This document shows positions 1 through 64,000 of a stretch of 64,000 nucleotides of DNA, piece by piece (within the stretch, counting starts at the first letter, position 1; each line of letters opens with the position of its first letter). Origin of the DNA: Toxorhynchites rutilus septentrionalis. Its lineage: Eukaryota; Arthropoda; Insecta; Diptera; Culicidae. The position numbers were made by a program, and so were the translations under genes. The notes beneath the pieces are model-generated. The model did no database searches and was not told where the DNA came from. It saw only the letters and a program-made list of their open reading frames with translations. The DNA is taken from contig NC_073745.1 of NCBI RefSeq assembly GCF_029784135.1, forward strand, positions 274,948,166-275,012,165. The letters run 5' to 3'.

Positions 1-273
1 AGTATTCAAATTGCTGCCATAGCAATTGTACTGATATCGGGCTGTAAATTAAAAATGCTCCAAATCAACAATATTAGAATGCAATATTTCGCCGACTATT
101 TTGAACTTTGAGAATCAACTTCACAGTTCCTTCACCTAAAACTTGTAAACAAACCAATCTGTCAAAGATAGATTCGGACGAATCGTGTAGCGGTGTATCG
201 AATGTCATCGAGTGTCGAATCAACGAATGACAAAAATCCTTTGACTGGTGTCACTCGCGTTGGAAGGTAATCC
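1..273 (-). repeat. Truncated MITE copy, inverted relative to 47364-47935
   Basis: Most of this stretch is the imperfect reverse complement of about 47390-47660: shared blocks include the cgaatcgtgtagcgg motif, the caaaaatcctttgac block and the gatatcgggctgtaaatta block. The copy runs off the left edge of the window. No coding sequence is visible in it. Confidence 0.65.
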
Positions 274-301
274 ACAACGAACGGATTACCTTCCAACGCG
301 A
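255..301. repeat. Perfect 19-bp inverted repeat with 9-nt loop
   Basis: Arms at 255-273 and 283-301 are exact reverse complements around the 9-nt spacer 274-282. It sits at the break between the MITE copy on the left and a second, differently oriented stretch carrying related cgacactcga motifs, so it probably marks the centre of a foldback arrangement. Confidence 0.9.
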
Positions 302-424
302 ATATTCGACACTCGACATTGGAGGTTCGTAGCTCGTCAGTCGACTACACGATGCGTCGAATCATCGAGCGTCCAGCATTCGAGGGTGATCGTAGCATCG
401 TGTAGCGCTGGCTTTAAGATAGCA

Positions 425-715
425 TGCTCGACACACTTGGTTTTCAATAAATCGATTATTAAATTCACTGTGTAGCTTATGGCACCGTCCTGTTGAAACC
501 ACATATTGTCCAAGTCCAATTTGGTCAAAAATGTTCGGTTATTATTGAGTAATAACCGCCCCCGGACCATAAACTGCACCAAACCTTTTTTTTCGGAATG
601 CAATGGTGACTCATGGAGTACGTGTGGATTGTTGCCTGACCAATAACGCATATTTTGCTTATTGACGGAGCCATTGGCTATTTTAATGATCTCGATTCGT
701 TGTTGGATCGTATAC
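425..715 (-). pseudogene. mariner/Tc1-type transposase fragment
   Basis: The minus-strand reading frame contains WSGNNPHV, then (after internal loss of sequence) DLDNMWFQQDGA and DLLKTK. These are the segments around the first and second catalytic Asp of a mariner-related transposase. The second Asp is present in QQDGA, but the stretch that normally lies between the two motifs is missing, and there is neither an N-terminal DNA-binding domain nor a third acidic residue. It is a dead relic. A mariner-family assignment is more likely than Tc1 because of the WFQQDGA wording. Confidence 0.65.
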
Positions 716-740
716 CTAAATGATTGCGGGTAGTTCAGTT

Positions 741-1000
741 CAAGGCGCCTAGAAGTATATCCTAAGGTGAGGCCGTTTCGTCACTAAGTTGGTTAGCGGT
801 GCGGTATATGAAAACAATACGGAAGAAAGCAGAAAGGGAATTATTTGCTTAAAGCGTGAAAGAGACAGACTGTTCACGAGCGAGCTTCGGCACAAGCGTA
901 TTATGTTTTGTTTACAAACAAAACACAGTAGACTTCCAATATGGCTGAAGAGTGGTTTTAACAAGTTGGCCCACCTTAGGATGTACTTCTAGGCGCCTTG
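741..1000 (+). mobile_element. 260-bp MITE with about 33-bp terminal inverted repeats
   Basis: The left end (741-774) and the right end (about 968-1000) are reverse complements with a few mismatches. Both ends start with CAAGGCGCCTAGAAGTA, and the tract cctaaggtg lies just inside. No coding capacity. A related copy lies at about 3904-6887. I found no clear target-site duplication. The family is not identified. Confidence 0.75.
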
Positions 1001-1160
1001 TCATCAGCCATCTTGGAAGTCTACTGTGTTTTGTTTGTAAACAAAAAACTATACGTTAGTGCCGAAGCTCGCTCGTGATCAGTCTGTGTCTTTCACGCTA
1101 CAAGCAAATATTTCCCCTTCTGCTTTTTGCCGTACTGTTTTCATCAGCCGGGTGCTATTA
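1001..1160 (-). repeat. Inverted partial copy of the same MITE family
   Basis: From the right end of the 260-bp MITE the sequence turns around: 1003-1160 is the reverse complement of the MITE interior (gtctactgtgttttgtttgtaaacaaa, then the ctcgctcgtgatcagtctgt tract). The two copies together form a long imperfect palindrome. Confidence 0.6.
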
Positions 1161-2148
1161 TTGATGCTAGAATCGTTAGCAAAATCTCAAGCAGAACTGT
1201 CAGTGGGTTACCCAATTCATATGAAAACAAAGGGAAAATGTCAGTGGGATACTCGATATGTTGGCTCCTGTAAGTTCAATAGGGGTTCTCTCAATGTCCT
1301 GGAAAAAAGGTAATGAAGATGGTCGAGTTTCGAGCGCTGCTGTAACTATTTCGTAAATAGTGACGTCAGTCGTCACTATTTATGTGAAATGAAATGTTAT
1401 TTTCAGGAAGTAATTTATCAATTAAAAAAGTACATTTTTGTAGAGATCCCGCTGAATATGAGGCTAATGTGATAGTGTGGAGTGAATATTTGTGAAATCA
1501 CGTCGAAAAAGATGGATGTTCGGATAACTAAATATTTCGCAGCAGCACTTTTGGAGTGGCTCAAAACTGAAATTATATTCATTCATCAATAATTTGTTTA
1601 CAATCTACAATCTTTAGCACTTACTAAAAATAGTCTCCTCTTTCCTTACGACGTTTAGCCTTCCTAAACACTTTCTACTGCTTACTTCTCTCCCGCTTAT
1701 TTTTCCTATTATTTAATGCACTTATTAATAACTTCATTTCTTTTCTCTTTTCTTTCCAGATACTTACAATCAATCACCGTATCAGTCCACGTAATGTTAC
1801 GGTAGGACGTTGGATGGTCAACCGTATCCAAAAATTAATTGCAACGGTCGGCTATATTCGTGCCGTTTCTTCAGCACCAGTGTGCTACGAAAGGTGCGGG
1901 GGTAGCTAGGCCCACCGAAAGATTTACTAATCTCACCTAACACTGCTCCGAAATCAATTAACGCACAATAAAGCTCCCTTTTGTATACACTTGCCAAAAC
2001 TTTTGTTTGTTATTATTTCTTTGCTTCTTCTTCTTCTTCTTCTCCTCTTTTTCCCCTAACAGCTTCCGCTTTTGAGCCGCCTTCACAGATATCAGAACTG
2101 TCATCTATCCCTCACTCGAAATCGGTACTCGCCGATTACACCGACTGG
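1161..2148. other. No gene seen; possible LTR or tail of the Pao/BEL relic
   Basis: This interval is AT-rich and contains a TTC-repeat run near 2026-2045. Because it lies directly downstream (on -) of the Pao/BEL coding end, part of it may be the element's 3' untranslated tract or LTR, but I could not find a second LTR to prove it. Confidence 0.4.
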
Positions 2149-3440
2149 CTACAGTCGATACCCGGTGGCGTGAACAGTCCCTTGCCCGTAACATCCGGTA
2201 GAGCCTCCAGCACTTCCGGATTTACCATCCTGTATCTCCATCACCGCCAGATTCGCCACACCTCATCGATACACATTGCCATCCGCCGTCCTTACATCCG
2301 CTTGCCGGATCCTTCCATCTGCTCCCTTGACGACTTCTTGTACGCGTTCTCGTCTCCACTGCTTCCGGTTCTTTCCTTCCATAATGAACACCAGATCTCC
2401 GACCTCCAGAGGCTTCCTATCCTCGAACCATTTCGGGCGATGATTGAGAGTGGGCAAGTACTCCTGCGACCACCGTTCCCAAAACTTGCTGGCCAGGCAC
2501 CGCGACCGGTGATACATATTGCGCAGGGTTTCATAGTACTGATCTGGGTTGTCCAAAACTGCATCTTCCTTGGTCACCGTTCCTCTTATGAAGTTCGGTG
2601 ATATAGCTTCTTCATTAGCAGACTTCTGTGGAATGTAAGTTAATGGTCGGGTATTAATCATATCCTCAGCTTCTGCCAAAGCCGTGATGAGAATCTCGTC
2701 GGTCAGCTTCCGCCCGTCGTCCAGGACCCGCAGAGCCTCTTTGACCGACCGTACCATTCGCTCCCAGACACCGCCCATGTGTGGTGTACTGGGAGGGTTG
2801 AAATGCCACGCTGTGGTGGACGAAGTGACTCTTTCCGCACACTCTTTATGTATCTTCTCAATTTCCTTCTTCATTACGGTGTTCGCTCCGTGGAAACACG
2901 TGGCGTTGTCGGAAAAGATGTGGTCGGGAATGCCTCGCTTGCTCGAGAACCGTTTGATGGCCATCAGGCAGGACTCCGTGCTCAGACTGTAAACCACGTC
3001 CAAATGCACGGCCCTCACAGCCATACATGTGAAGACCACCACCCATCTTTTCTCCGTTCTGCGACCTATGATTACCTCAACTGGTCCTAGATAGTCGACT
3101 CCTACCGCACTGAAAGGCCGTAGGTGAAGAGTGGTACGATGTACGGGTAACGGTCCCATCATGGGAGCAGCCGGAACACATCGATTTACCTTGCACCACA
3201 CGCAAGTCTCGGTTGCTCGTCGAATTGCTGTACGTGCGTTCTGGATCCAAAACTTCTGACAAAGTTCGTTGAACACGGTCTCCCTGTAAGCATGCCCGAA
3301 CTTCTCATGGTAATGCAGGATCAGTTTTTTGGTTATCTCGTGTCTCCCCGATAGGATGATCGGGAATTTCTTGTCGAACGGGATCGTTTCAGTGGTCTCC
3401 ATTCTTCCTCGTACTTGCAGCACAATGGATATAAGTGATA
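2149..3440 (-). pseudogene. Pao/BEL LTR-retrotransposon 3' remnant (integrase)
   Basis: The open frame from about 3440 down to 2263 is the C-terminal part of a Pao/BEL polyprotein. In order: an H2C2 zinc-binding module (HYHEKFGH followed by CVWC), an integrase core with its acidic residues in VGVDYLGP, FSDNATCF and GGVWERMV, and the basic C-terminal domain usual in this clade (GDLVFI onward). A TGA at 2263-2265 interrupts the frame. The same frame continues after it with a family-typical glycine-rich tail to the stop at 2149-2151. Gag, protease and reverse transcriptase are absent: similarity stops near 3440. This is a 5'-truncated, inactivated copy. It sits outside the HP1 and ABCB7 genes and probably has no bearing on them. 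Confidence 0.9.
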
Positions 3441-3903
3441 TTTCCATGTGGCATTTTCACTCCTCCACGTTCATAGAAGCAAACAAAGTTTCATTATTTT
3501 ACCGTTATGAAGTTGATGTTTCGAAGGCTCTCAGTGTCGGTGTGTATGTTGTGAGATAATAATCGCCAGTTAACCAAAATTTCACCGAAACTGTTACTGC
3601 TTTCGAGAAATAAGCATACGACTGCTCTTTGGACATTTTTACCACATGAATAATCGAAATAAGCCACGATATAATTGTCATCTTTTAAAAAACAACCAGT
3701 TGAATGATTTCATGAGAATTTTGTCTCAAATTATCATGCAACCGTGAGTACTTTCAACATTGTTTTGTTTCTTTCATATACATTCCATATTGAATGCAAA
3801 TAATTACGACACGATATTTGGCTTGCCAATACAGATACACTTCGCCTACTGCTCCACCTCTATATGTACCTCATTGGGGTTCTCTAAAGACGTCACCAGG
3901 TGG
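3441..3903. other. No gene seen; AT-rich spacer
   Basis: Short frames only, none resembling a known family. The Pao/BEL similarity ends at its left side and MITE sequence begins at its right side. Confidence 0.5.
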
Positions 3904-4181
3904 TTTTCATATACCGCTCCCCTACCCAACTTAGTGACGAAATGGCCTCACCTTAGGATATACCAAGACGGGTCTATGGTACTAGGTGAGGCCGTTTCGT
4001 CACTAAGTTGGTTAGGGGAGCGGTATATGAAAGCAGTACGGAAGAAAGCAGAAGGGGAATTATTTTCTTGTAGCGTGAAAGAGACAGACTGATCACGAGC
4101 GAGCTTCGCCACTAGCGTATTGTGTATTGTTTACAAACAAAACACAGTAGACTTCCAATATGGCTGAAGAGTGGTTTTAAC

Positions 4182-6818
4182 CTAGGTAGTGCGGACTGAA
4201 TCAAAACGGCTGTCAAAAAAGATCCAATTGAAATGTCAAAAGAGATCCAACGATCAGGAGTGTTATTTTTCTTATGATAATCAACACTATAAAAGAGGTA
4301 TTGTTGTCAAGGGCAAAAATAAGTAAAATTATAAAATGAACGAACTACATTTTTCCGTCAATTGTTTAATTAACCATTGCATCTCTAAAAGACCATCTCA
4401 GCCTTTCACTGAGCAACGCATTTTTAATGTCCCCTCTCTTTGTCATAACGTTTTTCCGAACGTAATAAAAACAAACAAAGTCAGAGTCACGTAAATGTTT
4501 ACTCCTGCGATTTGGAAATATTCGATAAAAAGTGGAAGGAAGAGCTGCCAGATGATTTTTAAAAAAAGTCTGTAAAAACATGTGAATGTCTGTTAAAAAT
4601 GTGGAAAAGTCTGTAAAAGTGTGCAGATCTATAGAAATGTTTTTTAACGTTAATTTTCACTTATTCATTAATACTTTGTACATCACGATGCACGTAAGAT
4701 TGTATTCTGTATATATATACAGCCATTCCATGTGGTAATTTTGTTCTTTATCGCAAAACATTAAACTCGTATTTTTTAAATTTGTCATTAGGGTGCCCAT
4801 TTCCATTTTAGGGTGATCCCAAAAATCATTTTTTCCACTTTTTCCCAAAATGACTTTTTTCAAAAATTTATAACTTTCGAACCACTCAACCGATTTAGAT
4901 GATCGACATATCAAATTTAAGCCAATGAGCTTTAATTGAGAAATATTTAACTTGAATATAATATGGATCCTATTTTTAATATGGATTGAAAGCTGAGAAC
5001 TTTTGCATAAAATATCTCGATATCAGAGATGCTATTTTTTTCGTTTTTGAAATATGATTTTGCAAAACTAATCGATGGTTCGAAAAACAATTTTTCCCCA
5101 TTTTTCCCACTACAAAAAGTCATAACTTTCGAACTATTGGACCGATTCATATCATCGACATATCAAATTGAAGCTTACGAGATATATATTTTTTTTAAAT
5201 ATAACGTTTGCGAAAAAATTGAATTTTGTTTTTGTAATTATGGATTGAGTTAGTTTTTCATAGTTTTCTCGGTTAAAGATAGGAGCGCTATATATTTTTT
5301 TATTTTTTATGGAAAGCTGAGGAGTATTTACTTAACATATCTCGATATCAGAGATGTTATAATTATCGTTTTTAAGTTAGAATTTTGTAAATTTAACATG
5401 TTTTAAGTCTTCGATCAATATTCATATGTGACTAAACTAGACCTATGCTACTAGAATCCAATCTTCCCGCAAGTGTGAGTTTTGCTTATTGGCTTCAATT
5501 TAATATATCGATCATCTAAATCGGTTCAGTAGTTCAAATGTTATGATTTTTTGCAGAAAGTTATTTTTGGACAAATGGGGAAAAATGATTTTTTTTTTAA
5601 ATCATATCTAAAAAACGAAAAAATAGCAACCCTGATATCGAGATATGTTGTGTAAAAAATCCTCAGCTTTCAAGAAAAAATATAAAAATATATAGCGCCC
5701 TCTAGTCCAAAGTCATAAAAAAAATAAAAAACGACTACAATCAATAATTACTAAAATATAATTATGTTTTTCGCAAGTTAAATATTTTTTTATAAAAGGC
5801 TAGGTCAATTTTATATGTCGAACATCTAAATCGATTCAGTGATTCAAAAGTTATTAATTTTCATTTGTCATTTTTGGGAAAAAGTGGAAAAAAATGATTT
5901 TTCGGACCACTTAATAACTTATGTGCTGTAAGTGTGTTTAAATGTTTCAACGATCTACACATACATACATACACATACATACACAAACATACGCGTTGTT
6001 AATTTTTATAAAACACAGTATTTCTCCGTTGATATATTGGACATCCACCAAGGCTTGCGGTCTTGTCGTTTTTATTTATAAAAAAATGCAGTGTATATTT
6101 TCCATCCGCCATGCAAGGCTATACAAGTTTTAGACCACCACACGGCCATGAACCATGTCTGTCGTAACAATATCGAACAGTAACCCATATTTCGTCATAA
6201 GCAGACCCGAAAGCAAATGTAAGTTGTTGAAAATAGAATGAAAATTTTTATTCGATGTTGTTTAAATACATAGGTTGCATAGTCCTGACCCTAACTTAAC
6301 TATTTTTCAATAAATCTTCTTGCATTTCAGCAAAACAATCTTGTCTAGAACAGAAAATAATTATCAGAGACAATTTTCGTTCAAGATTTTTCCTTACCTG
6401 CAGAGAATGCAATTGTTCATTAATTGTGAATAACCGTATCCTCTTTTTCGTCTGCAATGATGTCAAGGCAAAAGTACTTATGTGTATGAGTTCCAAACAT
6501 CATACACACCAGATGGGCCAACAAGAAGGACTGCCGGGCCGCAGGTTGAGTATCGCTGGTCTAACGTCATGTGTATTGATATATACTAAATATAATACCT
6601 TTTCTGTATTAAAACTATGGAAAAATGTCATATGGCGAGTCAAATATTTTTGATGTGATGAATAGATGTGATGAATGTTTTACAGATATGTCTGTAAATT
6701 TACAAACATATTTGTAAATCTGGCATCTCTGGTGGTCTGAGAATTTATTGCAAGAAATCGCTTGAAAACATGCATGAATTTGCTTGAGAATGAAGTGGAT
6801 TGAGTCCGCACCACTTAG
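4182..6818. mobile_element. 2.64-kb non-autonomous hAT-like element
   Basis: The first and last 21 bases are inverted repeats with three mismatches, sharing GTGCGGACT and AATC. The flanking bases GTTTTAAC occur at 4174-4181 and 6819-6826: an 8-bp duplication that fits the hAT consensus nTnnnnAn. Removing the element and one duplicate restores an uninterrupted MITE. No transposase frame is present, so it must have been mobilised in trans. Superfamily is inferred from duplication length and form; a P-type element is an alternative. Confidence 0.75.
4790..5910. repeat. Imperfect foldback inside the hAT-like element
   Basis: About 4795-4935 is the imperfect reverse complement of about 5790-5910 (tracts such as gatgatcgacatatcaa against atatgtcgaacatc). 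Between them, related blocks (gatatcagagatg, tatagcgc) recur in both orientations. It is AT-rich and contains no plausible gene. Confidence 0.6.
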
Positions 6819-7054
6819 GTTTTAACAAGTTGGCCCACCTTAGGATATACTTCTAGGCGCCTTGGGATATACTTCTAGGCACCTTGGTTCAGTTCACAGT
6901 TATTTTTGCGGAGGCGACAAAAACAGCAGGGAAAAAAGGCTAAACTTTGTGTCCAAAATAATTGTCCCCCTTTTGAAGCTTAACCAAAAAGTGGATAATA
7001 ATTAACAGGATATTAACAGATTCAATTTTGTGAAGTCCGGGTGAAAATTTCACA

Positions 7055-7684
7055 ATGCCAAAAGGAGATGCGAAGGAGTATGAGGTGGAACAAATTCTGG
7101 ATAGAAGAATTCGCCGTGGAAAGGTTCAATTCCTTATCAAGTGGAAAGGATGCAATCACTCCGAAAACACCTGGGAGCCAGAGGAGCATCTGAATTGCCT
7201 GAATTTGCTGGAACGCTTCCGCAATGAATGTGCTGAAAAAAGTGCAAAAACACGCGGCCAAAAACGTAAATCGACTTTTCAAGCTAATACAGATCGAGAG
7301 AAGTCGAATAGCGCTGAGAAAACAAAATACACTAATAATAATAGAAGTAAATCGAAAAGAACACCGATTGTTTTGGAAAGTAAAATCGTTAAGAGCGAAA
7401 TACTGCAGCAACAATACGAAAACCGTTCTCATGGATTCCAGAAGGGCTACATTGCGGAAACCATTATGGGTATCACAGAGGAAGACGGGGAAAGGCTGTT
7501 CCTAATTAAATGGAAGGACAGAGATGAACTTGAAATGGTAACGGCGAAAGTCACACGTGAACACGTTCCGGAGCTGGTCATTGATTTCTACGAGGACAGA
7601 ATCATTTGGAATGAAACACGCAATTGTAATATGCAATTGGATATACAATTTGAACTAAATGTTAATAAAAAGAGTAGCCATTGA
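7055..7684 (+). CDS. HP1-family chromobox protein (HP1 paralog)
   Basis: A 209-residue chromatin reader, expected in the nucleus. A chromodomain occupies about residues 8-58, a lysine- and serine-rich hinge about 59-125, and a chromoshadow domain about 127-186. The layout and length match heterochromatin protein 1 proteins. In the chromodomain, Tyr9 and Trp30 align with two of the three aromatic-cage residues that hold methylated H3K9, but the third position (Tyr48 in fly HP1a, Phe or Tyr elsewhere) is Cys33, in KWKGC. The chromoshadow keeps the dimer-face Ile176 and the Trp185 used for PxVxL partners. The ATG at 7055 has a good context (cacaATGcc), and an upstream purine-rich leader looks like a 5' UTR. 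The gene has a single exon. Which HP1 subfamily it belongs to (a/b/c or a lineage-specific duplicate) cannot be told without a tree. Confidence 0.9.
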   Translation: MPKGDAKEYEVEQILDRRIRRGKVQFLIKWKGCNHSENTWEPEEHLNCLNLLERFRNECAEKSAKTRGQKRKSTFQANTDREKSNSAEKTKYTNNNRSKSKRTPIVLESKIVKSEILQQQYENRSHGFQKGYIAETIMGITEEDGERLFLIKWKDRDELEMVTAKVTREHVPELVIDFYEDRIIWNETRNCNMQLDIQFELNVNKKSSH

Positions 7685-7778
7685 TGAGTTGATGTTTATG
7701 TTTTTGGTGGTATTACAAGTGCCTACTTCGTGTTTTCTCTGGGATGTTTGGAAAAAAACCACGTTTTACGTAAAATAA

Positions 7779-7784
7779 TTTATT
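7779..7784 (-). terminator. Polyadenylation signal AATAAA for the ABCB7-type gene
   Basis: TTTATT on the plus strand reads AATAAA on the minus strand, 153 bp beyond the ABCB7 stop at 7937. Together with the + strand signal at 7836-7841 it predicts tail-to-tail overlapping 3' UTRs. Confidence 0.55.
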
Positions 7785-7835
7785 CTTTCTATAAATGTAC
7801 ATAATGAAGTGGAAACGGTTGCATACGTTCTACGG

Positions 7836-7841
7836 AATAAA
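7836..7841 (+). terminator. Polyadenylation signal AATAAA for the HP1 gene
   Basis: AATAAA lies 152 bp after the HP1 stop codon and is the first clear signal on this strand. Its position implies that the HP1 transcript runs past the predicted 3' end of the converging ABCB7 transcript. Confidence 0.6.
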
Positions 7842-7936
7842 ACAAAAATATTTACAACCAATGTTGACTAAAGGGGATTGAAACACAAGTTTTACAAGTG
7901 TGTCCGTCTTGGGGTTTTTACGGAAAGTTGTTTTTG

Positions 7937-9373
7937 TCATTGAACTCTCTCATTCGGATCCATTTTGCTTTTTGAATTGTTGTTTCCAATACTGTACATT
8001 CTATTTTGGGCATCCCAAAGCTTAGTATACAAACCTCCGCTTCTAAGCAGTTGTTCATGGGTACCACGCTGACCGATGCACCCATTCTCAAGCACTAGAA
8101 TTTCATCCGCGTCCATCACTGTGGACAAACGATGGGCGATGCAAATACTTGTTCTATGCTCAGTTGCCCGGCTCAATGCTTCCAAAATAGTTTGTTCGGT
8201 AATCGAATCCAGACTGCTTGTCGCTTCGTCAAATATTAGGATGGGAGAGTTTTTCAGAATAGCCCGCGCGATAGCGACTCGTTGTTTCTCGCCTCCGGAT
8301 AGCTTCAAGCCACGTTCACCCACTTGTGTGCTGTATTGCTTGGGCCACTTAAGGATTGAATCGTGTAGATCAGCCATTCTAGCAGCTTGTTCGACTTCAC
8401 CCTGGCCCTTCGTCAAATCTCCGTAGTGTATGTTATGCCGAATGGTGTCGTGGAATAACACAGAATCCTGTGGAACAATGGCAATTGCTTTTCGAAGACT
8501 ATCCAACTCTATTTCCCGAATGTTCTGCCCGTTGATCAAAATCTGGCCCGAAGCGGGTTCGAAAAACCGATATAGTAAGCGCACCATTGAAGATTTTCCG
8601 GATCCAGAACCTCCAACGATGGCAAACTTCTTTCCGGCTGGTATCACGAAACTCAGCTTGTCGAATATTTGATTACTGTTGTTGTACTTGAAGCAGACAT
8701 CCCTGAACTCGATCGAAGCGGTCTCCCGGGTAATGTTCAGTGGAAGTGCATTAGCCTTTGTTTGAATTGCACTTTCTACACCCATCAATGTGAACATGGT
8801 TCTCATGTCCAGTAGAGCCTGTCTAACCTCCCGGTACACACTTCCAAGAAAACCCAGAGGAATTGATAGTTGAAATAGTAGCCCATTCACCATAACCAAA
8901 TCTCCTACGGTCATATTTCCCTTCACGATCTCATTCGCGGCCATCACCATAATGGCACTCAAAGCTACACTGAAGATTGCATTCTGACCAAAATTGAGCA
9001 GCGCTAGGCTCGTGCTAGTTTTCAGGCTCGCGGCTTCGTATTTCTTCAACACATCGTCATAGCGCTGCGCTTCATATCGCTCATTATTGAAATATTTAAC
9101 CGTCTCGTAGTTGATCAACGAATCCACCGCCTTATTGCCGGCCTCGTTCTCCGCTTGGTTCATGTAAACACGAAACTTGGTGCGCCACTGTGTCACGCCT
9201 AGGGTATACGCGCTGTACACGCCCACGCAACCCATCGAAATGCCTGCGTAAGCAAGTCCACATTTGACACCCAAAATGCTCGACACAAGAGCTAGTTCGA
9301 ATATTGTGGGAACAACATTGAACACCATCGCAGTTAGCACGAAATTGATGCCACGTGAGCCTCGATCTATGGT
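7937..9373 (-). CDS. ABCB7: ABCB7/Atm1-type mitochondrial ABC transporter, last exon
   Basis: This exon encodes 478 residues: the second half of the membrane domain and the whole nucleotide-binding domain of an Atm1/ABCB7 half-transporter. The family exports a glutathione-linked sulfur compound from the mitochondrial matrix for cytosolic Fe-S protein assembly. Visible motifs in order: the family-typical [19 protein letters not shown], Walker [10 protein letters not shown]-loop [12 protein letters not shown] signature LSGGEKQR, Walker [13 protein letters not shown] and the H-loop IAHRLST. The exon begins after the acceptor cccgtag at 9374-9380 with TIDRGSRG; the preceding exon ends 34.3 kb away at 43646 in phase 0. 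Translation ends at 7937. No defect is seen. Neighbouring exons at 43646-45083 carry the N-terminal part. Confidence 0.95.
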
Positions 9374-9430
9374 CTACGGGAGAGTATCCGGTTGTAAAGT
9401 GTTCTTTCTGAACAAAACATTGACGGATTT

Positions 9431-9538
9431 CCCTCTCAGAACCTTATGAAACATTCTGGGCGTGGAGACCTAACCTAATTAAGTAGCTTGGCATACCTAG
9501 TTTTCCGAAAATGTATTTACACTAACATATGGAAAAAG
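9431..9538 (+). repeat. Left inverted repeat of the intron-filling element
   Basis: From CCCTCTCAGAACC to the atatggaaaaag tract this is the reverse complement of 43483-43594 with scattered substitutions and small indels. It lies 57 bp inside the intron from the last ABCB7 exon. Confidence 0.8.
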
Positions 9539-9639
9539 TTCTACAAAAAAGGGATCTATGGAAGAGTTTTAGGAAAATAATTGCATTTTCAGAGCAGCGA
9601 CGAAATCGAAGCTATCGACAAAGACCACAAAACACTCAG

Positions 9640-12405
9640 AACCCATGGGCACAATGCCACCACCGAGACCAAAACAACAAAAACCGTAGTTATTGCCCCC
9701 TCCGATATCCATAGGATTGGAAACGGAAAAATGTAAAATCGCATTGTCGCAAACATCAAGTGCGATTGTGCCATCGGGCAGCGGGTCAATGAACGTCCAA
9801 CGAGTTCAGCGACCTCCTGCTAGCGGCGGAGTGGCTTACGAAATTGCTAGTGGTAAACCCGATGGCAACGAAATAGACTGCTCCTCGTCGTCAGACAACG
9901 ATCCTTATCAAATCCAGAAGCAGTACCCGTATCTATAAGTTCGATTCAGCTATCGGACAGCGGGTCACTGGACGCTGTGCAAGTACAGCGACCCTCTGCA
10001 AGCAGCGGAGTAGTGCGCAAGACAGGGTGTGGAAAAACCGACGGTAATGAAACCGACTCCTCGGCAAGTTCATTAACGAGTCGAAGACTGCGTGCTCGAC
10101 TGTCGGGCAAAAAACGACGAGAAGAGAGCGATGATGAGCGGGTCGAACAAACCTTTATCCACATCTACTTACAACAGAAAACATCGACGAGTTCCAGATA
10201 CGGTGGCAGTTCTGGACTCGGCAGAAAAGAAACTTCCCCAGCTGGTTAACGTGGTGGCTGGCATGCGCAAAGCCAAAAATAAAATCGTTCTTCCGTTGGA
10301 AGTCACGAGACGCATACAACGAACTTCATGCAGACTACCAACGCCTGTACTGTCAGCTGAAACTTGCATACGACGGATATTTTCGGAATCCTACCATGTT
10401 GACGACCATCAATTATGTGAAGGCGCAAATGCTCTCGCTTCAGCGAAAATTCTCTCAAAATTTTCATCGAATAAATGACACTATCGTAGCTGGTGAAAGT
10501 ATATCCATTTATCAGCTGGGGGAAAGACGACGCAAAAAAAAAACAATAACAGAGATCAGAAACGGGAGAGGTGAACTGCTACAAAACGATCAACAAGTCC
10601 AACAGTATATGTATGAATACTATAGCAGCAGCAGAGAGAAGACATGATGCAGCCAACACATTCGAATGTGATAGAGTAATCCCAGAAAACGACGAAACAA
10701 ATTGCGCACTGATGGCAGAAATATCTACTACCGAGATACGCCATGCCATACAAACTTCGGCAGCAAAACAATCACCAGGAGCTGATGGATTACCGAAAGA
10801 ATTCTTCGAAAGAACTTTCGATGTGATACATAGAGAGCTGAATCTTATAATAAACGAAGCTATGACTACCGAACTGTCTCCAGAGTTCGTAAGCGGAATC
10901 ATCGTTCTGGTGAGAAAAAGAAACGATATCGCCACCGCCAAAGCGTATCGACCGATCTCGCATCGATTCCTGTATCGTACAATGCTATCACTCGGGATAA
11001 ACCAGTCGGGCTCCTTCAACGAATTTCGGAACGAGCCATGTCTCGCTTGCTACTAAATGGGCATCTCTCGTCAGAAATCCGTCAGAAGGTCGGTGAGGCA
11101 GGGAGACCCGATGTCGATGATACTATTCGTAATATATCTCCATCCTCTCCTCACACGACTTAAGATCATCTGCGATGGTGATCTGTGCGTCGCTTAGATG
11201 ATATCAGCGTGATCGCAACATCCACAGAGACAATTGACCGCATGAACGAACTTTTCAGCCGGTTCGAACTGGTTGCTGGTGCAAAATTAAACAAAAATAA
11301 AACGACAGCGATTGACGACAGACGTTTGTATGTACCATGGCTTCAAACTGGAGTGACAATAAAGATGTTGGGGGTAGCATTCGCCAACTCAATACGGTTG
11401 ATGGCAAGGATTATTGGGATGCGGTAGCAGGGAGAATTGCGCGGAATATTTGGCTGCACTCATTACGCACACTAACACTCGTACAAAAAATTACACTATT
11501 GAACACATTCATTTCATCGAAAATGTGGTACTTGGCATCAAATCACGCACCGAACAATGTCCACATTGCGAAAATTACATCTGCCATGGGATCATTCTTG
11601 TGGAGAGGCATACCGGCGCGCGTCCCGATTCAGCAATTAGCTCGAAGCAAAGATCATGGTGGATTGAATCTACAGCTGCCAGCGATAAAATGCAAAGCGC
11701 TGCTTATCAACCGGCACGTCCAAGATGAAGACTATATGCTTTTTTACAGTGTTACTCGTACCCAAATCAATGTCCAATTGGCAGATCTTCCATGTCTCAG
11801 ACAGATGATTAGACAAATTCCCCTCCTCCCATCTTCCATCCAAGAAAACCCGTCCAGTGATCGCATTCATAAGTACTATATTGAAAAATCGGAAATTCCC
11901 AGAGTGGAAAGAATATATCCGACAACGAATTGGCGTCGAGTGTGGAGAAATATAGCATCGAAACGGCTATCATCGGGTGAACGATGATCTTCTTGAATGA
12001 GAAAGTTGAGCATCGAAGGCTGATGAATGTTATGCAGCGTGCAGATGGAGCGAATTGTCTGCACTGTAATGCAGCGGTGGAGATGATTGGGCACAAATAC
12101 AGCGAGTGCCCACGCGTTACTGCAGCGTGGATATTTATACAACGGAAATTAACTGCAATTCTTGGCGGCTGGCAGAGACCATCTTTTAAAGAGTTGTTGC
12201 ATCCAACACTTATAAATATTGAAGACACCGTACGGGCCAAGTTCATAAAAGCAATTGTAAATTTTATTGACTTTATAAATAGTGCTGGTAGTAGAGTAGA
12301 CGTAAATGAGTTGAGTTTTCATTTGAGTGTTAATGAGTAGTATGTTTTTAAAGCTGAAATAATAATTGTACAAAAACACATAAAATAAACAAAACTATGA
12401 CTTAA
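9640..12405 (+). pseudogene. Decayed L1-like non-LTR retrotransposon
   Basis: Fragments in changing frames read along the plus strand. They include a reverse transcriptase finger region (SPGADGLPKEFF near 10774 and AYRPIS near 10945), a GDPMSM-type palm block near 11100, a degenerate active site (ADD reading near 11195, with a stop just before it), a thumb/connection region (11337-11987), and a C-terminal zinc-binding-like segment with CLHC near 12057-12068. The A-rich stretch at about 12402-12420 may be the tail. Frameshifts and stops show it is dead. Placement in the L1 group rests on the palm and C-terminal wording and is tentative. Confidence 0.75.
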
Positions 12406-13388
12406 AAAAAAATTACAAAAACTAAAAATCGATTTTCTCAAAATGGTCATTCGACGAACCTGGATTGGTTCGACAACTCGCAAGCAGATCGGACAAGTTA
12501 TTAATCGATCCAACAAAGGTGTTTTTTTCACATCGAATAATAGTGTGCTTTTTCATCGGTTGCGCTTGCGAGTGTAGCGAAATTTAAAGTGGTGCGCGCT
12601 GAGGATCCAAATCAGACACATTCATCACACACGCCACACAGCCGCGGCAAGTAGAAATTTATTTTTCTTTTGTTTCCCTATCATTCCTTCTTCCTTCTGT
12701 GCACGATATACACCATTGTTCAACTTTGTGTTAACCAAATCGGCAAACGTTGGCATTAGGGGTGATCATTATTTCTTATATACCGTTGAATTTTTATTGG
12801 AACTTTTTTTCATTTTAGCATTTTATTTGACATAAAATAAATCATAACCTTATAAAAAAATATTTTTTTTGACGTAGGACTACGTCTAACCGGAAGATAT
12901 AGGGGGTGAAATGGAAATCTAGGCACTGAACAAGTAGGAAAAAATGCAAGATTTGGAACGCTTATAACTCGAGCATTTCTCAATAGATCGCAAAGGTTTT
13001 TGCATCAATTGATAGGAAATATATCTACGCATCTATCATAACGAATAACATTTCATTTTTCTTGAGATAAATAATTGAATAATTGTGAAATATCAACCAT
13101 TGTCCAAATACACTATGTGCCCATTTTTGATTGGTCCATTTTGTGCTCCTCAAATCGTACCGACCAAAACGGGCAACCAGAGCAGCAGCGAAATAGAATG
13201 AAGCACGATTGGAAAGGAAAAAGAAAAAAATGAGGGAAACATTGGTCGCAGTCTCACACATGCGTAATTCTCGAGCCAGCCAGTCAGCTTCAAAATCCCC
13301 TCTCCGCTGCCGTAACGATCATTCTCATCCGAACCGTACACCACATCGTTTCGCATCACCTCACATCAACAAACCAACACAAGCAGCC

Positions 13389-13690
13389 ATGGTTGGATAT
13401 GGCAAAGGAGGAAAAGTGAAGGGAAAGGCAAAATCCCGCTCGAACCTTGATCTGGAGTTCCCGCTCGTGTTGATCTGGAGTTCCCCGCAAGGGTAGCTAG
13501 GCCGAGCGCGTTAGTACCAGTGTACCAGTCCACCTAGCCGGCGTTATATAGCTTCGGCCGCCGAAGTGATCGAGTTAGCTGGCAAAGCTGTTCGCGACGA
13601 TAAGAAAACCTGCATTCGGAACAGAACACATTCGGTTCGGTGAACATCAAGACAACAGGCAGTTGCAGCGAGTGGCGAGTGGCAAACGCA
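13389..13690 (+). pseudogene. Histone H2A pseudogene (first unit)
   Basis: Starting at ATG 13389 the frame reads MVGYGKGGKVKGKAKSRSN, matching the N-terminus of canonical H2A (S-G-R replaced by V-G-Y). It then drifts and stops at 13494-13496. After frameshifts, blocks corresponding to AERV, PV, LAGVI and ELAGKAARDDKKT of the histone fold are still readable to about 13620. The upstream region has CAAT-like boxes (attgg at 13129-13133) and a long leader. It cannot make a histone. Confidence 0.85.
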
Positions 13691-14453
13691 ATCGCAAAAC
13701 GGCATCAGGTAACAGAAGAAAAAAGTTTGTTCTTTATACAAACTGCTTTGGCGGCAAATCCAGAACAAGGCGGCATCGAGGGCGTTCGAAATGGTTTTTT
13801 TCAAAACCACGAGTACTAAGTTTTCTAAATTGGAACCATTCCATAAAACAAGGCGCTTTTCAGGGCCATTAAACCTTCCAAAAAAGAGTTTAGGAAATAA
13901 AGTTCAATGCTTTCTAAAACATTATCCAAAATAATAATAAAACACAAATTGATGTTTTCATAATTTGTTTGCCAGGATCTGATGAGTATGTGAATTTGGC
14001 AGTTGTTCTGAGCTTATTGATAGTTGGGGACTTTCCTGATTATTCAATTTTCACCAATTCTTAAATTGTTTCGAGATTGAAAGTACAGTAATCTACAATT
14101 AGTTCGACATTTAGCTAATTGGACGGACATGTAATGTGACTTATTTAGTTGGACATTTTTGTAAACATAGAGATCCAAATTATGATCCCACATTGAAAGT
14201 CGACACTGTACCACTGTCATCGCAAATGTTCAATTACAGGTTAAAATTACCTCCAATCCGACACTGAGTAGTGGTAATGCGACGTGTCATTGAATGTAAT
14301 TTACTGTAAAATATGTCACAAGCTGGATGGGAAGAAATTTTCCAACTGTGAAAGCTGTGGCGAGTGACAACAAATCGCTAAACAGGAAGGTTTAGCCGAA
14401 CAAGATGGGGATATCGAGTGATAACAAAACAATAAACTCTTTAGACTTTTTGT

Positions 14454-14469
14454 GATCCTGAAAAGGACC
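14454..14469 (-). terminator. Histone-type 3' stem-loop, minus orientation
   Basis: Read on the minus strand this is GGTCCTTTTCAGGATC, a 6-bp stem (one G-T wobble) with a TTTC loop, the layout of histone mRNA 3' ends. It recurs in every unit. It suggests that a divergent histone gene was once part of the captured segment, though no coding sequence for one is left. Confidence 0.6.
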
Positions 14470-14629
14470 CTTTTTAGTCTGTATGTGAATCCAACGAGCG
14501 AACAAATCGTAATGAATGTATTTTTTTGCCATCGCTCCCTTTTAACGCTCATTCGTTCGTCTCGTTGGACCCGCCCCTTTGGCTGAGTCTGCCGATTTGT
14601 CTCTATCCTGTGAGTGTGTACCGCTAGAG

Positions 14630-14635
14630 TATAAA
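14630..14635 (+). promoter_or_regulatory. TATA box of a histone-like promoter, one per repeat unit
   Basis: TATAAA in gagtataaaacacg lies about 90 bp before the H2A-like reading. The same box recurs one period later in each unit (about 15948, 17266 and 18585) and at 57432-57437 in the other element copy. Insect replication-dependent histone genes have similarly placed TATA boxes; activity here is not shown. Confidence 0.6.
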
Positions 14636-14718
14636 ACACGCGGACCCCAAAAAAATATCTTATTTTCCTTTAAACCGTAAACCCGTGTGGTTGTACGGCA
14701 TCGGCATCGTGTACTCAA

Positions 14719-17700
14719 CAAAGGAGGAAAAGAGAAGGGAAAGGCAAAATCCCGCTCGAACCGTGGTGGTCTGCAATTTCCCGTAGGTGTATCCGCCAAT
14801 TGCACCGGAAAAGGTAGCTAGGTCGAGCGCGTTAGTACTTGTGTACCAGTCCATCTAGCCGGCGTTATATAGTTTCGGCCGCCGGAGTGATCGAGTTAGC
14901 TGGCAAAGCTGCTCGCGACGATAAGAAAACCTGCATTCGGAACATAACACATTCGGTTCGGTGGACATCAAGACAACAGGCAGTTGCAGCGAATGGCGAG
15001 TGGCAAACGCAATCGCAAAACGGCATCAGGTAGCAGAAGAAAAAAGTTTGTTTATACAAACTGCTTTGGTGGCAAATCCAGAACAAGGCGGCATCGAGGG
15101 CGTTCGAAATGGTTTTTTTCAAAACCACGAGTACTAAGTTTTCTAAATTGGAACCATTCCATAAAACAAGGCGCTTTTCAGAGCCATTAAACCTTCCAAA
15201 AAAGAGTTTAGGAAATAAAGTTCAATGCTTTCTAAAACATTATCCAAAATAATAATAAAACACAAATTGATGTTTTCATAATTTGTTTGCCAGGATTTGA
15301 TGAGTATGTGAATTTGGCAGTTGTTCTGAGCTTATTGATAGTTGGGGACTTTCCTGATTATTCAATTTTCACCAATTCTTAAATTGTTTCCAGATTTAAA
15401 GTACAGTAATCTACAATTAGTTCGACATTTAGCTAATTGGACGGACATGTAATGCGACTTATTTAGTTGGACATTTTTGTAAACATAGAGATCCAAATTA
15501 TGACCCCACATTGAAAGTCGACACTGTACCACTGTCATCGCAAATGTTCAATTACAGGTTAAAATTACCTCCAATCCGGCACTGAGTGGTGGTAATGCGA
15601 CGTGCCATTGAATGTAATTTACTGTAAAATATGTCACAAGCTGGATGGGAAGAAATTTTCCAACTGTGAAAGCTGTGGCGAGTGACAACAAATCGCTAAA
15701 CAGGAAGGTTTAGCCGAACAAGATGGGGATATCGAGTGATAACAAAACAATAAACTCTTTAGACTTTTTGTGATCCTGAAAAGGACCCTTTTTAGTCTGT
15801 ATGTGAATCCAACGAGCGAACAAATCGTAATGAATGTATTTTTTTGCCATCGCTCCCTTTTAACGCTCATTCGTTCGTCTCGTTGGACCCGCCCCTTTGG
15901 CTGAGTCTGCCGATTTGTCTCTATCCTGTGAGTGTGTACCGCTAGAGTATAAAACACGCGGACCCCAAAAAAATATCTTATTTTCCTTTAAACCGTAAAC
16001 CCGTGTGGTTGTACGGCATCGGCATCGTGTACTCAACAAAGGAGGAAAAGAGAAGGGAAAGGCAAAATCCCGCTCGAACCGTGGTGGTCTGCAATTTCCC
16101 GTAGGTGTATCCGCCAATTGCACCGGAAAAGGTAGCTAGGTCGAGCGCGTTAGTACTTGTGTACCAGTCCATCTAGCCGGCGTTATATAGTTTCGGCCGC
16201 CGGAGTGATCGAGTTAGCTGGCAAAGCTGCTCGCGACGATAAGAAAACCTGCATTCGGAACATAACACATTCGGTTCGGTGGACATCAAGACAACAGGCA
16301 GTTGCAGCGAATGGCGAGTGGCAAACGCAATCGCAAAACGGCATCAGGTAGCAGAAGAAAAAAGTTTGTTTATACAAACTGCTTTGGTGGCAAATCCAGA
16401 ACAAGGCGGCATCGAGGGCGTTCGAAATGGTTTTTTTCAAAACCACGAGTACTAAGTTTTCTAAATTGGAACCATTCCATAAAACAAGGCGCTTTTCAGA
16501 GCCATTAAACCTTCCAAAAAAGAGTTTAGGAAATAAAGTTCAATGCTTTCTAAAACATTATCCAAAATAATAATAAAACACAAATTGATGTTTTCATAAT
16601 TTGTTTGCCAGGATTTGATGAGTATGTGAATTTGGCAGTTGTTCTGAGCTTATTGATAGTTGGGGACTTTCCTGATTATTCAATTTTCACCAATTCTTAA
16701 ATTGTTTCCAGATTTAAAGTACAGTAATCTACAATTAGTTCGACATTTAGCTAATTGGACGGACATGTAATGCGACTTATTTAGTTGGACATTTTTGTAA
16801 ACATAGAGATCCAAATTATGACCCCACATTGAAAGTCGACACTGTACCACTGTCATCGCAAATGTTCAATTACAGGTTAAAATTACCTCCAATCCGGCAC
16901 TGAGTGGTGGTAATGCGACGTGCCATTGAATGTAATTTACTGTAAAATATGTCACAAGCTGGATGGGAAGAAATTTTCCAACTGTGAAAGCTGTGGCGAG
17001 TGACAACAAATCGCTAAACAGGAAGGTTTAGCCGAACAAGATGGGGATATCGAGTGATAACAAAACAATAAACTCTTTAGACTTTTTGTGATCCTGAAAA
17101 GGACCCTTTTTAGTCTGTATGTGAATCCAACGAGCGAACAAATCGTAATGAATGTATTTTTTTGCCATCGCTCCCTTTTAACGCTCATTCGTTCGTCTCG
17201 TTGGACCCGCCCCTTTGGCTGAGTCTGCCGATTTGTCTCTATCCTGTGAGTGTGTACCGCTAGAGTATAAAACACGCGGACCCCAAAAAAATATCTTATT
17301 TTCCTTTAAACCGTAAACCCGTGTGGTTGTACGGCATCGGCATCGTGTACTCAACAAAGGAGGAAAAGAGAAGGGAAAGGCAAAATCCCGCTCGAACCGT
17401 GGTGGTCTGCAATTTCCCGTAGGTGTATCCGCCAATTGCACCGGAAAAGGTAGCTAGGTCGAGCGCGTTAGTACTTGTGTACCAGTCCATCTAGCCGGCG
17501 TTATATAGTTTCGGCCGCCGGAGTGATCGAGTTAGCTGGCAAAGCTGCTCGCGACGATAAGAAAACCTGCATTCGGAACATAACACATTCGGTTCGGTGG
17601 ACATCAAGACAACAGGCAGTTGCAGCGAATGGCGAGTGGCAAACGCAATCGCAAAACGGCATCAGGTAGCAGAAGAAAAAAGTTTGTTTATACAAACTGC

Positions 17701-19700
17701 TTTGGTGGCAAATCCAGAACAAGGCGGCATCGAGGGCGTTCGAAATGGTTTTTTTTCAAAACCACGAGTACTAAGTTTTCTAAATTGGAACCATTCCATA
17801 AAACAAGGCGCTTTTCAGAGCCATTAAACCTTCCAAAAAAGAGTTTAGGAAATAAAGTTCAATGCTTTCTAAAACATTATCCAAAATAATAATAAAACAC
17901 AAATTGATGTTTTCATAATTTGTTTGCCAGGATTTGATGAGTATGTGAATTTGGCAGTTGTTCTGAGCTTATTGATAGTTGGGGACTTTCCTGATTATTC
18001 AATTTTCACCAATTCTTAAATTGTTTCCAGATTTAAAGTACAGTAATCTACAATTAGTTCGACATTTAGCTAATTGGACGGACATGTAATGCGACTTATT
18101 TAGTTGGACATTTTTGTAAACATAGAGATCCAAATTATGACCCCACATTGAAAGTCGACACTGTACCACTGTCATCGCAAATGTTCAATTACAGGTTAAA
18201 ATTACCTCCAATCCGGCACTGAGTGGTGGTAATGCGACGTGCCATTGAATGTAATTTACTGTAAAATATGTCACAAGCTGGATGGGAAGAAATTTTCCAA
18301 CTGTGAAAGCTGTGGCGAGTGACAACAAATCGCTAAACAGGAAGGTTTAGCCGAACAAGATGGGGATATCGAGTGATAACAAAACAATAAACTCTTTAGA
18401 CTTTTTGTGATCCTGAAAAGGACCCTTTTTAGTCTGTATGTGAATCCAACGAGCGAACAAATCGTAATGAATGTATTTTTTTGCCATCGCTCCCTTTTAA
18501 CGCTCATTCGTTCGTCTCGTTGGACCCGCCCCTTTGGCTGAGTCTGCCGATTTGTCTCTATCCTGTGAGTGTGTACCGCTAGAGTATAAAACACGCGGAC
18601 CCCAAAAAAATATCTTATTTTCCTTTAAACCGTAAACCCGTGTGGTTGTACGGCATCGGCATCGTGTACTCAACAAAGGAGGAAAAGAGAAGGGAAAGGC
18701 AAAATCCCGCTCGAACCGTGGTGGTCTGCAATTTCCCGTAGGTGTATCCGCCAATTGCACCGGAAAAGGTAGCTAGGTCGAGCGCGTTAGTACTTGTGTA
18801 CCAGTCCATCTAGCCGGCGTTATATAGTTTCGGCCGCCGGAGTGATCGAGTTAGCTGGCAAAGCTGCTCGCGACGATAAGAAAACCTGCATTCGGAACAT
18901 AACACATTCGGTTCGGTGGACATCAAGACAACAGGCAGTTGCAGCGAATGGCGAGTGGCAAACGCAATCGCAAAACGGCATCAGGTAGCAGAAGAAAAAA
19001 GTTTGTTTATACAAACTGCTTTGGTGGCAAATCCAGAACAAGGCGGCATCGAGGGCGTTCGAAATGGTTTTTTTCAAAACCACGAGTACTAAGTTTTCTA
19101 AATTGGAACCATTCCATAAAACAAGGCGCTTTTCAGAGCCATTAAACCTTCCAAAAAAGAGTTTAGGAAATAAAGTTCAATGCTTTCTAAAACATTATCC
19201 AAAATAATAATAAAACACAAATTGATGTTTTCATAATTTGTTTGCCAGGATTTGATGAGTATGTGAATTTGGCAGTTGTTCTGAGCTTATTGATAGTTGG
19301 GGACTTTCCTGATTATTCAATTTTCACCAATTCTTAAATTGTTTCCAGATTTAAAGTACAGTAATCTACAATTAGTTCGACATTTAGCTAATTGGACGGA
19401 CATGTAATGCGACTTATTTAGTTGGACATTTTTGTAAACATAGAGATCCAAATTATGACCCCACATTGAAAGTCGACACTGTACCACTGTCATCGCAAAT
19501 GTTCAATTACAGGTTAAAATTACCTCCAATCCGGCACTGAGTGGTGGTAATGCGACGTGCCATTGAATGTAATTTACTGTAAAATATGTCACAAGCTGGA
19601 TGGGAAGAAATTTTCCAACTGTGAAAGCTGTGGCGAGTGACAACAAATCGCCAAACAGGAAGGTTTAGCCGAACAAGATGGGAATATCGAGTGATAACAA
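14719..19700 (+). repeat. Tandem array of 1318-bp H2A-pseudogene units
   Basis: Equivalent points fall at 14719, 16037, 17355 and 18674 (periods 1318, 1318 and 1319). The single extra base is an added T in the poly-T run near 17745-17755. The units are nearly identical to each other, while the preceding unit (13389-14718) is clearly more diverged. Each unit contains an H2A pseudogene, a histone-like 3' stem-loop, a spacer, an inverted histone-type stem-loop and a TATA promoter that points into the next H2A pseudogene. The fourth unit is cut off near 19640 by the element's right-end sequence. Confidence 0.9.
15170..15185 (+). terminator. Histone-type 3' stem-loop after an H2A pseudogene
   Basis: GGCGCTTTTCAGAGCC has one mismatched stem pair relative to the canonical stem-loop. 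It lies downstream of the H2A pseudogene and recurs in each unit; the first unit has a further-diverged version at 13852-13867. Confidence 0.7.
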
Positions 19701-19715
19701 AAACACAACACCAAA

Positions 19716-19731
19716 GGTTCTTTTCAGAACC
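19716..19731 (+). terminator. Perfect histone mRNA 3' stem-loop
   Basis: GGTTCTTTTCAGAACC forms a perfect 6-bp stem with a TTTC loop, preceded by ACAACACCAAA. That is the context of a replication-dependent histone 3' end. The same sequence is kept at 57979-57994 in the second element copy, so the end of a true histone gene was part of the captured DNA. Confidence 0.85.
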
Positions 19732-19981
19732 ATCAACATATTCATAAAGAGTAAACAGTAAACTAATCCATTTTTCAGGTAGATAGGTAGGTATTCACGT
19801 AGGTGAAGAAAATAAAACAATATATTTAAAATATATATTTAACAAAAGCTGTCCCCTTTGTATAGTCCTACGTCACTCCGGTTATGTCCCCGACATTACC
19901 CACCCGTCTTTTTTTCACTCATTTATTTATTTTGAATCATTATATTCTGTTCATATCGAACAGTTGATCGATTTTTTTTAT

Positions 19982-20573
19982 ATGGCTGAGGGCGGGAAGG
20001 ATCCCCCATCGACGCCATTGAATATTTCCGATACCGATCCTCCTCCTGAAGAGCAGGAAGATGAAGCAGAAGTTGAGGAAGAAACTTCTGTATATGAAGT
20101 TGGAAGTTCCGAAGATGAGGACATTGACGAAAAACAGGATTTTCGTCCAAAAGAATACCATGAAGGCTCCAAAGGCCCATTCTTTGTATACTTTAGACGA
20201 AAATCTAAACCTCTCAATGTCATTCGTATCTCGAAGGAACTTACTCAGAGGTTTTCTGCAGTTACCGAAATTACACGGATGGGGCCAGACAAACTACGAG
20301 TTGTCGTCCTGACGACCTCTTTGCGATTGAGTATCGCGTATACGTGCCCTGTTGCAACGTCGAAATAGACGGCGTAATAACCGAAAAGGGTTTGACTCGA
20401 AAAAAGATTATCGATGGTGTCGGTCGCTTCAAGAACTCTTCACTAAAAACTGTGAAGATTCTTGCATGCGATCGACTGAAATCTGTGTCACAAAATGACA
20501 AAAATGACAAAAGGGTTCTCAATCGGACAAACTCTTTTCGTGTTACTTTTGAGGGTTCCGCCCGTCCAAACTA
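19982..20573 (+). pseudogene. LOA ORF1, 5' part (gag-like), broken
   Basis: From ATG 19982 there is an acidic N-terminus, then the domain beginning GPFFVYFRRK typical of gag-like proteins of LOA/I/Jockey retrotransposons. The frame is shifted near 20300, where a short conserved segment appears lost, and resumes as IEYRVYVPCCNVEIDGVI. At 20572-20573 (TA) the frame is cut by the giant mariner. It picks up at 35056 in the same frame. The protein would bind element RNA in the nucleoprotein particle. Confidence 0.8.
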
Positions 20574-20598
20574 TTGGGCTGTTTCAAAAGTTTATGAT
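20574..20598 (+). repeat. Left terminal inverted repeat of the giant mariner
   Basis: Seventeen of the first 20 bases match the reverse complement of the right end at 35034-35053. The TA target duplicate lies directly outside. Confidence 0.85.
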
Positions 20599-20604
20599 TT
20601 GCTC

Positions 20605-21919
20605 AGCATCTACTATCCTACACGCGAATGATATGTCCACCCATACCTATCATCGCTCACGCACCGTGTTACAGTCGAATACGACCCATCCACATGCCTA
20701 TCTTATGTCTAGCATAAGGCATCTCAAGTGTTGAGAAAGTTCGTGCACCTCGAGGAAGGTTCTTTTGAAACAAATCAATAGAAGCCATCCTATGCGCGAT
20801 CAGTGTGACTACCCGCACATATCATCGCTCACGCACCACGTTGCAGTCGAATGTGACCCATCCACATGCCTATCTTATGTCTAGCATAAGGCATCTCAAG
20901 TGTTGAGAAAGTTCGTGCACCTCGAGGAAGGTTCTTTTGAAACAAATCAATAGAAGCCATCCTATGCGCGATCAGTGTGACTACCCGCACATATCATCGC
21001 TCACGCACCGTGTTACAGTCGAATACGACCCATCCACATGCCTATCTTATGTCTAGCATAAGGCATCTCAAGTGTTGAGAAAGTTCGTGCACCTCGAGGA
21101 AGGTTCTTTTGAAACAAATCAATAGAAGCCATCCTATGCGCGATCAGTGTGACTACCCGCACATATCATCGCTCACGCACCGTGTTACAGTCGAATACGA
21201 CCCATCCACATGCCTATCTTATGTCTAGCATAAGGCATCTCAAGTGTTGAGAAAGTTCGTGCACCTCGAGGAAGGTTCTTTTGAAACAAATCAATAGAAG
21301 CCATCCTATGCGCGATCAGTGTGACTACCCGCACATATCATCGCTCACGCACCGTGTTACAGTCGAATACGACCCATCCACATGCCTATCTTATGTCTAG
21401 CATAAGGCATCTCAAGTGTTGAGAAAGTTCGTGCACCTCGAGGAAGGTTCTTTTGAAACAAATCAATAGAAGCCATCCTATGCGCGATCAGTGTGACTAC
21501 CCGCACATATCATCGCTCACGCACCGTGTTACAGTCGAATACGACCCATCCACATGCCTATCTTATGTCTAGCATAAGGCATCTCAAGTGTTGAGAAAGT
21601 TCGTGCACCTCGAGGAAGGTTCTTTTGAAACAAATCAATAGAAGCCATCCTATGCGCGATCAGTGTGACTACCCGCACATATCATCGCTCACGCACCGTG
21701 TTACAGTCGAATACGACCCATCCACATGCCTATCTTATGTCTAGCATAAGGCATCTCAAGTGTTGAGAAAGTTCGTGCACCTCGAGGAAGGTTCTTTTGA
21801 AACAAATCAATAGAAGCCATCCTATGCGCGATCAGTGTGACTACCCGCACATATCATCGCTCACGCACCACGTTGCAGTCGAATGTGACCCATCCACATG
21901 CCTATCTTATGTCTAGCAT
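20605..21919 (+). repeat. 172-bp satellite array
   Basis: The phrase catcgctcacgcacc begins at 20651, 20823, 20995, 21167, 21339, 21511, 21683 and 21855: eight units with a strict 172-bp period. Units two and eight share the variant accacgttgcagtcgaatgtg where the others have accgtgttacagtcgaatacg, which hints at exchange between units. Each unit contains the palindrome CTTATG-tctag-CATAAG. The first unit is diverged on its left side. Confidence 0.95.
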
Positions 21920-23239
21920 GTATATTAACTTCGCACAACATCACCACAACGTTCATCCTCGGTAAATTCGTTCCTCGTTCGCATACACGATAGCCATACA
22001 CTAGCCAAAAGATTCCCATACACAATTACTAGCACGCATAAAAGCGTGAGAGGGGGTATTGTTCACATGTCCACGCTCGCTTATCACGAGGTAGCTGCAC
22101 CACATTGATGTAAACGACCCAACACACACAGACGAGCGAGCGAGCGCACGCTTTTTTTCCCCTACTGCATACCTACAGCATACGCTGAGGAGGCATAACA
22201 ATGGAGAAAAAAAACTCGGAGCGAGAGAGCGGTAACTACCCGTGTGGTGCTACTAGCTGCACTGATGCGATGCGTCTTACATGGGAGGTATTTCAATGTT
22301 CGACACACCGTACTGCACAGGGTTCGCATGGCACACGAGAAAGCCACAATCGCCTTATGCCCCTTCGACGTTCAACGCACGACACGACACCACACACTGG
22401 AGTACGTACGTCTCACCACGTAGTGAGGGTAGGGGTTCGACACACGAAACTCACTGAATTCGATACAAGCTCAAAAGGTTTACCCTCCCGGGTGCCGACC
22501 AGACTCACTGGATTCGATACAAGCTCAAAAGGTTTACCCTCCCTGGTGCCGACCAGACTCACTGGATTCGATAGACGTTCGACCCTACCGACAGTAACTT
22601 GACCCCACCCGTACGGCATCGTACTACCGAACATCCATACAAGCTTCGCAAGTTATGCCTCAAACTTTTCACTCACCAACTTTCCCCACAATAGTGTAAA
22701 CATGGTCATACCAACGTTGCCTCGGTATGGGTATATACCACACTGGGGGCATCGTTATAGGAGTGCCTTGGATAGACTTGTACCGCTAGCCGAGACACCA
22801 TGCTGGGTCGGGAAATGTTCACGCACCGCAATCGGTACCAGTGCCGGGTGTCGGTCATATTCCGATGGGGGGTAACCCTACTATTGAACTCGTACTTGTA
22901 CTTGGGCCGTGCCTAAGGTGTTGGTTGTTTCAATAGTTGGTTACTTGTTTCAATAGTTGACATTTTTTCAATAGTTGAACTTTTTTCCAACAGTTTCAGT
23001 TTTCCCGTAGGTAAAGATGATGATGTGTGACCAATGTGTGAATGTGTTGTTTTTTTTTTTCAATAGTCATGTACGCGCCGTTGTCGATGTTATACACACT
23101 GCGTACTGCGGGTGAGAAATAAAACAAACTGTTGTGCTGTGCTGTGCTTGATGTTGGCTTGGTGTTATTGTATTATCGAATTGGACTTAATACCAGTGCC
23201 GGGCCGATGCACACACTGCGTACTGCGAGTGCTGGCTCG
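21920..23239. other. Unique interior of the giant mariner, with short repeats
   Basis: No gene recognised. A 54-bp repeat occurs 2.3 times from 22449 (units starting 22449, 22503 and 22557). A tttcaatagtt motif recurs at 22930-22990. The block 22770-22880 is a diverged direct repeat of 32627-32735, so the same boundary sequence stands on both sides of the large array. Confidence 0.7.
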
Positions 23240-26200
23240 CGCAGTGACAAATTAAACAAACTGTTGCGCTGTTGTGTTGTGTGCGCTGTGTGGGGGAGAC
23301 TTTTCATCACACTTGACACGCGCATTCTTACCCTCGATGTTGCCTTGGTGTTATTGTGTTATCGAATTGGACTTAATATCAGTGCCGGACTGTTGCGCTG
23401 TTGTGTTGTGTGCGCTGTGTGGGGGACTTTTCCAACACTTGACACTTTGCATTCCGGGACGTGGACGCGTTCTGGGACTTGGTGTTATTGCCGACGGGGC
23501 AGTGTTATACACACTGCGTACTGCGAGTGCTGGCTTGCGCAGTGAGAAATTCAACAAACCGTTGCGCTGTTGTGTTGTGTGCGCTGTGTGGGGGACTTTT
23601 CCAACACTTGACACTTTGCATTCCTGGACGTGGACGCGTTCTGGGTCTTAGTGTTATGGTCGACGGGGCAGTGTTTTACACATTGCGTACTGCGGGGGTT
23701 GGCTCGCGCAGCGCTGTTGTGTGCTGTATGCTGGGGGGACTTGGACGCTTTCTGGCACTTAGTGTTATTGTCGGCGGGGCAGTGTTTTACACATTGCGTA
23801 CTGCGAGTGCTGGCTTGCGCAGTGAGAAATTCAACAAACCGTTGCGCTGTTGTGTTGTGTGCGCTGTGTGGGGGACTTTTCCAACACTTGACACTTTGCA
23901 TTCCGGGACGTGGACGCGTTCTGGGACTTGGTGTTATTGCCGACGGGGCAGTGTTATACACACTGCGTACTGCGAGTGCTGGCTTGCGCAGTGAGAAATT
24001 CAACAAACCGTTGCGCTGTTGTGTTGTGTGCGCTGTGTGGGGGACTTTTCCAACACTTGACACTTTGCATTCCTGGACGTGGACGCGTTCTGGGTCTTAG
24101 TGTTATGGTCGACGGGGCAGTGTTTTACACATTGCGTACTGCGGGGGTTGGCTCGCGCAGCGCTGTTGTGTGCTGTATGCTGGGGGGACTTGGACGCTTT
24201 CTGGCACTTAGTGTTATTGTCGGCGGGGCAGTGTTTTACACATTGCGTACTGCGAGTGCTGGCTTGCGCAGTGAGAAATTCAACAAACCGTTGCGCTGTT
24301 GTGTTGTGTGCGCTGTGTGGGGGACTTTTCCAACACTTGACACTTTGCATTCCGGGACGTGGACGCGTTCTGGGACTTGGTGTTATTGCCGACGGGGCAG
24401 TGTTATACACACTGCGTACTGCGAGTGCTGGCTTGCGCAGTGAGAAATTCAACAAACCGTTGCGCTGTTGTGTTGTGTGCGCTGTGTGGGGGACTTTTCC
24501 AACACTTGACACTTTGCATTCCTGGACGTGGACGCGTTCTGGGTCTTAGTGTTATGGTCGACGGGGCAGTGTTTTACACATTGCGTACTGCGGGGGTTGG
24601 CTCGCGCAGCGCTGTTGTGTGCTGTATGCTGGGGGGACTTGGACGCTTTCTGGCACTTAGTGTTATTGTCGGCGGGGCAGTGTTTTACACATTGCGTACT
24701 GCGAGTGCTGGCTTGCGCAGTGAGAAATTCAACAAACCGTTGCGCTGTTGTGTTGTGTGCGCTGTGTGGGGGACTTTTCCAACACTTGACACTTTGCATT
24801 CCGGGACGTGGACGCGTTCTGGGACTTGGTGTTATTGCCGACGGGGCAGTGTTATACACACTGCGTACTGCGAGTGCTGGCTTGCGCAGTGAGAAATTCA
24901 ACAAACCGTTGCGCTGTTGTGTTGTGTGCGCTGTGTGGGGGACTTTTCCAACACTTGACACTTTGCATTCCTGGACGTGGACGCGTTCTGGGTCTTAGTG
25001 TTATGGTCGACGGGGCAGTGTTTTACACATTGCGTACTGCGGGGGTTGGCTCGCGCAGCGCTGTTGTGTGCTGTATGCTGGGGGGACTTGGACGCTTTCT
25101 GGCACTTAGTGTTATTGTCGGCGGGGCAGTGTTTTACACATTGCGTACTGCGAGTGCTGGCTTGCGCAGTGAGAAATTCAACAAACCGTTGCGCTGTTGT
25201 GTTGTGTGCGCTGTGTGGGGGACTTTTCCAACACTTGACACTTTGCATTCCGGGACGTGGACGCGTTCTGGGACTTGGTGTTATTGCCGACGGGGCAGTG
25301 TTATACACACTGCGTACTGCGAGTGCTGGCTTGCGCAGTGAGAAATTCAACAAACCGTTGCGCTGTTGTGTTGTGTGCGCTGTGTGGGGGACTTTTCCAA
25401 CACTTGACACTTTGCATTCCTGGACGTGGACGCGTTCTGGGTCTTAGTGTTATGGTCGACGGGGCAGTGTTTTACACATTGCGTACTGCGGGGGTTGGCT
25501 CGCGCAGCGCTGTTGTGTGCTGTATGCTGGGGGGACTTGGACGCTTTCTGGCACTTAGTGTTATTGTCGGCGGGGCAGTGTTTTACACATTGCGTACTGC
25601 GAGTGCTGGCTTGCGCAGTGAGAAATTCAACAAACCGTTGCGCTGTTGTGTTGTGTGCGCTGTGTGGGGGACTTTTCCAACACTTGACACTTTGCATTCC
25701 GGGACGTGGACGCGTTCTGGGACTTGGTGTTATTGCCGACGGGGCAGTGTTATACACACTGCGTACTGCGAGTGCTGGCTTGCGCAGTGAGAAATTCAAC
25801 AAACCGTTGCGCTGTTGTGTTGTGTGCGCTGTGTGGGGGACTTTTCCAACACTTGACACTTTGCATTCCGGGACGTGGACGCGTTCTGGGTCTTAGTGTT
25901 ATGGTCGACGGGGCAGTGTTTTACACATTGCGTACTGCGGGGGTTGGCTCGCGCAGCGCTGTTGTGTGCTGTATGCTGGGGGGACTTGGACGCTTTCTGG
26001 GACTTAGTGTTATTGTCGGCGGGGCAGTGTTTTACACATTGCGTACTGCGGGGGTTGGCTCGCGCAGCGCTGTTGTGTGCTGTATGCTGGGGGGACTTGG
26101 ACGCTTTCTGGGACTTAGTGTTATTGTCGGCGGGGCAGTGTTTTACACATTGCGTACTGCGGGTGCTGGTGTGCGGGTGTTGTGCACTTGAGACTTGTCA

Positions 26201-29200
26201 TTCCAGGACATGGAATGATTTCACACACACGTACGATTGCATACTACCAGGCGCAAAGCGATTTAATGAAAAAAGAGAGAAGCCGCCAGCGCGGACAGCA
26301 CTAAGCTACCACGGTGGGACTTCTCTCTTACGGAACACGACGCACCCGGGCAAGACTGCGCAAGCTACTGTGCCGCGCCGATGCTGATGGGGCAATGTTA
26401 CACGTACTGCGCGCTGGGTCGCGCAGTGAGAAATTGAACAAACTGTTGTGTGCTGTATGCTGGGGGGACATGGACGCTTTCTGGGACTTAGTGTTATTGT
26501 CGGCGGGGCAGTGTTTTACACATTGCGTACTGCGAGTGCTGGCTTGCGCAGTGAGAAATTCAACAAACCGTTGCGCTGTTGTGTTGTGTGCGCTGTGTGG
26601 GGGACTTTTCCAACACTTGACACTTTGCATTCCGGGACGTGGACGCGTTCTGGGACTTGGTGTTATTGCCGACGGGGCAGTGTTATACACACTGCGTACT
26701 GCGAGTGCTGGCTTGCGCAGTGAGAAATTCAACAAACCGTTGCGCTGTTGTGTTGTGTGCGCTGTGTGGGGGACTTTTCCAACACTTGACACTTTGCATT
26801 CCTGGACGTGGACGCGTTCTGGGTCTTAGTGTTATGGTCGACGGGGCAGTGTTTTACACATTGCGTACTGCGGGGGTTGGCTCGCGCAGCGCTGTTGTGT
26901 GCTGTATGCTGGGGGGACTTGGACGCTTTCTGGCACTTAGTGTTATTGTCGGCGGGGCAGTGTTTTACACATTGCGTACTGCGAGTGCTGGCTTGCGCAG
27001 TGAGAAATTCAACAAACCGTTGCGCTGTTGTGTTGTGTGCGCTGTGTGGGGGACTTTTCCAACACTTGACACTTTGCATTCCGGGACGTGGACGCGTTCT
27101 GGGACTTGGTGTTATTGCCGACGGGGCAGTGTTATACACACTGCGTACTGCGAGTGCTGGCTTGCGCAGTGAGAAATTCAACAAACCGTTGCGCTGTTGT
27201 GTTGTGTGCGCTGTGTGGGGGACTTTTCCAACACTTGACACTTTGCATTCCTGGACGTGGACGCGTTCTGGGTCTTAGTGTTATGGTCGACGGGGCAGTG
27301 TTTTACACATTGCGTACTGCGGGGGTTGGCTCGCGCAGCGCTGTTGTGTGCTGTATGCTGGGGGGACTTGGACGCTTTCTGGCACTTAGTGTTATTGTCG
27401 GCGGGGCAGTGTTTTACACATTGCGTACTGCGAGTGCTGGCTTGCGCAGTGAGAAATTCAACAAACCGTTGCGCTGTTGTGTTGTGTGCGCTGTGTGGGG
27501 GACTTTTCCAACACTTGACACTTTGCATTCCGGGACGTGGACGCGTTCTGGGACTTGGTGTTATTGCCGACGGGGCAGTGTTATACACACTGCGTACTGC
27601 GAGTGCTGGCTTGCGCAGTGAGAAATTCAACAAACCGTTGCGCTGTTGTGTTGTGTGCGCTGTGTGGGGGACTTTTCCAACACTTGACACTTTGCATTCC
27701 TGGACGTGGACGCGTTCTGGGTCTTAGTGTTATGGTCGACGGGGCAGTGTTTTACACATTGCGTACTGCGGGGGTTGGCTCGCGCAGCGCTGTTGTGTGC
27801 TGTATGCTGGGGGGACTTGGACGCTTTCTGGCACTTAGTGTTATTGTCGGCGGGGCAGTGTTTTACACATTGCGTACTGCGAGTGCTGGCTTGCGCAGTG
27901 AGAAATTCAACAAACCGTTGCGCTGTTGTGTTGTGTGCGCTGTGTGGGGGACTTTTCCAACACTTGACACTTTGCATTCCGGGACGTGGACGCGTTCTGG
28001 GACTTGGTGTTATTGCCGACGGGGCAGTGTTATACACACTGCGTACTGCGAGTGCTGGCTTGCGCAGTGAGAAATTCAACAAACCGTTGCGCTGTTGTGT
28101 TGTGTGCGCTGTGTGGGGGACTTTTCCAACACTTGACACTTTGCATTCCGGGACGTGGACGCGTTCTGGGACTTGGTGTTATTGCCGACGGGGCAGTGTT
28201 ATACACACTGCGTACTGCGAGTGCTGGCTTGCGCAGTGAGAAATTCAACAAACCGTTGCGCTGTTGTGTTGTGTGCGCTGTGTGGGGGACTTTTCCAACA
28301 CTTGACACTTTGCATTCCTGGACGTGGACGCGTTCTGGGTCTTAGTGTTATGGTCGACGGGGCAGTGTTTTACACATTGCGTACTGCGGGGGTTGGCTCG
28401 CGCAGCGCTGTTGTGTGCTGTATGCTGGGGGGACTTGGACGCTTTCTGGCACTTAGTGTTATTGTCGGCGGGGCAGTGTTTTACACATTGCGTACTGCGA
28501 GTGCTGGCTTGCGCAGTGAGAAATTCAACAAACCGTTGCGCTGTTGTGTTGTGTGCGCTGTGTGGGGGACTTTTCCAACACTTGACACTTTGCATTCCGG
28601 GACGTGGACGCGTTCTGGGACTTGGTGTTATTGCCGACGGGGCAGTGTTATACACACTGCGTACTGCGAGTGCTGGCTTGCGCAGTGAGAAATTCAACAA
28701 ACCGTTGCGCTGTTGTGTTGTGTGCGCTGTGTGGGGGACTTTTCCAACACTTGACACTTTGCATTCCTGGACGTGGACGCGTTCTGGGTCTTAGTGTTAT
28801 GGTCGACGGGGCAGTGTTTTACACATTGCGTACTGCGGGGGTTGGCTCGCGCAGCGCTGTTGTGTGCTGTATGCTGGGGGGACTTGGACGCTTTCTGGGA
28901 CTTAGTGTTATTGTCGGCGGGGCAGTGTTTTACACATTGCGTACTGCGAGTGCTGGCTTGCGCAGTGAGAAATTCAACAAACCGTTGCGCTGTTGTGTTG
29001 TGTGCGCTGTGTGGGGGACTTTTCCAACACTTGACACTTTGCATTCCGGGACGTGGACGCGTTCTGGGACTTGGTGTTATTGCCGACGGGGCAGTGTTAT
29101 ACACACTGCGTACTGCGAGTGCTGGCTTGCGCAGTGAGAAATTCAACAAACCGTTGCGCTGTTGTGTTGTGTGCGCTGTGTGGGGGACTTTTCCAACACT

Positions 29201-31650
29201 TGACACTTTGCATTCCTGGACGTGGACGCGTTCTGGGTCTTAGTGTTATGGTCGACGGGGCAGTGTTTTACACATTGCGTACTGCGGGGGTTGGCTCGCG
29301 CAGCGCTGTTGTGTGCTGTATGCTGGGGGGACTTGGACGCTTTCTGGCACTTAGTGTTATTGTCGGCGGGGCAGTGTTTTACACATTGCGTACTGCGAGT
29401 GCTGGCTTGCGCAGTGAGAAATTCAACAAACCGTTGCGCTGTTGTGTTGTGTGCGCTGTGTGGGGGACTTTTCCAACACTTGACACTTTGCATTCCGGGA
29501 CGTGGACGCGTTCTGGGACTTGGTGTTATTGCCGACGGGGCAGTGTTATACACACTGCGTACTGCGAGTGCTGGCTTGCGCAGTGAGAAATTCAACAAAC
29601 CGTTGCGCTGTTGTGTTGTGTGCGCTGTGTGGGGGACTTTTCCAACACTTGACACTTTGCATTCCTGGACGTGGACGCGTTCTGGGTCTTAGTGTTATGG
29701 TCGACGGGGCAGTGTTTTACACATTGCGTACTGCGGGGGTTGGCTCGCGCAGCGCTGTTGTGTGCTGTATGCTGGGGGGACTTGGACGCTTTCTGGCACT
29801 TAGTGTTATTGTCGGCGGGGCAGTGTTTTACACATTGCGTACTGCGAGTGCTGGCTTGCGCAGTGAGAAATTCAACAAACCGTTGCGCTGTTGTGTTGTG
29901 TGCGCTGTGTGGGGGACTTTTCCAACACTTGACACTTTGCATTCCGGGACGTGGACGCGTTCTGGGACTTGGTGTTATTGCCGACGGGGCAGTGTTATAC
30001 ACACTGCGTACTGCGAGTGCTGGCTTGCGCAGTGAGAAATTCAACAAACCGTTGCGCTGTTGTGTTGTGTGCGCTGTGTGGGGGACTTTTCCAACACTTG
30101 ACACTTTGCATTCCTGGACGTGGACGCGTTCTGGGTCTTAGTGTTATGGTCGACGGGGCAGTGTTTTACACATTGCGTACTGCGGGGGTTGGCTCGCGCA
30201 GCGCTGTTGTGTGCTGTATGCTGGGGGGACTTGGACGCTTTCTGGCACTTAGTGTTATTGTCGGCGGGGCAGTGTTTTACACATTGCGTACTGCGAGTGC
30301 TGGCTTGCGCAGTGAGAAATTCAACAAACCGTTGCGCTGTTGTGTTGTGTGCGCTGTGTGGGGGACTTTTCCAACACTTGACACTTTGCATTCCGGGACG
30401 TGGACGCGTTCTGGGACTTGGTGTTATTGCCGACGGGGCAGTGTTATACACACTGCGTACTGCGAGTGCTGGCTTGCGCAGTGAGAAATTCAACAAACCG
30501 TTGCGCTGTTGTGTTGTGTGCGCTGTGTGGGGGACTTTTCCAACACTTGACACTTTGCATTCCTGGACGTGGACGCGTTCTGGGTCTTAGTGTTATGGTC
30601 GACGGGGCAGTGTTTTACACATTGCGTACTGCGGGGGTTGGCTCGCGCAGCGCTGTTGTGTGCTGTATGCTGGGGGGACTTGGACGCTTTCTGGCACTTA
30701 GTGTTATTGTCGGCGGGGCAGTGTTTTACACATTGCGTACTGCGAGTGCTGGCTTGCGCAGTGAGAAATTCAACAAACCGTTGCGCTGTTGTGTTGTGTG
30801 CGCTGTGTGGGGGACTTTTCCAACACTTGACACTTTGCATTCCGGGACGTGGACGCGTTCTGGGACTTGGTGTTATTGCCGACGGGGCAGTGTTATACAC
30901 ACTGCGTACTGCGAGTGCTGGCTTGCGCAGTGAGAAATTCAACAAACCGTTGCGCTGTTGTGTTGTGTGCGCTGTGTGGGGGACTTTTCCAACACTTGAC
31001 ACTTTGCATTCCTGGACGTGGACGCGTTCTGGGTCTTAGTGTTATGGTCGACGGGGCAGTGTTTTACACATTGCGTACTGCGGGGGTTGGCTCGCGCAGC
31101 GCTGTTGTGTGCTGTATGCTGGGGGGACTTGGACGCTTTCTGGCACTTAGTGTTATTGTCGGCGGGGCAGTGTTTTACACATTGCGTACTGCGAGTGCTG
31201 GCTTGCGCAGTGAGAAATTCAACAAACCGTTGCGCTGTTGTGTTGTGTGCGCTGTGTGGGGGACTTTTCCAACACTTGACACTTTGCATTCCGGGACGTG
31301 GACGCGTTCTGGGACTTGGTGTTATTGCCGACGGGGCAGTGTTATACACACTGCGTACTGCGAGTGCTGGCTTGCGCAGTGAGAAATTCAACAAACCGTT
31401 GCGCTGTTGTGTTGTGTGCGCTGTGTGGGGGACTTTTCCAACACTTGACACTTTGCATTCCTGGACGTGGACGCGTTCTGGGTCTTAGTGTTATGGTCGA
31501 CGGGGCAGTGTTTTACACATTGCGTACTGCGGGGGTTGGCTCGCGCAGCGCTGTTGTGTGCTGTATGCTGGGGGGACTTGGACGCTTTCTGGCACTTAGT
31601 GTTATTGTCGGCGGGGCAGTGTTTTACACATTGCGTACTGCGGGTGCTGG
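23240..31650 (+). repeat. 449-bp higher-order satellite array
   Basis: The array is GC-rich (for this window) and built from 169-bp and 111-bp sub-units arranged 169+111+169 as a 449-bp higher-order unit. The 111-bp sub-unit, marked by gggtcttagtgttatggtcg, begins near 23630 and recurs 17 times, mostly exactly 449 bp apart, to about 31467. Exceptions are a step of 933 bp (25875 to 26808), where diverged sequence intervenes, and one of 618 bp (27706 to 28324 = 449+169), where an extra 169-bp unit was gained. Open frames of 156-177 codons occur in every unit but follow only from the composition: the period is not a multiple of three. Confidence 0.95.
26163..26450 (+). repeat. Diverged spacer block interspersed in and after the array
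   Basis: The block from gtgctggtgtgcgggtgttgtg through gcaaagcgatttaatgaaaaaagagagaag to gcgctgggtcgcgcagtg interrupts the 449-bp array here. It recurs at about 31645-31940, partly at 32020-32140, and again at 32280-32560. It contains an inverted pair aagagagaag ... cttctctctt. The two best copies are about 5.48 kb apart, so a segment of that size may have duplicated. Confidence 0.75.
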
Positions 31651-32862
31651 TGTGCGGGTGTTGTGCACTTGAGACTTGTCATTCCAGGACATGGAATGAT
31701 TTCACACACACGTACGATTGCATACTACCAGGCGCAAAGCGATTTAATGAAAAAAGAGAGAAGCCGCCAGCGCGGACAGCACTAAGCTACCACGGTGGGA
31801 CTTCTCTCTTACGGAACACGACGCACCCGGGCAAGACTGCGCAAGCTACTGTGCCGCGCCGATGCTGATGGGGCAATGTTACACGTACTGCGCGCTGGGT
31901 CGCGCAGTGAGAAATTGAACAAACTGTTGCGCTGTTGTGTGCTGTATGCTGGGGGGACATGGACGCTTTCTGGGACTTAGTGTTATTGTCGGCGGGGCAG
32001 TGTTTTACACATTGCGTACTGCGGGTGCTGGTGTGCGGGTGTTGTGCACTTGAGACTTGTCATTCCAGGACATGGAATGGTTTCACACACATACGCGGTT
32101 GCATACTACCAGGCGCAGGATGAAATAAAAAAAAAGTAAAGTAATATCCAGCGAGGGGAATGGCTTCACACACGCACTTGGTGTTATAGCATTATCGTAC
32201 TTATCGCCGATGCTGCGTACTGCGGGCGTTGGCTCGCGCAGACTGTTGTGTGCTGTGTTGTGCTGGGGGACAACACTTGACAGTTGTTATTCCCGGCCAT
32301 GGGATGATTTCACACACACGCACGATTGCATACTACCAGGCGCAATGCGATTTAATGAAAAAAGAGAGAAGCAGCCAGCGCGGGCAGCACTAAGCTACCA
32401 CGGTGGGACTTCTCTCTTACGGGACACGACGCACCCGCCCATCACATAGCGCATCGCAAGGGCAATACTGCACAAGCTACTGTGCCGCGCCGATGCTGAT
32501 GGGGCATTGTTACACGTACTGCGTGCTGGGTCGCGCAGTGAGAAATTGAACAAACTGTTGTGCTGTGCTGTGCTGGGGGGGGGGACTTTGCCAAAACATG
32601 CTACTTTGCATTCCAGGACATGGTGCACAGCTTATACCGCTAGCAGAGACACCTCGTTCGATCGGGGCAACTTGGGACACCGTAATCAGTACCAGTGCCG
32701 GGTGTGGGTCGGATTCCGATGGGGGGTGATCCGGGAACATATTTCTTGGACTTAGAATATTGTTCGGACTTAGAATTTTTTCGACTTATGACCTCGTTTC
32801 TGGGACTTAGCCGTAGAACCAGATGTAATGCGTGTTGCATAGATTAAGGCGCAGGGGAATTT

Positions 32863-32915
32863 AATAAAAAAGAGAGAAGCCCCACACATTTAGGGGGGCT
32901 TCTCTCTTTTTTATT
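32863..32915. terminator. Perfect 21-bp hairpin downstream of the mariner transposase
   Basis: Arms at 32863-32883 and 32895-32915 are exact reverse complements around an 11-nt loop. Because of the palindrome, AATAAA is present at the start of the stem on either strand. It begins about 40 bp after the transposase stop at 32957 (minus strand), so it may form the transposase mRNA 3' end. The stem (agagagaagcccc) resembles the shorter hairpins in the diverged spacer blocks. Confidence 0.8.
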
Positions 32916-32956
32916 GGACGATACACAACACATAACATACATGACATAACACTGAC

Positions 32957-34403
32957 CTAGAAGCAGTATTTACCACCGTATTTTATGACCCGCTTCCACC
33001 TCGCAGGTAGGGAATCTATGCCTCTGGCATAGAACGTAGGAGGCTTGCTATCGAAGAACTCTTTTAGGAATGCGCTCATCTCGTCCTTAGTCCTGAAGAG
33101 TTTATTCCTAAGCTTATTACTCAATGACCTGAATAAATGGTAGTCCGATGGACTGATGTCTGGTGAGTAAGGAGGATGGTTCAATATGTTAAATCCCAGG
33201 CTCCTCGCCTTATCTATCGTTTCATGTGCCCTATGGCACGGAGCGTTATCGTGTAGTAGGGGTACCGGCCTATGTTTACTCACTCCCAGTATACCAGCCA
33301 CCTTTTCCAGCTGCTTCTGATATCGTTTACGGTTAACAGATACACCCTTGTCTAGCAATTCCCAGTGTATAATGCCTCGTCGATCCCAAAACACACAGAG
33401 CATGTTCCACTTGCGATTCATCCTGTCTTTGGCGATTGTCTTCGGCATGGCGCCTTTTACGATCCAATGTATGCCTCTGTGAGGCGCAAACATGGGTATC
33501 TTAGATTCATCACAAGTGACCAAATTATCGAGCATACCCTGGTCTCGTTCACTTTGTCTGAGTAGTCGTTGGGCTAGTTTCACCCGCTTTGCAAGGTTGA
33601 CTGGGTCTAGCTTGTGTGGGTGGTATCCCATTCTTTTTGGCACATAGTTTAGTTTATGCAACGTTCGCATAACAGTCGCTGCCGAACAGTTGTATTTCTG
33701 GGCCATAGACCTCGTAGATTGCTGGCTGTTTTGTTTCACATCAGCAAGCAGTGTTGCTGTGTTATCGATTGCCTTCGGACGGCCTTTGCGTGGACGATCC
33801 GCGCAGTTCCTGTCGGTATCGAACCTTTTGTACCACATCGTAACCGTTCTACGAGTAACAGTTTGTCCATATGTGGAATTCAATGCCAAGAGGGTGTCCG
33901 ACACTGAATCACCCATGTCGTAGTGGTGCAAGATGAACATTCTTGTTTCAGTTCTAGATAGTCTTATGGTTTGTATATCATATTGACTAGCATCTATCGG
34001 CTCTAGGACAACTCTGAGTTCTTTCAGAGAGTCTAATTGGATCGTCTGCTGTGTATCAAACGACTCTATGTCTACAGAAGGGGACTGGGGTAGTTGCATC
34101 ACTCTGGATGACGATGCTAGTGGTTCCCATGATACTGATAAGGGTGGCGTTGCTAAGGGGTGGTCAGACCATTGCTGCTCACTATTCGATTCCACGTGTA
34201 GTGGGTCTTGTGTCATTTCGGATGACGATGGCGATGCTAAGGGGTGGTCAGACCATTGCTGCTCGCTCTTCGATTCTTCGTACAGTGGGTCTTGTGTCAT
34301 TTCGGATGGCGATGACGGTGCTAATGGGTGGTCAGACCACTGCTGCTCGCTCTTCGATTCTTCATCCGGATTTATATCTATAACCGGAGAAGGGAATAGC
34401 GAT

Positions 34404-34453
<50 letters not shown>

Positions 34454-34585
34454 TGATGATGAGGACGATGATGACGATGAGGACGACGATGAGGACGACG
34501 ATGCCACTGAGTTAACACAACAAGGACACTTCTTAGGGTGATGAATACGCTTCGATCTTCGCATTGGGTTGGTTTTGCTTTTCAT
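32957..34585 (-). CDS. mariner (DD34D) transposase with a long N-terminal extension
   Basis: The frame codes for 542 residues. About 208-542 is a complete mariner transposase: paired helix-turn-helix region (about 212-315), then the catalytic domain with Asp359 (TCDES), Asp446 (LLHDNAPCH) and Asp481 (PYSPDISPSD). The last two are separated by 34 residues, the mariner DD34D spacing. No stop or frameshift is present. The first 207 residues are foreign to the family: a basic start with a CPCC cluster (Cys20, 22, 23), a run of 34 serines (29-62), three 28-residue repeats (about 75-145) built around SEQQWSDHPLA, and a linker. The start is the first ATG in frame. The enzyme would cut and paste elements with the matching terminal repeats at TA. 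Confidence 0.9.
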
Positions 34586-34660
34586 GTGGTTCCCACGAGT
34601 CGCTAGGGAAAATATATGGTCGACTGTGGACTACCCTGCCATACCACAGCAAGGGCAACA

Positions 34661-34963
34661 TTACTGTGAGGTTTGCCCCGGTACCCCACAGGGTCCGTTC
34701 GCGGCTTCATATTTGTATCGCCCCTTCCACCATTCAACTATCGGCACGGATCGTATACACACCTTAAGCTTTGGGGCCCGAGTGCCCCCTTCTCTGTCTG
34801 CATACGACCTAAGGTCCCACCGAGGTTGGTTACTCGATCTTTCCGAAGGTTGCTCGTATCCCAGTCGGTACCACGGGGAGGTAGAGATAGGAGTTGCTGA
34901 ATCATAGGCTACCATCATAAATGGATCATCATAATGAGTTATATGTTCGCTGTATTCAGCCAT
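34661..34963 (-). CDS. Hypothetical protein upstream of the transposase
   Basis: A 100-residue open frame begins with ATG at 34961-34963, 90 bp from the right terminus of the giant mariner and on the transposase strand. It is rich in Tyr, Ser and Pro (for example HITHYDDPFMM). It is not recognised. Possibilities are a 5' exon of the transposase gene (a GTAATG donor and a CCCTAG acceptor flank 34594-34664, but their phases do not fit a join to the transposase frame), a second element protein, or a chance frame. Confidence 0.4.
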   Translation of the reverse strand: MAEYSEHITHYDDPFMMVAYDSATPISTSPWYRLGYEQPSERSSNQPRWDLRSYADREGGTRAPKLKVCIRSVPIVEWWKGRYKYEAANGPCGVPGQTSQ

Positions 34964-35055
34964 TTACCGACCACTGTTTAATATATACATGTGGCCCCGA
35001 AAGCAGTGCATAAGTATTGATCCATCCTTTCCAAAACTTTTGCAACACACCAATA

Positions 35056-35833
35056 CGTTGCAATAGGTGCACTTCGTTTACCTGTTCGGTTGTTTGTACC
35101 CCGGGTAATGAAATGCAACAAATGTATGCAACTCGGTCACACGGCCGCTTATTGTTGCAATAAAAAACGTTGCGCAGATTGTGGAGACAGCCATGATGAG
35201 AATCCTTGCGCGAAAGAGCACAAGTGTCTTCATTGCGGCGGGACTCCTCATGATCTTATCCAATGCCCGATGTACAAACAACGAGGGGAGAAAATCAAGC
35301 GTTCCTTAAAGGAACGTTCCAAGCGGACTTATGCAGAAATGCTTAAGAATTCCGTACCAACGAATCAGGACAATCCCTACTCTATTCTGCAGAACGACGA
35401 GCCTGTTGCTTACGCTCCCAATGCAGGAAGTTCCGGTACATCGCAGGGTGCCGTCAGGAAAAGAAAAATTACTTCTTTTCCATCACTCCCCAGAAAGACG
35501 ACCGAAACTTCCCAAGTTGGAATGAAAACTCGAATTGAACGTGCTGAGAATAGACCGAAGCAAGTACCTCCTGGTTTAAGCGGTTCTTCTACGCACCAGG
35601 GGTCCTCAGCACTTCCCGGAGCAGCACCCACCCCGTCTGTTCCATTTTCGCGGTCGAGGCAACAGCCACAATCTGGTTTGCTTGCGCTTTCTGACCTGGT
35701 GGACAACATTTTAAATGCTTTAAATATGAATGACCCTCTTAAAAGCATAGTATTATGTTTGCTTCCGATTGTGAGAACATTTTTGAAAGAAAAATGTGGT
35801 TTTTTAGCAGCGTTCATTTCCCTCGATGCCTAA
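35056..35833 (+). pseudogene. LOA ORF1, 3' part with three CCHC zinc knuckles
   Basis: Directly after the mariner and its TA, the frame reads LRLPVRLFVPRVM and then three knuckles: CNKCMQLGHTAAYC, CADCGDSHDENPC and CLHCGGTPHDLIQC. A basic, Ser/Pro-rich tail follows. This is the nucleic-acid-binding end of ORF1. It overlaps the first bases of ORF2 (ATG 35826), an ordinary arrangement for such elements. It is intact as a segment but separated from its 5' part by 14.48 kb. Confidence 0.85.
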
Positions 35834-36877
35834 TTCAGTGCAAGAGGTCAAGGATTTGACCACTGTAATACAGTGGAATTGCAGAAGCATCATCCCTAAA
35901 CTAGATCAATTTAAATTTTTAGTTCATAGTTCTAACTGTGATGTATTTTCCCTCTGTGAAACATGGCTTTCTTCAGCCGACGAGCTGAATTTCCACGATT
36001 TCAACACTATTCGCCTCGATCGAAATGACTCGTTTGGTGGCGTACTATTGGGGATCAAAAAATGTCACTCCTTCTATAGAGTCACTCTCCCATCGATGAC
36101 AGGCATTGAAGTTGTCGCTTGCCAGACACAAATCAATGGCAAAGACTTCTGCATTGCCACGATATATATTCCTCCAAGAACCATGGTCGGCCGCCATCAG
36201 TTTTTTGATATCATCGAGGCATTGCCGGAGCCGCGGCTAATCTTAGGTGACCTCAACTCCCATGGAACAGCATGGGGGTCACACTACAATGACAGCCGTG
36301 CCACGTTGATTTATGATCTGTGCGACAACTTCAACATGACAGTTTTAAATACAGGGGAAGCAACTAGGATAGCCAACCCTCCTGCACGGGCAAGTATGCT
36401 AGACATATCACTTTGCTCTTCTTCGTTATCCCTGGATTGCACGTTGAAGGTAATCCAAGATCCCCACGATAGTGATCACCTGCCAATAATTTTATCGATC
36501 GCCAATGAATCAGGTTCTCGTGAGTCAGTCGATATTGCGTATGACCTCACGAAAAATATTGACTGGAGAAAATTTGCAGAAACAATATCTGAAGCACTTG
36601 TTTCAATGCATGAACTTCCTCCACTCGAAGAGTATAACTTTATATCGAGTTTGATTTATGAAAGCGCACTTCAAGCTCAAAAGAAACGTGTTCCTGCTAC
36701 CACTTTCCGACGTCGTCCTCCATCACTTTGGTGGGACAAGGAGTGTTCAAAGGTCTACCTTGAAAAATCATCCGCTTTCAAAAAATTCAGGAAAACTGGA
36801 TTAGTGGAATGGTTTCGAAAGTACCAAGCTCTAGAAGCCAAACTAAAAGGTGTGATTAAAGCAAAAAAGCGAGGATA
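35826..36877 (+). CDS. LOA ORF2, endonuclease part
   Basis: An apurinic-type endonuclease domain from ATG 35826. Catalytic motifs are visible: WNCRSI, SLCETWLSS, GDLNSHGTAWG and DSDHLPII. It nicks the target so that reverse transcription can be primed. The open frame reaches the ITmD37E insertion at 36878. Across that insertion (one TA kept) the frame continues unbroken into 38178. Confidence 0.9.
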
Positions 36878-38175
36878 AAGGGTGTGTCACATCAAATTGC
36901 ATCACGGAAAAAACGCTGTAGAAACTCGCCCAGTAGACCGATCCTTTTGAAAATTTTAGACAGTAAAACAAAAACTATTAAACAACTTTTGGCATTTTCT
37001 TTTTATTCATACTTCGAGCCCAAGCCCGTATGCTCGTACCTTCCTCATTACCCCGTCCATAAGGTTCTGTACAACGTCAGGTTGTAGTTTTTTTTGAACA
37101 GAAATTCATTTTCTCTTGAAGTCCGCCTCCGATTTGACAACTTTTGGGTTCTTCCGGAGGGCCTGCTTCATAATCGCCCAATATCTCTCTATTGGGCGAA
37201 GCTCCGGCGCGTTGGGCGGGTTCATTTCCTTTGGCACGAAGGTGACCCCGTTGGCTTCGTACCACTCCAACACGTCCTTTGAATAGTGGCACGAAGCAAG
37301 ATCCGGCCAGAAGATGGTCGGGCCCTCGTGCTGCTTCAATAGTGGTAGTAAGCGCTTCTGTAGGCACTCCTTAAGGTAAACCTGCCCGTTTACCGTGCCG
37401 GTCATCACGAAGGGGGCGCTCCGCTTTCCGCAAGAGCAGATCACTTGCCACACCATGTACTTTTTGGCAAACTTGGATAGTTTCTGCTTGCGAATCTCCT
37501 CCGGAACGCTGAATTTGTCTTCTGCGGAGAAGAACAACAGGCCCGGCAGCTGACGAAAGTCCGCTTTGACGTAGGTTTCGTCGTCCATTACCAGGCAATG
37601 CGGCTTCGTCAGCATTTCGGTGTACAGCTTCCGGGCTCGCTCCTTCCCTACCATGTGTTGCCTTTCGTCGCGGTTAGGAGCCTTCTGAACCTTGTATGTA
37701 CGCAGGCCCTCCCGCTGCTTAGTCCGCTGCACGAATGAACTTGACAAATTCAGCTTATTGGCGACATCCCGGACCGAACTTCTCGGATCACGTCTAAACT
37801 GCTTAACTACGCGCTTGTGATCTTTTTCACTGACGGAGCATCCATTTTTGCCGTTCTTCACCTTCCGGTCGATGGTTAGGTTCTCGAAGTATCGTTTTAG
37901 TACTCTGCTGACCGTGGATTGGACGATTCCCAGCATCTTACCGATGTCCCGATGTGACAACTCCGGATTATCGAAATGAGTGCACAGGATTAATTCACGA
38001 CGCTCTTTTTCGTTCGACGACATTTTTCCAAATTTACGAAAAATTGACAGTGAAGCATGGCCAACGTGATCTATACACTCTTATCTGATTATAAGCGAAA
38101 GCTGAAGATATAATTCTTAAAAATTAAATTTCTACAGCGTTTTTTCCGTGATGCAATTTGATGTGACACACCCTT
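36878..38175 (-). mobile_element. ITmD37E transposon, copy 1 (1298 bp)
   Basis: Long inverted repeats begin AAGGGTGTGTCACATC at both ends, flanked by TA at 36876-36877 and 38176-38177. The transposase gene lies on the minus strand. It splits LOA ORF2 between endonuclease and reverse transcriptase. Excision with one TA kept rejoins the frame. Confidence 0.95.
37106..38023 (-). pseudogene. ITmD37E transposase, copy 1, truncated by a stop
   Basis: The frame of 305 residues has an N-terminal helix-turn-helix region (SHRDIGKMLGI) and the catalytic residues of MDDETYVK, FWPDLASCH and APELRPIERYW, with 37 residues between the second Asp and the Glu. Compared with the 325-residue copy at 49622-50599 it ends early: the codon after KRK is TGA where the other copy has TGG (Trp). 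The catalytic core is complete, so loss of function is not certain. Confidence 0.85.
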
Positions 38176-38177
38176 TA

Positions 38178-40803
38178 TTGGCGGAAATTCGTCAATGGTT
38201 TGTCAAGGGAGACAGCTATGAGCACTCTTTGGAATACGGCTAGGAGAATGCGTGGCTGGAACCATACAAATGAAAGTGAGGAATACTCTGACCGTTGGAT
38301 TTTCAAATTTGCAAGAAAGGTTTGTCCCGATTCCGTTCCTGCACAAAACGTCGTACGCGACATTCCGCTCCAATGCGATTATGAGAATTTTTCGATGGTA
38401 GAATTCTCAATTGCCCTCCTCTCATGTAACAATTCAGCTCCGGGGTCGGACAAGATTAAATTCAACTTGTTGAAGAATCTTCCCGACTTGGCGAAACAGC
38501 GTTTGCTGAACTTGTTCAACAAGTTTCTGGAGCTGAATATTGTCCCGCATGACTGGAGACAAGTGAGAGTGATAGCCATACGAAAACCCAACAAGCCGGC
38601 TTGCGATCACAACTCGTATAGGCCGATTGCAATGTTATCCTGTATTCGTAAATTGTTAGAGAAAATGATTCTACTTCGTTTGGACAAGTGGGTTGAAGCG
38701 AACAATTTGCTGTCAAATACGCAGTTTGGCTTCCGCCGAGGTAAAGGGACGAACGATTGTCTCGCGCTGCTATCTTCTGAAATCCAAATCGCATTTGCTC
38801 GTAAAGAACAAATGGCTTCCGTTTTTCTCGATATCAAAGGGGCATTTGATTCAGTTTCCATGGAAATTCTCTCAGAGAAACTTCATAATCGTGGACTTTC
38901 GCCAATTCTGAATAATTTCCTGTACAATTTACTCTCAGAAAAGCACATGTTTTTCAATCATGGCAGCTTGAAATCTTCTCGATACAGTTTTATGGGCCTA
39001 CAAGGCTCCTGCCTAAGCCCCCTCTTGTATAGTTTTTACGTCAATGATATAGATGATTGTCTAACTAGAAACTGCACGCTGAGACAACTTGCAGACGATG
39101 GAGTTATTTCCATCACCGGTACTAATCCCGCCGTTCTGCAAAAATCCTTGCAAGATATCCTGAACAACCTGTTCACGTGGGCTCTCAAGCTGGGTATCGA
39201 ATTCTCTACGGAGAAAACCGAAATGGTCGTTTTTTCTAGGAAGCACGAACCCGCCCAATTCCAGCTTCACCTATCTGGCAAAGCGATCAGGCACTCGATG
39301 TTTTTCAAATACCTTGGAGTATATTTTGACTCTAAATGTACCTGGGGAATACACATTGCGTATTTGAAACAGAAATGCCAGCAAAGAATCAATTTTCTCC
39401 AAACAATAACCGGAACATGGTGGGGCGCCCATCCAGGAGACCTCATTCAGTTGTACAAAACAACGATATTATCAGTGTTAGAATATGGCAGTTTTTGCTT
39501 CCGATCAGCTGCCAGGATTCATATTCTCAAGCTGGAGAGAATACAATATCGTTGCTTGCGTATAGCAATGGGGTGTTTGCATTCGACACATACGATGAGT
39601 CTCGAAGTCTTGGCAGGAGTACCCCCGCTTACTCTTCGATTCACAGAATTATCCTACAGATTTCTCATCCGTTGCAAGATCATGAATCCATTGGTGATTG
39701 ATAACTTCGAAAATCTACTCCAACTGACTCCTCAGTCAAGTTTTATGTCTTTGTACCATGATTTCCTTACCCATGAAGTGCACCCTTCACCGGGCATCTC
39801 CAACCATGTTTGCTTCCCATACTTTTGCAATTCCTCTGTCAATTTTGATCTGTCCATGCGACAAAAGATCCATGGAATCCCAGATCATCTACGCTCCAAT
39901 TACATTCCGGAGATATTTTCGGCAGAATATGGGAAAGTTAGATCTGATAAAATGTTCTTTACTGACGGTTCATTCATAAACGGGTCCACTGGCTTCGGCA
40001 TCTTCAATGAAAATTCCAGTGCCTCTTTCAAACTCAAAGATCCTTGTTCCGTGTATGTCGCTGAACTGGGTGCGATATACTACGCTTTAGGGATCATTGA
40101 AACATTGCCCATCGACCATTATTTTATTTTTTCAGACAGTCTCAGCTCAATAGAGGCAATTCGTTCAATGAAAGTTGATAAATGCTCATCTTATTTCCTA
40201 ACAAGAATAAGACAACTATTGAGTGTTTTGGTCGAAAAATTATTCAAGATTACCTTAGCATGGGTTCCCTCTCATTGCTCGATTCCGGGGAATGAGAAAG
40301 CGGACTCGCTAGCTAAGGTGGGCGCTTCAGAAGGCACACTTTTTGAAAGGCAAATTGCCTATAATGAATTTTTTCACATTCCTCGTCAGGACACACTCGT
40401 TAGTTGGCAGCGCATGTGGAGTGAAGATGAGTTCGGTCGTTGGTTACACACGATTATTCCTAAGGTCTCGACGAGTGCATGGTTCAAGGGATTGAATGTA
40501 GGTCGTGATTTCATTCGCGTGATATCTCGGCTTATGTCCAATCACTACAACCTAAACGCGCATCTCTATTGCATTGGGCTCGCAGCAAACAATCTTTGTG
40601 ATTGTGGCGATGGCTACCACGACATCGAGCATATTGTCTGGTCGTGTATCCGATTCCATGCTGCTCGCTCTCAGCTCTCTAGAGCACTGAGAGCAAAAGG
40701 CAGACAATCGGATATCCCCGTCCGGGATATCTTAGGTAGCCGTGATCCTGATCTTCTGCTTCATCTATACCTGTTCCTCAGAAACGCCGATGTCAACGTT
40801 TAA
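38178..40803 (+). CDS. LOA ORF2, reverse transcriptase and RNase H part
   Basis: Reading in frame from the ITmD37E junction, the first third is a reverse transcriptase with SYRPIAML, QFGFRRGKGTND, FLDIKGAFDS and the active site QLADDGV. The Leu before ADD is unusual among retroelements but, as I recall, is found in LOA-group elements. After a thumb/connection region comes RNase H with FFTDGSF, AELGAIYYAL, FSDSLSS and HCSIPGNEKADSLA. A CCHC-like C-terminal region (CDCGDGYHDIEHIVWSC) follows. There is no stop before 40801-40803. ORF2 as a whole (about 1225 codons) would be open if the ITmD37E were absent, so the copy is young. Confidence 0.9.
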
Positions 40804-41324
40804 TGATGTTTCCTTCGTTGTGTCCCTGTTTCATATCCCTCCTATCCGATCTATAAACTTTTACTTAGTCGCGGCAATACATACACACACTCTTTATAGA
40901 TACACGGGCCAAAGGTTGTGCAGTCCACTGATCATTCAACAAGAGCCAAAGGTTGTATCGCTCATGACAACTCTACACGAGCTGATGTTTGCGCCGGCTA
41001 GTGACCATTCTATCCTGGATTCCTCGAGTCGAGAAGACGCACCACGCTAGATATGGGGTACAGACTAGGGGGCGTTGCTGATTAATGGTCAGCTGCATCC
41101 CAAAAGGAAGTATCCCGTGTCGGGCACAGGTACAGAGCATTGGAGACAGCAACATCACAATTACGAAAACACTTGTAATACTAACCTCGAGCCAACCGCG
41201 AGTAATCGGTTACATATTACTAACATAGTTATAAGGCAAACATTGTCGAAATATTGAACTCCCGGCTCCGTCAGGTTGACGCCATATGAGCCTTAATAAA
41301 AATATATATTTTGGATAAAAAAAA
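40804..41324 (+). other. LOA 3' untranslated region and A-rich tail
   Basis: Non-coding tail ending in an A-run that abuts the second target duplicate. It contains AATAAA near 41294-41299. Confidence 0.75.
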
Positions 41325-41335
41325 AAAATGGTCAT

Positions 41336-43132
41336 CTCAGGTTTTGATGGAATGGTTGATAAATTTTGAATAAATATGTGGCCTATAACTCTCCCACACC
41401 TCTCAACTTGTGCATATTTAAGGCAAAAATGTTTTTCTAACAAAACCTTTTTCATTGAAATTAAGTTTATTTCTTTTTTCAGTGCATAAAGCCAGCCAAA
41501 AAAAAAATTACTAGCATATTTTTTGTTTCGAACATTAATTCCATGTAACGGAGAAACATGTTATTTGGAAGTGGTTGAAAAATCTTGAACGAGAATTGTG
41601 TCTGAAAATAATATGTTATAATAATGACGAGTTTTGGTAGAAGTATTCGGAATTTCATAGTAAAAGGTAAATTCAACGGGGTCGATTAGAAGATCAATCA
41701 ATGAACAGTTCTGCGATTGGACTCATGAACATGCGCTTAGTAAGAAAACGTGAATGTTTGAAGGTATTGATAACAAAAAACAAATTTTGGGCCCGACGAA
41801 GTTTGCCAGGTCAGTTAGTAATAATAATAATAAATTTGAATAAGTTTTTTTAGAGTTCTTTATTTAAAATCGAATGTAATAAAACTTATTACATTTTTTG
41901 ACTTTAAATCAATTTTTATTCATCTCATCTTATATTATGTACATGTGAACTTATATTCTAAGAGATAAATGATTATATCTTTCCTATTTTTCCTTTTTAT
42001 CTAACATTTCGAAGATTTTGGGATGATCTACTGAATTTGAAAACCTTTTGGCTGCGATTTTATGTTCATCTACAGGAATAAAGCAATGAAATTTTTGTGT
42101 TCCCGATATTTTTTTCGCGTGATTGAATAGTTCCTCAAGCTCACTCGCCTTTTTTGTATGCTGTTCTTTGGATACGTAACAAAAATTCAATTTCGTGATA
42201 CATTTGTCATTTTGTTTAACTGCCCAATCATAAAGATCTAGTGCTGTTTGGATTGTGTTTCCGTAATCTTGGGCAAGACATGCTCTCTTTGCCATTCGTT
42301 GTAGAGTCCCTCCTATTGCATCATAGGGTCCTTTCCCGTGAGAGATGGCAAAGAAATACCATTCTGCTTCTAGTCCGTCCGATTCTAGTCTAGTCCGACA
42401 AATTCTTTTAATTTATCTATAAACAACTGCACTGCCACAGTGTCGTGTGCTAAAACTTCTGAAATAACTATAAAGCTTACGTTTTATAGTTTACCATCTT
42501 TTTGTAGTATATTTCAAATGGGTGAATAGTTGCTTGCGAGTTATTCCAGTAATAACCCTGTGCCGCATTTTGAATTATGAATAATTTTCTAAAAAATCAC
42601 AAACTATAATTATTTCTCCTTGCGTCAAAGATCCTTTTCTTTATTTCGCAAAAAAGCAGACTGCTATTTGTGAATAAAGTCATGCTCTATGAGTTTGTCT
42701 ACTTTATCAACGAAATACGGCACAAATTCATCGATTGGTTTTAAAATCGTTCCTCAATTACAACGGTCTGTGGTCAGCCGTTGTTGAAAAACGATTTCTT
42801 TTTTTTCCGCTTTCCTCTAATAGAAGAGTTGTTTCTTCGTGAATTGATGTTTCGGAAACACAATCCTCACAAGCACGAAGATGGAATACTACATTTGCTG
42901 CCGGTCACGACTGGTAATTTTCAAACAACTGCAGAGCAATTTTATTCATCCTTTAACAGATAGTTAAATCTACAACAACTGTTCGATGCCTAACCGATCA
43001 AGAGATTTTTGTTGTTGCTCTCTGAATTGAAACATAGTGTATTGGACTACAAAAATAAGCTGAAAACTATACCTTGACACCCAAACGCCACCATAAATCC
43101 ATTTCTACCTGTTATTGATGTTTTCAATAACT
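41336..43132. other. Interior of the foldback element; unrecognised short frames
   Basis: The minus frame 41984-42295 (103 codons) contains SGTQKFHCFIPV and looks like a piece of a repeat-encoded protein seen in other insects, but I cannot name it. A plus frame at 42781-42963 is of no known family. Otherwise AT-rich with no gene. Confidence 0.4.
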
Positions 43133-43482
43133 GTACACTCAAAAATAAATAGAAAATATTCAAGAAATAATCTTGAAAAAGTTTTTGTTAGAGAAACTGT
43201 CTTGCCTTAAATATGCACAAGTTGCGATATATAGGAATGTTGTAGGGCACATATTTATCTACAATTTCATCAAAATCTGAAATGACCATTTTGAGAAAAT
43301 CGACTTTTAGTTTTTGAAATCAATTTTTTTCAGTGTAGGGTTTCAAAAAATATTTTTTCAGTTTTTTTTCTGAAAATTCAATTATTTTTCTAAAACTCTT
43401 ACATAGACCACTTTTTTGTAGGACTTACCATTTTCGAGTAAAAAAAAAATAAAAATTATAAAAACTATTCATAAATATTTAG

Positions 43483-43594
43483 CCTTTTCCATATGTTAGT
43501 GAGTCTAGATAAATTTTCGATAAACTAGGTATGCCACGTTGTTTAATTAGGTAAAATCATCATGCCCAGAATGTTTCATACGGTTCTGAGAGGG
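43483..43594 (-). repeat. Right inverted repeat of the intron-filling element
   Basis: Reverse complement of 9431-9538. It ends 45 bp before the donor site of the preceding ABCB7 exon. I could not identify a target duplication. Confidence 0.8.
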
Positions 43595-43645
43595 TCATAC
43601 CAATCCCATAGACGGGTTGGCGCGAAATTCGTCATTGTACCTTAC

Positions 43646-43812
43646 CTTAGACAATGCACCCGTTTGTTTGCTCAGATGGAACTGCAAATCAAGATTATGC
43701 AGATGAAGGAACACATTGGTGGCAATTTTTCGAATCGAATGCTGTGCAACTCTCGCAAACACTGCATTCCGCAACTCGTTGAAAGCTGCAGCGCCAGCTC
43801 TCGCTATACCAT
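43646..43812 (-). CDS. ABCB7: ABCB7/Atm1-type transporter, internal exon (membrane domain)
   Basis: Coding frame [24 protein letters not shown] ... [19 protein letters not shown] (abridged). The [11 protein letters not shown] stretch is the conserved segment just before the TIDRGSRG that opens the last exon. Acceptor ttcacag and donor AAG|gtaagg are both good; phase 0 at the downstream side matches 9373. The intron to the previous exon is only about 59 bp (43813-43871). Confidence 0.93.
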
Positions 43813-43871
43813 CTGTGAAATGTTACAAGTATGGAATTTATAACAGGAGAAAAAAAAATCATTTGGCATAC

Positions 43872-44026
43872 ATCCTAAGAGAACCGCAATCGTCATCGAA
43901 GCAGCTGCATGAGGAACCGAATCCATGCTGAGTCCACTCAAGTTGTCTACGCCCATTTTGAACAGGAACGGCACGCACACATTCAGAACCTTCGCTCCCC
44001 CGAGAAGTCCCAGCGAGATGAGCACT
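43872..44026 (-). CDS. ABCB7: ABCB7/Atm1-type transporter, first membrane-domain exon
   Basis: The exon encodes VLISLGLLGGAKVLNVCVPFLFK ... GLSMDSVPHAAASMTIAVLLG (abridged), the first transmembrane region of the Atm1 family. The upstream phase (one base A completing an Arg codon) matches the exon ending AAAAG at 44771. Downstream a single T completes the Tyr codon of the next exon. The acceptor tactttcag is only 9 bp from a mariner end. Confidence 0.93.
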
Positions 44027-44035
44027 CTGAAAGTA

Positions 44036-44713
44036 CGAGGGTCACTATTTATATTTCGGGAATTGGCAACACTGATGTCATGTGAGTCCATCGTAAAGTT
44101 TGACATTTTTGACGATATACGTACTCAGAACATTTTGTCATAAGGACGCTATTTGTTTATTTTATATTTAGTTGAAAGTTTGGTCTCGGCAAAAAAATGG
44201 AACTGAATCGTGAACATTTTCGTGCGATGATTTTTTACGACTTTCGACGTGGATTATCACAACAAGAGTGCGTCAATCAACTTAATTTAACTTTTGGCGA
44301 TGAAGCTCCATCAAAAACCACTGTGTATCGCTGGTATAGTGAATTCAATCGTGGTCGTAGTTCGCTGTCCGACGAATTTCGTGAAGGTCGTCCAAAATCG
44401 GCTGTAGTGCCAGAAAACATCGATGCTGTGCACGAAATGATTAAGCAAGATCGTCATGTAACCTATTGTGAGATTGAGGCATCCCTAAGAATTAGTTGTG
44501 CGAAAATTATGTTCACGTTGGATCCCACATAATTTGACAATCGCTCAAAAAAAAGGCTCGTGTCGATTGGAATAAATGCTTTGAAAATTGGTTTAAGCGC
44601 ATGCAAAAGTGTATCGATCATCGTGGCGAGTACTTTGAAAAACAATAAAAATATATTCGCAGCTTAACTATTTGTTTTTGTTCCTATTCCCGAAATATAA
44701 ATGGTGACCCTCG
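44036..44713 (+). mobile_element. mariner deletion derivative (678 bp)
   Basis: Inverted repeats of about 28 bp begin CGAGGGTCA on both ends, with TA at 44034-44035 and 44714-44715. The transposase frame starts at ATG 44197 (about 107 residues of the N-terminal helix-turn-helix region, including TTVYRWYSEFNRG), then jumps to the end of the gene (CFENWFKRMQKCIDHRGEYF) before the stop near 44648. The entire catalytic region is deleted, so the element is non-autonomous. It lies in an ABCB7 intron. Confidence 0.9.
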
Positions 44714-44770
44714 TAACATACATCAAAACACAAATTCATCATCTAAAGAGCACAATTCAATCGATATCAC

Positions 44771-45083
44771 CTTTTTCGGACAAGTGCATCGTCTTTCGGC
44801 CAGATGTATGTTGCCATTGCTTTCACCATATCGGTAGCGGTAATGTTAGGTCCCTCGTAGGTACCAATGTTCTCTCCGGAGGCGGGATGATGTCCTAAAT
44901 GAAAACAATGTCGGATTGGTTGTTTTTGAGGCGTAGTTGGAGCTTCGAATTTCTTCAGTTGTTGCTGTTGTTGTTGCTGCGGTTGATGTGACGCAGATAG
45001 AGCTTGAACATTGGCCAACAGTGGACCGGGACCACGGTAGCAGACGGCTGCGGTGGTATGCAATGTCGTCACTAGTAGCGGCC
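44771..45083 (-). CDS. ABCB7: ABCB7/Atm1-type transporter, N-terminal exon
   Basis: The frame starts after the acceptor cacctcctccag at about 45084-45095 and ends with WPKDDALVRK and a split Arg codon at the donor gtgata. DMVKAMATYIWPKDD is the family's pre-membrane motif, so the reading is secure. Upstream are a Q-rich run (seven Gln) and a segment typical of the variable mitochondrial leader region. There is no in-frame ATG before the motif, so the start codon must be in an exon further upstream. Phase 1 at the 5' side matches the candidate exon at 60652-60850. Confidence 0.9.
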
Positions 45084-45717
45084 CTGGAGGAGGTGGACAA
45101 CTAGTTTGGGAACCTATTGTAGATAGTAGTATCGAGCGGCAGAGCGTCAGCTTTCGACGATGGGAGAAGTGTGAAAATAGCTAGGATGGGGGCACAGGAG
45201 GAATCGCTACATTGCTTTTCGGAAATGATCTTATGACATCTGGAGATTGTCCAATGAGAAAATCTAATTGGAGAGAACGGATTCGAATGCAGAAGCCCTT
45301 CAATGATGTCATAAAATGCATTATTGGCTATAACTACAGATGTGGATAAATTAGCACGGTACAAAACTACTAGGTTCGTGGAGGAAAGCAAGCAACAAAC
45401 AACAAACTGAAAAACAAATATTAGTTAATACGAATATGTAGACAATTTTGGATGTTGTGATTTTGATTTTTTTCAAATTTTGTAATTAACTGCAAGAACA
45501 TAAACAAGTAATAACATTGAGAATAGTGTGCATTAAATTGTTTCAACAATAATTTTGATAACAAGGCAACAAACGGAATATTTGAAAAATAAATTGATAT
45601 ACAAAACTCTGAACGCCCATGAACGTACAATCTGGTAGTTTGAATGCCATTGAAGCTTGAATTCTTTAGAATCCATAAATAAAATTCATAAAACTTGATG
45701 TATCTCGGGATTGGTTT
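45084..45717. other. No gene seen; intron or 5' flank of the ABCB7 gene
   Basis: Unremarkable AT-rich sequence. I looked for a first exon with an ATG that could splice into 45083 in phase 1 and found none convincing here. Confidence 0.5.
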
Positions 45718-46265
45718 ATGGTGTACCGGTAAGTTTCTTCGGTTTTACAACAAATAGCATAACTTGATTATTATTCCAGTGAATCAAATTTCCAGACATT
45801 CGTTGGAAAGCTACTGTCATTGCGCGTCTTTTTCAGTATATGTCAAAAAGCGTAAACAACATAGTTTTGTGCCACTTCGAATATGTCGAATTTCGTACCA
45901 ACCAGAGTGCTTTTGTTGGGAGTGTTACTTCATTACTTCAATATGAAGAAAAAAGCTGCCGAAAGTCATCGCATTTTGGTGGAAGTATATGGTGACCATG
46001 CTGCAACTAAGCGAACGTGTCAGACGTGGTTTGCACGGTTAAAAGTGGTAATTTTGAATTGGAAGACGAAGGACGTTCCGGACCCCCTAAAAAGTTTGAA
46101 AATGAAGAATTGGAGGCTTTACTCGATCAAGATCCGTCGCAACGCAACGCAACAAGAAATTGCAGATACACTTGGAGTAGCTCAGCGAACCATATCCGAT
46201 CGTTTAAAAGCAAGAGAATGATCCGAAAGATAGGATATTAAGTGCCGTATGAATTGAAGCCGGCA
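45718..46265 (+). pseudogene. Mos1-like mariner remnant
   Basis: From ATG 45883 the text follows the N-terminus of a mauritiana-type mariner transposase: LLHYFNMKKKAAESHRILVEVYGDHAATKRTCQTWF, with frameshifts thereafter (a second frame gives PPKKFENEELEALLD). Similarity ends near 46265 at a PYELKP-like reading. The catalytic domain is missing. The tract ggtgtaccggtaag near 45720-45735 may be the left terminal repeat. Confidence 0.8.
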
Positions 46266-46379
46266 ATTTCAGATCAATCAGTGATCAGGAACGGGGTCAA
46301 ATTTATATTTATATGGGGCAATCCTACGTACACTCAAACATACATACAAACAGGGCAAGCTGAATGAAACCATTAAAAA

Positions 46380-47060
46380 GTAATCAGTTATTTGAGAAAT
46401 GCGCCCATCTTGGATTTGTATTTTTCATGATCTACTGTGTTCTACTAGTCAAGCCCTTTCATTTGATACCCATATTGAAGAGGTTGGGAAAAAATATGGT
46501 ACCATCTTGTGGTGGCGTCCATCTTGGATTTGCATTTTTCATAAATAACTGTATTCTACTAGTGAAGCTCTTTCATTTGATACCCATATTGATGGGGTTC
46601 TGAGAAAATATGTGATCCACCATTTTGTTGTGGCCGCCATCTTGGTTTGCATTTGTCATAAATAACTGTGTTTTACTAGTCGAGCTCTTTCATTTGATAC
46701 CCATATTGACGGGGTTCTGAGTAAATATGTAATCTACCATTTTGTTGTGGCCGCCATCTTGAATTTGCATTTTATATAAATAACTGTGTTCTACTAGTCA
46801 AGTCAAGCATATTGATGGGGTTGTGAAAAAATATATATGGCGCCATCTTGTGGTGGCGGCCGTCTTGGAATTGCATTTTTTATAAATAACTGTATTCTAC
46901 TAGTTAAGCCCTTTCATTTGATATCCATATTGATGGGGTTCTGAGAAAATATGCGATCCACCATCTTGTGGTGGCGGCCATTTTGTATTTGCAGTTTTAA
47001 TAAATAACTGTATTCTACTAGTCAAGCCCTTTCATTTGATAGCCATATTGGCTATTCAAT
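46380..47060 (+). repeat. Minisatellite with about 112-118 bp units
   Basis: About six diverged units share gcggccatcttgga, ctgtgttctactagtcaagc and ctttcatttgatacccatattgatggggttctga. The period varies from 112 to 118 bp, and one unit (near 46800) is internally deleted. Confidence 0.85.
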
Positions 47061-47363
47061 ATGGAATTATTATACAAATTATTCAAAATTTCCGAAAATC
47101 AAAAATAAAATACTCCGGATAATCGAGTCCGACCTGTATATATATATATATAAAAGAATAAAATATAGCTAAAATAATTTCTTTTTTCATTCTGTCACTG
47201 TAAAATTTTTAAGAATTCTCCCACTGCCCTGAATGTGGAGAAATTTGTTTCAGAACATCACTATCCGTGAACATCAACGGATCTGCTGGAAAACATTTTT
47301 TCTGTTGTATCTCTTCTACAAAATATCACTCCTGCTAATTTTTTCTGCACTTTCGAAAGATCT
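47061..47363. other. No gene seen; AT-rich spacer
   Basis: Contains a TA-dinucleotide run near 47137-47152. No family recognised. Confidence 0.5.
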
Positions 47364-47935
47364 GGGGTGGCATTGCGCATTTCGAAACTCATTACCTTTC
47401 AACGCGAGTGGCACGAGTCAAAGGATTTTTGTCATTCGTTGATTCAACACACGATGACATTCGATACACCGCTACACGATTCGTCCGAATCTATCTTTAA
47501 CAGATTGGTTTGTTTACAAGTTTTAGATGAAGGAACTATGAAATTGATTCATAAAATTCAAAATATTCGGCAAAATATTACAGTTTAATAATGTTGATTT
47601 CAAGCATTTTTAATTTACAGCCCGATATCAGTACAATTGGTACGGCAGTAATTTCAATACTCGCATCGTTATCCAGTTTCCTAACGTTTTTGATGGTAAA
47701 TAAAAACAATGAACATTCGATCCAAATACTCGCCGAATGTTTGGACCGAGTGCATTGAATCGAACATTCACTTCACCGTGTAGCAGCACATTCGTCACAA
47801 CATTTGTCGATTCATCGAGCCAAATGTTTGAGTCCAACATTCGAGTGAAACGTTGGACGAATCGTGTAGCGCCCGCATAAGTCAGTGGTCGAAACGAACA
47901 AAAATCACTCATTTTGAAATGCGCAATGTCACCCC
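47364..47935 (+). mobile_element. 572-bp MITE with about 20-bp inverted termini
   Basis: The left end GGGGTGGCATTGCGCATTTC and the reverse of the right end GGGGTGACATTGCGCATTTC differ at one base. The interior carries the repeated cgtgtagc and cattcg motifs also present at 1-273. No coding sequence and no obvious target duplication. Confidence 0.75.
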
Positions 47936-48423
47936 TGTTCGCACCATCAAATAGCCGACAGCACACTGGAGAAAAACTTTAGTAAATACAGCTACCAAAT
48001 CTTTAGTAGTCGAAACATTTGTAAAATGTACACATTTTTGGTAAATATTACCAAAACTTTGTTAAACTGATGTCAGATGCAATGTACACCCCTATCAATG
48101 ATTCGTAAATTTTACTTCATAGCATGTGTAACCTTGAGTATTTTAACATTTTTTTTTTTTCTGGCAACTGTGTGTATGCAACCGCCATTTCTCTAATGGA
48201 AGCGAAGCGATACGGAGGTAAACATTTGGTTTTATTACGATTCATTTTACCTGAATATTTTCCTTTTCCAGCTTAAAATCTTAGAAATCCATAACAACGG
48301 TTTCACGCAGCCATAAGTGTTCAGATAAACTAAACATCAGAGGCCAAAAACGACGGATGTCGCCGTGCACAATTGATTGATGATCCGATTATTGTTTGAT
48401 CTTTCACCTTATTCTATTATCCA

Positions 48424-49137
48424 AAGATCGCAACCAACAGCAGCAATGGACCGCCTCTCGATCGATTCGTTGTTCCAGGAAACAATGGATATCAGTTGGG
48501 CCAATCGTACCGTGAGCAGCGAGGGAACCAACAAAAACCGTTTTACACTGAGCAATCAACAGCTACCGATTCGGACAACATCGATTCGGATGGAAGCAAC
48601 AGCGCAGATTGTCGGTGTTATTCTATATACTGTCTGCAGCAAAAACTCCACTAACTGATGAAGGATATGCTACGGCGAAAGTATCACAATTTCAAACACA
48701 TCGTCAAAACAACATTAATTCTACAGCAGTACTTGGCGACGGCACCCAGCGAAAACCATCATCATCACTACCACCGACAGCAGTCCAATAATCCTTCCAT
48801 CGATCGGAAGGAACGCGATGTGTGTCCCATTTGTGACACAATTTCGTCCACAAATCACGACTTCACGGAGCTCAACAACAGAAAATCCGCGCCTGAGAAT
48901 GATGGGGAGAGTCAGTTTGCATGGTAAATTTGCTTCAAGGCGGTTCGTTGCTGGATCGGTACATGCTGTCTCCGCTCCGTAACATCCTTAATTCTGGTCG
49001 TATTGTCAGCGCGGAGGCAATCATTAGAAGCGCGGCCGGAGCATTCGACCGGCAATCCAGCAATCCGCCAAAGGAAAACAACTCCGACACAGAGATCCAA
49101 ATCCATCGTCGAAATGGCAGGAAAAAAATCGTATAAA
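48424..49137 (+). pseudogene. Gene-like stretch, broken, unrecognised
   Basis: The base composition here is much more gene-like than the surroundings. Three frames carry protein-like text. ATG 48446 reads MDRLSIDSLFQETMDISWAN. A second frame contains HHHHYHRQQ and a zinc-finger-like CPICDTISSTNHDF (48823-48864). A third, after a stop at 48927, reads SLLDRYMLSPLRNILNSGRI up to the stop at 49134-49136. At least two frameshifts would be needed to join them. A plausible GT-AG intron (about 48221-48272) precedes it. It may be a captured host-gene fragment; the parent gene is unknown to me. Confidence 0.45.
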
Positions 49138-49451
49138 GCCTAGCCCCAAACCGAGTCAACTGCCCCTACTCGCATGTTCTTCTCGGACAACAACAGTCCA
49201 CTGGAGAGAACGGCGATCTCTTCGAAGGTATTGCCCATGACAGTTTCCACCGTGAAGAAGTATTTTTCTAATATCGAACTCTAGAGTAGAGGTATTGGAA
49301 AATCGAAAATAATTATATCCAATGTGCAGCGGTTCTAAGCTAACATGTGGCTGAGTGGAGAATTTTTTATCAAATTTAAAGAACAAGTACTACCAATTTT
49401 GATCCACAATGGCCAATCCGCATGTGATTGAACTGGAAGATTTTTTCACTA

Positions 49452-50751
49452 AAGGGTGTGTCACATCAAATTGCATCACGGAAAAAACGCTGTAGAACTT
49501 CGCCCAGTAGACCGATCCTTTTGAAAATTTTAGACAGTAAAATAAAAACTATTAAACAACTTTTGGCATTTTCTTTTTATTCATACTTCGAGCCCAAGCC
49601 CGTATGCTCGCACCTTCCTCTTTACCCCGTCCATAAGGTTCTGTACAACGTCAGGTTGTAGTTTTTTTTTTTAACAGAAATCCATTTTCTCTTGAAGTCC
49701 GCCTCCGATTTGACAACTTTTGGGTTCTTCCGGAGGGCCTGCTTCATAATCGCCCAATATTTCTCTATTGGGCGAAGCTCCGGCGCGTTAGGCGGGTTCA
49801 TTTCCTTTGGCACGAAGGTGGCCCCGTTGGCTTCGTACCACTCCAACACGTCCTTTGAATAGTGGCACGAAGCGAGATCCGGCCAGAAGATGGTCGGGCC
49901 CTCGTGCTGCTTCAATAGTGGTAGTAAGCGCTTCTGTAGGCACTCCTTAAGGTAAACCTGCCCGTTTACCGTGCCGGTCATCACGAAGGGGGCGCTCCGC
50001 TTTCCGCAAGAGCAGATCGCTCGCCACACCATGTACTTTTTGGCAAACTTGGATAGTTTCTGCTTGCGAATCTCCTCCGGAACGCTGAATTTGTCCTCTG
50101 CGGAGAAGAACAACAGGCCCGGCAGCTGACGAAAGTCCGCTTTGACGTAGGTTTCGTCGTCCATTACCAGGCAATGCGGCTTCGTCAGCATTTCGGTGTA
50201 CAGCTTCCGGGCTCGCGTCTTCCCCACCATGTTTTGCCTTTCGTCGCGGTTAGGAGCCTTCTGAACCTTGTATGTACGCAGGCCCTCCCGCTGCTTGGTC
50301 CGCTGGATGAATGAACTTGACAAATTCAGCTTATTGGCGACATCCCGGACTGAACTTCTCGGATCACGTCTAAACTGCTTAACTACGCGCTTGTGATCTT
50401 TTTCACTGACGGAGCATCCATTTTTGCCGTTCTTCACCTTCCGGTCGATGGTTAGGTTCTCGAAGTATCGTTTTAGTACTCTGCTGACCGTGGATTGGAC
50501 GATTCCCAGCATCTTACCGATGTCCCGATGTGACAACTCCGGATTCTCGAAATGAGTGCACAGGATTAATCCACGACGCTCTTTTTCGTTCGACGACATT
50601 TTTCCAAATTTACGAAAAATTGACAGTGAAGCATGACCAACGTGATCTATACACTCTTATCTGATTATAAGCGAAAGCTAAAGATATAATTCCTAAAAAT
50701 TAAATTTCTACAGCGTTTTTTCCGTGATGCAATTTGATGTGACACACCCTT
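49452..50751 (-). mobile_element. ITmD37E transposon, copy 2 (1300 bp)
   Basis: It has the same inverted termini as 36878-38175 and lies between TA at 49450-49451 and 50752-50753. The two copies are nearly identical along their whole length, so both moved recently. Confidence 0.95.
49622..50599 (-). CDS. ITmD37E (DD37E) transposase, full length
   Basis: 325 residues, uninterrupted. N-terminal paired helix-turn-helix region (about 1-115; SHRDIGKMLGIVQSTVSRVL and VRDVANKLNLSSS). Catalytic Asp in MDDETYVKAD, second Asp in FWPDLASCHYS, and Glu in APELRPIEKYWA, with 37 residues between the last two. This spacing defines the ITmD37E group described from mosquitoes. The start ATG is followed by a typical MSSNEKERR. 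With intact termini and TA duplicates, this copy could be functional. Confidence 0.93.
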   Translation of the reverse strand: MSSNEKERRGLILCTHFENPELSHRDIGKMLGIVQSTVSRVLKRYFENLTIDRKVKNGKNGCSVSEKDHKRVVKQFRRDPRSSVRDVANKLNLSSSFIQRTKQREGLRTYKVQKAPNRDERQNMVGKTRARKLYTEMLTKPHCLVMDDETYVKADFRQLPGLLFFSAEDKFSVPEEIRKQKLSKFAKKYMVWRAICSCGKRSAPFVMTGTVNGQVYLKECLQKRLLPLLKQHEGPTIFWPDLASCHYSKDVLEWYEANGATFVPKEMNPPNAPELRPIEKYWAIMKQALRKNPKVVKSEADFKRKWISVKKKNYNLTLYRTLWTG

Positions 50752-50845
50752 TATGCAGCTTCCATTGGGGTTTCCAGTAAAAATAGGTAAATGCTCAATT
50801 ACTTTTAAAATATTTGGCACTGTGTTACACAATTCGTTCTATTTT

Positions 50846-51100
50846 CTAGAAATAACGCTGTTTCATGTGTTGAACGCGGTTATTATATTTGGCAACGTAT
50901 TCGAATAAGAGACCCCGTGACCAGCCATCAAAGAAAGCAAAGAGCGTATGAGATGTATTATCGAGGGTTACTGTTTCGATGTCCCGTTCGAGTACGTACG
51001 ACGTGGTGCCGATTTCCGGCGTCAAATAATCTTCGAAAATGAGATCGAATTGATGCAATTTGCGATCCAGCAAAATTTTGCAAGTGTCCGGATAAGCACA
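50846..51100 (-). CDS. Open frame of unknown origin
   Basis: The minus frame reads KLHQFDLIFEDYLTPEIG, then SYVLERDIETVTLD and FAFFDGWSRGLLFEYVAKYN before a stop at 50846-50848. Codon use and the mixed hydrophobic pattern look like real protein, but no family is recognised and there is no convincing start. It could be an exon, a relic of a transposon protein, or chance. Confidence 0.35.
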   Translation of the reverse strand, partial: CAYPDTCKILLDRKLHQFDLIFEDYLTPEIGTTSYVLERDIETVTLDNTSHTLFAFFDGWSRGLLFEYVAKYNNRVQHMKQRYF

Positions 51101-51440
51101 CTTTTAAGATACCCAACTCGCTCGCTAAAAGCCTGCACGAGAAGCTTTTCAATATTTTATAAAAACAAGATAGAATAAGAATATTAATAAGAATAAAAAT
51201 ATTTGAAATAAAAATTATATTAGTCAATTATATTGAACCGATGGAGGGCCAACAAATCAGCCATTACTGAAGCCAAAATTGAGCCAACACTGGACATACA
51301 AACCATAGTTTTGTTTGATATTTGAGTCTACCAATTTTTTTTCGTAATATATACCAATGATTAGTAGGGTAGAAAATGACTAGAGAATTGGTAATATTTA
51401 CCAAAGAATTGGTCATATATACTAAATTTTCCTCTCAGTG

Positions 51441-51917
51441 CAGAAATTGTTTTCTTCATGAAACGGAAAATATTAAAATTAACGAATAACATAATTCAGT
51501 GCCACATAACGCACAAACTTTCCACTTGTTCAACAAGCTAGACACCCCATAAAACAAGTTGCGATAAAAGCATAAGGAAAACTCGACATTGGCAATGAAA
51601 ACACAAAACACTTTGCTGTTATCATATTCGTATTGACCAAAAACAAAGAAAAATCACTTCCACTTTCTAGTTTACTAGTTTCTAAAACATAAAACTGAAA
51701 TCACTAACAGCAAATTGAACAAAAACACGTTCAAACGTGTCTAACTACGAATAAAGAGCTTAACGAGGAGTGATGAAAAAACACATCCAACAAGTTATTT
51801 CCCACCACCGTTATCTGTTTAATAACACATAATATCAACAATTCGTACGTGGGATTCAGCATACACAACCAACCTCCACATAACGGTATGAAAATCGATG
51901 CAGCACGTCCTATTTAA
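51441..51917. other. No gene seen; AT-rich spacer
   Basis: Short frames only. Confidence 0.5.
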
Positions 51918-53176
51918 CCCTCCTGTACTCGCGTGCAAAATCATAACACGTATACTCGCGCACGGTGTCACAGACCGAAAATTGAACTTCTCTGTAATGT
52001 TGCCATTGTGTATTCTTCAGGCTTTATTGGCATTTATTTTAAGAAGAGGGTATGATTAAATGAAAAAACCCCAAAAAATATGTTTTCTTCGTCTTTATTA
52101 TGTTTTAATAGTCATCTAATTCAGCCTCCTCAAAATAGAGTAATTTTTGATACACCAACACAAATAACGAAATTTGAATTTTTCACTGTTATTAATTGAA
52201 AGTAGCAACTGAATATAATTCATGGAAGTATAAAGAGCTATAAAATAATATAAAATCGTATTAATTGATTGTGGTCTCATTGGAGTAAGAATCAGAATAT
52301 AGCATAACTGCATGCTCGGAACAAACATTTTTTTTCATTTCATGCAGTTGTTGCGTGTTTTCGGGTCTTTTATCGGAGAGTAGAATGTATACTGTCCTTT
52401 TAGATAATCACCAGATGAGAAAGGTTCTGGAATATAAAGTTCGCATATTTCTAATATTCTTTGTCTCTGTATTCTTGGTAAACTAAGAATTAATACCTTT
52501 TTATAGATTGGGCATAAAAAGATGATATAAAAGGATTTCTAGGAACTTCCTTTTCTTTCTCTTGTTTTTTTGTTGATATTTTTCATTATAAAAAAATATC
52601 CCCGAAACTGTAACTGTTAAAAATTACCATAAGCCACCGATTAGTTTATAGTTTACTGTTTACAATTCTTCCACAAGTGAAATTCTTTCAGAAGTCTGTA
52701 TATGTATGACCATTATATTTAACGAATAACTATACGAAAGTCAAACATTTATATTTTGCTTTTGAGCGTATGAATCTAACGACGAATAGTTAATATATGG
52801 ATCCGTTCAATGAAATTACAAAAATGGACTGAAATCAAATAAGAATAGTCCGGTAATGATCTTATGCATTATATTCAATAAATATCCGACGCCACTAACA
52901 TTAATTTATACATTTCATTCAACAATATTCTAGAATATGAAAAAAGGCACTTGTCCAAAAAAGTTACTCCTATACTCGCGTCGGTGTGTCAGACCGAAAG
53001 TGTTAAAAAAGTGGCACACGTCCCTTTTGTACCAACACATGCGATATGCTAAACGATGACGAACGACGAATAACGAAGCTAGAGAGAAACGCAAAGTCGT
53101 AGTGTTGATATTTTCTGAGAAATGAACGAATTATTGATTTCTCGGTCTGACAGACCAATGCGCGAGTATAGGAGTG
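51918..53176. mobile_element. piggyBac-like non-autonomous element (1259 bp)
   Basis: TTAA stands at 51914-51917 and 53177-53180. The terminal inverted repeats are CCCTCCTGTACTCGCG and, reversed from the right, CACTCCTATACTCGCG. A second inner copy of the terminal motif at about 52967-53005 makes the last 210 bp a nearly complete palindrome (tcggtgtgtcagaccga against tcggtctgacagacca). Short CT-C-G repeats of the motif also follow the left end. No coding sequence. The TTAA duplicate points to the piggyBac superfamily. Confidence 0.75.
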
Positions 53177-53180
53177 TTAA

Positions 53181-54825
53181 TATTTCTTTTCGCTTTACTG
53201 CTGTCCGTCAGTGCAAGCTCTGAACTATGCTTACTTCGCGTATATTCCTAGAATGCATTTTTATAGCAAAACAGAAACTGAGATTGACCACAGCGAGCAG
53301 AGTATTTATAGTGCTTTCCCGATCATCCGGCGACATGCCTCAACCGCGGACCAATAATAATTTCAAGCAGGTTCCCAGGTTTCCAGAGCTTTGCGACTTC
53401 ATAATTTTATTTCAAACCAGTTTTTGAGCTCTGAAAAAAGGTTTTGGGTCAAAAAGTAATAAACATAATTCATACACTTTTTATTTTTCTTAAGTGATTG
53501 TCATACCACTTCGTTCAGTTGACAATTCACGTTCAAGCCCTTGCACCCCAAACGTAACGCACTCGTGTTCGAAAATTTTAACTTACACCCCAGTACAGAT
53601 GCAAAAATGACGTGGTGGAGAAATACAGAAACCCTCTCCACCAGACGACACGAAAATCAACGCGATTCCACCGAGCAAAACAGCTGTGTCTGATATTGGC
53701 ATGAAAAAAGACTACTGTCTGCTAGCTGGAGCGAAAGACCTTGAGGCCATTTTAAAAACTTCACTGCCGTCTGACTGACAAATCGTGAATCGCGACTAGC
53801 TTGATTACATGCTATTCGGGAAAATGGGCGGAGCTTAAATTGCAATACTTTCTCTTTCCACATTGTAGAACGAAAAAACGAACGTTGTATTTGCTATCTT
53901 CATTTTACGAAATATGCCTTGTTTTCTGATTTGACATCATTACTTAAGGACGTAGTCTCACGTCAAAAAATGGGTAATGATGTCTGAGCTGTCATAAACG
54001 TACCTAGTTTTTCTTGATCATTTCTAAAGGAACAGAAACATTCTATTCTCCAGTTTTTAGTCAATTAGTCATCATTCTATTGCTCTTCCAATCTTCAAAA
54101 AGGCTACAGAAAAGAGGTCAACAATGTTGTAGATATCGTGCAAAGTTTAAATTTATTATTTGTTGTCGGTAGAGAACGGTTATCACCATTTTATCCGATA
54201 TTTCTAGCTCATGGCACACCATAACCCATCTGGTTCCGCTACTACAGAGTATCATCTTTCGGACGAAACGTTTTGGCTTTGCAGTCGATGCAGTGATCAC
54301 ATTGGGGATAATTCAAGGCAGTTCAACTGCCACTATGACTAGAACGCTTCATTCCTATGGTTGCGCATCTCGTAGGATGGGTTATCACCCGTTCAAAGGA
54401 GACGCGAGGATATTTTTTTTCATTTTTTCATTTAATTTATTTCTGTATTGCGTAACATAAGACGTGTGTCTTTACAATGTCACATCGGTGATTGTAGGGT
54501 AGAACAAACACATGTGAACAATATTCAGTAATCATAACAAAGTATTAAAAATTTAACAATCAAATCTAGGTGAAAAAACTATCAATTAAAATGCTCGTAT
54601 TGAGCATCCTCTCTGAAATGCTGCGAAAGAATTAATATTAGATAAACTGCTAGGTAAGTGATTCCAATGAGCTACACCTCGAAGTTCCCGTACTTCGACA
54701 TACGATGTCTTGCGAAAATATATTTTACTGATCTATTACTTTGCATTATTTCTAGCTTACTGTAAATATAACCAGGTTGTTTCGTTTTCGATAGACTGTA
54801 CAAAAATAAGCAACAGCGTAGTTTG
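53181..54825. other. No gene seen; decayed intergenic sequence
   Basis: Includes a tract near 53942-53975 (cttaaggacgtagtctcacgtcaaa) that resembles a MITE end, but no partner was found. Otherwise AT-rich with only short frames. Confidence 0.45.
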
Positions 54826-56230
54826 CTAAAATTTACCAGGGGGCATCTTATTAGGCGATGCTGCATGTGGGAAACAATTCAAAGCTACTTTTAACATATT
54901 AAAAGAAAGATTGGACACATCATCTAGTATGAAATCGCATGCTATAAAATACGGAAAAATAAGGCTTTTGAACAGTTTTAATTTGGTCTCTGTAGCGAGG
55001 AATGAAGAAGAAGTGTATAATGAACGTAAGCACGCATAAATTTTCCCACATTGCGAAGAAACATATTTATCCCATGAAAAATTTGATTGGATACGAATAC
55101 CCAAACTAGTAGCATTTTCAACGAATTCAATTAGGTTATTGTCTAAGGTTAAGGATGGTTTCAAATAGTTATGAAAAATACTATTCGATATAAAAACTGC
55201 ATTCGTTTTCGTGAAATTTGAAGTGAGCATATTTTCAGTGGACCAATCTAGGACCGTCTTCAAATCATCATTAATCAGAACATAATTGTACATCGTCAGC
55301 AAAAAGATGAATCTTGCCATGTTTTATTACTTCTTGGAGGTTATTTATATACAGAGAAAACAAAATAGGTCTCAGATGATACAGGAAAAAACTTCATCGC
55401 TAAACACAGTCTGTGTTCGATTACTCAAATATGATTTGATAAGGTTAGAAGCATGAATGGAGAAATTAGATCTCAGTTTCTGACATAAAATTTCATGCGA
55501 TATTCTGTCGAAAGCTTTCGAGAAATCCAATAAAATAAGTACAACTGGGCGACCTTTATCTAGTACAAGCCCAATATCGTCAATAATCTTGAGCATTGCA
55601 GTTTTAGTACTATGTTTTGTGTGATAACCAGATTGAAACGTATTCAACATATTGTTTCGGTTTATGTATCCACAGATGTTCATTCTGACTATTCTCTCGA
55701 ATATATTCGATAAAGCACAGAGGATACTAATGGGCCGCAAAATTTCCATTGTGTCCAATCGAGATTTTTGACGTAGGACTACGTTTAACCGGAAGATATA
55801 GGGGGTGAAATGGAAATCTAGGCACTGAACAAGTAGGAAAAAATGCAAGATTTGGAACGCTTATAACTCGAGCATTTCTCAATAGATCGCAAAGGTTTTT
55901 GTATCAATTGATAGGAAATATATCTACGCATCTATCATAACGAATAACATTTAATTTTTCTTGAGATAAACAATTGAATAATTGTGAAATATCAAGCATT
56001 GTCAAAATGCACTATGTGCCCATTTTTTATTGGTCCATTTTGTGCTCCTCAATTCGTACCGACCAAAACGGGCAACCAGAGCAGCAGCGAAATAGAATGA
56101 AGCACGATTGGAAAGGAAAAAGAAAAAAATTAACGAAACATTGGTCGCAGTCTCACATATGCGTAATTCTCGAGCCAGCCAGTCAGCTTAAAAATCCCCG
56201 CTCCGCTGCCGTAACGATCATTCTCATTCA

Positions 56231-56460
56231 TGGTAAAGGAGGAAAAGTGAAGGGAAAGGCAAAATCCCGCTCGAACCGTGTTGATCTGGAGTTCCCCGCA
56301 AGGGTAGCTAGGCCGAGCGCGTTAGTACCAGTGCACCAGTGCACCTAGCCGGCGTTATATAGTTTCGGCCGCCGAAGTGATCGAGTTGGCTGGTAAAGCA
56401 GCTCGCGACGATAAGAAAAACCGCATTCAGAACAGAACACATCAAGACAACAACAGGCAG
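56231..56460 (+). pseudogene. Histone H2A pseudogene (left unit of copy 2)
   Basis: GKGGKVKGKAKSRSNR followed by LEFP matches H2A residues 4 to about 26. After frameshifts, LAGVI and IELAGKAARDDKK of the histone fold follow. The start codon context of 13389 is lost here through a deletion just upstream. Confidence 0.85.
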
Positions 56461-57431
56461 TTGCAGCGAGTGGCGAGTGGCAAACGCAATCGCAAAACGG
56501 CATCAGGTAGTAGAAGAAAAAAGTTTGTTCTTTATACAAATTGCTTTGGTGACAAATCCAGAACAAGGCGGCATCGAGGGCGTTCGAAATGGTTTTTTTT
56601 CAAAACCAAGATTACTAAGTTTTCTAAATTGGAACCGTTCCATAAAACAAGGCGCTTTTCAGGGCCATTCCTTCCAACCTTCAAAAAAAAATTTGGAAAA
56701 TACAGTTCAATGCTTTCTAAAACAATATCCAAAATAATAATAAAACACAAATTGATTTTTTCATAATTTGTTTGCCAGGATATGATGAGTATGTGAATTT
56801 GGCAGTTGTTCTGAGCTTATTCATTTTCACCAATTCTTAAATTCTTCTAGATTGAAAGTACAGTAATTTACACTTATCTCGACATTTAGCCAATTGGACG
56901 GACCTGTAATGCGACATATTTAGTTGGACATTTTTGTAAACATAGAGTTCGGGGTCCAAATTATGACCCCACATTGAAAGTCGACACTGTACCACTTGAC
57001 AGTGGTAAATACGCAAATGTTCAATTACAGGTTAAAATTACCTCCAATCCGATACTGAGTGGTGGTAATGTGACGTGCCATTGAATGTAATTTACTGTAA
57101 AATATGTCACAAGCTGGATGGGAAAAAATTTTCCAACTGTGAAAGCTGTGGCGAGTGGCAAATGCAATCGCTAAACAGAAAGGTTTAGCCAAACAAGATG
57201 GGGATATCGAGTGATAACAAAACAATAAACTCTTTAGATTGAAGATAATTTTGTGATCCTGAAAAGGACCCTTTTTAGCCTGCATGTGAATCCAACGAGC
57301 GAACAAATCGTAATGAATGTATTTTTTTTGCCATCGCTCCCTTTTAACGCTCATTCGTTCGTCTCGTTGGACTCGCCCCTCTGGCTGAGTCTGCCGATTT
57401 GTCTCTATCCTGTGAGTGTGTACCGCTAGAG

Positions 57432-57437
57432 TATAAA
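57432..57437 (+). promoter_or_regulatory. TATA box of the histone-like promoter in copy 2
   Basis: TATAAA about 87 bp upstream of the right-hand H2A pseudogene, in the same context (gagtataaaacacgcggac) as in the tandem units of copy 1. Confidence 0.6.
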
Positions 57438-57519
57438 ACACGCGGACCCCAAAAAAATATCTTATTTTCTTTCAAACCGTAAACCCGTGTGGTTGTACGG
57501 CATCGGCATCGTGGACGTA

Positions 57520-57800
57520 ACAAAGGAGGACAAGTTAAGGGAAAGGCAAAGTCTCACTCGAACCGTGCAGGTCTCCAGTTCCCTGTTGGTCGCATTCACT
57601 GATTGCTCCGCAAGGGTAACTAGGCCGAACGGATTGGTGCCGGAGCACCAGTATACCTAACAGCGATTATAGAGTTTCGGCCGTCGGAGTGCTCGAGTTG
57701 GCTTGCAAAGCTGCTCACGACAATCAGAAAACCCGCATCAAGAACAGAGCCGCTTCGGTTCGGCGCTCATCAAGGCAACAATTAGTTTCAGTGAGTGGCA
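57520..57800 (+). pseudogene. Histone H2A pseudogene (right unit of copy 2)
   Basis: This is the best preserved H2A sequence in the window. It reads [20 protein letters not shown], then PVGRIH, a stop, LLRKGN, a stop, AERIGAGAPVYL, which follows the histone fold closely. Later blocks (a Glu-Leu-Ala region, NQKTRI) are frame-shifted. Confidence 0.88.
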
Positions 57801-57978
57801 AAGTGTTTCTCCGGCACGTCGCATTAAATGTAATTTACTGAACAACATGTCACAAGCTGGATGGGAAGAAATTTTCCAACTGTGAAAGCTGTGGCGAGTG
57901 GCAAACGCAATAGCTAAACAGGAAGGTTTAACCGAACAAGATGGGAATATCGAGTGATAACAAAAACACAACACCAAA

Positions 57979-57994
57979 GGTTCTTTTCAGAACC
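57979..57994 (+). terminator. Perfect histone mRNA 3' stem-loop in copy 2
   Basis: Identical to 19716-19731: 6-bp perfect stem and TTTC loop, preceded by ACAACACCAAA. Confidence 0.85.
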
Positions 57995-58637
57995 ATCAAC
58001 ATATTCATAAAGAGTAAACAGTAAACTAATCCATTTTTCAGGTAGATAGGTAGGTATTCACGTAGGAGAAGAAAATAAAACAATATATTTAAAATATATA
58101 TTTAACAAAAGCTGTCCCCTTTGTATAGTCCTACGTCACTCCGGTTATGTCCCCGACATTACCCACCCGTCTTATTTTTGTTGATTGGAATAACTTTTGA
58201 TTTTTTCCAGGTATCCGGAAAGACGCTAGTTGTAAAAATCGAATTTAAAAGATGTGTTATAGGCTCAATTAAAATAGGGCAGATCGCCTTCAAGAATTTT
58301 ATAGGTAACATATCGACTCCAAGAGCGTTTGAATCAATGGAGTACATAGCACTAATAACGTCATTTTGATTGACTCAATCGAAATAAAAAGCATCATGAT
58401 TAAATTGCAATGGAATCTGTTGAACCAAAAATTACAGTACGATTAGCGGAACAATTATTACAAAATTTAAAGTTGATTTCATCAGCTGTAAAATTGATCG
58501 CTGTTTGGGAAATGGATTGACCAATACCAAGTTTTTTGAGATTTCTCCACAATTCCTTCGGCGAATTTTTGGATCAAGTCAAGAAGCAAAATAATCTTGT
58601 TTTGCTGTGCATATTAGCCTGTTAACCTGATTATTAA

Positions 58638-58695
58638 GCAGTAACGACTTGAATAATCATCTGGCATTCAAGATGATTATTCAAGTCGTTACTGC
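58638..58695. repeat. Perfect 25-bp inverted repeat with 8-nt loop
   Basis: Arms 58638-58662 and 58671-58695 are exact reverse complements. It lies inside the decayed Jockey-like element, replacing part of the expected coding sequence. Confidence 0.92.
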
Positions 58696-59210
58696 TTTTC
58701 CATTTCTTGTATAATAAATCATGATTTATGATAGCTCTGCTGATTATTGGATTAAACCAAGGATTGTGCTTTTTATCACAAGAAAAAGTACGGCTGGGAA
58801 CAAAACTGAAGATAAGTTAAAACATTATTTAAGAATTCAAGCTGCAGATTTGAGTCATCCACACTATAAAAAGTACTCCAATCGAAAGCTTCTACCAACA
58901 AATCAATTTGTATGGTTTTGTAATCACGATATTTGATTAGCTTTGAAGTTGATATGAAACCGAAATCGAGAAACACAAAAATTAAGTCATGGTTCTAATA
59001 CCGGCACTTCAATTTGACCGAATCTCAACACTTTCGATGGTTCATTTGTGATGAATGAATCGAGTTGCGAAGCTCCATTTCTATGAAAAAACGTAGGTTC
59101 GTTGCCTACACAATATAACGAATGAGTATCCATGATACTGTAAAACTTAGCACATTTGGGTTAAACATTGTTCAACATGTTTGTGTTAAAATCACTCATG
59201 AAGAAAATAT

Positions 59211-59542
59211 CCCCTTGAATGGCGTTAACGTTCCCTGTGGAACTTTTGCCATCTCAACGTATGCATTAACTAGCGTCATTTATTAATACTTAGTTGAGAT
59301 TTTCTAAGCCAAATAACACGCCTTGAATGTATTCCGAGGGGCAAGCTCTAGAATACGCGTGATCACAGTGCAAGTCGAAGGAAATTTCTTTGACGAAAAA
59401 ATCCCCCGGCTAGAATACGCGTGATCACAGTGCAAGTCGAAGGAAATTTCTTTGACGAAAAAATCCCCCGGCCAGAACGGGAATCGAACCCGAACACCCG
59501 GCATGATAATGTGAGACGCTAACCACTCGGCCACGGGTGCAC
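59211..59542 (-). mobile_element. Feilai-type tRNA-derived SINE with an internal 62-bp duplication
   Basis: On the minus strand it starts with a tRNA-like head (gcacccgtggccgagtggtta ... ggttcgattcccgttctgg, abridged) carrying A-box and B-box pol III promoter motifs, then a body without coding capacity. The flanking duplicate CATGAAGAAAATAT is at 59197-59210 and 59543-59556. The 62 bases 59348-59409 are repeated exactly at 59410-59471, so this copy is longer than usual. The head and body match what I recall of the Aedes Feilai family. Confidence 0.88.
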
Positions 59543-59556
59543 CATGAAGAAAATAT

Positions 59557-60651
59557 GCTTGTAGGAAAAACCATACAAAGAATGGTTACATTACAGAGAC
59601 GGGTTGAGCTGTCTCAAGTTATACCAGGGAGAAGCGAGCGTGATAAATTGTTTCCAGTCTGGTTACCTGTTATGAATCGAAAATTTCGACTTATGACGCA
59701 TACAGAGGACACACACTGGATAAGAAGAAGTATGCCATCTGAATTTATTCCAAAAAAGTTCCTATTACACCGAAAAATTATTCAATTGACATCCACTTCC
59801 GAATCCATGCTGTATTATGTGGGGTAAAAATCAAATCCATCCACTCAAGAGATTTGGGCTATAGAAGAAGTTCTTGCGTTTCATACCGTAATAGATCATA
59901 ACAGATTAAAATACTTGGATTGTACTCCGCATGATATTTGATGACTTGGAAACCGCCAAAAACTCTATTTTCACTGCATGGATCGGCCGAGAAACATGTT
60001 AAATGAATTTGAGTACTTTGGTCTCTTGAAGCACAAATCACACACAATGTGACATGTTGCTTGATTTCTGACTCCGACCAGATAGTATGTTTAGTCAGAG
60101 GGAACCAAGTCGCAAAATTAAAAAAATCGCGTTATTGATTGCATTAGGTTAAGCATTTTGGTAAGCTGTATACTACATTAATCAGTTTTGGAAAATTAAG
60201 CGTACAGCAGGAATAACTGATCGACATTGTATTGAATAGTCAACAAAAACCCCTTATAGCCCTAAAAATAAAGTTCGTTTTTCTCGAAATAATATCCTAG
60301 AGGCGAATGAACTGCAAAGTTTAAAGCCTCTTCAAAACAAAGAATCAATCAATCGAAATAATAAAAATGAAACATGGTCCGGGGTGACTCAACACCAATC
60401 AAATTGAACGTAACTTTGATTCGGAATGGAATCTATTTTCAGAATATATATGATCTAAACTGTTTTATCAATGCCAATTCGAAGCATGAACATCGTATTA
60501 TTTTAATCGTATCAAATCAAGGTGCATTTCTATTCATAAAAGTTGCCATACTTTGTGCAATATTGTTCTATATAATTGTTCAACAGAAGCTTGACCAAAA
60601 TCAACAAACAAACAAAATAGTCTACAGTGAAAAAACAAAAGAAATTTGTAC
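59557..60651. other. No intact gene; likely upstream part of the Jockey relic
   Basis: Without the SINE, the sequence runs on from the endonuclease GDFN-type motif (read as MSDFN at 59185-59199, minus strand). Fragments to about 60050 may be more of the same relic. 60051-60651 shows nothing recognisable. Confidence 0.4.
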
Positions 60652-60850
60652 CTTTCAACTTATTCTTCTGGAAGGTATCTCCCAACACATTAGTTCCAAT
60701 CGTTGCTGTCTTTTGTGATGCCTTCGTTCTTGCAAACATAGGCTGGAGCAGATTCCGAGCGTTCTTCCCAAGTAGCACATTCTGACGTTGCTGCTGTTGA
60801 CGATCATTTCGCTGATCGACGGTCAAGGCTTTCGGTCGAGTATAGAAACT
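60652..60850 (-). CDS. Candidate exon 2 of a mitochondrial-leader gene
   Basis: After the acceptor tttctttccag, the frame reads SFYTRPKALTVDQRNDRQQQQ, LLGKNARNLLQPMFARTKA and TNVLGDTFQKNKLK to the donor AAAG|gtacaa. The length is 199 nt: phase 0 at the 5' side and phase 1 at the 3' side. These fit exon 62508-62651 upstream and the ABCB7 exon ending at 45083 downstream. The protein text is basic and non-homologous to anything I can name, as expected for a variable mitochondrial leader. It is only 31 bp beyond the SETD4-like stop codon. Confidence 0.5.
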
Positions 60851-60881
60851 CTGGAAAGAAATTTGATAAAAATTCTTACAT

Positions 60882-62222
60882 TCATAGTTCGGTTCCGATT
60901 TTATTGAGAAATTTAATGCATTCATCGTAATATGCGAGGCAAACTCGTGCAGATGGCGTGAGGGTTGGCATTTTTTTCAATCCGTCAACAAAAGAACAAT
61001 ACTCTTTTGATTTATATTCAACCAGTCGAATTACTATGCTTCGAATCGGATCAAGTGAAGGGAGTTCGCCAAAAGCTATAGTTTTTAACTGATAGATATT
61101 CTGTTCTACAAAAATAACAGTGAGACAAACGATTAGATTGTGACTTAGAACGTCTCCTGATACGAAAAACAGCTGCTCCGTGAGATGGTGGTCGGCAATG
61201 AAACGGTATTTCTCGCGATGAATTTTCAGAGGTCGAAGTTCTGGATCACGTTTCATGAAAGTGTTTATTTCGTCCAATGTAATCTCGAGAAAGTCTTGCG
61301 GGTGGTTCGGCAGAAAGAATCCATACTCAGTCAAAAGTTTCGCGTTATTGTACACTCCATAACTGATGAAAATTTGTGAATAAGCTGGAAAAGATGTTTC
61401 CGATATCAGTTCGTAGAAAAGTTCCACTGGTTCACGTTTCTTGATCTTCTTTGCAAGTACGTCATAGCTCATAGATAATTTGGACGAAGTTTGCGAATCA
61501 CTATCGTGGTTCAGGAAGTCCAAGAATGGAGCGAGAGCCATGCTTGGTTCATCAGCAAGTATTCTTTCGAAAGCACGACTTGTCTCGCCAGTGCAGAGTT
61601 TCACATATCTTGGATCTATATACACGCTTCGTGTGTTCACGACAAAATAGGCCCACTTAAACACACTCAAGCTCACATGGTTCTGCATTTCAATGGTGAG
61701 GATATTTTGCAATTTATCGAAATTATTCTTTATCGTTTCATTCTGCGATACCATCTGTTTCAGGACTGTATCCGGAAGATATTTCATTTCTTGTTTAGAG
61801 CAAAAATAAGGCACCGAGAAGTTTTGTGGGAGCGAGTTAAAGTATGGCCCATGGTTTGAATCTTCTTTGAGGAATTGATAGCCCAAATAGTAAGCAAGGA
61901 GAGCATGAAACTGGATTTTTCCCGCACATTCAAGAAAATGATTCGCGTCGAAACATTTCTTAAACGCTTCATCTGATTCGATATTATTCATGCTTATTAA
62001 TGCTTCAAATGGAAGCCGGATTAGACAATCTCCTGTCTGTATTGACTTTTTGGAGTACAATCCTTTTCCATTCTCATGAAAATCGGAAACTTTCAGCTCC
62101 ATTTGGTTGTTCCATCCTAGTTTATGCAAAGATTGCATCAAATCTATGTGATCCAAACATTGTACAACTGCTTGCTTTCCTTTTTGTTCGCAGTGAGCAC
62201 GTTTCCTTTGAGTCCTACCCAT
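60882..62222 (-). CDS. SETD4: SETD4-like SET-domain methyltransferase
   Basis: 446 residues in one exon. The SET domain starts about residue 45 with GKGLYSKKSIQTGD and LIRLPFEAL, then the long insertion (I-SET) region of the RuBisCO-methyltransferase-like class. The cofactor and substrate motifs LAPFLDFLNHD and IFISYGVYNNAKLLTEYGFFLPNHP follow (about residues 235-300), then an all-helical C-terminal substrate-binding domain. These features and the length fit SETD4, a protein-lysine methyltransferase. Target residues cannot be told from sequence. The start ATG 62222 gives MGRTQRKRAHCEQK, a typical SETD4-like lead. It lies in the intron between the candidate exons 62508-62651 and 60652-60850, same strand. 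No defect seen. Confidence 0.88.
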   Translation of the reverse strand: MGRTQRKRAHCEQKGKQAVVQCLDHIDLMQSLHKLGWNNQMELKVSDFHENGKGLYSKKSIQTGDCLIRLPFEALISMNNIESDEAFKKCFDANHFLECAGKIQFHALLAYYLGYQFLKEDSNHGPYFNSLPQNFSVPYFCSKQEMKYLPDTVLKQMVSQNETIKNNFDKLQNILTIEMQNHVSLSVFKWAYFVVNTRSVYIDPRYVKLCTGETSRAFERILADEPSMALAPFLDFLNHDSDSQTSSKLSMSYDVLAKKIKKREPVELFYELISETSFPAYSQIFISYGVYNNAKLLTEYGFFLPNHPQDFLEITLDEINTFMKRDPELRPLKIHREKYRFIADHHLTEQLFFVSGDVLSHNLIVCLTVIFVEQNIYQLKTIAFGELPSLDPIRSIVIRLVEYKSKEYCSFVDGLKKMPTLTPSARVCLAYYDECIKFLNKIGTEL

Positions 62223-62507
62223 TCTAGGAAACTGAACGGACCCGTAAACAAATATTACGTAATCTGTCGAAAAGACCTTGGCTACTCAATTTTCGCTCGA
62301 TGTTCGATACATGCCTTCAATATTCAGGAAAAAGAGATGAGTCCGTTCTGAAAGTAATAATGTTTAAGGAAGAAATGTCATGTTCGATCAGCTGGTATGA
62401 TCCTAGTTCAATTTGTTTCCATCTCTCCTTCCGTTTCATTTGTGTGTACGTGCATTGTGATAGAAATATAGGGACATGAATTGTGTTTGATGAAAAAAAA
62501 AACTCAC

Positions 62508-62651
62508 TCGGGTTGAAATCAGAACACTTCCAGAAGCGGCAGGATGATAACCGATGAAGAATTTTTGCAAATGTTCTAAGCAAATTCTACTGGAGCGGCA
62601 GCTCTGTTTTGATGTGATATGCAGCAGAGCAGCCATCTTTGGGTTTGACAT
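62508..62651 (-). CDS. Candidate first exon with mitochondrial targeting sequence
   Basis: The frame starts ATG 62651 (or a second ATG at 62636, MAALLHITSKQSC) and runs to ISTR at the consensus donor gtgagt. The residues are rich in Arg, Lys, Ser and Leu with almost no acidic ones, as in a mitochondrial presequence. Phase 0 at the donor matches the acceptor of 60850. The next signals downstream make it possible that these two exons are the missing 5' end of the ABCB7 gene, which also needs a mitochondrial leader. Confidence 0.5.
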
Positions 62652-63084
62652 CTGTTATGTATTTTGGCAGTTCAACGATAAGTTATCCAAGAGTTGCCAG
62701 ATTCATTATGTAGACATGTACAGAAATTGTTGTTCGTAGCTCAACTAGGGGTGTCTATGGAATAGTCTGGTTTACGAAAATGACACGAGATTATTACTTA
62801 GGGACCAAGGCGGTATACCTTATTATACTTATTATTATACTTATTATGTCAGAATTACTGTTCATGTCCGCATTGATGGCATTGAGCATAATGAATGAAA
62901 ATTAAATTATCCGTTTCAAATTAGTATTCTATTTGAATGAGACCTGATAGAGATTACATTAACGAGTTTTAAATTATGCCCCTAATTAATGGCACATCAT
63001 TGTTGTGATTTGGTGACCGCTCCAAATTATTGTTTTCAATGCTGTTCTACAAGACGTGAAGGATGTTGCCGTGGGATTGGCAAT
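62652..63084. other. Intergenic or promoter region; nothing else seen
   Basis: AT-rich. A tattatactta run at 62820-62850 is the only repeat. Confidence 0.45.
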
Positions 63085-63335
63085 TCAGCGATTGTGGGAG
63101 CTGTACTGGTGGGTATATGGAAGAGCCACTACCGGCGGGCTAGTGCCGTACTGCTCTAAGCTCCATTCGCTTTGGTCACATAAGTCGTTGGGCATCCATT
63201 GCGAATTAGTGAGCTCTATTACGCTGTTCATCCGTGGATATCCAGGCATGTTGTTTCCCGGCGACTGCTGCTTAAGCTGGAGATTAAACTGATCGTGCAG
63301 GGTATGGGACACTACAGCTGGTTCGGTTTAAACCG
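63085..63335 (-). CDS. Candidate terminal exon of an unidentified gene
   Basis: The minus frame reads VSHTLHDQFNLQLKQQSPGN, NSVIELTNSQWMPND and SLEQYGTSPPVVALPYTHQ up to TGA at 63085-63087. It is Gln/Asn/Ser/Pro-rich and looks like the disordered C-terminus of a regulatory protein. An AG acceptor near 63320 would open it, since an in-frame TAA lies just before. The rest of the gene would be beyond the right edge. I do not recognise the family. Confidence 0.4.
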
Positions 63336-63574
63336 ATCCAGCGTAGATAACTGTTGGTGTGGTGTGAAAACACTCAGTAGCATTAAAATTAGACCTGGTT
63401 TGGAAAAATAGTCGCTGTCATTTTTCATCACCTCCCGCATCTTCTATGCCTCGGATTCATACTGACGAAAATGAATTACCTGTCAATGTTCAAGCCGCTC
63501 TTCTTTCGAGTCATATGGTGAACGGGGATATATAGTACGAAGTGCTTGCCGGAGTTGGGAAGGTGATGTGGTCT

Positions 63575-63769
63575 TTATGCCGAACCTGGGATCAGCCCAT
63601 TATGCCAAAAAATCACTGGAGGATGGATCGGCTGGAGATAAATATTGTCGCGAAAACCACCAACCTTCCCTAAATTCCCCACCCCAATGGCCAAAATAGA
63701 GAGACAGACGACCACCAAAGCCACGAAAAGGTAAAATAACACGCCGATATACATATTTTCATCGGCCAT
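63575..63769 (-). CDS. Candidate start of a small membrane protein
   Basis: ATG 63769 opens MADENMYIGVLFYLFVALVV and continues with more hydrophobic residues: one transmembrane segment at about 8-30 followed by a glycine-rich stretch. The start context (accATGgcc) is good. The frame continues to a stop at 63575, but the second half looks less protein-like, so a splice donor may lie inside it. Not recognised. Confidence 0.35.
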   Translation of the reverse strand: MADENMYIGVLFYLFVALVVVCLSILAIGVGNLGKVGGFRDNIYLQPIHPPVIFWHNGLIPGSA

Positions 63770-64000
63770 GGTTCAGGTTCCGTCCAACTTCCGTAAGACC
63801 ACCCAGTGCTTCATTTACGATACTTCATCAAACAACTCTGCCTCTTCCTGTCGAGTATACACTAGTTCTTCCGGCTTATACAAAACGTTAGGCCCTGACC
63901 GAGCTAGGGGACCAAAGATGAACTTCTCGTCTGACTCACGTTGGTCCCTGCGGATCAATAGGGGACTTTTATAAAAATCATTTTCCAATTCTGTTGCTGT

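Follow-up and report, generated by a model that had tools for sequence, protein, structure and literature searches.

A family of giant mariner transposons with an interior probably derived largely from ribosomal DNA

Mariners are the textbook example of minimal transposons. Most of them are about 1.2-1.3 kb long with a single open reading frame (ORF) (PMC7325037), and a test of mariner size covered 1.3 to 6.5 kb (PMC5449632). In miDNA4 of Xenopus tropicalis, a Tc1/mariner MITE carries a satellite in variable copy number (PMC12628747, PMC9659126), and in the Tetris foldback element of Drosophila virilis tandem repeats inside a DNA transposon grow into arrays that resemble satellite DNA; Tetris is apparently non-autonomous, its repeats lie within the terminal inverted repeats (TIRs) and its summary mentions no rRNA sequence (PMC4079207). 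Clustered copies of a Tc1/mariner element, for which a rolling circle was proposed, have also been described (PMC9659126). The R2-type HDV-like ribozymes have the drz-agam-1 motif at the 5' end, where rRNA sequence can help to form the P1 helix (PMC3774820).

The window, that is the whole stretch of 64,000 nucleotides that was analysed, contains a complete mariner of 14,480 bp (20574-35053), the features of which are collected in Table 1. Its edges read TA, then TTGGGCTGTTTCAAAAGTTT ... AAACTTTTGCAACACACCAA, then TA. An earlier note on this DNA had claimed matching ends over 17 of the first 20 bases, a TA on both sides and the genuine insertion at TA of a mariner about ten times the normal size; all of this is confirmed, the TA coordinates being exact to the base. 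TA-flanked inverted pairs within 20 kb that match at 17/20 or better are rare in the window (37 out of 3,521,963 pairs, the element's own pair included), and the terminal match alone is modest evidence. The borders are settled by two independent results, namely ORF1 across the joined site and the same end with TA at unrelated flanks. Rejoining the flanks with one TA yields an uninterrupted frame of 380 codons in ORF1 of the host LOA element; the claim that ORF1 is restored therefore holds for the continuity of the frame and not for a whole intact ORF1, because the host ORF1 apparently has a frameshift near 20310. Elsewhere the same left end meets unrelated flanks at TA, on comparison by eye, in 22 of 39 cases. 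A small mariner nested around the transposase was also considered and rejected, since the ORF lies within no second pair of TA-flanked ends that match at 17/20 or better and stand at most 20 kb apart.

Table 1. Features of the giant mariner, in window positions
Feature	Position	Strand	Basis
Left TA target duplication	20572..20573	.	flank inspection and joined-site ORF1
Left terminal inverted repeat	20574..20593	+	17/20 match to right end
172-bp array, 7.4 units	20648..21919	+	repeat analysis
'mid', probable 5' external transcribed spacer	21925..23087	-	adjacency to 18S in rRNA-carrying copies
Short TIR-like direct repeats, TTGTTTCAATAGTTG type	22920..23069	+	repeat analysis
449-bp higher-order repeat array (169+169+111), diverged edges; probable intergenic-spacer repeats	23088..31650	-	
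21-bp perfect palindrome with AATAAA	32863..32915	.	downstream of transposase stop
Mariner transposase, 542 aa, DD34D	32957..34585	-	open ORF, homology, domain profiles
HDV-like (drz-agam-1) ribozyme motif, transposase 5' leader	34788..34903	-	47.2 bits
Right terminal inverted repeat	35034..35053	-	pairs with left end
Right TA target duplication	35054..35055	.	flank inspection and joined-site ORF1

The full DD34D transposase described in the earlier note is indeed encoded. Its ORF is open, the catalytic triad consists of D359, D446 and D481 (spacing 34), homology was found in the test against Mos1/SETMAR, with an alignment to Mos1 that spans residues 212-540 (E 5.2e-48), and the profiles PF01359 and PF17906 matched above their cut-offs. 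An N-terminal extension of approximately 206 residues is rich in serine. AlphaFold prediction on the single sequence was poor (mean pLDDT 38.9) and is not used as evidence. In its helix-turn-helix and catalytic homology, DD34D signature, TA duplication and 20-bp ends the element is like the Mos1-type mariners; unlike typical mariners, whose length and single ORF are typical rather than definitive, its family spans 7.3-21.7 kb and combines a 542-aa transposase, extended by a Ser-rich stretch, with a ribozyme motif and an interior resembling rDNA. It shares with miDNA4 a satellite of variable copy number inside a mariner-type element, whereas miDNA4 is a non-autonomous MITE and the present element is giant and encodes its transposase. 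Among the open-access literature matches listed, no giant or satellite-carrying mariner of such form is described. Searches of a genome-contig collection gave no relatives of the transposase or of the 449-bp pattern, and a viral-contig collection gave none of the transposase, the repeat patterns or the ribozyme pattern.

The same genome holds many related copies. A first look gave 178 left-end candidates, and the best 40, which were scored, are all 99-100% identical; TA adjoins each of the 39 left ends examined, nearly all of which come from those 40 best. Nine elements were fetched with both ends and TA, measuring 7261, 8310, 9506, 9955, 10293, 12092, 14480, 20760 and 21717 bp. The 172-bp and 449-type repeats are present in all nine, in the same order and in differing amounts. 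Thirteen loci could be typed into two forms sharing the left end, an rRNA-less form A (8 loci), to which the window copy belongs, and an rRNA-carrying form B (5 loci), and the seven complete form-A elements have an identical internal order. Across these seven the transposase DNA is 99.3-100% identical, the catalytic part of seven transposases compared shows no amino-acid and 0-2 synonymous differences, and all 11 complete transposase genes fetched from this genome are open. Such open ORFs and near-identical copies are indirect signs that the family may be active in transposition. The repeats travel with the element, because every complete copy has both types, and their amount keeps changing, because it differs between copies. 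The earlier note had offered either a large-cargo lineage or satellite growth after insertion, and had proposed comparing array lengths between copies; that comparison, run within this genome, supports each alternative in part, with repeats aboard every complete element and their amount varying from copy to copy.

In form B the parts known from form A surround a ribosomal stretch of 18S, 5.8S and spacers into which retrotransposons have inserted. Rfam scores reached 892 and 633 bits for two 18S pieces and 90 bits for 5.8S. The order 18S-ITS1-5.8S within the element is clearest at C3:203.6 and C2:190.2 Mb and is absent from form A; 28S is nearly absent, with a single 80-nt LSU match. Two of the five form-B loci, the only two followed to the right end, have both ends, the TAs and an open transposase; the others lie at C3:194.4, C2:190.2 and C1:89.0 Mb. 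The copy at C3:194.4 Mb, with no transposase in 19.9 kb, is probably broken. Form-B lengths include inserted DNA that may or may not have been aboard at transposition: at C3:203.6 Mb about 11 kb made up of 18S pieces and the retrotransposons inserted in 18S (with diverged 449-type repeats of only about 1 kb), and at C2:163.9 Mb a retrotransposon and about 4.7 kb and 3.5 kb of further DNA. Since both 18S and 5.8S deviate from strongly conserved letters, the rRNA of the elements is probably not functional. Host nuclear 18S/28S was found in none of 20 sampled contigs and 12 further stretches. The contig sampling also gave one LSU match of bacterial or organelle type, and contig C6 has pieces similar to element parts, with no rRNA gene detected there.

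These longer copies bear on the repeats of the window element, which the earlier note had read as plain satellite DNA; they are most likely ribosomal spacer, flanking as they do 18S/5.8S-like sequence in the longer copies. The segment 'mid' starts 70 bp past the 18S 5' end in both rRNA-carrying copies with that junction fetched. The assignments of 'mid' as external transcribed spacer (ETS) and of the 449-bp repeats as intergenic spacer are putative and rest on adjacency within the elements, and the strand given for the 449-bp array follows, by analogy, that of 18S in the other copies. An exact 42-base anchor delimits 18 units of this array; 15 of them have one base difference in total, the final unit is truncated with 73 differences, and two units at irregular spacing were left out of the comparison. 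The 172-bp unit contains a TIR-like stretch (15/20, preceded by TA) that only 1 of 300 shuffles equalled. The TIR-like motif of the 449-bp unit was equalled by 207 of 300 shuffles, which is not beyond chance, and a second test was borderline (13/200); no weight is placed on this motif.

The best explanation, to which we give a probability of roughly 0.84, is that these giant mariners form a young, autonomous family whose interior comes largely from a ribosomal DNA unit. That the insertion into LOA was of a mariner of ordinary short length, with the satellite growing or inserted later at this locus, is very improbable. The near-identity of the central 449-bp units does indicate a recent origin of the present copy number, and the amount of repeat does vary between copies; yet the recurrence of both repeat types in one order in all complete elements speaks against it, as do most of the edge repeats, whose divergence of 8-21% far exceeds the roughly 1.5% that can at most have accumulated after insertion (a bound derived from the intact LOA ORF2 and the transposase, and taken as supporting evidence only). 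An assembly artefact or misjoin is the least probable of the alternatives, for although near-identical arrays are hard to assemble, so that exact array lengths and the chromosomal placement of rows may be wrong, the same architecture, cleanly bordered by TA, is found again at several positions independent of one another.

Seventeen of the 39 left ends lie in head-to-tail rows, each directly after the same 31-bp junction. Rows with a common junction, together with the presence of element-like pieces in 3 small contigs out of a sample of 20, would suit a dispersed rDNA-derived satellite spread by recombination or circular DNA, in which the mariner sat in the spacer by chance and its ends were idle for the whole unit. 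This is nevertheless quite improbable, considering that at four sites (the window, C1:111.4, C3:203.6 and C2:163.9 Mb) each of the two ends borders on TA with unrelated sequence beyond, and that LOA ORF1 is continuous across the window site. As to the direction of change, a mariner with its own repeats may later have captured a host 18S-5.8S segment, giving form B from form A; form A is the commoner, and 28S is nearly missing, as from a captured piece. We regard this as unlikely, though less so than the foregoing alternatives, because 'mid' lies beside 18S, where a 5' ETS belongs, and the 172-bp unit has 19-35 bp in common with the ITS2/28S side of one rRNA-carrying copy, both of which fit loss better than gain without proving it. 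The window copy has probably lost its rRNA genes.

The transposase leader holds the HDV-like ribozyme motif, 82% identical to the leader of the 18S-inserted retrotransposons, which we take to be R7-like; the motif is common to both. Against a cut-off of 37 the window motif scores 47.2 bits, with P2, P3, L3, P4 and J4/2 present and the catalytic C placed by our own reading of the alignment. The P1 helix is weak: an unbroken helix of 6-7 pairs was not found, the best candidates having one mismatch or only 5 pairs; in the retrotransposon copies we read 7 pairs. The region folds no better than shuffled sequence (z 0.67; 150 of 200 shuffles equal or exceed it in stability). The position of the motif at a 5' end is like that of R2-type ribozymes; as a difference, it occurs here in the transposase leader of a DNA transposon as well. 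No ribozyme in a DNA transposon is described among the open-access literature matches listed.

Under the favoured reading of a giant mariner family, the transposase would cut and paste the entire unit into TA, form A would derive from form B by losing the 5.8S-ITS1-18S block that separates the 172-bp array from the ETS, and array length would change through unequal exchange. The first row may have arisen once, by rolling circle or unequal exchange, and rows may then have dispersed, perhaps via transposition with the outermost ends; they differ from the clustered Tc1/mariner copies of PMC9659126 by the shared 31-bp spacer, the several loci and the rDNA-like repeats. The ribozyme motif would cut the transposase mRNA loose from a transcript that begins upstream, in the manner of R2-type ribozymes. 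A more far-reaching proposal, which we consider rather doubtful, is that of a mariner turned mobile rDNA unit: tandem rDNA-like rows would stand under an ETS-type promoter, the transposase mRNA would be released from the read-through transcript by an HDV-like ribozyme common to the 18S-specific retrotransposon, and TIR-like motifs of the arrays would serve as extra transposase sites, so that single units or whole concatemers might move and seed rDNA-like clusters and retrotransposon landing sites around the chromosomes.

Elements of 7-22 kb that encode open transposases would push the size limit of mariners upward, and the family would offer a concrete route for ribosomal sequence and repeats to spread around the genome. 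A DNA transposon and a retrotransposon are here seen to share a leader with a predicted ribozyme motif.

The borders proposed in the earlier note for the window element, with TA on both sides and inverted ends that match at 17 of 20 terminal bases, were borne out, as was its size, far above that of mariners, which according to PMC7325037 are mostly ~1.2-1.3 kb with one ORF. When the element and one TA are taken out, ORF1 of the LOA non-LTR retrotransposon hosting the insertion becomes a 380-codon frame that continues through a stretch that, by reading, appears zinc-knuckle-like; the claimed restoration of this ORF holds across the joined site, but ORF1 seems to be frameshifted nearby. Because LOA ORF2 is without an internal stop over 1,225 codons (a DD37E insertion skipped), the host copy is regarded as fairly young. 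Two DD37E Tc1/mariner elements in the window, one of which sits in LOA ORF2, have their DD37E spacing confirmed. The window also holds tandem 1,318-bp units terminating in a histone 3' stem-loop, which we take, from their frames, to be histone H2A pseudogenes.

Positions of the elements and motifs described (C, contig of the same genome; L, stretch read)
Feature	Location	Details
Window element	window 20574-35053	14480 bp
Complete elements, C5		7261, 9506, 9955 bp
Complete element, C1	111.4 Mb	8310 bp
Complete element, C13		10293 bp
Complete element, C489		12092 bp
Complete element, C3	203.6 Mb	20760 bp
Complete element, C2	163.9 Mb	21717 bp; right end with one mismatch
Transposase ORF	window 32957-34585, minus strand	542 aa; DD34D spacing
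Rfam drz-agam-1 match	window 34903-34788, transposase strand	47.2 bits, cut-off 37
Short direct repeats	window 22920-23069	resemble left end
Probable LOA ORF1 frameshift	window near 20310	
DD37E elements	window 36876-38177, 49450-50753	97.8% identical
Tandem 1,318-bp units	window 13403-19915	~5 units, 95-99% alike
Related copy of 1,318-bp unit	window 55765-58179	unit 86% alike, flanks 96-97%
Tandem repeat (118 bp, 224 bp)	window 46401-47050	
18S-inserted retrotransposon	L028 655-5532	drz-agam-1 motif
Rfam R2 RNA element	L026 4091-4267, beyond a form-B left end	41.9 bits, cut-off 38

The complete transposase expected from the first inspection is present: the Mos1 alignment begins at residue 212, and the N-terminal 206 residues form a Ser-rich extension with 28-aa repeats. 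All 11 complete transposase genes within the sequence read are open (542, 538 or 536 aa). Among seven genes compared, lengths of 542, 538 or 536 codons reflect in-frame differences; non-identical pairs show 9-16 synonymous and 0-5 amino-acid changes, nearly all in the extension, where alignment of the repeats is uncertain, a pattern to be expected of coding sequence. The catalytic part shows 0 amino-acid and 0-2 synonymous differences.

Searching the left terminal repeat in the window's own genome (902.6 Mb, 514 contigs) revealed further copies. The left end gave 178 first-look candidates, and the best 40 of the 178, which were scored, were all 99-100% identical. Flanks were examined at 39 left ends (38 of the 40 and one more in C489); TA adjoins 39/39 and C precedes it at most of them, in a sample that is not random because the ranking favours matches that include TA. 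Flanks are unrelated, as judged by eye, at 22/39; the remaining 17/39 lie behind a right end with its TA and a 31-bp spacer that is the same in each. Both ends are present in the sequence read for nine elements, all of which share 172-bp units and 449-type repeats, the C3:203.6 Mb element having only 2.3 of the former and ~1 kb of diverged copies of the latter. Much of the length of the two longest elements is retrotransposons and other DNA, which may have entered after insertion.

Thirteen loci, typed by the sequence after the 172-bp array, fall into two forms. Form A, without rRNA, occurs at eight (window, C489, C5, C13, C476, C1:111.4, C2:11.7 and C3:273.9 Mb) and runs from left end through 172-bp array, mid (a probable 5' external transcribed spacer), 449-bp array, transposase and leader to right end. 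Form B, at five (C3:203.6, C2:163.9, C2:190.2, C3:194.4 and C1:89.0 Mb), differs in having, between the 172-bp array and mid, ITS2/28S-side sequence (660 bp at most), 5.8S, ITS1 and 18S. In the two of these five followed to the right end, mid starts 70 bp past the 18S 5' end. For the C2:163.9 element the comparison showed no 18S 3' piece, and its mid is interrupted by ~4.7 kb of other DNA; the ribosomal part is rearranged or diverged in C1:89.0 and C3:194.4, the latter showing no transposase in the 19.9 kb read, and the 19.8 kb read at C2:190.2 stops inside a row of retrotransposons. No 28S was found in form B apart from one 80-nt match. The 18S 5' piece matches the eukaryotic 18S model at 633 bits, and the 530-loop and 3'-region motifs of 18S are exact, but 18S and 5.8S deviate from strongly conserved letters.

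The form-B 18S is interrupted by a presumably R7-like non-LTR retrotransposon with endonuclease, RT and RNase H, several in a row at two loci. Similar copies with drz-agam-1 motifs lie in L009, L010 and L027, with 18S pieces between those in rows, and this HDV-like ribozyme model scored at the 5' end of five retrotransposon copies in the scanned loci. Over 310 bp, reaching the start codon of both, the retrotransposon 5' leader is ~82% identical to the mariner leader, which carries a predicted HDV-like ribozyme motif. P1 lies outside the Rfam-modelled part of the match; the pairing search in the mariner gave at best one mismatch or 5 pairs, with no unbroken 6-7-pair helix, and the fold predicted for the region is no more stable than those of shuffled versions. 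In the retrotransposon, by our reading, a seven-pair P1 can form with rRNA as one of its strands. According to PMC3774820, rRNA is likewise reported as part of P1 in R2, where P1 mismatches are uncommon and may account for activity lost in vitro.

The earlier note had left open whether a lineage adapted to cargo or satellite growth after insertion explains the size, and the evidence favours both in part, with arrays that travel with the element and differ in amount between copies. The window copy consists, left to right, of a 172-bp array (7.4 units, one of seven full units differing, at five bases), 1.2 kb of mid, diverged repeats, the 449-bp array, diverged repeats, and transposase with leader. 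Each 449-bp unit is a higher-order repeat of 169+169+111 bp; 15 of 18 anchored units show one base difference in total, leaving out two at irregular spacing and the truncated last unit, with an exact anchor biased toward alike units. Among edge repeats >50 bp, identity is 79-89% in most cases and reaches 97.5% in a 320-bp pair. Because the intact LOA ORF2 and transposase allow only about 1.5% change since insertion, counting substitutions only (P(no stop)=0.04 at 1.5%), most edge divergence predates insertion, and the arrays therefore probably came with the element; both repeat types occur in 9/9 complete elements. Exact array lengths are assembly-dependent.

Within the 172-bp unit, a stretch preceded by TA agrees with the ends at 15/20 (shuffles 1/300; in a second test, of ten comparisons, 2/200 and 4/200 against the two ends), and the direct repeats resembling the left end gave 14/300 and 4/200; a similar motif in the 449-bp unit was not convincing against shuffles (207/300; 13/200). 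Such motifs could act as extra transposase sites. When element size was raised from 1.3 to 6.5 kb, one group found that mariner efficiency fell threefold, and another, as cited there, twentyfold (PMC5449632), so that size alone is no bar to movement. The junction with its 31-bp spacer is identical on C2, C3 and smaller contigs, which suggests that the first row predates dispersal, because independent duplications would each carry their own site's flank. In C489 a unique flank leads into a row, C3:273.9 Mb resembles it at its two points read (unique flank, junction 12.5 kb on), and C3:140.4 Mb may be a further case, its next junction lying 37 kb off. Rows might have dispersed whole, jumping by their outer ends, or spread as circles.

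In agreement with the earlier note, no mariner of such form, autonomous with rDNA-like interior and ribozyme leader, was found in the open-access literature searched. A mariner-type MITE with internal satellite (PMC12628747, PMC9659126) and clusters of a Tc1-like element (PMC9659126) are already known; the terms Tc1 and mariner are both absent from the main text of a review on giant transposons (PMC6431247).

Contig sampling (20 contigs, then 12 further stretches) did not turn up the host's own rDNA. On C6 (L052, L079-L081), where the sample showed no rRNA gene, mid pieces and 449-like repeats are arranged in tandem differently from those in the elements and together with other repeats, next to a ~71-bp repeat that is also present in part of the 382-kb contig C15 (L060); mid-like and 449-like sequence therefore also occurs outside complete elements. 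These two points, together with possible late cargo and assembly-dependent arrays, slightly lower our confidence in the reading. The 172-bp unit has 19-35 bp in common with the form-B ITS2/28S side, where 18S also runs straight on into mid; most simply, form B would be the older of the two and form A would have lost its rRNA genes, the reverse order, with form A older and rRNA genes gained later, being possible. We consider it quite probable (roughly 0.84) that these elements constitute a giant mariner family whose interior comes largely from an rDNA unit.
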